Shown piece after piece: positions 1-64,000 of a stretch of 64,000 nucleotides of DNA. Within the stretch, counting starts at the first letter, position 1; every line of letters begins with the position of its first letter. The translations under genes and the position numbers were made by a program. The notes under the pieces are model-generated. The model was not told the origin of the DNA. It saw only the letters and a program-made list of their open reading frames with translations, and did not search any database. The stretch is from Brachynemurus nebulosus (taxonomy: Eukaryota; Arthropoda; Insecta; Neuroptera; Myrmeleontidae), in the NCBI GenBank assembly GCA_035578155.1, contig JAPWDM010000062.1:1-64000 (forward strand). The letters are read 5' to 3'.

Positions 1-107
1 GTCTTTTTTATTTACAATTACTCTATATCAACTAGTTTCCGAGATAAACGTACTTTTGTAAATGGAAATTCGCTATGTTATGCAGGATGCTGCGACAGGG
101 GTATTTA
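1..107. repeat. Dispersed repeat family, partial copy 1
   Basis: This segment matches 26449-26552 and, in its last ~45 bases, 50805-50853. The shared part includes ACTAGTTTCCGAG and ends TGCTGCGACAGGGGTATT (with minor changes). Only the end of the repeat is inside the window. No coding potential is visible. The family is unidentified. Confidence 0.7.
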
Positions 108-2174
108 TCTATCTAAGAAGCTACAGATAAAATTTCAAGTCAATCGGATGAAAATTGCTGGAGTTATCTTGCCCACTGTTTTGAAAAGCTTAGTTTTTAG
201 AAAATCACGTGTAAAGCTTCAAACCATGTTTACGTAACACTGTCTGCGAGCAATATATTATAGTAACACCAACCGTGAATTATTTACGGAAGTATAATTC
301 CCAGAGAACTTTCCAAGTTTTTAATGATAGAAAACGAAAATTAGCGTTCATTCTAAGTTAAACAAAATTACCACCCATTTTGACTGAACAATAACAAATC
401 TTAAAATATGAATATATCGAATACATGCAATGCACCGTTAGTTTGTAAGTTATCTCAAAGTATCAAAACTGAATGTTGAACAATTGCAAAGTACATTATC
501 AGTCGCCGTAGTTATCGAAAAGTCGTTTGGTAAAGTTGGAACGAATTCAGTACTGCCAACTTACTGGATACATAGCTCACATAATACTAGCTACTCATAG
601 CTCTTGATATGTTTGCAAAGACAAGTGGTTTGGTTAACTAGCTAAATATTGTTACGATGTGGTCGACACAGCTTACTTCCACCAGTCCAAAAACTTTCCA
701 TATAGTTTGTATATTAATGTAAATTCTATATACACTTGAGTCTTCTTTCTAACTTTTAATATTATCTAATTTTAACACATTTACTTTTTCTGTACGGTAT
801 ATAAATGTAGTTTATATGAAGTTTGCAAAAATATAATTAAGTTTACTTTTTAATAAATAGTTTAGGTTTTTTTTTGCTTTTTTGGACACTTGAGCAGCGA
901 AATTACCTTACTTCTTGTAAGAATTGTTTTAAATGTATAAAATCTCAATTAAAAATCACCTACTAATTAAAAATTATCAAACTGGACCGATTGGGAAACC
1001 GAAGATTCCTGAGAGCCAGTCAAGAGCCTTATCACTAAGCCACCGATGAAAATAAAAGAAACATAAGAAAAATGGTGAATGTGTTTAAGGGGTCTTTTAT
1101 AAGTGATATCCTATAAAAAAGACACTTTTTGGGGAATTTTTTTTTTTTTTTTGGGGGGGGGGGGAATCTGTTTATCGTATTGAAAAAAAAAAAAAACTTT
1201 GTACATTACAGTACATATAGTTAAGTGTATCTTGAATATTTTTTCTTTTATTTTTGATAAGCCGTCCGCCCTTCTAAGCCTGTGGAATGTCACAGGCCCA
1301 AAAAAAGCGGGTACCAATGATTAAAAGAAAACTATAAGCCCGATTATGTACTAAATTATTGTGTTTTTAGTAAGACTCTCTAGAATCAGCCCTTAATATA
1401 AAAAATTCGATCTTTAGAACGCCTGAAAGGTCAAAAAAACCGCAATTTTTTTACTGTTTTATTCAAAATGTCGCCAAAAAAACTATGATGTCGGATGGGC
1501 TGATTCTAGATAGTTATAGAAATTACCATAATAAAGAGAATGCATCCAATTTTAGTCTAATTGTTTAGTTTTTTTTTGGCACCGTTTTGAATTACAAAGC
1601 CATTCAATATGTCTACAAGAGTAGCTAGAAGGCCAAACAAGAAAGGAAAAAAAGTCAGAATCCGAAAATAGTAATACAATTATAATTTCTGAGTTAGTCA
1701 GTTATGGGTTACGAGGAACGTACGTTCAAATCGAAATAATTTTTGTGCTTATTTTCCTCCTAAATAAGAGATTTCTCAGTACTGATATGCTGCTCCACCC
1801 TTTCTAGATATACCAAGTTGAATTTGTTTTTATATACATATTTTTGTGTTACGATTAGTATGTTTTCACCGGCTTTTCTTTTGTTTCTGGGTTTTGCTTT
1901 CATCATATCCTCTTGTGTCTCTCTGTCTATTCCGTTCCCACGAACCTACATGTATTGGCAATACCAAAGTTAATTTATTTCTTGTATAATAAAATGTAAT
2001 CTTCTTTAGAAAAGTTTGCGGAAAATGATTTCATTTGAATAAAATATATGTAGCTTTATGAAATGAATTTAACAATAATTAATTAAAATTTGTAATTAAA
2101 CTTTGCAAATTAAATAGAAAAGCTACTTTCTTTCTTCAATTATAATATATTTGTATCCATATGTAAGTACATCG

Positions 2175-2180
<6 letters not shown>
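108..2180. other. AT-rich stretch without recognisable gene
   Basis: No convincing coding region is seen. Notable items are a T-run (about 16) directly followed by a G-run (about 12) at 1137-1164 and a small foldback at 1376-1513. The rest is AT-rich unique-looking DNA. Confidence 0.6.
1376..1513. repeat. Small foldback / MITE-like inverted repeat
   Basis: CTCTCTAGAATCAGCCC at 1376-1392 is the reverse complement of 1497-1513 with one mismatch, enclosing about 100 bp of AT-rich DNA. Size and structure suggest a tiny MITE. No target duplication was resolved. Confidence 0.5.

Positions 2181-2254
<74 letters not shown>
2181..2254. repeat. (TA)n microsatellite
   Basis: An uninterrupted TA dinucleotide tract of about 74 bp, preceded by GTACATG, as is the tract starting at 2893. 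Confidence 0.95.
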
Positions 2255-2255
<1 letters not shown>

Positions 2256-2887
2256 TTGGAATTTTATATTTAGACAATGACGTAATAAATAAACTCAACC
2301 CTTCAGAGTGACGTCATATGAATCTTAAACCAATAATTGGATACAAAATTTTTAACACTCCTTAAAAAATTCCTTCTCGATTCAACATTACGAGTTAGAA
2401 AAAGACAATATAATAGTTTAATCCCACCTAATTAAACAAAAACAACTGAAATATGAATGATAATAATATAAATCATTTACTAAGAGGCGACATACGTCGT
2501 TACCTGTTTTTAATCACACTCCAGAAGAAGACGTAATCAGTACGTAATGAGTTGTCTGTCAAAAGTTTTAATAAGACTTTCAAATTTTTTAAATTTGGTA
2601 CAGTAAGGCTCAGCGTAATGGTAAATGATTAATTAGATTTTACCGGGCAAATGGTTTAAATAGTTACATAGTAAATTATAGCGATTTAATCACAAACAAA
2701 TCAACCAAACTTTCCAATCTTTATTAGATTTTTTTTATCAACAACTCACTCACATTTTATTTTAAAACTGCTTATTTTTTTAGCTTATCGTACTTTTTAA
2801 CTTGACCTAGTAGTGTACTTTTAAAGAGTTTTTGAATTATGATTGATTGAATTATTATTTTGAAGTTATTGAACCCAAAAACCGTAC

Positions 2888-2892
<5 letters not shown>
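2255..2892. other. AT-rich spacer, nothing recognised
   Basis: About 640 bp between two TA tracts. I see no gene, TIR or tandem structure here. Confidence 0.5.

Positions 2893-2970
<78 letters not shown>
2893..2970. repeat. (TA)n microsatellite, left of MITE
   Basis: A pure TA tract directly abutting the MITE at 2971-3315. Confidence 0.95.
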
Positions 2971-3519
<549 letters not shown>

Positions 3520-3581
3520 GTTTCTGGGGTTATCCCAAAGTCGTGTGAAAGTCATAAAAACGAACAAAATATAATACTGGT

Positions 3582-3617
3582 TGGTCAAGGTCATAATCAA
3601 GGTCAAATTCGAGGTCA
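3582..3617 (+). repeat. Periodic AGGTCA half-site cluster
   Basis: Hexamers TGGTCA (3582), AGGTCA (3588), AGGTCA (3600) and AGGTCA (3612) sit on a strict 6/12-bp grid. AGGTCA is the nuclear-receptor half-site, but the regular spacing may equally reflect a short degenerate tandem repeat. No gene lies nearby. Confidence 0.45.
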
Positions 3618-3759
3618 TTTTCTAGCTCCTCATTTCCCCATGAAACTTTTGTCCGGGTTATTCTTCGATAAAGTCAATATTAACTGAGACTTTAATAAAG
3701 TATATATAAATATAATAATAATTGTTTCGTAGCAATGATTTTTTCGTTCGAATTACTAT

Positions 3760-4652
3760 ATGCTATATGGTACAGAGGTTTGGTCACTCAGGTATTTATC
3801 AGAGATCGAATCTGCTCAAGGTAGATTTTTTAAAAGCGTCTTCTGTTGGCAGAATACGACACCGAACTACATGGTAAAAACTGAGACAGGTATGAAATTT
3901 ATATCCGCGTGTGCGCTTCAATCAAGATTATTCAGGTGGATAAATCTGTTAAATATGCCCGATTATAGGTTACCTGGTATATGTTATAGGAGATTACTAG
4001 CATTGTACACTACTCCAAATAATACAACTGGATTTCCACTTTAAAAAATATCATTTCTGGATTAGGTTTCGAGGAATTCTGGACATCAGCCAATATAAAT
4101 CAGATTCAAAACTCAGTTAATTTAATAGTTACTACCTATGAACGGTAAATCGCAAAGCAGGATAATACACGCATCACTAACTCCATCTACAGTAATTTAT
4201 ACAAATTGATTAGAAATACCAATGAGAATACTTAGCTTTCTTTAAATTTGAATATCTCAAAACTAAGAATCGTCAGTCAAATACGGCTGATGGGTCAATT
4301 ATATGTAAAATTTTACGTAAATAATATAACTTATAAATGGGGCCAATCGCGAGTTTGTGATATTTGTAACTTAGGCGAACAGAAAGCTTAATCCATTTTA
4401 TTTTTAGTTGCCCGATTTATGATTGGCTACGATCTACTATAATAGAAAGTTTCACAAACCAGCATGCAGATACAGAAACATGGTTTAGACATTTATTATG
4501 CAACTTGGAGCCCATGAAGGTAAATGCTATCTACCGCTACGTAACAACAGCCTTAAGGATCTGTAACTTCATAATCAATGAATAATCAGTTTAGCTATAA
4601 TTGTTAAGTAACTGTACCAACCACCTGTAATATCCACCTGGGTTAAATACAG
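3760..4652 (+). pseudogene. Decayed LINE 3' fragment (post-RT region)
   Basis: The first ~95 codons read as a typical LINE region downstream of the RT (MLYGTEVWSL, then an FFKSVF...NTTPNYMV...ETGMKF pattern and a RLPGICYRRLL stretch). After a stop at 4042-4044 the similarity continues in other frames, with a CxxC...H-type motif (CDICNLGEQ) near 4360 and a VNAIYRYVTTALRI end near 4520-4570. The 3' region ends in (ATT)n at 4653-4665. Several stops and frameshifts make it non-functional. No endonuclease or RT catalytic region is present. The clade cannot be fixed from this piece. Confidence 0.65.
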
Positions 4653-4665
4653 TATTATTATTATT
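4653..4665. repeat. (ATT)n junction between two LINEs
   Basis: A short ATT tract where the tail of the plus-strand LINE remnant meets the 3' end of the minus-strand R4/Dong-like element. Confidence 0.8.
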
Positions 4666-7600
4666 TTGAGATTAACGAGATAAACGCGACTGCACTTCAA
4701 AAACCCCCAGGCAGAGGAAAAAGCGTCCGTGCAGCGTACCAGGTCAGGTACTTCTAGGTCAGGTACGTAATGTCCGTCATACAGCATCCCCTTCCTGGTC
4801 TTCCCTACCTAATAAATCCCCAAACCTCGCTGCTAAACTATGACAGTGGGAGATTCAAGAGCAGATCCAATGGATGTTCGAGGGCCCGCTCTAAACGGGG
4901 CATGGGCGTTCAAAGCTGTTCATGAACTCCCGGAAAAGGTTGTCTGGTGCGACCGGAGCGTGCGAAGCGTCCCGATAATAACTGCTTTTTGCATTGACGC
5001 CGCTAACATGTTGGCGTGAGATCCACAAGCCGGAATGATGTTAAGATTACGCACAAAGGAGTTATGCATACCCCCCAGACATCCGATTATAAGTACGACC
5101 AAGTGTACAGTATACCCCGGGCACAGTTGTCGCAGTTCGTGTATTAGATCTTGATATTTAATCCTTTTTTGCTCCTCCTTTACGACTATGTTAGTTTCCG
5201 CCCGAGCAGGAAACTCGATAACATACATAGTCTGAGATGTTAAATCTTGGAGCACAACATCAGGCTTATTAGCGATCAATTGCATGGTAGTTGCAACCGG
5301 CATATTCCAAAAAATCTTGCACTTTTGATTGGCCACAAAGGATTCTATTTCCGCAGGATCGTAGGGCAAGACTGGTGTTTTGTCAACTTCGTAATGATGA
5401 CGAAGATAAAAGTAGAGCACACACAACGCTGCATTATGGCGATGGATATAGGTGGATTTAGCATAATAAGAACAACCTGAAGTCAGGTGCATTATGGTTT
5501 CCGGGTATGCTTTGCATGCTCGACACGAGGTATTCGAAACCCCTTTATTACCCCTCACATATTTTTGGTGTGTTAAGGTGTTCCACACTCCATTTTGAGC
5601 TGCAGTGATAAATCCCTCCGTTTCCGATTTAAGTCCATTAGCTCTCAAGAAAGCCCAAGTGAGTTCGCTCGAAAGGCCAAGGTTGTCAAAATGACGGTAG
5701 AACATACCCTGGTGAACTTTGTCGTGTTTATTGAACAGATGTTGTTGCTCGGCTCTCTTGATTGCCGACTTTTGGCGCGACTGTGATAGTGAAAGAATGT
5801 TATCATCACCGTCGCGATTACGCGGATCGAAGGCTAAGCCCAAGATATCGGCGGCACGTTGCGCCGCTGTGAATAAAAATGCGCCTACGCCAGCAAGCTC
5901 GTGGTCCCTGACGAGTTGCAAAAGCGGGTCTGAACTGTTAAGTACACGACAAGCTGTACCTAAGACTATACGATCATGTAAACGTTCGACTGACAGGAGC
6001 CCCCTACCCCCTAGGTCACGTGGGAGGTAAAGTCGTTGTGTCGATGCGCGTGGGTGCAAACTACGGGTGATGTTCATTATTTTTCGCGTGTCTCGGTCTA
6101 GTTCCTCCAATTCATTCACATTCCACTTAATTGAGCCAAAATATATAAAAGGATGGGTATGGCTAATATTTATAGCGCTGGTCTTATTCTTCGCCGACAA
6201 TTCGGAACTCCAAATTTGTCGAAGACGCTTATATCTACTACTTAAGGCGGCTTTCATGTTCTTCACGCCCTGGATGTTACTTTGGCCAACACCAAGGTAC
6301 GTATAAGTCGCTCCTTCATCAAGATGTAATATGATGCTTCCATCCACTAACTGGGCGTGTGAATCAAAATTCGGAACTACACCATGTTTACAGTGCACCA
6401 CCGCGCATTTGTTCAGTCCGAACTCCATACCGATCGCGTGAGTGTATTCGTGTGTTAATTTTAGAGCGCAGTGGGGATCACTCTTTGACGAAGCATACAG
6501 TTTTAACATCCATATAAAATAAATGTGTGACTTTATGCTCACGATTTCCTACCGGGCCACACAAGTAGCCGGGTTCCTCCCTCAGGCTGAAGGACAGGGG
6601 CAACAACGAGATGCAAAACCAAAGTGGACTGAGGCTGTCTCCTTGGTATACGCCTCGTTTGTATGTCACCAACTCCGTTGATACAACGTGTTCACCGGAT
6701 GTTATTGCGAACCTTGTTTTCCAGAGCGGCAACAGGTGTTCAATACATTTAATAATGTCAGGGTGGACTCGCAGACAATGGAGCAAATAGATGATGAGCT
6801 CATGCGACGTTGTGTCAAATGCTTCTCGATAGTCCACCCAGGCCATGCTCAGGTTGCGTTTGTGCTGTCTAGCATTCTGACAGATACATCTGGCGACCAG
6901 CAAGTTGTCTTTATAACCCGACATTCCTCTTTTTGAACCTCGTTGTTCATAGATCGAACTCCACACTGGTTCAATCGCCTTTAAGATGCGTTCGTATAGA
7001 ATGGAAGTGAACGCTTTATACACGGTGTTCAGGCATGTTATCGGTCTGTAGTTCTGTGATTGTGATAGGTCTCCTTTTTTCGGTATTAGGACCGTTCTTC
7101 CCTCAGCGAGCTACAATGGTATCGGCTCCCAGTTAAATAACAAATCTGAAAATATACGAGCAAGGTGGCGGTGGGTACTAGTGAACTTCTTACACCAAAA
7201 ATTCGTTATTCCATCAATGCCCGGAGCCGAATAGTTCTTCTTGCCTTTGAAAGCAACTTCGACTTCCTCTTTATCGGTAGATGTTATAATGGTATGAGAT
7301 GGCGCTTTGCCAAGCTGTTGTTTGCAGCACCATCTAAACTGGCTGATGCGAATACAGTCCAAGCCAGTCTCTTTAGTCGTCTCATATATCCCCCGCCAAT
7401 AATCTTCTATTGCGTCGACCGACAAAGTTTTTTGATGCGAACAGTCGTGAAGGGTTCGATTTAAAGATCTTATTTTCCCGTATGCACCGTTCACGCCGGG
7501 CTAATTTCTTCTTGGCCAGGGCCAATGCGCGCATCTTATCCAAATATGTCTGTTTGATGGTCAACAGATTTCCCAAATTGATTGTGTGATAGCGGTACCT

Positions 7601-8718
7601 TAGTTCTTTGGCAAAAGCCCGTACCTTTCGCGTAAAACGCCTGTTGGTCTGAATATATTCTATCACACATTGGATACGCGATACCAGCTGTCGTAGTGCC
7701 TTCACCTTGGTGTCAATTTGTTTAATACGAATACGTGCCTTCTCCTCTGCAGTCTTTTGCTGCCTAGTACATGGGGTCAGGACACGCATCGCTGCATATA
7801 CTGCGTTGTCGACGTCGGTGAGATCACTGGATGAGGATAGATGATCGTCTAAAATTTCGTTTAGTAGGGTCAGTTGTTTGCCCTTTACGTACGTCCATCG
7901 GTATTTGGAACGTAGACGTTTGTCAAAGTTTAAATCGGTATCGAGAAGATCGCAAAAATGTTTTCTTAAATTGTCTGAGACAGAAAGGGACTTATTTAGA
8001 TCGGCATCATTCTGTGTGGGAGTTGAACTGGTTCTGGTGTTAGACTCTAGCACAGTATCTGTGTTGGCTTGATTTAACAAGTCTGTCTGTGCCTCAGCAA
8101 CTATTCTGTCACCATAAGTTACCGGTTGATTCTGCTCTGTGATGTTAATATTGGCCAAGCTCTCACCATTGACCGCAGAGTCCTGTTCAATTTCCACTAC
8201 CGCAGTTTCAGCAATCCTAACTTCTTCGCGAGCTTCTCGATTATCGTCATGTCCGGTAGGTATGTTTAGTTTGATAATTCGGGCTACATGGTAACACAGG
8301 TTTTGTGGCGTTAAATTTGAGTGTTCGGGATGCATCTGGCATCATATGACGTGCACCCTGTTTTATTTGGCTCACTTTGTGTGCGGCACGTGAGCAAATC
8401 TCTCCTCAAGCTGTCTGTCCTCTCCAGGCGCACGAGACGAGAAGATGAATTTCTACTGGATCCGTCTTTTTCTGCGGGCCCACCCGAGAGACCCTCGACG
8501 CGAACAGTTTTTCTAGCTCTTTCCTTCGGAACTAGTTAATACAAGTTGTGAGTAGTTAGTTAGGTCACAGGGTCAACCATTTAGCGCTGGTTAATCTCCA
8601 CGCACCAGATACTAAAAAGTACCTGGTCTTAGCTCGGGGACCCGGGAGCGCTTCTTCCCGAATTGTCGTAGCAACCGACTACCGGAGCAACTGGGTGTTA
8701 CAACAAGCCCCTGGGGGT
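4666..8718 (-). mobile_element. R4/Dong-like non-LTR retrotransposon, inactive
   Basis: A single-ORF, restriction-like-endonuclease LINE of about 4 kb read right to left. It is bounded by TAA tracts at both ends (8719-8741 upstream, 4653-4665 downstream). Dong elements are known for insertion into TAA repeats, which fits. A ~380-bp leader precedes the first ATG. The reading frame is broken (see the pseudogene entry), so this is a dead copy. Confidence 0.8.
4920..8335 (-). pseudogene. R4/Dong-like RT-endonuclease polyprotein, broken
   Basis: Read on the minus strand: an N-terminal region (8335 to about 7440); an RT N-terminal part with SAPGIDGIT near 7220; RT core with YRPITCLNTVYKA, VDYREAFD and YQGDSLSPL; a C-terminal zinc-binding segment CRACKAYPETIMH...C near 5500; then a PDVVLQDLTS...VIEFPAR stretch near 5200, typical of the restriction-like (PD-D/ExK) endonuclease of R2/R4-group LINEs. 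Breaks: a frameshift near 7440-7480, an in-frame TAG at 7111-7113, and a frameshift around 6500-6540 right at the FYMD catalytic box, so the second catalytic Asp is lost. Known family members act by target-primed reverse transcription; this copy cannot. Confidence 0.82.
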
Positions 8719-8741
8719 TTATTATTATTATTATTATTATA
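8719..8741. repeat. (ATT)n tract
   Basis: An ATT tract joining the 5' end of the R4/Dong-like element to the 3' tail of the next element in the chain. Confidence 0.85.
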
Positions 8742-9027
8742 GACTTTTACGCCAACCTGGCGCTCACTACTCAGTAGGACAGTACTGGGTAACATTCACC
8801 TATACCGGCATTATGCAAGGTATTAGGCTCTGTGGAAGGGTAATGTGCCAAACCGATCCGTAAAAGTACCGTAGTACATTCACGGACGGGTTTGTCACAT
8901 CACACCTTATATTGTTGTTGTTGTTGCTTGAAACGAGGTGTTATGCGTCTATTTTGGTGTACACTGGTTCGTACGACGAGACTTTTGTGGGAGCGTAGAT
9001 GTTGGCTCAATGACAGACGGCTGTCTG
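8742..9027 (-). mobile_element. Short TAA-tailed retroelement fragment
   Basis: About 290 bp between two TAA tracts. On the minus strand it ends GGTTGGCGTAAAAGTCTA followed by (TAA)n, so it has the same orientation and tail type as its neighbours. It could be a SINE or a 5'-truncated LINE 3' UTR. It has no coding capacity, and I do not recognise the family. Confidence 0.5.
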
Positions 9028-10562
9028 TTATTATTATTATTTTTTTTTTTTGATTAAAATTGGGGTACTGCTGCCGGTGGATGGCGCGGTCAGCAGCACC
9101 CGGCGGCATCGCCAACTAAGGGCATGCGCCGCCGAAACGAGAAATATAAATAAAAACAACACGTAAAGACAGGGACACATAAATGCACTAGACAATGGAC
9201 AAACATACACATAATAAAATTCACCGATGAGCCCTGCCATCCCAGGGTTTCATAACGAGCGGACAGTCCTTGGTGGCGGTACGCTAAGTACTAGCCAGAA
9301 CGTCCGGTCACCAAGAACTGAAAACCAACGATGAAACTCCGAGGTGTAAAGGGCCTCGGAGTGGAGAATATTGAATAAAATATCACAAGATAAGAACATC
9401 ACAAAAACATCACAAAGAAAAAATTAGAAGAAAACCTTATTACGTCACTGGGGAGCCACAGGCCGACCAGTGCCGCAATAAGTAGTTAAAAACAAAACCG
9501 CTGAGGGGCCACAACAGCAAGCCCACAGCGGCACAACAAAATATCACAGGTAAGAATAAAAAGATGATATACCACCTCGGGTGGAAAAAGCCCTCAGTGG
9601 TACATCGTTAAGACAAAACAGATTAAAAACAATCTTATTAAAAAATAAAAACAACAATATCACAGATTTTAAAAAATTTCTTGCTCTGTGGCACGATTCC
9701 GCTCCTCATAGTCTCAACAATTCCGAAATGGCTTCGTCAACACCTAGGAACTCACAGGTGTAGGGACAGTGACATCTGATTACTGAGCAACATGTACTGT
9801 TCTGTCAGATAACTGATTACTGGGTACATGTGCCGTTCTGTCAGATGTCGGGGTCAACCTACACGGGAGACCGGTACGATGACTAGACCACGTTCGTCCG
9901 AGTTGAGGCTACAGAGAACGGGACAATGCCACAGAGTATCACAAAGCTAACATCTGACTTGTGTTCGTATCACTTCGACGGAGCGGAAGCCGCCACATCG
10001 ACGCCCACGAACGCATCCGTACGAGGGACGACGACGTCTCCTTACTGAGCGAGCTCGCTCAAGCCGTTCGGGCAGACATCGACTCATACGTGTGGCCGAT
10101 GAGAACGAGTGCGTCAAGAGCCGCATTCCTACCCATCGAAATGACAAGAACAAGGTCAGGGAAATATCACAGACCGAGCAGCTAGACAATACCACGGCAG
10201 GCATGAAAACCCCAAGTGGCATAACAAGTATCACAGATAAAAAAGTATCACAGATAGGTTAAACAAAATCACAGATGTAACATCACACATTTCAACTCGT
10301 CTGAACGGTCTCGTCGGACTCCGAAGATCACGCCCATGGGAGTAGACAGCACTGACGACGCATTGAATTCCGGTCAAGGTACAAATTAAACCAAATCAAA
10401 CTGACGCAGGCATAATACTCACTCGGGGAATACAACATCGTCCCCTCCACACGATCATTCTTGTCGAAACACAGTACCAGAGCCTCGTCAGCCTGCTAGC
10501 CGAAGCTAACAGTTGCCCGCCGGGCACGAACGGGGACGTGAAGGATGGATTTTAGCCCAGCA
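9028..10562 (-). mobile_element. Non-autonomous TAA-tailed element, copy 1
   Basis: The 5' end (minus strand) begins GCTGGGCTAAAATCCATCC at about 10562. The 3' end is CCAATTTTAATCA followed by A-run and (TAA)n at 9028-9051. Its last ~1 kb is closely similar to the 3' UTR of the intact LINE at 10563-17469, including GCTGCCGGTGGATGGCGCGG (plus strand). It carries many ATCACAG-like motifs and hairpin modules, for example an 8-bp stem CTCCGAGG/CCTCGGAG at 9337-9361 and CACTGG/CCAGTG at 9446-9482. No long ORF is present. It looks like a LINE-dependent parasite with its own 5' end. Confidence 0.75.
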
Positions 10563-10584
10563 TTATTATTATTATTATTATTAT

Positions 10585-10621
<37 letters not shown>

Positions 10622-10622
<1 letters not shown>

Positions 10623-11432
10623 ATTAAAATTGGGGTACTGCTGCCGGTGGATGGCGCGGTCAGCAGCACCCGGCGGCATCGCCAACTAAGGGCATGCGCC
10701 GCCACGCACGGTAAAATAAAAACATACACAAAACAGACAGGAACACATAAATGCAGTAGACAACGGACAAACATACACATAATAAAATCCATCGATGGGC
10801 CCTGCCATCCCAGGGCTTATAAAGAGCGGACAGTCCTTGGTGACGGTACGATAAGTACTAGACAGAGCGTCCGGTCACCAAGGCCTGGAAGCCATCGCTG
10901 GAACTCCCTCCGAGGTGTACAGGACCCCGGAGTGGAGAGAACCGACTAGAAACACTCAAAAAACAAGACTAGAAAAAAATCACAGTGTTATCACAGAAAA
11001 AACTTATTACATCGCTGGGAGGCCACAGGCCGACCAGCGACGCAATAAGGAGTTAAAACAATACCGCTGTGGAGCCATAACAACAGGCCCACAGCGGCAT
11101 AACAAAATATCACAGATAAATAAAAACAAGTGATGTACCACCTCGGGTGTAAAGGGCCTTCGGTGGTACGTCATTAAAAAACAATAACGAAAACAAATAA
11201 CAAGGTATAAATAACATACAGTACCACTAAGGGTGTAAAAGGCCCTTAGTGGCATAACAAAAGACTAAAAGTACCCTGCCAGACCAGCTGGAACAGGGTA
11301 TAGTTAATAAATAAATAAATTAAGACAATCACAAAAATTTTTGAAACACATAAATTAAAATCGCTGGGAGATAAAATTAACTGTCGGGGGAGATAAAACG
11401 AGACGACTTGTAAAATCTGAGATGGTATGCCC
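10622..11432 (-). repeat. LINE 3' UTR: array of diverse hairpins
   Basis: Successive inverted repeats occur here: CCACTAAGGG/CCCTTAGTGG with a 9-nt loop (11224-11252), TACCCTG/CAGGGTA near 11272-11300, GTACCACC/GGTGGTAC near 11134-11170, CCGCTGTGG/CCACAGCGG near 11062-11097, TCGCTGG/CCAGCGA near 11011-11040 and CCTTGGTGAC/GTCACCAAGG near 10835-10882. Some stems are separated by short A-rich linkers containing ATCACAG. Stem sequences differ while the architecture is kept. Confidence 0.75.
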
Positions 11433-14400
11433 CTAAAGTCTCTGAAGGAGATGCGAATTTCGGAGAAATTCAAGCATCTTTCTTTCAGAGACTGCATCAT
11501 AAGCTAAAGCTTCGGCTACATTATTGGGGAGCTGCAACCTCTGGCGCAATGGCTCAAAGGTTACACATTCCTCAACTATATGCCTCACCGTCAGCGCCGT
11601 CCCGCAGGCGGCGCACCTTGGCTGATCCTCACCGGCGAGAAGATGACGATGTGTTAACGCCGTGTGGCCCAAGCGTAAACGTGTCAGGGCCACACTCTCT
11701 CGCCGGCTCAGATTTACAGGTGCCGGAGTTCTTCGGACCTCAGGTTTCACCTGTTTGAGCTTCGCCGTGAGGTTGTTCCACTCACGTTGCCATTTCTGAT
11801 CGATCGCCGATCTAATGCACACTGTCAGATCCTCTGGGCGAATGGCAATGTCCTGTGGCTCACCGACTTCGGCTGCGTGACGTGCTGCCTGGTCGGCGAG
11901 TTCATTGCCAGGTATCCCCACATGTCCGGGAATCCAAAAGAAGGTGATAGACTTTTGGCGGAGCATGTAGAGACACGTTCGGATGTTTTGCACCAGTGGA
12001 TCGATGGTATGAGAGTGGCAGATCGCTTGCAACGCGCTCAACGAGTCGGAACAAATGAGGAATGCGCTGTCTTCGGATGTTCGACAGAATCGCAGGGCTT
12101 GCAAAATCGCAAATAACTCCGCAGTATACACAGTGGCCTGGGGAGGAAGTGTCCAAGCGTGAGGATCGTCACGAATGACGATGGCACTTCCCACACCCGT
12201 AGCTGTTTTGGAACCGTCTGTGTATATGCAGAGAGAGTCAAGTTCGCTAATGATCTCGTAGAAGCGGGATCGATATTCGAATGAACTGGTCTCCTCCTTG
12301 TTGAGACCAGTCAGGTCGAAACGACACCTTACGTTAGGGATCAGCCAAGGAGGTACTTCCATAGGACGTTTGGGAAGTACCTTGGCGAACTGTAAGTGCA
12401 GACTCTCTAATAACTCCTGCGTTCGAACGGCCACTGGTCGACTTATGGTGGGACGTCGACCGTAGAGCCCCTGTAAACGGTATCTGAATAGAGTCGGGTA
12501 ATTGATATGCGTAGGTGTTGCATATACCCCCGCTGCATAATTGAGCAAGAGACGCTCACGTCTCAGTCGCAGCGGAGGCAGACCCGACTCTACGCAGAGG
12601 CTCATAGAAGGGCTCGTTCGAAATGCTCCCGTAGCCAGTCGTATGCCTGCATGGTGAACAGGATCTAGGAGTAAAAGCGCAGACGCCCGGGCGGAGGAGT
12701 AAGCAATGCTGCCGTAATCAATCCTAGTCAGAACTAGCGATTGATACAGGCGAAGCAACGACTCCCGGCCCGCACCCCACGATGCACCAGCCAAGCACTT
12801 AAGCATGTTGATTGTCCTGCGACAACTCGCAGCTAAGGCTTGGAGGTGTGGGCGCCACGTAAGTTGTTTATCAAATATGAGTCCTAGAAACCTGACGCTA
12901 TCAACGCACTGGAGATTGGATCCTTTTAAGGTGAGGACAGGATCCGGATGTGCGTTGCGCTTTCTGCAGAAGTGAACCACCGATGTCTTTTGGGGTGAAA
13001 ATCGAAAACCAAGAGCTTCTGCAGAAGTCACCACTTCGTTGATGCCTTGTTGCAGCCGTTGTTGGATATCCTCGATGGAATCGGCTGCATAGAATATGGT
13101 GAGGTCATCAACGTACAAGCAACGACGAATTGGGGCTGAAGCTGCAATATGACTGACTGCGATGGAAAACAAGGTGACACTAATAGTGGAGCCTTGAGGA
13201 ACACCATTCTCCTGGGAGTGGGCCTCAGACTCAGTGTCACCTACCCGGACACGGAAACAACGGTCAGTCAGAAAACTTTTTACGAACTGAGGGAGGTTAC
13301 CTCTTAAACCCCAGTCGTGCAGCTTCTTGAGAATGCCATACCTCCAGGTCATATCATAAGCTTTCTCCAAATCGAAAAACACGGCCACAAGGTGTTTTCG
13401 TTGGAGAAAAGCGTCTTGAATGGCATTCTCGAGGCGAACAAGATGGTCCGTAGTCGAATGGTATCGGCGGAACCCACATTGATGTTTAGGTATAAGATTG
13501 TGGGATTCCAGCCACCAGACGAGACGGTTGTTCACCATTTTTTCCAATACCTTGCTGAAACAGCAAGTCAAGGATATTGGACGGTAGCTAGTTAGTTGCG
13601 ATGAATCTTTACCCTCTTTTAGCAGCGGAATGATGGTAGCTTCTCGCCACTGCGGAGGGTAAACGCTTTGCCTAAAAATTTCGTTGTACAGATCCAGCAA
13701 CCTACACTTACCAGGATAAGGTAGGTTCCGGATCATGGCGTAGGGGATCTCATCAGGTCCAGGGGAGGTGTCCCCAGATCCCCGAAGCGCCTCCAGTAAT
13801 TCTTGCATAGAAAACGGTTGGTTATACTGGAGGGATTCATCTGAGAAAAAATCAAGATCGTTTTGTTCGTGTTCGATCTTGATTCGCAGGAAGTCCGGGT
13901 CATAATTCTGGGAGCCACTGACGCGCTCAAAGTGCTTAGCTAAGCAATTAGCTATTTCCGCACGTTCAGTGATGTTCCGACCGTCGACGACGAGAAGGGA
14001 GGGCATAGGTGAACGGGAATATTTCCCAGTAATGGCCCTCACTCTTCTCCATACCTCTGAGGTGGTGGTGGAGGTATTAATGGCCGAAACATATTGCTCC
14101 CATGATAGCCTCTTCTGTTCTTTGATAGTGCGTTTACAGCGTGCTTGTGCACGCTTGTAGGCTATCACATTTTCCTGCGTGGGGCGACGTCTGAGTTCGT
14201 TGTACGCCCGCTTTTTCTCTGCAACTGCTACACTCACGACTTCATTCCACCATGGTACTTGACGTTTGGGTGGAATGCTGGACGACTTTGGTATACTCTT
14301 ATGTGCTGCTTCAATGACACTGGAGGACATTTGCTCCACATCATCTTCTACGTCTCCAGTCAGCTCGGGTGTACGGAATGAATCAACGTACATGTCCCAG

Positions 14401-15095
14401 TTAGCCTGACAGAGACGCCATCTCGGCGAAGACGAATGTGGAGTCATCGGCGTGGTACTATTCAATATAATGGGGATATGGTCACTACCGTATGAATCAG
14501 ACGCCAGCGTCCATTCATAACGGTGTGCCATGACCGGTGAGCCGAGTGATAAGTCGATAGCCGACAGCTCACCAGTTCTTGCGTTAATGAAAGTACCTTG
14601 ACCGGAATTCAACAAGACCGTTTCAGACTCGTCTAGAAACCGTTCTATGAGTCTTCCACGGGCGTCTCTTGTGCTACAGCCCCACATGGGGCTGTGAGCA
14701 TTAAAATCTCCTAGTAACAAAAATGGACGTGGTAACTGTAATGTAAGCTCGGTCAGGGATTCGACATTCCAGTCGAAGTCTGGTAAGTAGACCGAGCATA
14801 CTGTGAACTGGGGCGGTTTTAAAAATTGTACTGCTATAGCTTGTAGGGGGGTGTTTAATGGATGATCCCTGAAAGGGACGCCATCTCTGATTATGATGGC
14901 AACACCCCCCCTCGCCCTGATGTCTGGCTGTACGTCGTGCCGGCGGACTTGATGATATTTAATGTTAAATTGTTCCGCCGGCTTTAAATGTGTTTCTTGT
15001 AGGCACACGCACATAGGCGTGTGCTCAGCCAGAAGCATCTGCAATTCACAGTAATGGTGCTTAACACCATTACAGTTCCACTGTACGATAGCCAT
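11433..15095 (-). CDS. LINE ORF2: APE endonuclease, RT, RNase H
   Basis: An intact 1220-aa polyprotein. The N-terminus is an apurinic-type endonuclease: WNCNG near residue 6, LQETH with Glu34, LGDFNAHS near 127 and a terminal SDH near 207. The reverse transcriptase core follows, with SPGPDEIP, YRPISL, FFDLEKAYD, GVPQGSTIS and the catalytic YVDD near 660. An RNase H domain starts at YTDGS (about 957) and shows AELFAI, CSDSLSAL and HVGIPGNELAD. A zinc-binding tail CAACGTALTVRHIVEEC lies near 1150. Endonuclease, RT and RNase H together are typical of I-group LINEs, which nick target DNA and prime reverse transcription there. The start ATG sits 38 nt after ORF1. No stops or frameshifts were found. 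Confidence 0.93.
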   Translation of the reverse strand: MAIVQWNCNGVKHHYCELQMLLAEHTPMCVCLQETHLKPAEQFNIKYHQVRRHDVQPDIRARGGVAIIIRDGVPFRDHPLNTPLQAIAVQFLKPPQFTVCSVYLPDFDWNVESLTELTLQLPRPFLLLGDFNAHSPMWGCSTRDARGRLIERFLDESETVLLNSGQGTFINARTGELSAIDLSLGSPVMAHRYEWTLASDSYGSDHIPIILNSTTPMTPHSSSPRWRLCQANWDMYVDSFRTPELTGDVEDDVEQMSSSVIEAAHKSIPKSSSIPPKRQVPWWNEVVSVAVAEKKRAYNELRRRPTQENVIAYKRAQARCKRTIKEQKRLSWEQYVSAINTSTTTSEVWRRVRAITGKYSRSPMPSLLVVDGRNITERAEIANCLAKHFERVSGSQNYDPDFLRIKIEHEQNDLDFFSDESLQYNQPFSMQELLEALRGSGDTSPGPDEIPYAMIRNLPYPGKCRLLDLYNEIFRQSVYPPQWREATIIPLLKEGKDSSQLTSYRPISLTCCFSKVLEKMVNNRLVWWLESHNLIPKHQCGFRRYHSTTDHLVRLENAIQDAFLQRKHLVAVFFDLEKAYDMTWRYGILKKLHDWGLRGNLPQFVKSFLTDRCFRVRVGDTESEAHSQENGVPQGSTISVTLFSIAVSHIAASAPIRRCLYVDDLTIFYAADSIEDIQQRLQQGINEVVTSAEALGFRFSPQKTSVVHFCRKRNAHPDPVLTLKGSNLQCVDSVRFLGLIFDKQLTWRPHLQALAASCRRTINMLKCLAGASWGAGRESLLRLYQSLVLTRIDYGSIAYSSARASALLLLDPVHHAGIRLATGAFRTSPSMSLCVESGLPPLRLRRERLLLNYAAGVYATPTHINYPTLFRYRLQGLYGRRPTISRPVAVRTQELLESLHLQFAKVLPKRPMEVPPWLIPNVRCRFDLTGLNKEETSSFEYRSRFYEIISELDSLCIYTDGSKTATGVGSAIVIRDDPHAWTLPPQATVYTAELFAILQALRFCRTSEDSAFLICSDSLSALQAICHSHTIDPLVQNIRTCLYMLRQKSITFFWIPGHVGIPGNELADQAARHAAEVGEPQDIAIRPEDLTVCIRSAIDQKWQREWNNLTAKLKQVKPEVRRTPAPVNLSRRESVALTRLRLGHTALTHRHLLAGEDQPRCAACGTALTVRHIVEECVTFEPLRQRLQLPNNVAEALAYDAVSERKMLEFLRNSHLLQRL

Positions 15096-15133
15096 TTTCG
15101 TTACTACTTAGGGTTGCTCCCTAGGAAGTGTGG

Positions 15134-16765
15134 CTACTTCCTAGGTTTCCCTTTTGGCCAGCCTTTCTTTTTTTTAACTACTTGAACCTCGGCATCGGAG
15201 TTGTCAGACTCCGTGGCCGAGGTGTTTGTATAGGCGTCGGACGTCGGGCGTTTAACACCCGTCCGGACCGACGCCGTCGACATGTCCGAGTCGCTCACTG
15301 GTGTTGTTGTAGAGCGACTCGGGAGAGGGGTGACCGGGCGTGTTGGCGTGCCCGGTCTGGACGGCCGCTGTGGTAGCGAAGCCGTCAATGGTGGGGGCGG
15401 AATGAATTCCGCCTCCGGTTGTGGGGTGGCAGGTCCCTTTTCAGGGGACCGGGATTTGGCCACCTCCTTTCCCCCCTCGCTGTGACGTCTTCTCGAGGGT
15501 GACGATTTCTTTGGTGAAGTCTTCTTGGGAGAAGACGTCACCGTTCTGATGACTGGTCCCTGAGGGGTTGTCTTAATAACCCTTTTGGTCTCAGGGACCT
15601 CGGCTGGCGCAGCGGTTGGAGCGGGTGTAGGGCAAACTACACCTGCTGAGCGCATGAGGCTCTCTTGCATTCGTTGCATGGTTACTTGCATCTGCCTCAT
15701 CGCTTCCTTAATCTCACGTATTTCGTTCGTTTTTTCAACCGCTGCAGGGACAGGGGCTGCAGCAGCGCGCGCGTAGCCATCCAAGGCGGAACGGCGAGGC
15801 ATGTTGCCCAGTAGTTTACGCCTTGCCTCTGGGTATGTAAGTTTTTCCAGGGCTCTCAGCTCTTGGATGGCTGATTCTTGCTTAAATATGGGGCAATTCC
15901 TCGACTTCGCCGAGTGATTGCCCCCGCAGTTAACACACTTTACTGGCTCGTCACACGGTCTTCCCTCGTGTAACGGCTTTCCGCAAACGCAAATCTGCTG
16001 CTCGACGCTACATTTTTGTGAAACATGTCCGTATTTCTGGCACCGGTAACAGCGCATTGGTGCCGGAATATACGGACGAACGTCGATTTTTTCAAAGAGG
16101 CCCAAGACCACTTCCTTTGGTAATGTGGTCTTGTTGAAAGTCAATAAAATGAGAGGGGAATTTGGATATTTGTTTCCCCTGTTAAATTTAAGCCTCTTTG
16201 CTTCTAAAACCCCTTGTGGAGACATCTCCGACACTATCTCTTCAAGGGAACAGTATGCAAGTGAGGGGTGCATAATAACACCACGGGAGTAATTTAATAC
16301 CCCATGAGGTGATACCTCCACCGCATACTGTCCGAGGTTCTTCAAATTTATTATTTTTTCGGACTGTGTCGCTGAGAATGCCTCCACGAGCAACCCTTTG
16401 CCCGACAGTTTGGCATTCTTGACATGGCCAATATCATCTTTTACCATCTTTGCCAACTGGAAGGGACTCATTTTACTGAAGTCACCTTCCGTTGGTTTCA
16501 CGACAATGAATTTAATAAATTTTTCTTCCAATCTTGGGGCATCAAATGGCATTTGACGCCCACGACGATTCCCTTTTTTGGGGGGAGGGTTACCCCGTTT
16601 AGAGTTTGTACTCACTCCACTGGATTGTGGAGCGGGTACAGTTGACGCGGTAGCGGGACTAGCCTCGCTACTCTGGCTCACGCCAGATGACGACGGCGGA
16701 GCTTGGTTCGCGTCCGGTTTGGAGGGCCCGGACTCGCCCTGTTTATTTAAGTTTTCCTCTCCCAT
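15134..16765 (-). CDS. LINE ORF1: Gag-like nucleic-acid-binding protein
   Basis: About 543 aa from the ATG at 16765. An in-frame ATG at 16819 is less likely because it adds a Gly/Trp/Phe-rich leader. It has an N-terminal Ser/Pro/Gln-rich region, then a folded region beginning KFIKFIVVKPTEGDF that is RRM-like in pattern. Three zinc knuckles follow near residues 236-300: CYRCQKYGHVSQKC, CVCGKPLHEGRPC and CVNCGGNHSAKSRNC. The C-terminal half is low-complexity Pro/Ser/Thr and ends in a basic KKKKGWPKGKPRK tail. This is the standard layout for ORF1 of I/Jockey-type LINEs, which coats the RNA into an RNP. It lies just upstream of ORF2 on the same strand. Confidence 0.9.
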   Translation of the reverse strand: MGEENLNKQGESGPSKPDANQAPPSSSGVSQSSEASPATASTVPAPQSSGVSTNSKRGNPPPKKGNRRGRQMPFDAPRLEEKFIKFIVVKPTEGDFSKMSPFQLAKMVKDDIGHVKNAKLSGKGLLVEAFSATQSEKIINLKNLGQYAVEVSPHGVLNYSRGVIMHPSLAYCSLEEIVSEMSPQGVLEAKRLKFNRGNKYPNSPLILLTFNKTTLPKEVVLGLFEKIDVRPYIPAPMRCYRCQKYGHVSQKCSVEQQICVCGKPLHEGRPCDEPVKCVNCGGNHSAKSRNCPIFKQESAIQELRALEKLTYPEARRKLLGNMPRRSALDGYARAAAAPVPAAVEKTNEIREIKEAMRQMQVTMQRMQESLMRSAGVVCPTPAPTAAPAEVPETKRVIKTTPQGPVIRTVTSSPKKTSPKKSSPSRRRHSEGGKEVAKSRSPEKGPATPQPEAEFIPPPPLTASLPQRPSRPGTPTRPVTPLPSRSTTTPVSDSDMSTASVRTGVKRPTSDAYTNTSATESDNSDAEVQVVKKKKGWPKGKPRK

Positions 16766-17468
16766 AAACAAAAAACAAAAAAAACCCCACCCCGCTCCCC
16801 ACCCTCCACGGAGCCTCATAAGGGACGTGGGACTCCCACGCCAGGGATACGGGAATGAGGGGCCCTAGGGACGAAGCCCATTGCCCCAGTGACACGCACG
16901 ACCCCGGGGCGCTCGAATTTACTGCGGCCGGTGCATAACCGCAGCCACGGTCTATGCCTGAAGCCAGGGCCGAAGTGACGTGTTGTTCCGCCGTACTCGC
17001 AAGTAACGGCTTCCCTCAGTCACCAGGCTCCCCTTTTCCAGGCAACGCCGCTAAGCCACACACGAGCTAGTGTGGGTCCCGAAGATGACTTGAAGTTGGG
17101 ACAACAAAGAAGAACGAAAACAAAACAAAACCGAAAACAAAAAAGAAACAAAAGATAAAAGAAAATCTGAAACAAAAGGAAATAAAAGTAACGAAAACAA
17201 AAAACAATAAAAACGAAAAGAAATAAAAAGATAGGTTAAAAAAAAGAACGATCGAGGATTTCTCCTCTAGATCCGGCATCTTTTGTGAAAACGGTGGTAC
17301 CTCGAGAAGGAACGGTGCCGATCTTGGATAGTCAGAGGCTAATGGAATCCGAAGATTACTGTATTGCGCATGAACTACCCCTGGAACCCTTAGCCTCCTT
17401 GACACCAATGGGGGATAAATATCCCTCACGGGTGCCAAGGGCAGCTGCTATAGGTGTCCTCACCACCG

Positions 17469-17469
<1 letters not shown>
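16766..17469 (-). promoter_or_regulatory. LINE 5' UTR, probable internal promoter region
   Basis: About 700 bp between the TAA tract and ORF1. The ORF1-proximal part (16790-17060) is GC-rich; the middle (about 17100-17260) is a purine-rich A/G tract on the plus strand. I-type LINEs use internal downstream promoters, but no specific core motif is assigned here. Confidence 0.45.
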
Positions 17470-17542
<73 letters not shown>

Positions 17543-17548
17543 TATTAA
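17470..17548. repeat. (ATT)n tract, ~75 bp
   Basis: The longest TAA-type tract in the window, with one ACT interruption near its right end. It is shared between the tail of copy 2 and the 5' boundary of the LINE. Confidence 0.95.
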
Positions 17549-18820
17549 TTTTTGTTACTTAAATTGGGGTACTGCTGCCAGTGAATCCCAGGGCTTCACA
17601 AAGAGTGGACAGTCCCCGGTGGCGGTACGCTAAGTGCTAGCCAGAGCGTCCGGTGTAAAGGGCCTCGGAATGGAGAAAACTGACTAGAAATATCCCAGAT
17701 AATATTAAAAAAAAATATAGAAATGAAAATCTTATTACGTCACTGGGGAGCTACAGGCCGACCAGTGCCGCAATAAGTAATTAAAACAGTACCGCTTAAG
17801 AGCCACAACAACAACCTCACAGCGGCACAACAAAATATCACAGATAAGAATAAAAGATGATGTATCACCTCGGGTGGAAAACGCCCTCAGTGGTACATCG
17901 TTAAAACAAAACATATTAAAAACAACCTTATTAAAAAACAAAAACAGCAATATCACAAGTTTCACAATATTTCTTGCTCTGTGACACGATTCCGCTCTCC
18001 ATGGTCTCGACAATTCCGAAATGGCTTCGTCAACACCTAGGAGCTCACACGTGTAGGGACAGTGACATCTGATTACTGAGCAACATGTACTGTTCTGTCA
18101 GATAACTGATACACGGGAGACCGGTACGATGACTAGGCCACGTTCGTCCGAGTCCAGGCTACAGAGAACGGGACAATGCCACAGAGTATCACAGTATATC
18201 TGACTTATGTCCCTATGACCCCGACGGAGCAAAACAGTCTCAGGGCGCTCAAGCTCGCATCCGTATGAGGGAAGACGACATCTCCTTACTAAGCGAGCTC
18301 GCTCAAGCTAATCGGGCAGATGTCGGCTCATACGCCTGGATGACGCGAACGAGTGCGTCGAGTACCGCATTCCTATCCGTCGAAGTCACAAGGACAAAAA
18401 ATCAACGCAATAACACAGCCAATCACTTTATCACTTTTGTGTCCACTGGCGTGTACCATCCAGGGGACACTATAAGATTTAAAAACAAATAAAAAAGCAG
18501 GATCACAGCACGAAATCACAGACAAAACTACACAAATCACAATATAAAAATATCACCATTCGACTTGGCGGAACACAAATCACGACTTTGATAATCACAC
18601 GCATACGGGTACCAAACGCACACGACTTGTTGTCAGACATCAGGGCGAAAGCTATCGTACAATCAGACGGTGGTGTTTTTCTCATACGGTGGATATCTCT
18701 GTCGGTCATACGATGTTCGTCCTCGTCGAAAAAAGACCAGAGCCTCGTCAGCCTGCTAGCCGAAGCTAACAGTTGCCCGCCAGGCACGAACGGGGACGTG
18801 AAGGTTGGATTTTAGCCCAG

Positions 18821-18821
<1 letters not shown>
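17470..18821 (-). mobile_element. Non-autonomous TAA-tailed element, copy 2
   Basis: The 5' end (about 18821, minus strand) has the same GCTGGGCTAAAATCCA start as copy 1. The 3' part is related to the LINE 3' UTR but lacks about 150 bp: the sequence jumps from GGTACTGCTGCC to the AATCCCAGGGCTTCAC segment near 17583. The tail is a long (TAA)n (17470-17548) directly abutting the LINE 5' end. ATCACAG motifs and hairpin modules recur throughout. No ORF. Confidence 0.72.
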
Positions 18822-18874
<53 letters not shown>

Positions 18875-19912
18875 TTTTTTTTAATTAAAATTGGGACACT
18901 GCTGCCGGTGGATGGCGCGGTCAGCAGTGTCCGGCGGCATCGCTATCGACGGGCATGCGCCGCCAAAACGGGAAAATGATAAAAACGACACATAAAGACA
19001 GGAACACATAAATGCAATAGACAACGGACAAACATACACATGATAAAATTCACCGATGAGCCCTGCCATCCCAGGGCTTCAAAACGAGCGGACAGTCCTT
19101 GGTGGCGGTACGCTAAGTACTAGCCAGAACGTCCGGTCACCAAGGACCGAAAACCAACGATGAAACTCCCTCCGAGGTGTAAAGGGCCCCGGAGTGGAGG
19201 AAACCGACTAGAGACACACAATAATAAAAAGAATAAAAAGTAAATATCACAGAGTGCATCACAGGACTCCACTGTACTCATGGGAGCCAGGAACCACCTA
19301 CCAGCGCAATGGACTAACAAACGAAAGAGGAAACAAAATATCACAGACAATCATCACAGGAACCCACTGCACTCATGGGGGGACTAAACCACCCAGTGTG
19401 CAGTGGGGATCATAACAACGCTGCCGGAGGCCCACAGAGCCTCCATTAGCTAAATAACAAACAAAAACTCAACAAGAAAGGAAATAACAAAAAAGAATAA
19501 CAACAGATTATCACAGTCAATATATATCACAATTAACCCACTGCATTTCTGAGCGCCTAAAACCGCCCAGGAATACAGTTGGGATCACAACAACACCGCT
19601 GGAGGACCTCCATGGGCCTCCAGTAGTAGAAAAAACACAATAAATCACAGTTCAAATATCACAGACAGCGCGTTACACCCCGAAAGTCCGAAATCATTCA
19701 ATGGTGCAACGAGTATACTAACAACACCTTTGGGAGCCCGCGGGCCCCCAGCGGCAAAAAAACACACAATGAACAAAAACAATAACAAACTTTGTGTTAA
19801 AATGATTTGTGTTCGTCTTATTTATTACCAAACCAGAGCCCCGTTTGCCTGCTAGCCAGCTAGCAGTTACCGCCGAGCACGACGAGGACGAGGGGATGGA
19901 TTTATGCCCGGC
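18822..19912 (-). mobile_element. Non-autonomous TAA-tailed element, copy 3
   Basis: A diverged family member. The 5' end reads GCCGGGCATAAATCCATCC and the 3' end CCAATTTTAATT followed by A-run and (TAA)n (18822-18880). Its central part has its own set of hairpins, for example CCCACTGCAC/GTGCAGTGGG at 19363-19407, again separated by ATCACAG linkers. No ORF. To its right (19913-19931) lies an interrupted ATT tract into which the DIRS element is inserted. Confidence 0.72.
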
Positions 19913-19953
19913 ATTATTACTATTATTATTGTTATACTCCACGTCTCGTTCTC

Positions 19954-20069
19954 GATGATAAATTGTAGTAATGCTTGTCATTGCTAAAATTTCACACTTT
20001 TTAGAGTTAAAGTTTAAATTTGGCGCCACTATTAACCCGTCTGCTGGTGACGCTGCCTGTAGTCATATT
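19954..20069 (+). repeat. DIRS left inverted terminal repeat
   Basis: An exact reverse complement of 24682-24797. The outer extension (19932-19953) is a diverged version of the right outer end around a CGTCTCGTTC core. Confidence 0.9.
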
Positions 20070-20154
20070 GTTTTGTTGTGTATAACTTTTCACACGTACC
20101 GAGTTACAAGTGTCACAAATTTAAATTAAAAACATATTTTAATCAAAAATAAAA

Positions 20155-21578
20155 ATGACAGGAGAAAAGAAAAGAAAAAGATCTCGCTCGAGATCAAGAT
20201 CAAGGGACAGTAGAAGACGAAAGACCAACGAAAGATTTGAAAATATAGAAAAACAAATATCTAACCTAACTTTGTTGGTCACTAAAATGTTGGAAAAAAA
20301 TCCTAAAGTTACAAAAACATCATCACCGTCACTCCAGGAACTTCCAGGTAAATAAATACGAACAGATCATTAATTTCCATACGAGATTAATGTACTAGGA
20401 CAATAAAGTACTCAGCCTCCATACGAGGCGTATACATAAATAGATGTACGCATATACGTAAGTATCGTACAACTGTCTATACGACACAAAGTCCACACGA
20501 CAAAAAGTCTATACGACAAGATCCACAAAACTATAAATAAATAAAATAAATATTTATTTATATTAGCAAAGTCCATACGACTACGGCTAAATACATATAT
20601 GTATATATACAAGCGTTGAAGCGTATATATATATAATTATTAGATATGTATATAGGAAAATTAATAAAAAACACATGGGACTAATCAAAAAACACCCCTT
20701 TTCCTTTCAGTCCAACAAAATTCCGACCAGGTAGATAATGATAAGGAAAATTTGCCTCCTACAAATACAGTACCAACCGACAAAAAGTCGACTGAATCTT
20801 CCGAAATTGACGAAGCGTTAGAGCTTGAAGAGAGGAAATTTACCTAGAAATACTGGGTGAACATCCTGATGCAAGAAAAGAAATTCCCATTAAAATCAAT
20901 GACGAACTAAAAATCAGATGGCAGAAGTGGATACAGGAGGGCTACCCAGAAGATGACAAGAAAACTATTTTAGAAATTTATCCGAGGAAAGACGACTTAT
21001 ACACGGAAGCACCTAAGGTTAACCTGGAAATTAGTCATGTTATGACTGAAATTGCTATCAAACGAGACAAGCACTTTGCAGATACTCAAAATTGCATTGG
21101 CTCAGCAATTTCAGCACTGGGTGCCGCTGTCTCAATGGTTCTAGAGGAATCAGAAGACGGTGTAGATCAAGAGGTATTAATGAAGTACCTGTGTGATACC
21201 GGAAAACTATTAACGGATGTTTTCCACCAACATTCACTTGCTCGGAGGGCGTATATTACTCCATTAATGAGTAAGTCAATTAAACCAACTGTCGAAGCTA
21301 CTATAGCGGACGAGTGGTTGTACGGGAAAAAATTTGCGGAGCTGGTCAAAGAAGCCAAAGATGTCGAAAAGGCGTGCACCAGTATAAAAGCAACTGCTAA
21401 GACAACAAATCTGAAATCAAGGGACCAGGGAAACTTGAAGTACCCACCTGCCAAATACAAGCAGGTGGGGAATCAAAACAGGAAAATAGTAAAATTCAAG
21501 TCCAGGCCACAGAAAACCAACTACAACCCACCGAAATCCTTAAGCAAATCATCGAACCGTTACCCCCCGAGAAAATGA
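20155..21578 (+). pseudogene. DIRS gag-like ORF with intron and frameshift
   Basis: It starts at ATG 20155 with a basic RS-dipeptide-rich N-terminus (KRKRSRSRSRSR). The frame runs into a canonical-looking intron, CAG|GTAAAT at 20347 to TTTCAG at 20710, and continues as VQQNSDQVDNDKENLPP. A frameshift in a GA-rich run near 20830 puts TAG at 20845 in frame; the downstream reading frame (IYLEILGEHPD..., then 21042-21578) stays open to its stop, overlapping the RT start by 4 bp (ATGA). The C-terminal part contains a DEWLYGKKFAELVKEAKD segment and a basic tail, as in other DIRS Gag proteins. Splicing is inferred. Confidence 0.7.
20347..20710 (+). other. Probable intron within DIRS gag
   Basis: 364 bp with a GTAAAT donor and a polypyrimidine-TTTCAG acceptor. 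Removing it keeps the gag frame open across the junction. It contains several copies of a YCYATACGA motif (near 20379, 20418, 20478, 20512 and 20573). Confidence 0.65.
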
Positions 21579-23464
21579 ATGAGGTAAGCTTTCCGGCTGG
21601 TAGACTAAAATTATTTATTAAAGAATGGGAACAAATAACTACAGATAAATTCATACTACAATGCTTAAAAGGTTATAAAATACCTCTTAGGGAGACTCCA
21701 ACACAAACTATACTTCCAACAGATCAACAATGGTCTGAAAAGGAGCTCATGCAAATAAAAACAGAAATTAATAAGCTCTTATCCAAAAAGGTAATAGAGC
21801 AGTGTGATAAAAGGGAAGGTCAGTTTGTGTCTCCCTTCTTTCTAGTTGATAAACCGGACGGCTCTAGCAGATTCATTATTAACTTAAAGGGCTTAAATGA
21901 ATTTATAGATACTGAACACTTCAAAATGGAGGATATTAAATCTGCTAAACATTTAGTTTCAGCTGCTTGTTATATGTGCACTATAGACTTAAAAGACGCC
22001 TATTACTTGGTTCCTATTCACAAATCATTCCGGAAATTTTTACGATTCAAATTCCTTGGTAAAATATTTGAATTCACGTGCTTACCCTTCGGATTATGCA
22101 CGAGCCCCTTCGTGTATACGAAAATTATGAAACCAGTAATAAATAAAATCCGAGAAATGGGTATTCTATCATGTATTTATATTGATGACCTGTTACTGAT
22201 CGCTAAATCGTATAAATCTTGCAAAATTAATCTAAATTACGTAAAGAATCTGCTAGAACGTCTAGGATTTATTATCAACGTCGAAAAAAGCTCACAAGAA
22301 CCCAGCCAAAGATGCAAATATCTCGGTTTTATAATTAACTCTAAAGACTTCACTCTAGAGCTAACAGACAACAAAAAAGCACAAATAATTTCCTTAACGA
22401 AAAAGTTTGAATTGGGTAAATATTACAAAATTAGAGATTTTGCAAAACTGCTTGGAGTTCTAACCGCGGCTTGCCCAGCTGTCGCCTACGGTTCAGTTTA
22501 CTGTAAGAGGTTAGAAAGACAAAAATACCTTGCTCTGATCTTATGCAATAACAATTATGAAGGAAAAATTCACATAAATAATTCAATAACAGATGAACTG
22601 CGCTGGTGGGCAAGTATCACGCCAACCGCGGCAAACCCGATAAGAAGTCAAAAATTTAAATTAGAAATATCCTCAGATGCTTCTCTAATTGGATGGGGAG
22701 CGCACTGTAATGGAAAAAATGCCCACGGTTTCTGGACAAAAGAGGAAAGAAAATATAGTATCAATTATTTAGAACTCCTAGCAGCTTACTTTGGCCTAAA
22801 ATGCTTCGCAGATAAATTGGGGGAATGTGAAATATTATTAAGAATAGACAACACATCTGTTATATCATACATTAACCGAACAGGTGGTATTCAATATCCT
22901 CACCTGAATGAATTAACGAGAAAAATCTGGCAATGGTGCGAAAGAAGAAAAATCTGGATTTACGCGTCCTATATCCCATCAGCACAAAACATAGAAGCTG
23001 ATAAAGCATCAAGAATAACTAACATAGACACTGAGTGGGAACTATGCACCAGGGCATTTAAAGAAATACACCAAAACCTCGGACCTTTTACAATTGACTT
23101 ATTTGCATCGAGATTAAACAAAAAATGCCAGAGATTTTGCTCACGTTTCCCAGATCCAGAAGCTATGGCAGTTGATGCTTTTACCATACCATGGACAAAT
23201 GAAAAAATATATGCTTTTCCTCCTTTCGCACTTGCTCTTAGAACTTTAAGGAAAATAATTCTTGACAAAGCAGAGGGTACGGTCGTTTTACCGCTATGGC
23301 CAACACAACCATGGTACCCTCTCTTTACTTCACTGCTCACATCAACACCTATTATTTTTAAGCCAAATAAAAACTTATTAATATCTCCTTCCAGAGAAGA
23401 GACGCACCCGTTAGCATCGAAGCTTTCACTAGTGGCAGGGACCTTATCAGGGAAGCTTTTCTAA
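21575..23464 (+). CDS. DIRS reverse transcriptase / RNase H
   Basis: An intact 629-aa ORF. The RT domain has FLVDKPDGSSRFI, IDLKDAYYLVPI, LPFGLCTSPF and the catalytic YIDD near residue 201. An RNase H-like domain begins near 366 (SSDASLIGWGAH) and continues with INYLELLA and RIDNTSVISYINR. The C-terminal third carries the TIDLFASRLN...AFPPFALALR...LPLWPTQPWYP pattern characteristic of DIRS polyproteins. The start ATG overlaps the gag stop; the end overlaps the upstream part of the recombinase frame. It copies element RNA into DNA, including the circular intermediate. Confidence 0.92.
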   Translation: MNEVSFPAGRLKLFIKEWEQITTDKFILQCLKGYKIPLRETPTQTILPTDQQWSEKELMQIKTEINKLLSKKVIEQCDKREGQFVSPFFLVDKPDGSSRFIINLKGLNEFIDTEHFKMEDIKSAKHLVSAACYMCTIDLKDAYYLVPIHKSFRKFLRFKFLGKIFEFTCLPFGLCTSPFVYTKIMKPVINKIREMGILSCIYIDDLLLIAKSYKSCKINLNYVKNLLERLGFIINVEKSSQEPSQRCKYLGFIINSKDFTLELTDNKKAQIISLTKKFELGKYYKIRDFAKLLGVLTAACPAVAYGSVYCKRLERQKYLALILCNNNYEGKIHINNSITDELRWWASITPTAANPIRSQKFKLEISSDASLIGWGAHCNGKNAHGFWTKEERKYSINYLELLAAYFGLKCFADKLGECEILLRIDNTSVISYINRTGGIQYPHLNELTRKIWQWCERRKIWIYASYIPSAQNIEADKASRITNIDTEWELCTRAFKEIHQNLGPFTIDLFASRLNKKCQRFCSRFPDPEAMAVDAFTIPWTNEKIYAFPPFALALRTLRKIILDKAEGTVVLPLWPTQPWYPLFTSLLTSTPIIFKPNKNLLISPSREETHPLASKLSLVAGTLSGKLF

Positions 23465-23493
23465 GAAGAGGAATAGATGGAGGATCTGCAGAC

Positions 23494-24402
23494 GTGATGG
23501 TGAATTCTATAGCCGCTGCAACACTGAAACAATATCAGGGCCCACTAAAACAATGGTGGGAGTTCTGCTTAAAAAATAAAATCTCAAAATTTGATGCTAA
23601 TATCACCGACATTATACGATTCTTAACCACGAAATTCGAGCAGGGTGCAAGTTATGGAACGTTAAACTCTATCAGATCAGCTATCTCTCTCATTTCTTCA
23701 CGAGACATATCTGACGATAAACTTCTCTCAAGATTTTTCAAAGGGATACACAGACAAAAACCACCGAGACCTAAATTCTCAAGTACCTGGGACACAGCAC
23801 CGGTTCTCCATTATATTGGAAACCTACCTCCTCTAAATACATTGAATCTGAAAGAAGCAGCTGAAAAAGTAGCTACGCTACTAATTCTAACAACAGCACA
23901 TCGACTTCAAACAATCTCGCTAATTAACATAAAAAATATAGTTATTAAAGAATCAGGAATCTCAATAAAAATTCCTGATCTAATAAAAACATCTAAACCT
24001 GGCAAAAATCAGCCAGACCTCTTCTTGCCACTCTTCCAAGAAAAGCCAGAAATTTGCGTAGCTTCTGCCGTAAAAGATTACCTTAAAATAACAGAAAAAT
24101 TCAGAAATAACGAAAACAACCGGTTATTCATATCATCCCACAAATCATATAAAAACGTGTCGGCACAAACGATTAGCCACTGGATTAAGTCTCTTCTTAC
24201 AAAAGCAGGAATTGATACAGATCAATTCACCGCATACAGCACAAAGCATGCAGCAGTATCCGCTGCTCTTCGCAAAGGAGTCGATGTTGATACAATTAGA
24301 CGCACCGCAGGCTGGTCTAAAAACTCCAAAACCTTTGCTACATTCTACAATCGACCGATCCAGGACAATGAAAAGTTTGCCAATTCAATCTTGACTACTT
24401 AG
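23494..24402 (+). CDS. DIRS tyrosine recombinase, altered active site
   Basis: The frame is open upstream of 23494 and overlaps the RT end (SGRDLIREAFLRRG precedes), so the true start is probably earlier; the first Met in this frame is at 23497. It has an N-terminal SAM-like core-binding region (TLKQYQGPLKQWWEFC) and a catalytic domain with Arg in HRLQT (codon at 23902), a C-terminal AGWSKNSKTFATFYNRPI block and the nucleophile Tyr at 24346. The second box, HxxR in tyrosine recombinases, reads YSTK here (Tyr codon 24235, Lys codon 24244), so two catalytic residues appear substituted and activity is doubtful. It would integrate the circular DNA copy. Confidence 0.87.
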   Translation: MMVNSIAAATLKQYQGPLKQWWEFCLKNKISKFDANITDIIRFLTTKFEQGASYGTLNSIRSAISLISSRDISDDKLLSRFFKGIHRQKPPRPKFSSTWDTAPVLHYIGNLPPLNTLNLKEAAEKVATLLILTTAHRLQTISLINIKNIVIKESGISIKIPDLIKTSKPGKNQPDLFLPLFQEKPEICVASAVKDYLKITEKFRNNENNRLFISSHKSYKNVSAQTISHWIKSLLTKAGIDTDQFTAYSTKHAAVSAALRKGVDVDTIRRTAGWSKNSKTFATFYNRPIQDNEKFANSILTT

Positions 24403-24490
24403 TAAATTATATGAACCGATACTCAAATTGTATCTCAATAAAATTATTTTATTAATCGATACATATGAGTTTTCAGTATACGCTAAAAGT

Positions 24491-24604
24491 CTACAATTTA
24501 TCATCGAGAACGAGACGTGGAGTATAATTACAAGATCAAACGAGCCCGCCGAAGGCGGGCGAAGTTCGATCGTAATTATACGAAACGTCTCGTTCGAAGA
24601 TGAT
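24491..24604 (+). repeat. DIRS internal complementary region
   Basis: The first half is the reverse complement of the left outer end plus the inner edge of the ITR; the second half is the reverse complement of the right outer end. It therefore spans a circle junction. It includes a strong hairpin, GCCCGCC-gaa-GGCGGGC, repeated in inverse form near 24834-24850. Confidence 0.88.
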
Positions 24605-24681
24605 CTTTCTCCCACCCAACATCTCCTGAGCCCGAACAAACGACCCAAGATCATCCTGAAAACTCAAATTCAACCTCTAAA

Positions 24682-24797
24682 AATATGACTACAGGCAGCG
24701 TCACCAGCAGACGGGTTAATAGTGGCGCCAAATTTAAACTTTAACTCTAAAAAGTGTGAAATTTTAGCAATGACAAGCATTACTACAATTTATCATC
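24682..24797 (-). repeat. DIRS right inverted terminal repeat
   Basis: An exact inverse of 19954-20069, followed by an outer extension (24798-24868) with the GC-rich hairpin, then ATT repeats. Confidence 0.9.
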
Positions 24798-24890
24798 TTC
24801 GAACGAGACGTTTCGTATAATTACGATCGAACTTCGCCCGCCTTCGGCGGGCTCGTTTGATCTTGTAATTATTATTACTATTACTATTAT

Positions 24891-25800
24891 GAAATTATAA
24901 CAACTAAGATCTGAAATTTCATGTGTTGAGCCTTCGCCGCTATTAATTCTATTGTCAGGTAAAAAATTAAAATTTTTTTTTTACTCATTACAAAAACGGA
25001 TTTTATTCCGTAGAGTAGGTATATTTTATGATATTATTTTGTTACATCTTTGTTTATTTCAGAGGTTTATAATTAAAGATTTATTAATTTATGTTATTGC
25101 GGCAATGATAAATTTTATTTTGGTAGCACATTAATTTAGGTCTAATACTTAAAATGGATTTCAAAATTAGAACAAGAAAGAGCGGATTTCAAGAAAGTTG
25201 CCATTAGTAAATTTGTTGTTCTTCTGTAGTTTTTCGTTCAAAGGTTTAAATGTTAATAAATTAGTACCCAAATAATATCATATGTGTTTAAAAGCATATA
25301 TATGTACTTTAATTGGCGTTTACCCAAATTACAACTTTTGTTGTTTACTTTTACACAGGGTGAGTTTTTTTTAGAGCTGCCATTTTTATTACGGCTAAAC
25401 TATTAACTTAATTTAAAAAATTGTTTAGATAACACTTATAGATACCGCTGAGGACAATCGATTGCTATAATTAAGAGCTTTATAGCTTCTTTAGTGTTCG
25501 AACTGTGATATAAAATTATACTACTATAAATGCAGCTCTATATCAATTTGTTTACAAAACTTATTCAATACATCAGTAAAAAACATAAATAAAAAGAATA
25601 TTTTTTTCAAGTTTATTTTTTGGATAGGTATTTCTTAAAGCTAATTTTGCGGTAAATAGATACGTATACAGGTTGGGTTCAAACGGAGTAATTTTATTTT
25701 CTTTATTCAAAGAAAGAACTAACAATCAATAGATAGCAAAAAAGCTGATAATTTGTCTTTTAAAATATAAATGTCACGCATTTAATCGTTTTGCGGTTTT
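24891..25800. other. AT-rich stretch, nothing recognised
   Basis: No ORF with family features, no TIR and no tandem repeat seen. Confidence 0.5.
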
Positions 25801-25807
25801 ATTTTAG

Positions 25808-26552
<745 letters not shown>

Positions 26553-26687
26553 TAATTTTTGCGGCCGAATTTTGCCAAACATAGATGTACAAAGACGGTT
26601 AGTGGTGGTTGCAAGCAACCTAGGAGCTTCGGACTGTATGGGTTATATGGGCATAGGACACTAGGGCACAATGGTTAGTCCTATAAA

Positions 26688-27714
26688 CAGGTGGTCTAAA
26701 AAGATATAGGACAAATGCGCCCAAAAATTATTTTTATAGTAGGACAAAAGCGCACAATGGTTACAACAAGGGTAGAATAATTTTATTTTATTAAATGACA
26801 ACTTTTTTTATATAAAATCTATAACGTGTTTCATGTCTTATCTCATGTGAATAAAATCAATTCATTAAAAATTTTTTATAGAATCTTTGATGTTAAAGAG
26901 GTAATAATAAAAAAAATTTGGGAGTAAGTGTTGTTATTTATTTGTAGAGTTGAGTTGAATTGTTATTTATTTGTTGAGATTATTTGTCTCTCCCCCTACC
27001 CCCGAGAAATTCAACAGTGCATACAGGAAATTTGAAAAAATACAGATACATAACATTTAATAAGAAGATTCAATTAAAATTGTTCTGGCTAAGTTGAGTC
27101 AGTAACTTTTGAAGACAGGCAACCAAATTTTCAAAGATTCAACGAAAAATTTGAAGTAAATGAGACAGGTAAATGAATTTTTGTATCAAGGATATGTTTC
27201 GATGTTAGAAAACATCCTTCAAAAATTAAAGTCCAAGTCATTAAATGGAATAATGGAAAAAAATAAAAAATTTTTTCGTAACTCCAGACATTCCACTTAC
27301 TTTAATGAGGTTCCTTTAGTAATCGATTTTAATTTTTAAGCTTCGTCTGTGAAATACTGAACTTAAAAATTTACATGTTTTTTTACAAGATATAGGGAAC
27401 GAAATGTTCACGTAACTGACCCTCCCCCCCTCAAATCAGACATGTGCAAGTAAAATTGTAAGTGAGACACCCTAACTTAACCAGTTTCCAACACGCACTT
27501 GGTAAATTTTAGTATAACTATTTAACTATGTTTTAGTTACCTAGTTACCTAATATCGAAAAAGATAAAAAACCATAAAACATAAAAAAATGAGTTTTATT
27601 TTATGTGTAGGTACCTATTTTTATAATTGTGCGCTTTTGTCCTATCATAAAATTACTTATTTTGGAACCACGGCAGAGGTTAGTTTGACCGTGAGCGCTT
27701 TTGTCCGCCACCTG
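26688..27714. mobile_element. Non-autonomous TIR element (CAGGTGG ends)
   Basis: The left end begins CAGGTGGTCTAAAAAGATAT; the right end, reverse-complemented, begins CAGGTGGCGGACAAAAGCGC. Both ends contain internal copies of TAGGACAAAAGCGCACAA (26743 onwards; inverse near 27629-27646). The ~1-kb interior has no ORF of note. No convincing target duplication was found, so the superfamily is left open. Confidence 0.65.
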
Positions 27715-30700
27715 GGTTATATAAGGAGAGACGAGCCTTGGTTTTAGTGCAAAGAAATGAACACAATTTAAAAGTTATGCCGTTCTTTTTTCTTTTCTCC
27801 TTTCTAAAAAGTACTCAATGGAAAAAACCTTATACGTATATTAAATGTGGACCCTTTAAACATTTTAAAGGTTTTCCTCTTTATTTTGGAGAATTTTGGT
27901 AAATATTATTCCGTCAATAACGTTGGGAATGAAAAGAACAATATAAAAGATTTTATAAGTATTAGCAAAAATATTAAATCTCCTAAATTAGGGATTTTAC
28001 AGATAATAAATTAGTTAATAATTACATTTAAAGGTATTATGTTTATATTCGTTAAACACGTTTATCATCCGCTCCTTACTTCTTGCCAAACCAAGGAAAA
28101 CTGGGCGTATTACACAACATAGTAACTACCATATATGTAAAAAATGTTTTAATTGTTATACTGAAATAATGAATTAATAATTTTCCGTATCAAATTTTTG
28201 TGACGGAAAAATTTATAATTATTGTTTTAAGGACACTAAGGTACTTTGTTTTTTAAATGTTTGAAATAATTTTATAGGCCAGATACTTTTTTTTTTACAA
28301 CAGGTTTTTATTCCTCTTTCTGTACAAATAATTTAAATGTATTATTATATAAAATTCAAATGTCAGTTGAAACAAACTAGCTTTTAAGGTAAATAACAAG
28401 AAAGAATATAAAAACTCTTATACGATTTTGACAGTACCAGTGTACCGGAGGTTTACCTATATTTTATTCCAAGAACAAACGTTTTCATTAAAAATTGTTA
28501 CGTTTTTCTTGTTTTATGTAAATAATTTAAAGTGGATTTACAAGAAATATGTATATCACCTTACCCAAGACATACTTACCACGGTTATTATGTTTGTCAA
28601 ATGTTTTTATTTACTTAGTTTTGTATGGGTGGAAAAATTAGAGTACTTTTTATTGATGTTAGAAACACGTATTTGACTTAATATAAAAAATAATAAAATG
28701 TACATAATGTTTTTGACTTCTTGATCCACCAACTATTTCGTTTAGGTTCTTTTTAAAACACATAATATATTTCTATCTTAAAAAAATTTCTGTGACATGT
28801 GAATTATGCCCTAATCAGACCAACTCTTTCAATCTTATTTTTGCCGAATTGATTATAAAACCATGATGTAAGATAAAGAGATAATACTGTAGTACTTGTC
28901 AAAAGGAAAAAACGTGATAATTTGTTTAAATAAACTAAAATGTACCATTTTCTTTTAGTTCTTCAAAACCAATACATGCTTTGTTTTGTTGCTTAAAAAT
29001 TAAACTCACTTAAGCTTGGGTTCAGATTTAATAATACAATTTTATTTTTCAATAAATTGGATACTGGAGATTTATTCATTTACTTCATTAAATGTTTATT
29101 CAGCTTGAAGAATCAAAAGTCAAAAAAGGAAACATTTTGAACAATTTTTTCTTTTTAAAAGATATGCAGTCGGTCTAAAACGTTTTACAAATTATCAGAT
29201 ATCTTTTTATCTTATTCTAAAACTGTCTTATGAAATATATCCTCAATATAGAACTATTTTTATCGCCACAGTTTCCAAATTTTCACTGATGAAACATGGA
29301 GGAACAAAAATATGGAAGATATTTTTTATAAGTATTAAAATTTCAGTCGTTTATCAAATTTAATAATGTTTGAATTATTCTATAAATTATTGGTTTTTTA
29401 TAAAACAAACTTTTTTATATGTAAAATTTTACAAGTAAAATTTTTTGTCTATCCAATATTGCCTACCATAATTCTATAAAATTCAAATGGATCCGTAAAT
29501 ATTTAATTTTTTTTCTTTGATATTCGATCCTCAATTTAAATGGAATTCTAATTTTTTGAGTTTTATTTGTAATGCTGGGGACCTTCTTGAACTGATGAAC
29601 GCTTTCAACGGTTATGTAAGATTAAATCAAAAGTAACTTAAATGGCCTGCATATTACTTACCGATTCTCAGTTTTGCCAATTTACTAAAACTTACAAGAA
29701 ATTTTGAATAGTTTTTAAAAACTTTTAAGATATGACAAGTTAGTACATAAGGATATTAAAAATCGAAAAAATTTTTATTTCAGTTTGACGTATTTTTGTC
29801 TAAGATAAAACAGCGTACATAATATATACTGTTAAACTCATATAATATTCTTCTCTTCTTTCCGGTAGTCAGTTGAACGGAAGCCATTGGATGGATTGTT
29901 GGGCATCACAAACTTTGCATATAAATTATTCATAGAAAACAACATAAAATTTCAATTAAAAATATAAACAAACCTATTTTAAAAGCAATCCTATTTTATA
30001 ATAATTTATTTAAATATTTTATTGTTTCTCTAATGTAATTTTAATTAAAGGTAAAAAAAAAAACTTGCAGAATTAGGAAATGAATAATTAAAAAGAAATT
30101 AAATTAGATTTTTTATTTTTACGGAAAGAAAATAGTGTCGGCGTTATTATTTATTATGATGTACAATTTACTGTCGATATATTTTTATATAGTTTGTTGT
30201 AATGTAATTTTTAAATTTGTTTAGAATTTAAATAGCCTGTTACAATGGAACTTCTCTTAACCGGATACCATTCTTACGTGAAAAATTCTTTTAAATGAAA
30301 TATTTCGAAATTCTTCATTCAAGTCAATTATTTATAATGCTCTACTTCATTCGCTCACTCAAAATTAACCATTTTCATATTTCAATGGTAATTTTCGCAT
30401 GACTCGCCTAAAGTCAAAATATTAAATTATTTGTGTTTCTATTTAAACTGAATATTAAAATTTTTATTTAAATACCTATAATAAATGGTTTTTTAAAGAA
30501 ATTACCTTGGGAGACCTGAAGTCTCACATATAGCTGCAAATATTCTCCAGTTTAAGGTTAAAATTAATCCACAACAATCTAGCACTTAAAAAAGGCCCAA
30601 AGTCAATGGTTAAACGGATCGTTACCAAATTTTACTCAAATATTTTTGAAATGCCGAAACAACGCAAATTCAGAAATGTCTTCCAAAGCTCTGGGGCTTC

Positions 30701-32570
30701 AAAAAAGGTCGCAAATCAGAGTGTTCGTAAAATTATTAATATGGATACCTACGAAAAGGTCTCGAAATTTGAAAATTAGGTAGGTACGCTATTGAAGTAT
30801 TAATATGGTTACTTTAGAGTTATTGGAGTAGTGGAGTGAGACACTATAAGGAACTGATTTTTTTACAGAATTTCAAAACATCAAATTCAAATGAACGTGA
30901 AGTCAAAATTGTTCATTAGTGTCATCAAATAAAGCCTAAATTAAAACGCTGAAAAAATCTTGACAAAATTTTGTTCAGATACTATTGCAATGAACGCAAA
31001 AAATGAAAGTTAAGTTAACATGATCTCCCATGGCTTTAGTGCCCTTAGAAGGGCCTAGATACTTCAAAAACTACTGGTACTGGTATGTTCATAGAGGTCT
31101 TATGATGTGAAAATTAGCCATTGAAATATGTAGATGGTTACTGTAGAGTCATTTAGTGAGCAGAGAGTCGTTTAGTAAAATATATTATGTATGCCGTAGG
31201 TACTAAAATAAAGGGAAAATTATTTCACTATTACAGTCATTTAAACCTTTATATTTATGCCGTAGGTACTGCTTCGTAATAATAATAATGGTTAGGCCTT
31301 TACTTAATTATTATTATTAATTTGCGTTTCGTGCACTCGGTATACAACACACTGCACACTCAAATTTATAAGTTTATTAATAAAAATTTGTCCTAACTGT
31401 AGTAATACACACAGAAAGGGTATTACACATTTGTGCACCTTGTTTTTGAATTGATATAATTTCGCCTGTTTGTTTTTCAATAAAAACAACTGTATTATGC
31501 ATTCGAAGTTTGACTTTTGTTTGTTGAAATTGCTTGCTATTTTTTCGGATAATTATTGCAAAAACGTGCTATAATTAATAAGTAATTTACTACTTATTTT
31601 GTGCTATTGTTAATTACGAACATTAGTGTTCAATATTTCTCTAAATATCGGTTTTCGTTGCTTTAAAATTGTGCTTATAGTTTATCTTTTGTTTGGATTA
31701 CTTGCAACTACACACAATAACCATTCAAGTGAATGTTCGAGAAAAAATACTCATCCAATACAGTAAACAACAAAATCAGGTAATCTATATTTCCTTTTAT
31801 CCTATATTTTAACCGCCTGATTATTGTAATTACGGACACATTAATTATTATCTATATCAACTTTGGCGAGTAATTAGATTTTTTTATAAATTTGTACAAT
31901 TATATTGTTAGCTTTACATTTTGCTATTTTCGTAAGTTGTATTTTTTTATTGCTTATGAACCAGCGACAAAATTACTTGCAAAAACGGGCATATGTACAA
32001 GAGCCATTTAGACGTGTACAAATAATAATAATAACAGTAATAATATTCTTTATTTAATTATTTATAAGTAGTTTATAAAAAACTATAGTCCGTTCAAATT
32101 AAACTTAAGTCTGTTAGCACAGTAACTGTCAATGATTCCCATTAAAAACAATTGAATTTTTTATTTATTCAGGCTTATCTTTAACTTAAACAGACTATAC
32201 ATAAAATGCGTCACAATCACAGACCAATGAATACTATTATATTATACTACTAGACAAAGCGTAAAGCCAGTTTCTAGGCATTTTCTTGAAGCAGGCAACA
32301 AGGGTGAGGCGGGTGAAATTTAATGAAATAATATAGTGTCAATTTTTGAGCAAATGCGACTATAATTATTGCAGGACATATATAATATGTTCAATGGTGT
32401 GTGGTCACAATAGAAAGTTATGTGGAAAAAAATTCCTTAGTTCCATATAGACATCTGTCTAATAATGTGTATTTTATTATTTCTTTTAGAAAACACGCAT
32501 CATTTAAGTGGAATTTAACTGGAATTGCAATAAACATCCTAATAATCATATTAGTATAGCTCCTATGTAT
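27715..32570. other. Long AT-rich stretch without recognisable gene
   Basis: Nearly 5 kb of AT-rich DNA with no supported coding region. A short direct repeat, ATGCCGTAGGTACT, occurs near 31190 and 31257. A patch near 30240-30300 (ACTTCTCTTAACCGGA) resembles a decayed pogo-type terminus but has no partner. Confidence 0.5.
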
Positions 32571-32580
32571 AACAGACATA

Positions 32581-32688
32581 TATTTTGTTTATTCTGTTTA
32601 GCATATGAATCTGTTCTGCAAAACAGAGAAGGAAATATAGTGTTCATTCCAGGTGTTCATATTTCAAACAAAATAAAAAGCTATATAC

Positions 32689-32752
<64 letters not shown>

Positions 32753-32819
32753 ATGAACACCATTTTTCCTTCTCTGTTTTGCAGAACAGATTCATATGCT
32801 AAACACAATAAACAAAATA
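32581..32819. repeat. Inverted duplication flanking a TA tract
   Basis: About 65-75 bp at 32581-32655 recurs inverted at 32752-32819 with few differences (shared words: GCATATGAATCTGTTCTGCA and AACAGAGAAGGAAA). A (TA)n tract at 32691-32748 lies between. The whole can fold into a long hairpin. Confidence 0.75.
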
Positions 32820-32953
32820 ATCACTGTAAATTTTATATTAAATCCCGTTTCGTATTTGTGGTTTTGCCGAAAGTCTTCAAACAAGTACAAATTTCTTTTT
32901 GCGAATTTAGCACATTCATAGACGTATAGTCCACATATTGTTAAAATGGAACG

Positions 32954-33356
32954 ACCATAGCACTGCCGTGTCACACGAATGTCATGTATCTTTAGATATA
33001 GCAATTTCGCGTAACAACGTTTAAAGGATTCTACCCAATCCCTAGTATATATATATTGACAATAAAATTAATTAATATTTGTTAATAATAATATAATAAT
33101 TAATCTATTGTATTTTTAAATTTTTATTTTGATTGTATCACATTCCTTATTTCTTATATTTTCAAATAGTATATTTATACGTTATTAAATCAATACTGCA
33201 ACATTGAATCAATAACGCATAATAAAAATCAATTATCTTAGATATTTAATAATATTTGAGCGAATTAAGATAATACGATATTTTATTCAAATCAAGTTTT
33301 CTTAAAACTATCATTTCTGAGATACGTGAGATTAGTGTGACACGGCAGAACAATGG
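32954..33356. mobile_element. Small TIR element (MITE)
   Basis: CTGCCGTGTCACAC at 32962-32975 is the exact inverse of 33335-33348, with the TIR extending outward as CCATnGnn. The ~400-bp interior is AT-rich and non-coding. No target duplication is resolved. Confidence 0.6.
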
Positions 33357-33359
33357 CAC

Positions 33360-34606
33360 GTACTTATTTATTACCTACGGGCGGTCTTGAAATTGTGCAT
33401 AATTTTAAGCTTATAATATGGTTTTAAAAAATGATTTAAATTATTGGCACAAGTTAAGTTTCCAACACGGTAAAAGAGCAATTTAGTGTAATACGCTGTG
33501 GCGGAAGCGATAACAAATTTTTCAGTGTAACCACCGTAAGTCGTCCCCGGCAGTGCCTCGTACCTGATACGTAATAATCAGCAAGTTTATTCAATTAAAT
33601 TACGGTACATTCAATTAAATGAGAAATACGCTTGTAGGTACTGTTAGCAAAAAAATGGGATAAGCTACTATAAAACCGTTTCCACAATTAAACAAATCTT
33701 CAACAGAAGTTGACTCCAAATCGAAGCAATAATAGTATTGTGATGTTGAAAGAGCTAAATTTTGAGTATATATTTATGCCACTTAGATTTTAAATTTTTT
33801 CACCTAATTATATGTCTAACAAGATTTTGTATGTTTGTGTTCAATTTTGAAAATATTTTTTTCACTATTTAAACTTAAAACCATTTATATCTTTCAAAAT
33901 GCCAATAATAATGATTTTTAGAAACTGTTAATTTTGGAATACCATTTTAAAATATTTTAATAATATGAAATATCGTTTGTTATCTTAATATGGATACCTA
34001 TGTTACAAAATTGAAAGATATTAATGAAAAAATGTCTGAAAATATATTGAATAATATATACATATAATTCTCAACGAGGCGACAATTTCTTTTAAAATCG
34101 GGTGTTATTGTATCAATTCGACGTTCATTATCGTGTCACTTTTCTTTTGTGTTTACATATAGAAAAGATTCCTTGTGTTATGTGGCAAAGACATTTACAT
34201 ATAATCTGTCATTTACACTTCTCTTGTTGACATGCGAGTCGGCGTGTTGAACAACGAACATTTAAATTAAATAAATGTGTTTCTAGTAATAATAATGAAG
34301 TTTTCTGAATTTCTATTTATCATAAGCCGTTTTAGAAGAAGGACTCAGTTAACCAATTACATTTCTGTCCCATATTGCCAAATAAGAATTTTGATTTTTC
34401 TGTTTAAATTTTCAATAAATACCTATACAAAATGTTCCACCATTATGCCAAAATTAATAGCATTTTCAAAAAAGATGTTACAATGACGAAGTTAGGTGAA
34501 AAAGAAACAAAAGTTCTAGAATATTCTATTCGCCAGTCAATAAATATGTTAAAAAATAAACTTCATCATTAAATTAAACATAAGAAAAGAGATTAAGCAG
34601 TCGAGT
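33360..34606. other. AT-rich stretch, nothing recognised
   Basis: No gene, TIR or tandem structure seen. Confidence 0.5.
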
Positions 34607-34610
34607 TTAA

Positions 34611-35262
34611 GGTACCATCATAGTGTAATCGGCGTCTATTTTCGCGATTTTTTTTCGGATAGATAGGACGGGGAAATAGGGATGAATTTTTTTTTTTACG
34701 ATTAATACCAAAATTTAACAATACAAAAATGATTTTTTTACTCATTTTTATTTATATTTTATAATTATTACAATTTTTTGAAAAAAGTGTCTTTAAAAAA
34801 GGGCTGATATTCACGTCCACGATTGTGGCCGCAGTTTTCATCTGGAAAAAGATCAAATAGCTGTTGGTAAGCCGCTATGTACCTATCGGAGCTTTTTTTG
34901 AAATTTGAGAAAATGGCGGCGTTTTGAATAAAAAGTACAAAATTTTTTATAGTTTTTCGTGGGGAAAAATAGGAAGATTTTAAAAATATAGCTCCCATAA
35001 GTACATAGCGGCTTACCCACAGATTGAAAATCTATTTGATTTTTTTTCCCCAAATGAAAACTGCGGCCGTAATCGTGAGCACCAATATCCGCCCTCTTTT
35101 AAAGACACTTTTTTTCAAAAAATTATTTTAATTAGGTATAAAAAATAAAGAAAAATGAATAAAAAATCGTAAAAATAATTCATCCCCATTCCCCCATACT
35201 ATCCATCCGAAAAAAATCGCGAAAATTGACTAGTTTTCGGCCGATCACATTGCGATGGTACC
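34611..35262. mobile_element. TTAA-flanked foldback MITE, ~650 bp
   Basis: The element begins GGTACCATC and ends GATGGTACC, flanked by TTAA at 34607-34610 and 35263-35266. The two halves are imperfect inverted copies over roughly 270-300 bp (for example TCGCGATTTTTTTTCGGAT, and TAAGCCGCTATGTAC near the centre). TTAA duplication is the piggyBac signature, but no transposase is present; superfamily assignment is inference. Confidence 0.78.
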
Positions 35263-35689
35263 TTAATAAAATTTCTAGAATATTGCCAGTCAGCAGAGAC
35301 ATCGGAAACTGATTTCAAAAAAAGCTTTGAGTTTTATTATTATTTTTCTTTATTTTTCCGAAGAGTAGAGGTTTCGAATAATTTTTAGATTGATAAGATT
35401 TAAAATAAACCGGTAAAAACCTGTTTTTAAAAAAAAACCTCTATTTTTTAGTAATATTTGAATTATTATTTTCTAAGTTAATTTTTTTATTATTTTTCCT
35501 GTTTATTTTTTTAATTTTTTTTTTTCAACGCTATTTTTTGTTTGTCTTCTTAAAACAATAAAACAATTAAAATTTTCGAAACCGGTTGGAAATAATGTTT
35601 CGGTCAATTATCTACAACAAAATTCAGCTTCCCAGGATGATTTGGAGGGAGTAGAGGGGAAAAAAAGGAATTTGGCCGGATCTAACACG

Positions 35690-36250
35690 CCCACAGCCCC
35701 CCAGAATTAACGTAATGTGTTACAATTTTGTGATTTTTGGACGTTTTAAAATTTTACCCCCACCCCCCCTCATTTTTAAGCAACAATTTCATGCTATTTC
35801 GACGTTTTCGAAGTTTGTACCACTCGCACAGGTCACCCAAATAAACCTAGAGGGCTGAAATTTTGTATTCCGATTGAGCTGGTATCAAAGGGGTGCCTTT
35901 TGAGGGTCTCGACTTTTAACCCCTATCCCCACCATTTTTATACCAAAAAGAACATGATTTTTCTTGTTTTTTAACAGTTTCGTTCGGGTCAAAATCTCCC
36001 CAAACAAACCTAGAGGGTTGAATTTTTGTGTACAGGTTAAGCTAATAGCCAGACACTGCTTTTTGGAGGTTTCAAATTTTAACCCTTACCCCCACGATTT
36101 TTTTACGCCGATATTTTCTTAATTTTTTTGCTTGTTTTCTAACACGTCTAGAGACTCTCTGAAGAAACCTAGAGGGCTGAAATTTTGTACGTGTATTCAG
36201 TTAGTATCCAGCTAGTATCTTCTAGGGAGCTCACATTACTTTCCCCACCA
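35690..36250 (+). repeat. Degenerate ~160-bp tandem repeat
   Basis: The phrase AACCTAGAGGGcTGAAaTTTT recurs at 35843, 36006 and 36165, each followed by a stretch with ACCCCcACCC-type C-rich words. The copies are diverged. Confidence 0.7.
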
Positions 36251-36532
36251 CTTCTCCCATTTTTACATCGGAATTCAATGCTATTGTTAAATGTGTTTTA
36301 AATGCATTATTTTCATTCTGAATACAAGTAGGCGGATAGTAATTTTAAATAATTAAAAAAAGTAAACTTACTTTTATAACAAACGAGATACATACATATT
36401 AGGCAATTTAAAATTATTATTAAAGTCGCTGTTTATTTATAAATTAGGGATTTTGGATTTTTATTAATTATAAAATAGAAATTTTGGATTTTTTTGGAAA
36501 GAAAAAATATCTTCATAAGGGCCTTCCAGTTT

Positions 36533-36538
36533 ACTATT
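36533..36538 (+). repeat. Left 6-bp target-site duplication (ACTATT)
   Basis: Identical to 46771-46776 and immediately outside the AGTAGTAG end of the palindrome. Confidence 0.7.
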
Positions 36539-36573
36539 AGTAGTAGAAATATGAGAGTTTGGGGCCCACCTTC

Positions 36574-36609
36574 CCACCTGCCGACTTTTTGAGTGACCTC
36601 GGCAGGTGG
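36574..36609. repeat. Terminal hairpin of left arm
   Basis: CCACCTGCCGA (36574-36584) pairs perfectly with TCGGCAGGTGG (36599-36609) around a 14-nt loop. A second GC-rich inverted motif (CGAGGC/GCCTCCG) follows near 36620-36645. The mirrored hairpin is at 46700-46735. Confidence 0.8.
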
Positions 36610-36668
36610 TAAAACTACCGAGGCGGTTCTAGAAGCCTCCGGCGGTGGGTGGAGCAAAAATTTTTTTC

Positions 36669-36757
36669 TAGCCTAGCGGAACTTGATCCAACCTAAGAGA
36701 ACCTAAGGAAATTTGGTGTAACCTAACAAAAATTTTTTTAACCTAAGAATTTAAAAA
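36669..36757. repeat. CCTAA-rich subterminal block
   Basis: Four copies of AACCTAA occur within ~65 bp (near 36690, 36701, 36722 and 36739). TTAGG is the common insect telomere unit, but the copies are irregular here. Mirrored at about 46552-46640. Confidence 0.4.
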
Positions 36758-36975
36758 TTCCGTAATAGATGGCGCAGCCACCTTCGAGCCCTGTGAATTC
36801 GCTACTAGATGGCGCGGCCACCTTCGAGCCTGTGAATTCGCTACTAGATGGCGTTGCTAGTCTGGATTCCTGTGTGTAAGTTTGAAAAATTGTCAATAGA
36901 TGGCATCGAAAACCTTTTTTTTTTGATAGTTAAACTAGCCATTAAAAGATGGCCTTGCTTTCATAATTTTATAAT

Positions 36976-37254
36976 ATTTTTATCTGAAAACAGGCTTAAA
37001 CTGTCAGCTGACGCCACTAAAGGTAAACTGATATCAAACAGCGAAGATTTCTCTCTAATATGCAAAAATGAATTTTATCATATGATTGTATATTTTTATC
37101 TGAAAACAGGTTTAAACTTGTATAAATTGCCAGCTGACGTCACTAAAGGTAAACTGATATCAAATAGCGAAGATTTCTGTCTAATATGCGAAAATGAAGC
37201 AGCAGGTTTTAACCTGTATGGCTACATAAAGTGTGACAGCTGACGTCACCATAC
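36976..37254 (+). promoter_or_regulatory. Duplicated upstream module with CRE-like sites
   Basis: A ~100-bp module is repeated (36976-37073 and 37091-37197; shared AAAGGTAAACTGATATCAAA). CAGCTGACGTCA, an E-box fused to a CRE-like TGACGTCA, occurs at about 37129 and 37237, with a CAGCTGACGCCA variant near 37003. It ends 13 bp upstream of the TATA box of the 132-aa gene. An open frame (36848-37243) crosses this region in both arms, but its overlap with the repeats and promoter argues against a gene. Confidence 0.6.
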
Positions 37255-37266
37255 TATTTTTTCTGC

Positions 37267-37297
37267 TATAAAAAGGGCGCGACAGAATTTCATCAGT
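37267..37297 (+). promoter_or_regulatory. TATA box and initiator of the 132-aa gene (left)
   Basis: TATAAAAA at 37267 and the arthropod initiator-like TCAGTT at 37293-37298, 28 bp from the T of TATA to the A of TCAGT. The predicted leader to ATG 37395 is about 100 nt. Confidence 0.75.
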
Positions 37298-37394
37298 TGC
37301 AATTTTGTTCGAAACTTTAGTGAAAAAAAAAACATTAAACCTTATTGTTGTGAATTTTCAATTGTTGTGTGTTAAGAGTTAATTGTTGCCAACA

Positions 37395-37793
37395 ATGGAA
37401 TCCATTACTGCTGGTGCTTCATCTGGAAACAGAGACTTAATTCAAAAAATGGCTGGAAATTTTGTGGATGAATTGAATCATCTTGACGCTGTTAAACGAT
37501 GGATTAAACTTTCTGATATGGAAATTGGAAAAGTATATAAAATAATGGGAGCCAGTCAACTACCATCGAAATTCGATTCATCGAAAATGAAGACAATATT
37601 GGAATTGGAAATTGGATACATTTCGTTACCGGCGAGATTTGACAATTTGAACGAGCAGATGCTGGCATGGTTGCAAAGCAATCCAAAACTTGGTATTATG
37701 AATAATGGACCAATTGGACTAACTCATAAATTGCAATTCAAAACGTTGGATCTTCTTGAAATCGTGGAGGATGCTGAATGGCGAATTTTGTAA
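37395..37793 (+). CDS. Small 132-aa protein, left-arm copy
   Basis: ATG at 37395 sits in a strong context (CAACAATGG). The protein begins MESITAGASSGN and has a core pattern KVYKIMGASQLPSKF...LELEIGYISLPARF...LAWLQSN...LTHKLQF. The alternating hydrophobic strands and 'YISLPARF' word suggest a small beta-rich, possibly OB-like nucleic-acid-binding fold; this is inference, and I do not recognise the family with certainty. It has no signal peptide or membrane segment. The right-arm copy (45516-45914) encodes the identical protein. The TATA/initiator promoter lies upstream, with an AATAAAA signal and an A-rich tract (37879-37941) downstream. It is convergent with the 381-aa gene of the same arm. 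Confidence 0.8.
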   Translation: MESITAGASSGNRDLIQKMAGNFVDELNHLDAVKRWIKLSDMEIGKVYKIMGASQLPSKFDSSKMKTILELEIGYISLPARFDNLNEQMLAWLQSNPKLGIMNNGPIGLTHKLQFKTLDLLEIVEDAEWRIL

Positions 37794-37875
37794 TTTATTC
37801 TCTTCAAAAATGTATTATTTAATTGTACTATGTATTTTAAAAAATTTCAATATTGTATCAATTTTTACATATATT

Positions 37876-37941
37876 TAATAAAAAATTATAAAAAAACAAA
37901 AAAAAAAAACAAAAAAAAAAACAAAAAACAAAAAAAAAAAA
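37876..37941 (+). terminator. Poly(A) signal and A-rich tract (left)
   Basis: AATAAAA about 85 bp after the stop codon, followed by an (A)nC tract of about 50 bp. Mirrored at about 45369-45434. Confidence 0.6.
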
Positions 37942-40095
37942 ATTCGATTTTTTTTTCAATACCCATCGCTAGACATTGATTTATATTCTAGTTTTGATTA
38001 TGCAAGATTAATAAATAAACATTATTTGGTGTTTAATAAAAAATTTAAAAAATCGATTTTTCAATTCAGGTCTCGTCTCTAAATCACAATTTTTGAACTA
38101 AGTATAAATCAATAATACATATGAGTAATATTTGATATGCATTGTATTGTTAGGTTTTATGGTGAATAATTATAAAACAAAAAAAAGATTTAATATCCCC
38201 TGAAAACGAAAAATTTAATTTTTCACATGCTTAATAAAAATTATTTTTCAAGTTTAATAAAAATTATTCTTTATAAAATCGTCTATCAAATATTAGCCTT
38301 GCACATAATATAAGAAATGCTGATTTGCTAAAATATAAATCTTGGAATGTGGATACATAATGTTATAAGTCCAATACGTTCATACATATGTATATATGAA
38401 TATTACATTGTAATACAGGTATTCGCTATATCTATAAGAATCGTGTTTAAAAGCCAAATTTATTTTCCCGAATTTTTTAAAATATATATAGTAATATAAT
38501 ATTTCGCATATATACAGTACTCTGTTAAAAGTACGGGTTTCTACACCGTTAAAAAAAAAACATATATTTTACAATATCAATATATTGTAAAAATCATATT
38601 TTTTAATATTTTTAAAACTGAATATGTAATATCAAGAATTTAAAACAGTTTTGAAACATTAATTTCTCCTCATAATATTTTTTTAGTCTTAAATTAATAG
38701 CACAATGTTCCATATATTTTAAGAAAATTTTTCTTTTAATATTTTATAACTTATCTAAAAATTTATAGCTATTTTTATCAAAAATTTATTACTTGCTATT
38801 GTTAAAAAATTAGTTGAATATATCTATAGGTGTTAAGTGACCCCTAGTTTTGTGAAAGACGGTAGTAATAGCAATTCATCTTAAATACGAAATTATTTTA
38901 TCAATGCTAAATAAGCGTTTTTTTTTCTCATATTATCATACTCCAATATATTGTATATTATTATAATTTATAAAAATGTGTTTTATTTATTAAAAAAATT
39001 TAGCAAAATTTTAAATATTATCGCGTCAAAATAATATTCAGAAGTCAATAAGAGACAATAGCAGTAAATTTATTAAGATAACTATAAATAAATATTAATC
39101 TAATGTTGAAATATTTATTAACAAATAGTATTACTTAGTAGAAAATTAGGTACCTATTGTTTTGTTTTCAAATTTACCTTTTTGCAATTAAAGAAAATTT
39201 TAGTAACTATCGATACCTATATAAAACGATACCCATAAAAGACAAGCATGCTCTGATCTCAACAATTTTTTCCCATGTTAAATTCGTATGTTCTTACTTC
39301 GCTGAAACTTATTATGTTTATATATTCCCCCAATATTTTCTACCATAAACAATAGCTATAGTAAGCTAGGTAGGTATTGAATAAGTATTTTTTGTTTGTT
39401 AATTTATTGATGATAGAGAAAAAAAAATTTATGTTTTTATAGACAGTGAAATACTTTTAAACTATTTTTTTGCAGTTTAATTTTGTAAAAACACCTAAAA
39501 ATTATCAGTCACAGACAAATATTTCTAAGCAAACGAATTGAAAATGTAGTTTTATATCATAAGAATAAATGCGTATATATAGGGTGGACAGTAAATAACT
39601 CTCATAATTTTTAAAGAGCGGATGAAAACTTTAATTTTGGATTACGAAATTTTATTTTTTTTTCCGGAGTTAAGCTGCATTCAATTAATTAACCCTTTCC
39701 TGCGCAGCAGTTTTACATCATTACTGTTCAAACTATACTTCAAATTAACAAATCATTAATAACATGGGTAAATACTTATTAGCAAGAATTACATAGTTTA
39801 CACATATGTTCTATCACACCAGAATGTTAATAGGACAATGCGATTTAATTGCCTATATTCAGGAGCAAGCAAAAACATTACCTATTTCAATAGCTTAGAA
39901 AATACACATTACATTTTTTTTTCGTTGTAAGAACAATCATTTCGGTGATCTTTTTTAACGAATTACTAAAATTGCTTAAGGACTATGGTATGTAAGAAAT
40001 AACAACACTCACATAATTTTAAACTAATTAACGTACAGCTATTGGAAAAGTTACAAAGATTTTTTTAACAACTTATTAAATGTTGATAGCTTATT
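37942..40095. other. Left-arm AT-rich region without ORFs
   Basis: About 2.2 kb between the two convergent genes, conserved almost base for base in the right arm (43213-45368). No ORF with coding features; a short open frame at 39157-39348 is not supported. Its conservation probably reflects arm homogenisation. Confidence 0.6.
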
Positions 40096-41241
40096 TTAAT
40101 ATCTTCTATAGGGTCGTAAGTATAACCCTAAACCCGAAATATTTTCATTACCATCGTTGACGACTATATTCTCGTCATCATCAGCTTCTCCTTCGCTCGC
40201 AGTATCTTCGTTGTCGCTAGCAGATGTTTTTTCATCGCTGTCTTCGTCATCATTTGATATATACTTTAGCACTGGTTCAATAATATCATGCTTTTCCAAT
40301 TCCCTGGTTATTGAGATAATCCGCTTTCCAATGTCACTTTCCTTTAAATTATTAAAATGGCTTCGTTTTTTCTCGTTTTCGATATAATCCGCAAAGCTGG
40401 GATTTATAATATGACTCCTTTCCATTAAATTATATATAGTATTAACCATTTCTTCTCCAATTTGCGTCTGAGTCGCTAAACTTCTTAGTTCATCAACTAA
40501 ATGGTTCGGGTCATCAAAATATTCTTCATCATCAACAGGTTTCGAATAGCCATTATGAAGGTTAGTATTTTCATCATCATATTTGAAACGTTTAGCTTCT
40601 CCATTTATTGAATTAGATGTTGAAGGTTGGTCCTTTTCTTCCGAATTTTTATCTTCTTGTTCTTCATCCTTTGCGCATGCGTTCTGAAGCTCTTTGACCA
40701 TTAATATGTCTAGAGCAGTTTGTAAGAGACCAGCTATCTTTGGAGTAAAACTTGTTTCTTTGTAGTTATCAGGCGATGGTAAATGCTTTTGTTCATCAGA
40801 TCCATTATCTTCGACATTTACCGATTGTAGAATATTATGCGAGTTTTTTAAAGCGTGGAATTTACTTCTGATTGCTTCTGCTGCAGCCATCATACTTTCA
40901 TCAAAAGTATTCAAGTTTCTTTTAGATAGATCTGTATCATTTTCGTGTTGATTTTGAAATACTGGTGCTTTATCTTCCTTTTCTTCATTTCTTGCTTCAA
41001 AACTATATTCGGTTTCATTATCATCATATTCATCATTAGATTTTGACGATTCACTTTGTCTCCTGTTCTCCGCGCTGTTCACTTGTGTCCCATTATTTAC
41101 CGTGGTATATTCAAACTGATTATTTCCGATCTGGTCATTATTGTTTGTTTGATGTTCCTGAGCATGCACTCTTCTTTTCATATGACGTAAAAGAGAACTT
41201 CTCCGCGAAAATGTCTTGTCACAACGTATACAATTAAACAT
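40096..41241 (-). CDS. C2H2 zinc-finger acidic protein, left-arm copy
   Basis: 381 aa starting MFNCIRCDKTF. One N-terminal C2H2 finger (CxxC-x12-H-x5-H; C4, C7, H20, H26) is followed by a basic RRVHAQ, a polar Asn/Ser/Glu-rich middle and a strongly acidic C-terminus (DDEDSDEKTSASDNEDTA) ending LGLYLRPYRRY. The layout of a DNA-binding finger plus acidic region suggests a transcriptional regulator or an origin-binding factor of the element; this is inference. It differs from the right-arm copy at only three residues (Gly/Ala, Tyr/Asn, Asn/Lys). Transcription would start near the central repeats and run outward. No homologue recognised. Confidence 0.8.
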   Translation of the reverse strand: MFNCIRCDKTFSRRSSLLRHMKRRVHAQEHQTNNNDQIGNNQFEYTTVNNGTQVNSAENRRQSESSKSNDEYDDNETEYSFEARNEEKEDKAPVFQNQHENDTDLSKRNLNTFDESMMAAAEAIRSKFHALKNSHNILQSVNVEDNGSDEQKHLPSPDNYKETSFTPKIAGLLQTALDILMVKELQNACAKDEEQEDKNSEEKDQPSTSNSINGEAKRFKYDDENTNLHNGYSKPVDDEEYFDDPNHLVDELRSLATQTQIGEEMVNTIYNLMERSHIINPSFADYIENEKKRSHFNNLKESDIGKRIISITRELEKHDIIEPVLKYISNDDEDSDEKTSASDNEDTASEGEADDDENIVVNDGNENISGLGLYLRPYRRY

Positions 41242-41251
41242 TTTGAAAGAT

Positions 41252-41315
41252 GTGAATAGTTCGATTTATAACATAACACTGATTAGTTTTTATATCGACA
41301 TGATCTTATATAGTA
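41252..41315 (-). promoter_or_regulatory. TATA/initiator of the left zinc-finger gene
   Basis: The mirror of 41996-42030: TATATAAG about 32 bp before an ATCAGTG initiator-like motif, with an ATATAAAA between. It lies between the central repeats and the ATG. Confidence 0.7.
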
Positions 41316-41339
41316 CAACCAGAGCAGAATTGACGTAAA

Positions 41340-41968
41340 GTAATGACACCAAAATGCACCAAAGGTGCACCAAATGACACCAAACTGCACCAAAGGTGCA
41401 CCAAATGACACCAAACTGCACCAAAGGTGCACCAAATGACACCAAACTGCACCAAAGGTGCACCAAATGACACCAAACTGCACCAAATGACACCAAAATG
41501 CACCAAAGGTGCACCAAATGACACCAAACTGCACCAAAGGTGCACCAAAATGCACCAAAGGTGCACCAAATGACACCAAACTGCACCAAAGGTGCACCAA
41601 ATGACTTTGGTGCACCTTTGGTGCAGTTTGGTGTCATTTGGTACAACTTTGGTGCATTTTGGTGTCATTTGGTGCAGTTTGGTGTCATTTGGTGCACCTT
41701 TGGTGCAGTTTGGTGTCATTTGGTGCACCTTTGGTGCATTTTGGTGTCATTTGGTGCAGTTTGGTGTCATTTGGTGCACCTTTGGTGCAGTTTGGTGTCA
41801 TTTGGTGCACCTTTGGTGCATTTTGGTGTCATTTGGTGCAGTTTGGTGTCATTTGGTGCACCTTTGGTGCAGTTTGGTGTCATTTGGTGCAGTTTGGTGT
41901 CATTTGGTGCACCTTTGGTGCAGTTTGGTGTCATTTGGTGCACCTTTGGTGCATTTTGGTGTCATTAC
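41340..41968. repeat. Central inverted field of ~31-bp repeats
   Basis: Left half: tandem GGTGCACCAAA/TGACACCAAACTGCACC units (41340-41601, ~260 bp). Right half: the inverse (41606-41968, ~360 bp). The inversion point is about 41603, CCAAA-TGAC-TTTGG. Units are built from TTTGGTGCAC, CTTTGGTGCAG and TTTGGTGTCA, so TTTGGTG recurs about every 10-11 bp; GGTGCACC is itself palindromic. Unit order varies (some ~20-bp units). Long ORFs here are artefacts of the periodicity. Confidence 0.9.
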
Positions 41969-41995
41969 TTTACGTCAATTCTGCTCTGGTTGTAC

Positions 41996-42030
41996 TATAT
42001 AAGATCATGTCGATATAAAAACTAATCAGT
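41996..42030 (+). promoter_or_regulatory. TATA/initiator of the right zinc-finger gene
   Basis: TATATAAG at 41996 and ATCAGTG at 42025; a second TATA-like word (GATATAAAA) lies at 42012. ATG follows at 42067. Confidence 0.7.
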
Positions 42031-42066
42031 GTTATGTTATAAATCGAACTATTCACATCTATCAAA

Positions 42067-43212
42067 ATGTTTAATTGTATACGTTGTGACAAGACATTTT
42101 CGCGGAGAAGTTCTCTTTTACGTCATATGAAAAGAAGAGTGCATGCTCAGGAACATCAAACAAACAATAATGACCAGATCGCAAATAATCAGTTTGAATA
42201 TACCACGGTAAATAATGGGACACAAGTGAACAGCGCGGAGAACAGGAGACAAAGTGAATCGTCAAAATCTAATGATGAAAATGATGATAATGAAACCGAA
42301 TATAGTTTTGAAGCAAGAAATGAAGAAAAGGAAGATAAAGCACCAGTATTTCAAAATCAACACGAAAATGATACAGATCTATCTAAAAGAAACTTGAATA
42401 CTTTTGATGAAAGTATGATGGCTGCAGCAGAAGCAATCAGAAGTAAATTCCACGCTTTAAAAAACTCGCATAATATTCTACAATCGGTAAATGTCGAAGA
42501 TAATGGATCTGATGAACAAAAGCATTTACCATCGCCTGATAACTACAAAGAAACAAGTTTTACTCCAAAGATAGCTGGTCTCTTACAAACTGCTCTAGAC
42601 ATATTAATGGTCAAAGAGCTTCAGAACGCATGCGCAAAGGATGAAGAACAAGAAGATAAAAATTCGGAAGAAAAGGACCAACCTTCAACATCTAATTCAA
42701 TAAATGGAGAAGCTAAACGTTTCAAATATGATGATGAAAATACTAACCTTCATAATGGCTATTCGAAACCTGTTGATGATGAAGAATATTTTGATGACCC
42801 GAACCATTTAGTTGATGAACTAAGAAGTTTAGCGACTCAGACGCAAATTGGAGAAGAAATGGTTAATACTATATATAATTTAATGGAAAGGAGTCATATT
42901 ATAAATCCCAGCTTTGCGGATTATATCGAAAACGAGAAAAAACGAAGCCATTTTAATAATTTAAAGGAAAGTGACATTGGAAAGCGGATTATCTCAATAA
43001 CCAGGGAATTGGAAAAGCATGATATTATTGAACCAGTGCTAAAGTATATATCAAATGATGACGAAGACAGCGATGAAAAAACATCTGCTAGCGACAACGA
43101 AGATACTGCGAGCGAAGGAGAAGCTGATGATGACGAGAATATAGTCGTCAACGATGGTAATGAAAAAATTTCGGGTTTAGGGTTATACTTACGACCCTAT
43201 AGAAGATATTAA
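42067..43212 (+). CDS. C2H2 zinc-finger acidic protein, right-arm copy
   Basis: 381 aa, with the same architecture as 40096-41241: one N-terminal C2H2 finger, a polar middle and an acidic C-terminus with an RPYRRY end. It differs from the left copy at three residues, two in the N-terminal third and one near the C-terminus. Both copies are open, which implies recent duplication, gene conversion between arms, or selection. It is transcribed outward from the central repeat field and converges on the 132-aa gene of this arm. Confidence 0.8.
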   Translation: MFNCIRCDKTFSRRSSLLRHMKRRVHAQEHQTNNNDQIANNQFEYTTVNNGTQVNSAENRRQSESSKSNDENDDNETEYSFEARNEEKEDKAPVFQNQHENDTDLSKRNLNTFDESMMAAAEAIRSKFHALKNSHNILQSVNVEDNGSDEQKHLPSPDNYKETSFTPKIAGLLQTALDILMVKELQNACAKDEEQEDKNSEEKDQPSTSNSINGEAKRFKYDDENTNLHNGYSKPVDDEEYFDDPNHLVDELRSLATQTQIGEEMVNTIYNLMERSHIINPSFADYIENEKKRSHFNNLKESDIGKRIISITRELEKHDIIEPVLKYISNDDEDSDEKTSASDNEDTASEGEADDDENIVVNDGNEKISGLGLYLRPYRRY

Positions 43213-45368
43213 AATAAGCTATCAACATTTAATAAGTTGTTAAAAAAATCTTTGTAACTTTTCCAATAGCTGTACGTTAATTATTTTAAAATTATGTGAG
43301 TGTTGTTATTTCTTACATACCATAGTCCTTAAGCAATTTTAGTAATTCGTTAAAAAAGATCACCGAAATGATTGTTCTTACAACAAAAAAAAATGTAATG
43401 TGTATTTTCTAAGCTATTAAAATAGGTAATGTTTTTGCTTGCTCCTGAATATAGGCAATTAAATCGCATTGTCCTATTAACATTCTGGTGTGATAGAACA
43501 TATGTGTAAACTATGTAATTCTTGCTAATAAGTATTTACCCATGTTATTAATGATTTGTTAATTTGAAGTATAGTTTGAACAGTAATGATGTAAAACTGC
43601 TGCGCAGGAAAGGGTTAATTAATTGAATGCAGCTTAACTCCGGAAAAAAAAAATAAAATTTCGTAATCCAAAATTAAAGTTTTCATCCGCTCTTTAAAAA
43701 TTATGAGAGTTATTTACTGTCCACCCTATATATACGCATTTATTCTTATGATATAAAACTACAGTTTCATTTCGTTTGCTTAGAAATATTTGTCTGTGAC
43801 TGATAATTTTTAGGTGTTTTTACAAAATTAAACTGCAAAAAAATAGTTTAAAAGTATTTCACTGTCTATAAAAACATAAATTTTTTTTTTCTCTATCATC
43901 AATAAATTAACAAACAAAAAATACTTATTCAATACCTACCTAGCTTACTATAGCTATTGTTTATGGTAGAAAATATTGGGGGAATATATAAACATAATAA
44001 GTTTCAGCGAAGTAAGAACATACGAATTTAACATGGGAAAAAATTGTTGAGATCAGAGCATGCTTGTCTTTTATGGGTATCGTTTTATATAGGTATCGAT
44101 AGTTACTAAAATTTTCTTTAATTGCAAAAAGGTAAATTTGAAAACAAAACAATAGGTACCTAATTTTCTACTAAGCAGTACTATTTGTTAATAAATATTT
44201 CAACATTAGATTAATATTTATTTATAGTTATCTTAATAAATTTACTGCTATTGTCTTTTATTGACTTCTGAATATTATTTTGACGCGATAATATTTAAAA
44301 TTTTGCTAAATTTTTTTAATAAATAAAACACATTTTTATAAATTATAATAATATACAATATATTGGAGTATGATAATATGAGAAAAAAAAACGCTTATTT
44401 AGCATTGATAAAATAATTTCGTATTTAAGATGAATTGCTATTACTACCGTCTTTCACAAAACTAGGGGTCACTTAATACCTATAGATATATTCAACTAAT
44501 TTTTTAACAATAGCAAGTAATAAATTTTTGATAAAAATAGCTATAAATTTTTAGATAAGTTATAAAATATTAAAAGAAAAATTTTCTTAAAATATATGGA
44601 ACATTGTGCTATTAATTTAAGACTAAAAAAATATTAGGAGGAGAAATTAATGTTTCAAAACTGTTTTAAATTCTTGATATTACATATTCAGTTTTAAAAA
44701 TATTAAGAAATATGATTTTTACAATATATTGATATTGTAAAATATATGTTTTTTTTTTAACGGTGTAGAAACCCGTACTTTTAACAGAGTACTGTATATA
44801 TGCGAAATATTATATTACTATATATATTTTTAAAAATTCAGGAAAATAAATTTGGCTTTTAAACACGATTCTTATAGATATAGCGAATACCTGTATTACA
44901 ATGTAATATTCATATATACATATGTATGAACGTATTGGACTTATAACATTATGTATCCACATTCCAAGATTTATATTTTAGCAAATCAGCATTTCTTATA
45001 TTATGTGCAAGGCTAATATTTGATAGACGATTTTATAAAGAATAATTTTTATTAAACTTGAAAAATAATTTTTATTAAGCATGTGAAAAATTAAATTTTT
45101 CGTTTTCAGGGGATATTAAATCTTTTTTTTGTTTTATAATTATTCACCATAAAACCTAACAATACAATGCATATCAAATATTACTCATATGTATTATTGA
45201 TTTATACTTAGTTCAAAAATTGTGATTTAGAGACGAGACCTGAATTGAAAAATCGATTTTTTAAATTTTTTATTAAACACCAAATAATGTTTATTTATTA
45301 ATCTTGCATAATCAAAACTAGAATATAAATCAATGTCTAGCGATGGGTATTGAAAAAAAAATCGAATT
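43213..45368. other. Right-arm AT-rich region without ORFs
   Basis: The mirror of 37942-40095 with scattered single-base differences. No supported coding region. Confidence 0.6.
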
Positions 45369-45434
45369 TTTTTTTTTTTTGTTTTTTGTTTTTTTTTTTG
45401 TTTTTTTTTTTGTTTTTTTATAATTTTTTATTAA
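45369..45434 (-). terminator. Poly(A) signal and A-rich tract (right)
   Basis: The inverse of 37876-37941: a T-rich tract with the complement of AATAAAA downstream of the 132-aa gene on the minus strand. Confidence 0.6.
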
Positions 45435-45515
45435 ATATATGTAAAAATTGATACAATATTGAAATTTTTTAAAATACATAGTACAATTAAATAATACATT
45501 TTTGAAGAGAATAAA

Positions 45516-45914
45516 TTACAAAATTCGCCATTCAGCATCCTCCACGATTTCAAGAAGATCCAACGTTTTGAATTGCAATTTATGAGTTAGTCCAATTGGT
45601 CCATTATTCATAATACCAAGTTTTGGATTGCTTTGCAACCATGCCAGCATCTGCTCGTTCAAATTGTCAAATCTCGCCGGTAACGAAATGTATCCAATTT
45701 CCAATTCCAATATTGTCTTCATTTTCGATGAATCGAATTTCGATGGTAGTTGACTGGCTCCCATTATTTTATATACTTTTCCAATTTCCATATCAGAAAG
45801 TTTAATCCATCGTTTAACAGCGTCAAGATGATTCAATTCATCCACAAAATTTCCAGCCATTTTTTGAATTAAGTCTCTGTTTCCAGATGAAGCACCAGCA
45901 GTAATGGATTCCAT
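45516..45914 (-). CDS. Small 132-aa protein, right-arm copy
   Basis: Encodes the same 132-aa sequence as the left copy, starting from the inverse of the same CAACAATGG start. The inverted TATA box (about 46036-46043) and initiator (about 46013) are kept. Function unknown; a beta-rich, possibly OB-like fold is inferred only from residue patterns. It reads inward and converges on the right zinc-finger gene. Confidence 0.8.
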   Translation of the reverse strand: MESITAGASSGNRDLIQKMAGNFVDELNHLDAVKRWIKLSDMEIGKVYKIMGASQLPSKFDSSKMKTILELEIGYISLPARFDNLNEQMLAWLQSNPKLGIMNNGPIGLTHKLQFKTLDLLEIVEDAEWRIL

Positions 45915-46012
45915 TGTTGGCAACAATTAACTCTTAACACACAACAATTGAAAATTCACAACAATAAGGTTTAATGTTTTTTTTTTCACTAAAGTTTCGA
46001 ACAAAATTGCAA

Positions 46013-46043
46013 CTGATGAAATTCTGTCGCGCCCTTTTTATAG
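46013..46043 (-). promoter_or_regulatory. TATA box and initiator of the 132-aa gene (right)
   Basis: The inverse of 37267-37297. The duplicated module with CRE-like sites continues to about 46335; in this copy one site reads TGATGTCA instead of TGACGTCA. Confidence 0.7.
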
Positions 46044-46699
46044 CAGAAAAAATAGTATGGTGACGTCAGCTGTCACACTTTATGTAGCCATACAGGTTAA
46101 AACCTGCTGCTTCATTTTCGCATATTAGACAGAAATCTTCGCTATTTGATATCAGTTTACCTTTAGTGACATCAGCTGGCAATTTATACAAGTTTAAACC
46201 TGTTTTCAGATAAAAATATACAATCATATGATAAAATTCATTTTTGCATATTAGAGAGAAATCTTCGCTGTTTGATATCAGTTTACCTTTAGTGGCGTCA
46301 GCTGACAGTTTAAGCCTGTTTTCAGATAAAAATATTATAAAATTATGAAAGCAAGGCCATCTTTTAATGGCTAGTTTAACTATCAAAAAAAAAAGGTTTT
46401 CGATGCCATCTATTGACAATTTTTCAAACTTACACACAGGAATCCAGACTAGCAACGCCATCTAGTAGCGAATTCACAGGCTCGAAGGTGGCCGCGCCAT
46501 CTAGTAGCGAATTCACAGGGCTCGAAGGTGGCTGCGCCATCTATTACGGAATTTTTAAATTCTTAGGTTAAAAAAATTTTTGTTAGGTTACACCAAATTT
46601 CCTTAGGTTCTCTTAGGTTGGATCAAGTTTCGCTAGGCTAGAAAAAAATTTTTGCTCCACCCACCGCCGGAGGCTTCTAGAACCGCCTCGGTAGTTTTA

Positions 46700-46735
46700 C
46701 CACCTGCCGAGGTCACTCAAAAAGTCGGCAGGTGG
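46700..46735. repeat. Terminal hairpin of right arm
   Basis: The mirror of 36574-36609, with the same 11-bp perfect stem. Confidence 0.8.
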
Positions 46736-46770
46736 GAAGGTGGGCCCCAAACTCTCATATTTCTACTACT

Positions 46771-46776
46771 ACTATT
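46771..46776 (+). repeat. Right 6-bp target-site duplication (ACTATT)
   Basis: Identical to 36533-36538. The terminal (ACT)n run makes the exact border slightly ambiguous. Confidence 0.7.
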
Positions 46777-48895
46777 TAAGTTCCTTTTTTAATATTTAAA
46801 AATAAAACACAAAGGCAATTGGGGGATAAGCATGGGTAGGAATGCCCCCGTACGAATTGTGTTGACTTTTTCCCTGTTAACTGCTCTCGGCACAAAATTG
46901 AAATTTACTGAGATTCAGCCTTTAAAAACTTAAAACCTTTTTTTAAAGCCCCGATCAGCCGGATACTCATCATCATTTTTGAAACCACCAAAATGACAAA
47001 TCGCTTGTGGACTTTTAATTACATTTCGCTTGTAGACATTCAATACCGAAGATGAAAGGAAAATTTTGACTTCCGTGATGGGGTCCGCTGCTCACGGTGT
47101 TTTTTTTTGTAACCATATTTAATTCCGAATATTTATTGTTCTAATAAGTAGTATCCATACAATACATGCATGTTTCTCAATACATATTGGTTATATTTTT
47201 TCTAGACTTCTATAAGCGAGATAGACCCCTCCCGTACCTCTGTAAGCTAAAAAGTCGGGTTAGTGACAAACCCTCATAAGAAAAAAAAATAGATCGCAGT
47301 TCCTTGAACTCTCACTTATCCAGGTTCGACGGTATTCTAAAACTTTTTCAGCTTCCGCTGTTTGACGCCTTTTACGATGACCAGATCTATTTTTCGAAAT
47401 TTTTGTAAGCTTTTTAAGAGCCGTCACTTATGTTCGTTAGTAAAACTATCGGCACTGTTTGTCTATACAATAAAATTTTACATGTAGAGTAAATTATCTC
47501 CTAGGACAGGCTTGTTTTAAATAAATTCAGTATAATTTTATTTATAGTACGTATTTACCAACCGCTCAACAAAAAGTTTACCGATGCCCTTGCAGTTCCG
47601 ATTGTATGCACATCCTGTTAAATTTTGCACCGGCGAGCAAATTACGTAACGTACCATTAGACCTCTGATGTAGGTATACCTAAAAATAAATCTACGTTTT
47701 TTTTGCATTTTTGCTATCACACTATATATCATAGAATCAAATGTTCCTCTTGAACGTTATTACTTATGAGGTAACGAACAGTTCACTCTTATTGTTAATA
47801 GCTATAAGATATTAAGAAGTTCTATACAGAAACGTCGTATGCACTTCAAATTATTACCTTATCCATTATAAGAGCATTGCACCTCACTATAACTTTTTTT
47901 TTTTACAATAAATAAATACTCAACAGTTTTAGAAAAAATTTACTAAAAGGAGCCTAGTTGCGAATGAATTAAATAATGATCAATCGTTTGAATTTAACAG
48001 AAATAAAATAAAAAGAATATTTTCTAACGAGCCGATGTTTTAAAATCCCGCTCCCGTTCCGTTTAAAATCTATATAATTAAAGGTTAATCCAAGTTTAAT
48101 CCAATGAAACTTTACTTACAATTTTTGTAATGAGTACCTATTTTATAATTTTTCTTCAACGTCATTAGGGAAGTAAATATTCAGCAAAATCAGTGAAACG
48201 AATATCGAGAAAATTTACTAACGGACATATATATAGACATGGTCTCACTGACTGTACAAATCTTTCCTCTGTTATCTTTTTTCAAAACCGTTTAGCCCCT
48301 AAAATATAAAAATTTTTATTTCAATAATCACTACTTCTTGAATACTGGAGAGCTAAGCATGCGCTCATTTATATGAATTTGTTTGTACCATCTCTTCAAA
48401 AACATTATATTTGCTATAATCCTATAAATGTAAGTGTTTGAGGTATTTTGAATAGATTAAAGAAACACCGTCAATGCACATTCCATGTAAAAATTTCTTG
48501 ACATCAATTATTTTATTATAAAGGACACCAACAGTCAACATCACATCAGCTGTTGCAGGTGTTGAAATAACATTACGAAAATATTAACTTTATCAATGAT
48601 ATGACACCTGTACATATTTCATATAAGTAATAATAAAATATATAAAATTATAAAACTATTGCAACTAACTAAATATCTTTAAGCAATTCTACAACGTTTA
48701 CTGGCTTTATCTTGCAGTATGAAAGAAATATAACATATCAATGTCTTAATATTTTAGTAAAAAATTTCGCATAATATTTTTCGCTATACTTATTTAGTAA
48801 TGAGAAGGTCATCTTGTAAAAATAAACTTTTATAAAATGTAGTAAATGTTCATAAATCTGTCGAACGTACAGATTAAGTTAGAGGTTAATATTAG
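46777..48895. other. AT-rich stretch with a decayed repeat fragment
   Basis: No gene recognised. At about 47205-47340 a patch with ATAAGCGAGAT, a CCTCTGTAAGC word and CTTATCCAGGTTCGACGGTA resembles an old pogo-type terminus without a clear partner. Confidence 0.4.
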
Positions 48896-48899
48896 TAGC

Positions 48900-49326
48900 C
48901 TGAAAGCTCACCGTATACAAATCCTACAAAGCTAAAAGAAGCCACTATTTATTTAAAACAATTTTGCCCACATCACAGAATATAACGTCATTTCTGGTTG
49001 CGATTTTTAATTTTTACTTAATTCAAGAGATTACATGGATGAAATTTATGTCAAAATGTAAGTTTCAACGTATATACAACGAGTTCATACTAAGATCCCA
49101 TGGCACTCTCGATTAATTAACCCGCATGACTGCAGATTAATTAAGCCTGACATCTCACTACAATCTCATTGTATGCGTTGAAATCTATATTTTGACGTAA
49201 ATTTCATCCATGCTTTCTATGACTTAAATGAGTGGTGGCTCCTTTTGAATCTGTAGTAGTATTACTCACGCACAAAAAGTCGTTAATGTGTCTTACACGT
49301 AGGATTTGTATACGGCGGGCTCTCAG
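48900..49326. mobile_element. Foldback element, ~430 bp
   Basis: Outer inverted repeats CGTATACAAATCCTAC (48912-48927) and GTAGGATTTGTATACG (49299-49314), plus inner inverted repeats around ATGGATGAAATTTATGTCAAAA (approximately; 49033-49070 versus 49177-49214). Non-coding. No target duplication resolved. Confidence 0.7.
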
Positions 49327-49464
49327 ATTAGAAATATATTTTCATATCTATAGGTACATATAATAAAACTGTAACGGGACCGTGTCTGTACATAGAATAT
49401 TTTTTGAAAATTGTACTGGTACTGTAAATAGTTATCGATCTAGATATTAAAACAGTGATTTTTA

Positions 49465-49769
49465 AAATTTTTGTCTGGCTGTCCGTTTGTCTGTCTGTTC
49501 ACGCATCACGCAAAAACTACTGAACGGATTTTGATAAAATTTGGTCTGGTGTTAACCTATTACCTGGGGCAATATATAAGATATTTTTTATTGCGGGAAA
49601 ATGTCTCCTTATCTCAGGAAAATACAAAAACCGTTTTGAGCATGTACAATTATACATACATTACGCAAAACTATTGTTCTATGCAAATTTTTTATAATTA
49701 TTATATTTATATACTTTTCATTGATTTTATACCAATTTGTGGTGCGAACAACGTCGCGGATACAGCTAG
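49465..49769 (+). mobile_element. Helitron-like 3' end (non-autonomous)
   Basis: It ends AACGTCGCGGATACAGCTAG followed by T, matching the CTAG-T terminus of Helitrons with a short GC-rich word just before. The interior carries CTGTCTGTTCACGCATCACG and CTGAACGGATTTTGAT, a motif common in insect repeats. The 5' boundary (expected TC after A) is unclear. No Rep/helicase sequence is present. Confidence 0.5.
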
Positions 49770-49779
49770 TTTTAAATAA

Positions 49780-50405
49780 AACTTGCCAAAGGATATACTT
49801 AAACTTTCCCCATATAAAATACAGGAAATTTAAGTGATCATTAAGTACGACAAATTCAAATTTTATACATAATGTTGTTAAAAAAATTGTAGAAGCGTAT
49901 TTTAGATAATACAATCATAGGTAGTAGCTACCAATGTTAATAAAATTAAGCTATGAGGTCCGTTGATATTTTATTTCAGCATTGAATTACTACTACAGCT
50001 GGCGTAGTATATTTTTAAATTGCAATCAGTTAATATGATAATATCAGTTATTATCTTAATTATAAATTATTTATTTTATAACATTCAAATTGAAAGTCCA
50101 TCCAAACGCGATGTTATTAATTACAGACTGATCCATGAAGACCAGCACTGTTGACTGCCAACGACACGATGCCGCGGCAGTCGCACAAATGAGGGCTGTC
50201 TCTGGCTATTTGTTTGCATAATAATAAGATTGATTCAATGAAAAATATTATTACTTCACTCTAGTAGGTAGGTACAGGTGTACATTATTCACTTGAATGC
50301 AAAATAAAACCGACATTTTTTTAAAGAATAAGAATTTAATGCGGGTTTTAATTAATAACTACAAATAAGATAGCAATTTTTTAACATATAATTATTATTT
50401 TAGAA
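49780..50405. other. AT-rich stretch, nothing recognised
   Basis: No gene or repeat structure seen. A short GC-rich patch lies at 50150-50205. Confidence 0.45.
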
Positions 50406-50411
50406 TTTTTT

Positions 50412-50853
50412 TAACGCATTTTCGAACGGAAATTGAGCTATTACAGCACATTTCATGGTGCGACTTGAGCCCAAGACTATGACAGATATTTGTTTTAAAG
50501 TTCCTAGAACGAAATATCCTATTTTTGAATGTCTAAGACATTCGATGTACCGTGAGAATGTTGGATATCCCAAACCCTTGGATGTGTTCTTCAGCTAAAC
50601 ACGTCCAATGCCCCGAGCCTGGGAAAAAGCTAAAAAAATATGTGAAGAACCCAATTTTAAGTTTAGTTATAATATTAAACAAAATTAACTATAAAAATAA
50701 AAAATTTTCTAAAATTACCAAATTTTTCGAACTTTTATTTTTTACACTTTTTTTGAACAATTTATCTATGTAAGCAGGTTTTCGAAAAAAAAATAATTTT
50801 TTTGACTGCTTCGAAATTCACTATGTTATGCAGGATGCTGCGACAAGGGTATT
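50412..50853. repeat. Dispersed repeat family, copy 3
   Basis: Shares GAGCTATTACAGC-type, GCGACTTGAGCCC, TCCCAAACCCTTGGA and ATGCAGGATGCTGCGACA words, in the same order, with copy 2. There is no TA tract inside. A short open frame here (50552-50773) is not conserved in copy 2 and is not supported as a gene. Confidence 0.65.
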
Positions 50854-50859
50854 ATTATC

Positions 50860-51944
50860 AATACAACGTATGAAGACATACATCGTCGCACAAATCAACA
50901 TACAATACAAAAGACCTTTTATTGGTACCTACTTATAGATTGTATGCAGTGCGCTAACCCACATAACCTTACTTATATATAATAGGTAAATAATTAACAT
51001 AAAGATTTTTTTTTCATTAGGAATATTTTCGAAATATACTGGCGTAAACTACTTTGATTCATGGTGGAGATAACAGTTCAAATGTTAATATAAGGTGGCA
51101 ACATTCTTTTTTTACGTTTGAGGTATATTTGTGACGAATATATAATTTAACTAACAATAAGTCATACATTTCAAGATCTTGACGACACAGTAACGATATC
51201 TTCGTTTTTTGCCTTTTTTTCAGTAGTTTGTCAAATTTTCTTCTAAAAATCCCCAAGAACAATAAGCACAAATAGTCGACCATTTTTCGAATTTATATAA
51301 TATTAATAATAATAAATTTATAATATATTGATACTGCCTACAGCAGACGCCACCTACATCATTATTTTTAACTTTAATCATATCATTACTAAAAACTAGA
51401 TTTAAAATATGTACCTTCAAGCATAAAGAATCATATCCATTTAATTCGGCTATTTGTAATTTATTTATCCAATCAGTGTTGCTTGAGTATGTTTAATTCA
51501 CAAGTTCAGTTAGAAGTGTGCTTCTGCTTGTGCTTCTCAACGTTTTTTTTTTTTTTTTTAGTTAAAGTTATAAAGTGGATAAAAATATTATTTTTTAATT
51601 AAATATTTATTACTAATATTCTGCAAACAATTATACACAATTTTTGTTTATTAATAAGAAAGTTATTAATGGATTTAAATTTAGAATTAACACCGATAGG
51701 GGTGACCAACAGAGGCAGTAAGACTTTTCCGAATTTGATTTTTTTCTATAAAATATTAAATCAGTGAATTGTTGCACGTTTAATTTAAAAACTGTTAGAT
51801 GCTTTGTTTTTTGCTTTTTTTTTTAATAAAAAGAAATCTTCAAGAGACGTGTTGTTTTTATTTACATAAAACTTGTACAGCCCTACAATAATGTCTTTAT
51901 AGCAAGAAGTATTATGTCCATTATAAAATTAGGCAAATGAAATT
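50860..51944. other. AT-rich stretch, nothing recognised
   Basis: No supported coding region. A T-run of about 17 lies at 51545-51560. Confidence 0.45.
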
Positions 51945-51952
51945 ATGTCAAA
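51945..51952 (+). repeat. hAT-type 8-bp TSD, left (ATGTCAAA)
   Basis: Identical to 53638-53645. Confidence 0.85.
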
Positions 51953-52285
51953 TAGGGATTGTAATACCGGCAAACCGGTTTACCGGTTTACCGGTAAATT
52001 ACTAAAAATGCCACAACATTTCTACCGGTAAATCCCTGATCTTTTACCGGTAATTCGATAAATTAAAAATAATATGTTTGAAGATTTTTATAAGACGTTC
52101 ATTTTATTTCATAGAAGAATGATTCAATTTATTGAACGTAAATGTACACAATCAAATTACCCCTTACTGTTTATCCATAATAAACTATTCTAGGATACAG
52201 TAAAATCGCACAATGCAATGGTCAGTTTTAAAATGCCCAATGAAAACAATAAAACGTCCTTTTTGTATTTACTTACATAATATTA

Positions 52286-53162
52286 GGGTAAGTGCGGGAG
52301 ATGCCGCAGTAGCCATAGCCATATTGATGGATTATATGTTTAAAATAAGTTACTTATTTAAGCTGTATATGGCAACATTTATGATTAGTCCATCAGTTTA
52401 GTAAGTTTTTTTAACATAATATTTTATCAAACATTTAATTCATTAGAATTTAAGAATGTATATTTCATTCTTTTAATGAAAATGAGTTTTATTATTAATT
52501 TAGGTATATTTTAAAAGTACTGTATAAAATTTTAGGTTCGAATTCCGCACTATGCTTACTATAGCAGCATGCGGCATCTATCCCAACAAAAAGCAGAAAT
52601 GCCGCATTTAAAGTTGGTATAGATGTCGTATCATATTACATGTTAAAAACATAGACGAATTATGCAATTTTTTTTTTTTTGGATTGTAAATTATGCCACA
52701 TAAATATAAAAGATTCATTAATGGAACAGGAAGAGCTCTCATATTAATGAAGATAACGAAAATAATGATGATTGCCTGTGTATTGAATGTTTTGAAAAGT
52801 ACTCAAAAACAAAAAAAAAAGTTGACTGGTTAAGATGTATAAAGTGCCCAAAATGGTTACATATGGCATCCATCATCTATGGAGATGTGTGTAAAGTGCA
52901 AAATTTTTAATATGAACTATGCGGCGTCTCTCTTTCTTTGATGCGGCATCTCTCCCATAGGTGTGGGAGAGACGCCGCTTTGCAGGCTCTATCAAAATGT
53001 TAACTATGAATCCTTTATGACTCAAAATTTAAAATTATTTATAAATAATTTTAAAGAACAATGTTTACATTTATTGTGTACCAAATTTCAAATCAATTAA
53101 ATGCACACTTTAAGAATTATCAAGTGTTTTCAAAATGTGCGACGTCTCTCCCGCATTCACCC
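52286..53162 (+). mobile_element. pogo-like element nested in the hAT element
   Basis: Ends GGGTAAGTGCGGGAGATGCC and, reverse-complemented, GGGTGAATGCGGGAGAGACG, flanked by TA on both sides. Internal GCGGCATCTCTCCC and inverse copies form a further hairpin near 52930-52980. A short transposase C-terminal remnant is retained (52767-52910). Confidence 0.8.
52767..52910 (+). pseudogene. Transposase C-terminal zinc-finger remnant
   Basis: Reads DDCLCIECFEKYSK, then VDWLRCIKCPKWLHMA and a short tail to a stop at 52908. The CxC..C...W..C..C..W.H spacing is the PHD-like/zinc-finger tail found at the end of insect pogo/Tigger transposases. The catalytic DDE domain is gone, so this is an internal-deletion derivative. 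Confidence 0.65.
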
Positions 53163-53637
53163 TATTCAAATCAGCTGTATATTTTCCAAAATATTTAAAC
53201 ATTACGTTAAATGATTACATTGTAAGAAGAGGTAAGTAAATTTTTCTAACAGGTACCGAAGGTATATATAATTGATTCATATTTTATGATTACTTAACAA
53301 AATGTAAAATTATTTTTTCAATAAACAATAACAATGGGCGGTATATTTCTATGAAGGGAGCTGTAGGATACCTACAAAGTTGTCGAAAATCAAACAGATA
53401 AAATTACCGAAAACTAATGTTGGGCTTTCCAAAATTTTTATAATCATAAGTATATACACGACAAATATATATGAGGACCTTAATAAAATAATTTTAGTTT
53501 TTTTTTCTTTTTTTAATATTTATTCTTATATTTTCTGTGCTTTAAAAAATACCGGTAAATTACCGGTAAACCGGTTTTGCTAAAAAAAATTACCGAATTA
53601 CCGATAAATGAAAAAGTCGGTAAATTTACAATCCCTA

Positions 53638-53645
53638 ATGTCAAA
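53638..53645 (+). repeat. hAT-type 8-bp TSD, right (ATGTCAAA)
   Basis: Identical to 51945-51952. Confidence 0.85.
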
Positions 53646-56600
53646 TATGTTTAAGCAAAAAACATTATGTCTAACAAAAAAATATAGAAAAACGATTTTT
53701 CTTAAATTTTCTGATTAAAAAAGTATAATTAATGTTTTAAAATTAACTTAGTATCCATTTTACAATAAATTTTGTATTTTAATTTCATATTTAATTAAAT
53801 AACCATTTTTTTAATTTCTGAAAAAAATGTCTTCTGTGACTAGATCTTTTTTGCATCTAACAATAAACTCCAGATTTGTGGAATACGAGTGTTTTTTTTA
53901 TATGCTCACGTTCAGTTGAAATTTCTAAATAAGGAAACATGCAAGTATGCAAGGAAAACACAATCATTTTAAGTCTGTTTTAAAAAAATTGTCATAGATG
54001 GAGACAGTGTTATTTATATGAAAGATATTAGATAATTAAATATCAAATAGTGGGCCCTGATAATAAGTTTTATTTTTAAAAACTTTGCCCACCAAAAAAA
54101 AAAAAACTGACGAGCAAAAAAAGCTCTTTCTAATTTTTATCAGACCCCTTACTAATGACGACGGGCTACTCCTTCGAGTCTGGGCCTCGAGACTGGAACC
54201 CTGGCTACCTCACACTCTCGTCGGGCCTGTTTAACCCATTTAGCTTTGAAAGATCTTAATAACTCGCTTTCATTAATTCCGTGTAAAAATTGCGATAATT
54301 AATTAGATCAACCCGAAGAACGCCATTTACTGAAAAGGTTTTTATATTTGTTTTAATAGTTATGTATTGAGTTACAGTTGAACCTTTTTTTTATGCGGTC
54401 AGTTTTTCAACAATAGCTTCCTGTAGGATTCTCTTTTGAGATCTTCCAATTATGTACGAATTCTGTTCTTTTTTTTTAGTGTCGGCACTACAATTTTTGC
54501 GGACATCTGCATTCGTATCTGCAAATGCGGAACATGTATATCAGTTTTTTACAACCGCACGATATCTGCCTGCAACGCCAACAGACCTTCGAAGTTATAG
54601 TTTTGACCACACAACTGATTACAATTTCAATTGTTGAAGGCAATGATTGACATATGAATTTAATTCTAACAGTTGGTGTTCGATCCGATTTTATACTATC
54701 GAAATTATAAGAGGACGTGCCTAATAGAATTTATGAACCTGACTTTGCATAGATAATTTTTACAATACCACTTTTACATCATTACTTACATTAATTAATT
54801 AATATATTATAAATAAATCTTGGTTTTAATTCAATCAGAAAACCAAAATTTCGGTCTCTTAAAAAATACCTTAAAATTTTTGTAACACTCTTATTTTAAT
54901 CTATATATTTTAAACGAAACTCAAAGACGTTTTAGCCCATTTAAGAGCTTATGATATTAATCTTGAAATCTAGTATGCAAGTATGTATATTTGAAAAGAG
55001 AATTATCAAAAATACTGTGAAAATTCATTCAAAAATTGATCGTCTTCTTCCATATTTTAAAATAAGGATAGCAAAATTTTATTGTGGATAATGCAAAAGA
55101 AAATTGTTAAAGTGTTAAATTTTTTTCAGTAACAGCAACATTTGTATTTTTAGAATATAGTTTATCCCTTTAATTATCAGTTTTTTATCTTAATTGTTAA
55201 AAACAGTTAAACGTAAAAGCCATTAGATTTTAATTCTTATTTAATCTGATGCTTGTATCTTTGTATAATAAAATTTTTTAAAAATAGTTTTGCTCACTTC
55301 CTAAGCAAAATATATCATTTTTAAACATCCATATCCGCATTCACAGCTGTATTGTTCTTAAAAAATCTGCTTAAAACCGCCACTGTCAACCAACAGTGAT
55401 TTGTTTCTAAGGCCTTGTGTACACAAATATTTTCTTCCTCAACGCTCCCACTATCATATGTTGATGTTAAATACGTTACTTATTTTTAAGCAAATTTAGT
55501 AAAATAATATTCTTTTTTTTTAAAAAAAAGAAAAAAAAAACATTAGGTAACTCTTTTATAGATGATTTATTATTTGTGAATGATGAAGTAATTAATTATG
55601 TAACTGTAATAAATTAAATCATTTCAATGTCACATGATTACGTACCTGTCTGTCAGTAGTAATGTATCAAGGTATTACAATGACAGTGTAAGTTTTTTTT
55701 TTCACTAATTGTTGTTGTCCCAGAAACGGTAATGGAATTATTCACCTTTCGTATATGGTGTTGTGGCCGCTATGGTAAATACCAGTTATGGTAAACCTAT
55801 TACATATTTTTAAAGAAAAAAATATTTCTAATACTTTAATGCTTTAAATTGTTAATAGTTTAATTTACGGAAATTCAAATTATTTTCGGAGTTATGATTA
55901 TTTTTTCCCTGTGTACTGTGTATCTTTTCAGTGTTAAATTCAAATTTTTAATATAAATTACTCGAAACCACTTTTTTTGATACGGTTGATATCTCAAGTT
56001 CTGGTGCACCAATTTACTTGAAATTTGGTGCAGACTTTCTCAATACTATCAAAATTGCCCCGACGTAGGGGTTTTTGGAATTTTTTTTATTACTATTTTA
56101 AAATATTGCCAAAATTTGAATAAAAGAGGGGAAAAAATGATTTTTTTTTAAATGGACGCCATTTTGTGAAAAAATTATTTTTTTCAAATCGGCTACGTGC
56201 GGCTAATTCTACATCTTTGTTTAATAATAATTAACTAAAATTTTACGTTTCAGATCACCAGGAGGGTTGGAATCACGTCAACTAGGAGACACCTTTTTTG
56301 TATCACCAATTGGCCGACCTGAACCGGCGGACTTCGAAAAAAATTTCAATTTCAATTTTTTTTCGAAGTCCGCCATTTTGTTATTTTTCGATAAAATTTC
56401 ATAATTCTAGTTCCAACCAGAATGACATATCTATAGATTAATACTAATTAAGAATTTTTGATTTCAAAAGACCTAAAGAGTCAAAATCACGCGGGCCATC
56501 CAGGTGCTTTTTTTGAGGCGCCACCTTCAAGTGATAATAATAATACTAATAAAACAAAATTTAATTTATTCAAAAAAATTTTTTTGGTACCTTAAGATGT

Positions 56601-57255
56601 AATTAAAAACATATTAAAAATTCAAAACTTTTCATTTGTTCTTTCTCAAATAAAAAATGCCCCTAAAAATAGGTACGAAAAACAGAGCGAGTTACCAGAC
56701 TACTACCTTAAATTTTTATACATTTTTATCAATAATAAACTGAAAAAAAAAAGTGGATACAAAAACTGTTTACTATTTTTTTCTTCTTTCTTTTTTTTTA
56801 CGCCCGTAAATTTACCTCGAGCCTCTAGACTAGAATACCCCCTTAAGACTTTTCACTTTTTTTTTAAAGATATTCATACAAAAATATAAAAATATTAGTG
56901 TCTTTAACTCTTTAAATGATTAAGACGAGTTAACTCGTCCTGCAATATGGCGGCTCAAAATGCTGTTATATGTATGTATTAACTGGTACAGGTGCAGCCA
57001 TCTGTGACAGAGTTCCCGAAATACGGTATAATTCTAAATAATGTCAAATTTGTCAACATAGTTTAGTATAATTTATATTTTGTAAATTCCTAGGGTTCAC
57101 TTTTTTGATGTTGAGATCTTTAATATTTTTTCTTATTCTTTTTTTGTAATCTTATCTATTGTATGCTTATAACTGGCAGTAAAAAGTCTGGCATTTTGAG
57201 ATAAAAAAATTTTTCCATATGGTTTGTTTAAAAGCATTAATATTCTGGAAATTAT
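53646..57255. other. AT-rich stretch without recognisable gene
   Basis: No supported gene. A ~125-bp GC-richer patch at 54111-54236 (CGACGGGCTACTCC to CTCGTCGGGCC) has self-complementary ends (GACGGGC/GCCCGTC type) and looks like a repeat fragment. A 61-codon frame at 54452-54637 follows an acceptor-like poly-T/AG but lacks other support. Confidence 0.45.
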
Positions 57256-57259
57256 AGTA

Positions 57260-58551
57260 GGGGAGACAGGGGCTAGTATTAACGGGGGTAAGTATTAACA
57301 GGCCATTTTCTGCCAAACTACGGACGAAAAAATTAAGTACGTCCGGTTGCTGTCATCAGTAGATGACCACGGACACGTTGTGACCAATCAGTCTTCGGCC
57401 GGTTGCCGCAAAACAAAGTTGTGAGTAAGGCGTAGATTTTATTAGGTAAAAGAACATTTTTAAGTCGACGGTTTTTTGATTTGAAGCATGATTGTATACC
57501 TAAAAGAGACTAAATTTATTTCAAACGGTAGCATATTCCAGCTGGTATTGTATTTTGTTTAAATTTTACCTCATTATCAACGTATTCTTTTTGAAAATTT
57601 AAATTTGTAAAAAATTTACCTTCGGGGCAAGTATTGACAAAATGCATGGGGTAAGTATTAACATGTTAATATTTACCTCGTTTAAATTTTATGCAACAAA
57701 GACTAAGTTTTTAACTTCCCTATAAGGAGGTTATTGTATTCATCCCGATTTCAAAATCCAAATGTCGTCATTTTCAGATTTCGATGTTACCAAAATTTTT
57801 TTCGTGACATTGCCAAATATGTTTGCATGTATGTGTGTGTACATATGTGAGTGTTAATTTTAAATGGTTTTAATTTTTATATCTTTTCTGCAGTGAAGCA
57901 GAGGAAGAGTTTTGCTTGATCTGAGTTATCATTTATTTCAAGAATTATAATAATGTTAAATAAACCGAAGACTAATTTTTTAATAAGTAAATATTTTTTA
58001 ATATAGAAGATATTAAACGATTGTGGTTGTCTATCGAAGACTGAAAATTTACCAATTTTCGTTTCGTTATCAAGGTCAAAGTGACGTAATTTGTTACTTA
58101 ATAAGGACTGACTAACTATTGCCTCAGAAAAAAATTAAAGTAATGATTAACTTTAACTAATTAAGTAAAGATAAATCTAAAATAAAAATTTTCTATGTCA
58201 ATTTAATTCCTTTCTAATAATAAACACGTTAAATATGATAATTTCCTTTATTTCCTATAAGTACATATCTACAAACTATCATAATCATATTAAAACTCTA
58301 ATGTTAATACTTACCCCAACGTTGTTAAAACTTGCCCCAAAAGTGGGGTAAGTATTAACAAACACATGTTTTAAGGAAATGGGTTTTTCCATAGAAAGTA
58401 CAAGGGATATGTAAGTTTTTTTATCAAAAATTATAAACAGATAGTTGATGCTTCATAGCGTTTACAAAAAAAAAAAAAAATCGCTAACTAGTTTCATTTC
58501 CGTTTAATATGTAAAAAAGTAAAATCTGTTAGTACATGCCCCTGTCTCCCC
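57260..58551. mobile_element. TA-flanked TIR element (GGGGAGACAGGGGC)
   Basis: 14-bp terminal inverted repeats GGGGAGACAGGGGC are exact at both ends, flanked by TA (57258-57259 and 58552-58553), as for Tc1/mariner-pogo elements. GGGGTAAGTATTAAC and its inverse recur near both ends (57282, 57648, about 58303-58360). The ~1.3-kb interior has no transposase. Confidence 0.8.
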
Positions 58552-58555
58552 TAAG

Positions 58556-61480
58556 CACATTTTTTCAGCTGTACTTAAAGTAACTTATTTTACCGATATG
58601 GTAATAAAATAAAAACATATAAGTATGCATACAACTGTAAACTGGTAAGTATACAACTTGTAGTACGTTAATCTAAAAGTATTTGTAGTAGCTTTCAAAA
58701 TTTCTATACTTTTCACATTGACATTCTCACCTCGTGATGCTATGTGAAATCATGGTTTTTACATTCTGAAATATTCAAATAAATTTTACTGTTTAAAAGG
58801 AAATATGATAATAAATCAGATTTTGTCAGTGCTACGGTAAAAGTCCGTGCTCTCGCTACTCTCTTTTATGTACAAGTCAAGTAAATATGGAATATTCGCA
58901 GTATGTTCAGTAGTTACGTATCACTTATAAAAATTAGGTATATACATATATTATATGTATGTCAAACTACCTTATATAAGTTATAGTAATGATTATTATA
59001 TTGCAAACTATACAAATCACTCTGTCGATAACTGAGATTTTGATTACTGGTATAAAATAATTTATTTAAACAAATTCGAATAAGCAATAAATAGTAAATC
59101 TGCAAATATCCCAAAAATAGAAATTGCTGTTCTCAAGAAATTATCTACTAAACAAAAACTAATTTATTTGAATCTAACGGTTTTCTTGAAACACAGCTAA
59201 ATTTACGTAAACCAAGCCGTTTCTTGGTTAAAAGATTGGGATTTGTCAAATAGGTGGAGCCTAGGAAAAATGGCTGACGAAAAAGTGCATTAATATTAGT
59301 TTTATATAATTATAAAATAGTAGAATAATTTGGATTTGGGTTGACACAAATCAAAAACAAAGATATTTTTTTTAAAGAAGAGAAAATTTTCATCTGTAAA
59401 ATACTTAAAATGTGGTAAAAATATGAAAAAATGCACGAATGAGTTAATGAATAATGCAATTTACAGTGATATACAAACGTCAAATTTAAATGGTAAACGT
59501 CGTGAAACAACTGTGGAAGTGAATGGAAAAATTAAATCAATTGTATGTAAATGCAGATCTACAAGATTTAACTCAGAAATGACATTTCGTCAAATGCACT
59601 TTGACGAAATAAAAATAGTATGATTTTTCAAGACTAGATCTCCTACTGTCATTCGACAGATCCCAATACTCATTTTTCTTACGGCAGCTTACAACAACCA
59701 AGCTGTTTTTATAGATAAAATACTAAACACACAAAATTAGGCATAATATCCATACTAACTACACATTACGGTTGGGAGAAAGATAATGATGAAAATTTCT
59801 TTCTGTGTTGTTTGCTGCCAGCATTTTAAAGAAAAAAGAATTTGTTTTGATATTTGGGTTATACTGTACTAAGCTTATATCGATTTAAAAATTGAAACCA
59901 CAGTAGTTCATCTGGTTAACCTTTCTAGTATAATACAACAATCAATCTGGTCTAGTTATCTTGGTTTTTTACAGTTAGTAATTTAAATAATTAAGAATTA
60001 AGGACAAATTAGGTGTTTTTTAGTTACTGTAAGGATTTACATTTTGGAAACTGCGTTGCACTGTAAGAAATGAAAAAAACTGTAAGAAATGAAAATTTTT
60101 AGAATAATCTCATAAAATATAGTGATTGACGGGAGTGTCGTGCAGGCAACGAGTGGCTTTAACATCTAAAACACAGTTATTTTCCTTATAGGTAGTTAGT
60201 TTTAGGGAATTTTCAAGTTTTTGTGTAGAGTTTTCAAAAAATTTGTTGTATTGAGGTAATTTACAGTGTATTTGTCGATAGCTAATTTTCAATCACAACA
60301 AAAAATTTAAGAGCCTAAATTTTTTTCTTTAATAAAGAAAATAAAACGTTGCCCAACTCAGATACCGACAACTATTGATATTTTGCAAAACATTTATTTA
60401 TTTTAAGAACTGTTGCGCTCCAAGTCTGCTTGATTAATCTTTTCTGTTAATCTGTAATCATTAAATAAATACTTAATTTTAATTTAAAATAAAATTATTG
60501 TAATATACTAAATCTTACATATACGTTAATGACACGCTATTAAAATAACATGATATAGAAAATTATATACAGAATATTTATATCGATATACACAGCTATT
60601 TGTTGTTGCAAAAACCAGGCATTTTTTTCATTTCGCACGCAATAAGGGTGGTGCCTGATGTAACACAAGTATAAAAATAATAAATTATGGAAATATGTAA
60701 TGTTTAATATGGTTCTATATCCTTTTCGTTTAAAAAAAAGGCGTTACTTATCTTGACCTCATCAGTTCAAGGTCGGTACCATGACAATTGTAAAGTCTTA
60801 TTTTTAAATATTTAACTAATTAAAAGCAGAACTACTGCCGCAGAACTACCAGACGAAGTACATACATATTTATAATTCCAATCAGTTTGTATTTATGTTA
60901 ATCAATATAAGTCATGTAGATACTTACAATTGCATAGTGTCGTCTGGTACAAAAGATGTTGCAAATGATTTCAGTTGTTTGCGTGATCATAAGAAGTGTT
61001 AATGAGTCATAAATTATGTTAATATAAATGATTTTAATCGGTAATATATTATTTGTTTTTCATACATTTGCTACTATTAGAAAAACATTGAAGGCCTGTT
61101 AAGCCGATAAATTTTTATATTGCACTATATAAGCATGTAAGAACTACTTCATGTACCTAAATGTTTTAGTTTTGAAGGCCTTCAGGTGCGACGAGAGGAT
61201 GGGGTAACCGAGATTGTAGCCTCGGGGGCAGGAATTGAGGAGGCAGTCCGTAGCTGTCGATAGAAGGCCTAAAAATAAACTAAGAGATTTTTGTGGGAGA
61301 AAATTTTTAAAAAATATCTTGATTCCCGGAGCTTACCATTTTTCTCTATGGCCCTGTAGCTTCCTTAAATTGTATTTATAATTATTGATTAGTGTAAATT
61401 TTTTTTATATTTTTCAGGTGTTTTCTTCTTCTCTATACTGTAAGCAAATATTAGACTCTTGATTACCGCTAATTATAATG
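58556..61480. other. AT-rich stretch, nothing recognised
   Basis: No supported gene. A short GC-richer word cluster near 61178-61270 (GAAGGCCTTC and TAGAAGGCCT) is probably a repeat fragment. Confidence 0.45.
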
Positions 61481-61483
61481 AAT

Positions 61484-61700
61484 CCCACCATCGTTTCTTT
61501 GGCGTTCCGACATCTCTTCTTCCGTAAGGTGACTTATCTCTAGCTATCCTTACAATTCTAGAACGATGTATCATGCCTGTGTAATCTTCCAATGTCTTCG
61601 CCTCTCGAATACCCAATTGCAAACGGGTTGTATATTTAGAGCCTTTCGTATATAGTGCTTCTTATTCTGTTTCTCAGCGTTTTCTTAAAAACAGGAGACG
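61484..61700 (-). pseudogene. LINE C-terminal remnant
   Basis: On the minus strand the sequence reads GMIHRSRIVRIARDKSPYG followed by RRDVGTPKKRWWDSL, matching the conserved post-RT LINE motif 'GHV.RM...R..K......G.RR.GRPKKRW.D'. Upstream, ERRRHWKITQ is a decayed LRWxGHVxR-like segment. Only about 70 codons remain and no catalytic domain is left. Confidence 0.65.
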
Positions 61701-63315
61701 AAGAGTCTTATACGCAAGAATAAGAACAATTAGACCTCTTTCCAGCGCTTATAATACCAATATGATTTTTTATTTCTGGAAATGTTTCCCTTGTAAAATT
61801 TTGTTCGAATAAATTAAATAGGTATCTTCAACAAACAAAATTTAAAAAAAAAAATTAATTGAAGGACGGCCTGACTAAATGTTCAAATTTTCGTTAAATA
61901 CTTGAATTTGACTTAAGAAACTCTATATACAAAAGTTTTAATCGCCAAAGAGCTACTTGAAATTTTAAAACTTAAGCAAATTTTAGATGCCAGATATTTG
62001 ATTTGTTTTATTTATGATCGACAAACAAAATTCAACTGCAATTTTCTCGCAACTAAGTATGAGACATACGAGTTGGTCAATAAAATAAAAATGGCAAAAA
62101 AAAACATAATAACGAAGTCTGAATAATAAAGTATTAGGTAAAAACTGTATAATAACATAATTCAACAACGTGAATTATCAACACATTAAATCTGATCTGT
62201 CTTAGTGATAATTTCACACTGTACACGGTACATTTAGCAGCCGGCAAGCAATAGAGGCAAACAGCTCAACGAACAAATAAATGATGAGGCAGGCATTCAT
62301 ATAGTCACATTTACATATATTAAACATTTGTAGAACTGTTTCACTCTACTCTAAACACCTCAACATTATATAATATGCTCTCTTCTTGAATATATACTGT
62401 AAATTCTTATAAAAGTACACATACAAATATATAGTACATGTACGTATACGTATTCCTACAGGGCGCAGTAATAATTTGCAGCAGACCACCGAATGACCAC
62501 CATGATTAGCTATGGGCCTTGAATTCAAAATTTCAGTTCGCAAGTAGGTGACAATTTCTTACCATAATACTATAGCTAAAAGTAGGGTCATGGTTGTCCC
62601 TCCTGAACAGAGATAAATTTGAATTTTATGGTGACTTGTTTGATGCATATCAACAAAACTAAAGTAAAATAAAATAACAGAATTGGAAGCGAATTATATA
62701 AGTAAATTTTCGAAGTCATTCCTTTAATTTTTACAAAATGGAGTTGGGTGGACTAGTACAAAAAATAATTCTGTCGAATCAATTACATTTCTAAAAGGAA
62801 TTTCATTATTTTGATCGCAAAAATGGAAAATTTATACCGAAATTAAGCTAATTCAGCAAATTACTCTAATTCAAATCATGTCCTAAAGCGTTTTTTTTAA
62901 ATTAAATGATGTCAGCAAGTTTTATTGCAAATGTAGATACATTCTGTGTAACCATTAAGGAAATGTGGCTCCCTCCTAATTTGACAACTGGATTCACCTC
63001 TCGCTATAGCTGCTCAGCTACTTACGTAAAATTCTTAAGTGCGCACCTTACTAGGAAATGATCTTTCGATCGAAAAAATTTAAATAATTACAAAGCTATT
63101 GAATTATTGATGACAAGTGTTGTTCAAAAAAGTTAATTGTAAAATTTTTCTGAGTATATTTCAACAACAAATAATAGTCTATTTTTTATACAATTATGTC
63201 AGAGTTCACGATTCCCTTTAAAAATTCCTGGTTAAAATTGAAGATAGTGAGTAGGAGAGGCTGGGGCTAAATGGTAAATTTTTGGCAAATATTTTTTTTG
63301 AGGTGCTAAATTCTC
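61701..63315. other. AT-rich stretch, nothing recognised
   Basis: No supported gene. At 63258 the word GGAGAGGCTGGGGCTAAATGG, preceded by TA, resembles the terminus of the 57.3-kb element; a partner end would lie beyond the window. Confidence 0.4.
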
Positions 63316-63316
63316 A

Positions 63317-63318
<2 letters not shown>

Positions 63319-63404
<86 letters not shown>
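63319..63404. repeat. (TA)n microsatellite
   Basis: A pure TA tract of about 85 bp. Confidence 0.95.
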
Positions 63405-63406
<2 letters not shown>

Positions 63407-64000
63407 CACAATTATCTTGTAGAGAAATTAGTCCTCAACAACTTTTCATGATGAATTTTGTGATGTTTCCACGAAAAGTGCTTGTTTTTTCTTTTTTTTG
63501 AACTTAAATTTTTTTAACATTTGGCCCCGCCATGGGGCTAAATATTAAATGGATGAAACTGAGTGTTTCAACATATTTCTAGCTTACTAAAACCACGTTT
63601 TCAGTTGTATAACGAAGTAAATATGTAAAAGGATATCAAAACGATGAATCGTGGAAATAAAAACGTTCATTTATTGAAAAGTACAACTTTTATAAGAAGG
63701 AAATTGAAAAATTATTAGTTTGACTTATTTTTTCTGAAAATGAAAGCTGCCAAAAATTTTAGAAAATTTTATAGTACAACTGATAAAGAATATGTAGAAA
63801 TTTAGATAGGTCTTAAATTTTAAAAATACCGTTATTTTCGATAATTTTCGATAACTAAAAGCAGGTTTTGGCAGTTCAAATATGTTCAGAATACCCACAA
63901 CTTGCTTCGCTTAAGCCTTCAAAAATTTCGTTATTTTGGAGCCACGGTGAAATATCTGATATCTAAGCGTTGTTTACATAATTACATTTTTTGATATACA

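Follow-up and report, generated by a model that had tools for sequence, protein, structure and literature searches.

Autonomous Polinton/Maverick elements encode a protein-primed PolB and an rve integrase, carry capsid, ATPase and protease genes and measure 15-20 kb. Among cut-and-paste transposons, partners that are not autonomous are well known. Foldback (FB) elements have long inverted repeats that contain tandem repeats of about 31 bp; they make 9-bp duplications and have no AGT ends. Symmetric adenovirus recombinants, sporadic products with duplicated left ends, illustrate how a protein-primed linear genome becomes palindromic by joining two end copies. Parvovirus-type genomes have terminal hairpins and an HUH nickase, and bidnaviruses encapsidate ssDNA and have PolB/helicase genes on their segments. 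A passage of PMC8097293 gives Mavericks 5′-(AGT)2//(ACT)2-3′ ends and perfect 6-bp target-site duplications (TSDs); a part of PMC4061559 describes bidnavirus VD2 as a short element in which, it is proposed, other genes took the place of the original ones while the Polinton-like ends stayed; and Vesanto-virus-like extra segments appear in section 3.3 of PMC8363768 as possible satellite segments. In the excerpts available from the open-licence literature searched, we found no non-autonomous Polinton partner with the layout described here.

The window, the whole stretch of 64,000 nucleotides that was analyzed, contains a near-perfect palindrome of 10,232 bp (36539-46770) with two genes per arm, whose ends read AGTAGTAG on the left and CTACTACT on the right. 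Its features are as follows:

36533-36538, no strand: target-site duplication, left, ACTATT
36539-46770, no strand: entire palindromic element, 10,232 bp
36539-37117, plus: terminal 579 bp on the left, matching the 576-bp terminal inverted repeats of 17.8-kb Polintons at 97.2% identity
36539-38481, plus: left arm, outer 1943 bp, with about 97% identity to an end of a 17.9-kb element (C84, 28.4 Mb)
36766-36853, plus: subterminal 39-bp tandem repeat with AGATGGCG; mirror copy at 46456-46543
37395-37793, plus: gene P1, 132 aa; TATA at 37267, initiator-like TCAGT at 37293, AATAAA at 37877
40096-41241, minus: left copy of the C2H2 zinc-finger acidic protein gene, 381 aa
41342-41605, plus: left half of the central 31-bp tandem array, with self-complementary units GCACCAAAGGTGC
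41565-41642, no strand: fold-back junction, perfect 37-bp stem (41565-41601 / 41606-41642) with a 4-nt loop, TGAC (41602-41605)
41606-41966, minus: right half of the central array, in reverse orientation
42067-43212, plus: second copy of the zinc-finger gene; TATA at 41996, TCAGT at 42026
44828-46770, minus: corresponding outer 1943 bp on the right, assigned by symmetry; no arm-arm indel in this part
45516-45914, minus: second copy of P1, the proteins being identical between arms
46192-46770, minus: terminal 579 bp on the right, assigned by symmetry
46771-46776, no strand: target-site duplication, right, ACTATT

Without the central array, the arms measure 4803 and 4804 bp and differ by 24 substitutions and 3 gap columns (99.4% identity); BLASTN of the arms with part of the array included gave 99.2% over 5.07 kb. 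A prior sequence-only reading of this DNA had described inverted arms about 99% identical, an ACTATT duplication and the termini; the identity agrees with ours, and the duplication could be placed exactly at 36533-36538 and 46771-46776. The chance of one given 6-bp match is 6.5e-4 at the local composition. An alternative 7-bp direct repeat, TACTATT, fits too, at the cost of end symmetry. The terminal sequence folds weakly (z -2.0), and this was not used as a sign of parvovirus-like terminal hairpins.

P1 and the zinc-finger gene are the only genes on each arm, frames in the spacers reaching at most 68 aa. No protein-primed PolB, rve integrase, capsid, ATPase or protease was recognized in the element, in agreement with the previous description of two proteins per monomer and no integrase or polymerase. 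No PolB, helicase or nickase family was recognized in either protein. In 300 Markov-2 shuffles of the arm, open reading frames of at least 381 aa never occurred and those of at least 132 aa occurred in 3; the length of P1 by itself is therefore weak evidence. The zinc-finger protein, which differs at 3 positions between the window's two arms, has a single weak recognizable C2H2 finger. A search of a protein collection that requires shared 5-residue words returned no relative at E ≤ 1 for P1 (5 candidates sharing words) or for the zinc-finger protein (1885 candidates). The window's DIRS-type RT, used as a control, gave 1578 matches in the same collection, named insects included, showing that insects are represented there. 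Neither protein had relatives in IMG/VR, P1 had none in a search of phages, and NCBIfam and Rfam (at gathering scores) gave no match. An exact 19-base match to the terminus in IMG/VR failed to extend and was taken as chance. Matches of the zinc-finger protein to Polinton proteins over a 12-residue tail (E 0.001) and 22 N-terminal residues (E 7e-4), and short ones to a 368-aa frame (E 0.025 or worse), were rejected as signs of kinship and serve as leads only. The two proteins are likely to be DNA-binding or replication/packaging accessories.

A Polinton sharing the terminal sequence of the element was sought and found in the same genome, with 97.2% identity over 579 bp. The 576-bp repeats concerned belong to three elements of 17.8-17.9 kb and to a shorter one, of 14.3 kb; all four have 6-bp duplications of their own. 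The C91 element, read in pieces, has an rve integrase (PF00665, 6.7e-12, over the cut-off) with a chromodomain behind it (0.00085, under its cut-off), an A32-like packaging ATPase (PF04665, 2.7e-7), a PLA2-like core protein (PF08398, 8.5e-15), a protease-like frame (PDB 6lj9, 4.8e-5) and a frame that we take to be PolB-like from its motifs. For this last frame, Pfam, PHROGs and PDB gave no match to a PolB family or chain, and its similarity to a stretch of this genome that is positive for PF03175 is weak (E 0.031). Judged by its integrase, ATPase, protease-like, core-like and PolB-like frames, C91 is a Polinton.

P1 is carried by the Polintons that share the terminal sequence; the inner core, that is the zinc-finger gene and the array, is missing from the Polinton pieces read, short pieces aside. 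The monomer consists of a Polinton end of about 1.9 kb followed by this inner core. The sequence-only reading had proposed a non-autonomous, head-to-head dimer of a virus- or plasmid-like genome with Polinton-type ends. The palindrome, the non-autonomy and the ends stand: AGT-type termini and 6-bp duplications are common to the integrase-bearing Polinton kin, and the element itself has no recognized polymerase or integrase gene. The monomer, however, is not a free-standing virus-like genome. Because the ends are shared with Polintons of the same genome, the element looks like a parasite that they copy and move.

The zinc-finger protein has at least 108 scored matches in the genome; 103 of the 108 listed are free of stops, and 82 of the 108 form 41 divergent pairs. 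Among the 21 pairs whose ends were inspected, the window included, 17 have matching arms and four have none in the stretches read. Copies lacking common ends and 6-bp duplications were looked for; instead, the duplication is perfect in 16 of the 17 matching-arm pairs and in 9 of 11 pairs with terminal-repeat matches, both counts including the window. Of the AGTAGT starts lying no more than 40-45 bases from the arm boundary, both scripts used the one that fitted best. We infer from the copy number and the individual 6-bp duplications that these dozens or more palindromic copies make up one mobile family, in keeping with the mobility already suspected from the single copy. The zinc-finger gene occurs with at least two end types besides the window's, one of them unrelated to it, and in the 17 resolved pairs the end type is the same on both arms. 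Two copies (C1 115 Mb and C1 131 Mb) have extra AGT units at one end, as expected from slippage at the tip. P1 is present at 94-98% amino-acid identity in 13 of 19 other stretches compared; it is not universal, since it is missing from the outer 1.46 kb read of the palindrome at C1 18.8 Mb and, at four other window-like ends (L139, L141, L144 and L145), from the 1.85 kb read inward. One of the four pairs without matching arms, at C1 58.8 Mb, is possibly asymmetric: only on its left was there an end like the window's, with 84% similarity. A deletion derivative, L130, joins the terminal 352 bp to the 3′ part of the zinc-finger gene.

In 16 copies that had been picked for matching arms, the outer stretches show no arm-arm substitution in 13 and 15, 5 and 2 substitutions in the other three; the arms of the copy at C1 98 Mb are only 96.6-98.3% alike. 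For the zinc-finger gene, the difference is 0.12% between arms vs. 1.7% between elements, and the opposite arm of the same element is strictly the nearest copy in 35 of 40 cases. The window's right copy has 1 difference to another element and 3 to its own left copy. Between the window's arms, coding sequence seemed constrained (3/1545 coding vs. 21/3261 non-coding substitutions, p 0.047), but p rose to 0.21 once six poly(A)-tract sites were removed and the test was rejected. We therefore used the dN/dS between copies, which is about 0.43 for the zinc-finger gene (ratio of means, 179 of 190 left-arm pairs).

At the palindrome centre, 110 bp are unmatched, inside the 31-bp tandem array, whose halves are unequal (264 vs. 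361 bp) with the strand switch at 41605/41606. The left half folds strongly on itself (z -4.7). Short-loop fold-back centres (stem of at least 16 bp) occur in 5 of 21 copies and differ between copies. The remaining 16 centres have no such stem, which we count against a fold-back explanation.

The explanation that we consider probable makes the element a palindromic satellite of Polinton/Maverick elements that is not autonomous, would depend on a helper and would have been dimerized by fold-back copying in the array. The protein-primed polymerase of a helper Polinton, suggested by the shared ends, would start at the AGT-repeat end and copy inward. In the array, the strand would fold onto itself and be copied back to give a dimer with two identical Polinton ends, which the helper integrase would insert with a 6-bp duplication. 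The arms would start identical because both would derive from one molecule, and a swap of the outer end in the monomer would become visible on both sides of the palindrome. Besides the centres without a stem, points against this explanation are the four pairs without matching arms, the arm differences in three of the 16 copies compared and at C1 98 Mb, the weak likeness of the C91 PolB-like frame to known PolB sequences, the absence of the core from the Polinton pieces read, and the window's right zinc-finger copy being closer to another element. More tentatively, the copies could represent an endogenous Polinton satellite lineage with a self-complementary hairpin monomer in each cycle; the core would capture replication and integration ends from various Polinton families, and every mobilization would rebuild the palindrome.

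Somewhat unlikely, in our view, is a palindrome formed once, long ago, that moves intact while arm-arm gene conversion keeps the two sequences identical. Symmetry in 17 of the 21 inspected pairs agrees with this, and the window's right zinc-finger copy, closer to another element, would fit exchange between elements. However, several end types, one unrelated, accompany the same zinc-finger gene and, in the 17 resolved pairs, are found on either arm alike; the centres vary between copies, and in most of them conversion would have to homogenize some 5 kb of each arm. We give slightly less weight to the idea that these are ordinary Polintons with internal deletions, whose terminal repeats are unusually long and which follow no special replication cycle, despite the 1.94-kb end held in common with a full-size element and the existence of a further deletion derivative, L130. 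The zinc-finger gene, short pieces aside, is missing from the Polinton pieces read, and it is common to elements with different ends and has a dN/dS below 1; the copies therefore look like a maintained family rather than the outcome of repeated random deletion.

The same dN/dS of about 0.43, with the lack of relatives of either protein in the protein collection and IMG/VR (and, for P1, in phages), might suggest an element autonomous by new means, the zinc-finger protein or P1 being itself a recombinase or replication initiator. This is improbable, given that just one weak C2H2 finger is recognizable, that the ends and duplication size match integrase-carrying elements and that P1 is not universal. 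Short-loop fold-back junctions resemble artefacts of fold-back reads or missed adapters, and the window's junction looks alike; it is nevertheless scarcely credible that assembly doubled one arm. The flanks differ and the duplication sits exactly at the element ends, neither of which a fold-back artefact would create, 24 substitutions separate the arms, and the divergent layout recurs at no fewer than 41 places.

If the satellite explanation is true, a fully palindromic family with genes of its own borrows its ends from Polintons, and Polintons would have satellites, as viruses do. It would provide a handle on the replication of protein-primed eukaryotic elements, with fold-back centres that may record the copying step, and insertions could be dated from the identity of their arms, as with LTRs.

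The element resembles Polinton/Maverick (adintovirus-like) elements in its AGT tandem ends and 6-bp duplication, and in the terminal repeat and P1 that it shares with the 17.8-kb elements; it differs in having no recognized polymerase, integrase, ATPase or capsid gene, in its size of about 10 kb and in being an inverted repeat over its whole length. Bidnavirus VD2 is, in the published passages concerned, likewise short, with Polinton-like ends and genes proposed to have been replaced, and Vesanto-like extra segments are possible satellites, but both are virus segments with terminal repeats rather than integrated palindromes. Long inverted repeats and inner tandem repeats of about 31 bp are common to FB elements and to ours, which is set apart by its 6-bp duplication (16 of 17 pairs) and AGT ends. 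Virophages and other satellite systems provide a parallel in which a small element would lean on the replication and integration of a larger relative, although here no capsid genes were recognized and helper use is putative. Symmetric adenovirus recombinants, finally, arise sporadically, whereas the palindromes described here form a multicopy integrated family.

The palindrome is 10,232 bp long (36539-46770) and has a copy of ACTATT on either side. From the end inwards, each of its two arms contains:

subterminal repeat, outermost; 39 bp, 2.2 copies
P1 gene, 132 aa; TATA box and TCAGT initiator-like motif
stretch between P1 and the zinc-finger gene, about 2.3 kb; longest frames 68 aa
zinc-finger gene, 381 aa; convergent to P1
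tandem array, innermost; 31-bp unit

TATA/TCAGT promoters are of the arthropod type. Without the central array, the arms measure 4803 and 4804 bp and differ by 24 substitutions and 3 gap columns. The array halves lie in opposite orientations, with 8 + 8 self-complementary units, a junction at 41605/41606 and a perfect 37-bp stem with a 4-nt loop; the left half folds far more strongly than its shuffles (z -4.7). The subterminal 39-bp repeats (36766-36853 and 46456-46543) hold three AGATGGCG boxes per arm, which resemble an insulator-type motif. Four AACCTAA boxes, similar to the insect telomere repeat, occur within the terminal repeat (36690-36746), with mirror copies in the right arm.

With the zinc-finger protein as query, the genome that the window comes from (960 Mb, 138 contigs) yields at least 108 matches with 95-100% identity (108 scored from 3355 first-look candidates). 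Among these 108 matches, 5 have stops, 82 form divergent pairs (at least 41, with a spacing of 0.6-2.4 kb) and 26 are unpaired. The ends were read for 21 pairs, the window's own and 20 of the remaining 40. The arms match each other in 17 pairs, 16 of which have a perfect 6-bp duplication, each of a different sequence; the duplication of the remaining pair, on contig C66, has one mismatch. Sixteen measured relatives range from 9.5 to 11.9 kb. An arm match was not found in 4 of the 21 pairs within the stretches read. For one of these, on contig C122, extended reading of 4 kb per side showed a window-like end at the left but not at the right, and another, at 58.8 Mb of contig C1, has a window-like left end (84% alike) and a right stretch with P1.

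We compared the arms of individual copies over the outer stretch in 16 copies selected for matching arms. Thirteen show no arm-arm substitutions (two of them with 1 and 3 gap columns). In the other three there are 15 substitutions with 24 gap columns, 5 with 45, and 2 with 1. Over the zinc-finger gene of 20 copies, arms of one copy differ by 0-4 bases (mean 0.12%), versus 1.7% between copies. A copy's own other arm is strictly the nearest for 35 of the 40 gene sequences, the exceptions being the window's right arm, one C122 arm, one arm of the C1 58.8-Mb copy and two ties at C1 72 Mb. By sequence, the two arms of one copy appear to be sisters. The gene has a dN/dS of 0.43, a ratio of means over the 179 of 190 non-independent left-arm pairs that were computable with dS > 0 (Nei-Gojobori).

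The terminal 362 bp of the window element has at least 41 matches in the genome (40 scored of 2457 candidates). We examined 11 inverted pairs, including the window; an 18.2-kb pair was among those left out. Nine have perfect 6-bp duplications; that of the pair at C1 131 Mb carries two mismatches, and for the pair on contig C74 neither AGTAGT at the right end nor a duplication was found. Four are longer, putative helper-type elements, three of 17.8-17.9 kb and one of 14.3 kb, with terminal repeats of just 576 bp. On one side of each, the match to the window arm stops at the repeat, with 97.2% identity to the window's terminal 579 bp; on the other side it goes 1.68-1.85 kb deep into the arm. In the C84 28.4-Mb Polinton it extends to arm position 1943 and then ends (2.5 kb read).

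The Polinton on contig C91, read in separate pieces, carries P1 (96%) and encodes an rve integrase, an A32-like ATPase and a PLA2-like core protein, all above Pfam cut-offs. Chromodomain and C48-protease matches fall under the cut-offs, the protease-like frame also matching PDB 6lj9 (4.8e-5). A 716-aa frame holds D..NLYG, NS.FG and Y.DTDS, which we take to be typical family B polymerase motifs. Profile and database searches found no PolB family match for this frame, and its similarity to a PF03175-positive stretch of the same genome is weak (E 0.031); a PolB is therefore likely, but not proven. Across the genome, scoring 75 of 1288 candidates gave at least 193 PF03175 matches. These occur at many places in open frames, which reach 1427 aa, so the genome contains many Polinton-like elements. 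The tail GTGLYLKPYRRGLGLYIE of the C91 core protein (L146:1777-2607) is like that of the palindrome's zinc-finger protein, SGLGLYLRPYRRY.

For 16 palindromes, all from the zinc-finger match list (identity at least 95%), the terminal 350 bp were set against those of the window, the C91 and C84 Polintons and a further terminal-repeat element, with gaps scored as differences and clustering by single linkage at 80%. Six palindromes share AGTAGTGGGTTTTGG ends, which have 33-34% identity to C91 and are unrelated to its ends. Seven have ends with 66-70% identity to C91, L032 forms its own group (41%), and L038 and L110 (73-76%) group with the window and the Polintons. P1 is present in 13 of 19 stretches compared; in the outer 1.46 kb of the C1 18.8-Mb palindrome neither a window-arm match nor P1 was found. 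The zinc-finger core appears to be modular, combined with different end types. Stretch L130 is a deletion derivative, its terminal 352 bp fused straight to the 3' part of a zinc-finger gene (79% amino-acid identity).

The window element is one of a family. It has Polinton-type ends, a 6-bp duplication and sequence in common with an integrase-bearing element, and the arms are symmetric in most copies examined. We propose that a Polinton polymerase would copy the element starting at its AGT ends, that the strand would fold back in the array and that a Polinton integrase would insert the product. If an end were swapped in a monomer and the monomer then became a dimer by copying, both ends would be alike, and this would most simply explain symmetric ends across different end types; the main rival is gene conversion between the arms. 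The centres vary. Short-loop stems of at least 16 bp occur in 5 of 21 (stem/loop 37/4, 77/6, 24/6, 217/7 and 16/5), and a clean stem was not found in the other 16, of which at least L057 and L069 seemingly have the array in a single orientation. Such variation fits repeated re-formation of the palindrome, and also array recombination. The L056 and L063 palindromes have another central repeat, of the 16-bp unit GAGTCACTCCCAAAAT, within which L056 has its perfect 217-bp stem.

Other elements also occupy the window. A DIRS-type element (21042-24402) has a reverse transcriptase with RNase H-like and Dam-like matches, plus a tyrosine recombinase; the best named match of its reverse transcriptase is that of the bee Hylaeus volcanicus (82% identity, 81% of length). 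This match and the TATA/TCAGT promoters would point to an insect host, possibly a hymenopteran, a kind of sign for which mobile elements can be misleading. A LINE (11433-16819) has endonuclease, reverse transcriptase and RNase H within one 1220-aa frame, CCHC-like knuckles (by eye) in a 561-aa frame upstream, and repeated stretches at 9028-11177 and 17707-19264. A second reverse-transcriptase-type locus (4920-8335) is seemingly broken, with frames of 540, 181 and 317 aa by eye. Window repeats include long (TA)n tracts (2181-3516, 25923-26213 and 63320-63403).

Vertebrate Mavericks have (AGT)2//(ACT)2 ends and perfect 6-bp duplications (PMC8097293). In PMC4061559, bidnaviruses are traced to Polintons, with a second segment proposed to have kept its ends and replaced its genes. 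The topics of PMC8363768 include adintoviruses and Vesanto virus, which is bidna-like, has many segments and may have satellite segments. No description of a Polinton satellite that is palindromic and carries genes was found in the open-licence literature searched (titles, abstract openings and passages of a few papers, among them these three and PMC6431247); Repbase and most subscription papers lie outside this scope. Compared with an autonomous Polinton, the window element lacks the genes; compared with a Polinton-derived non-autonomous element, it has the shared ends.
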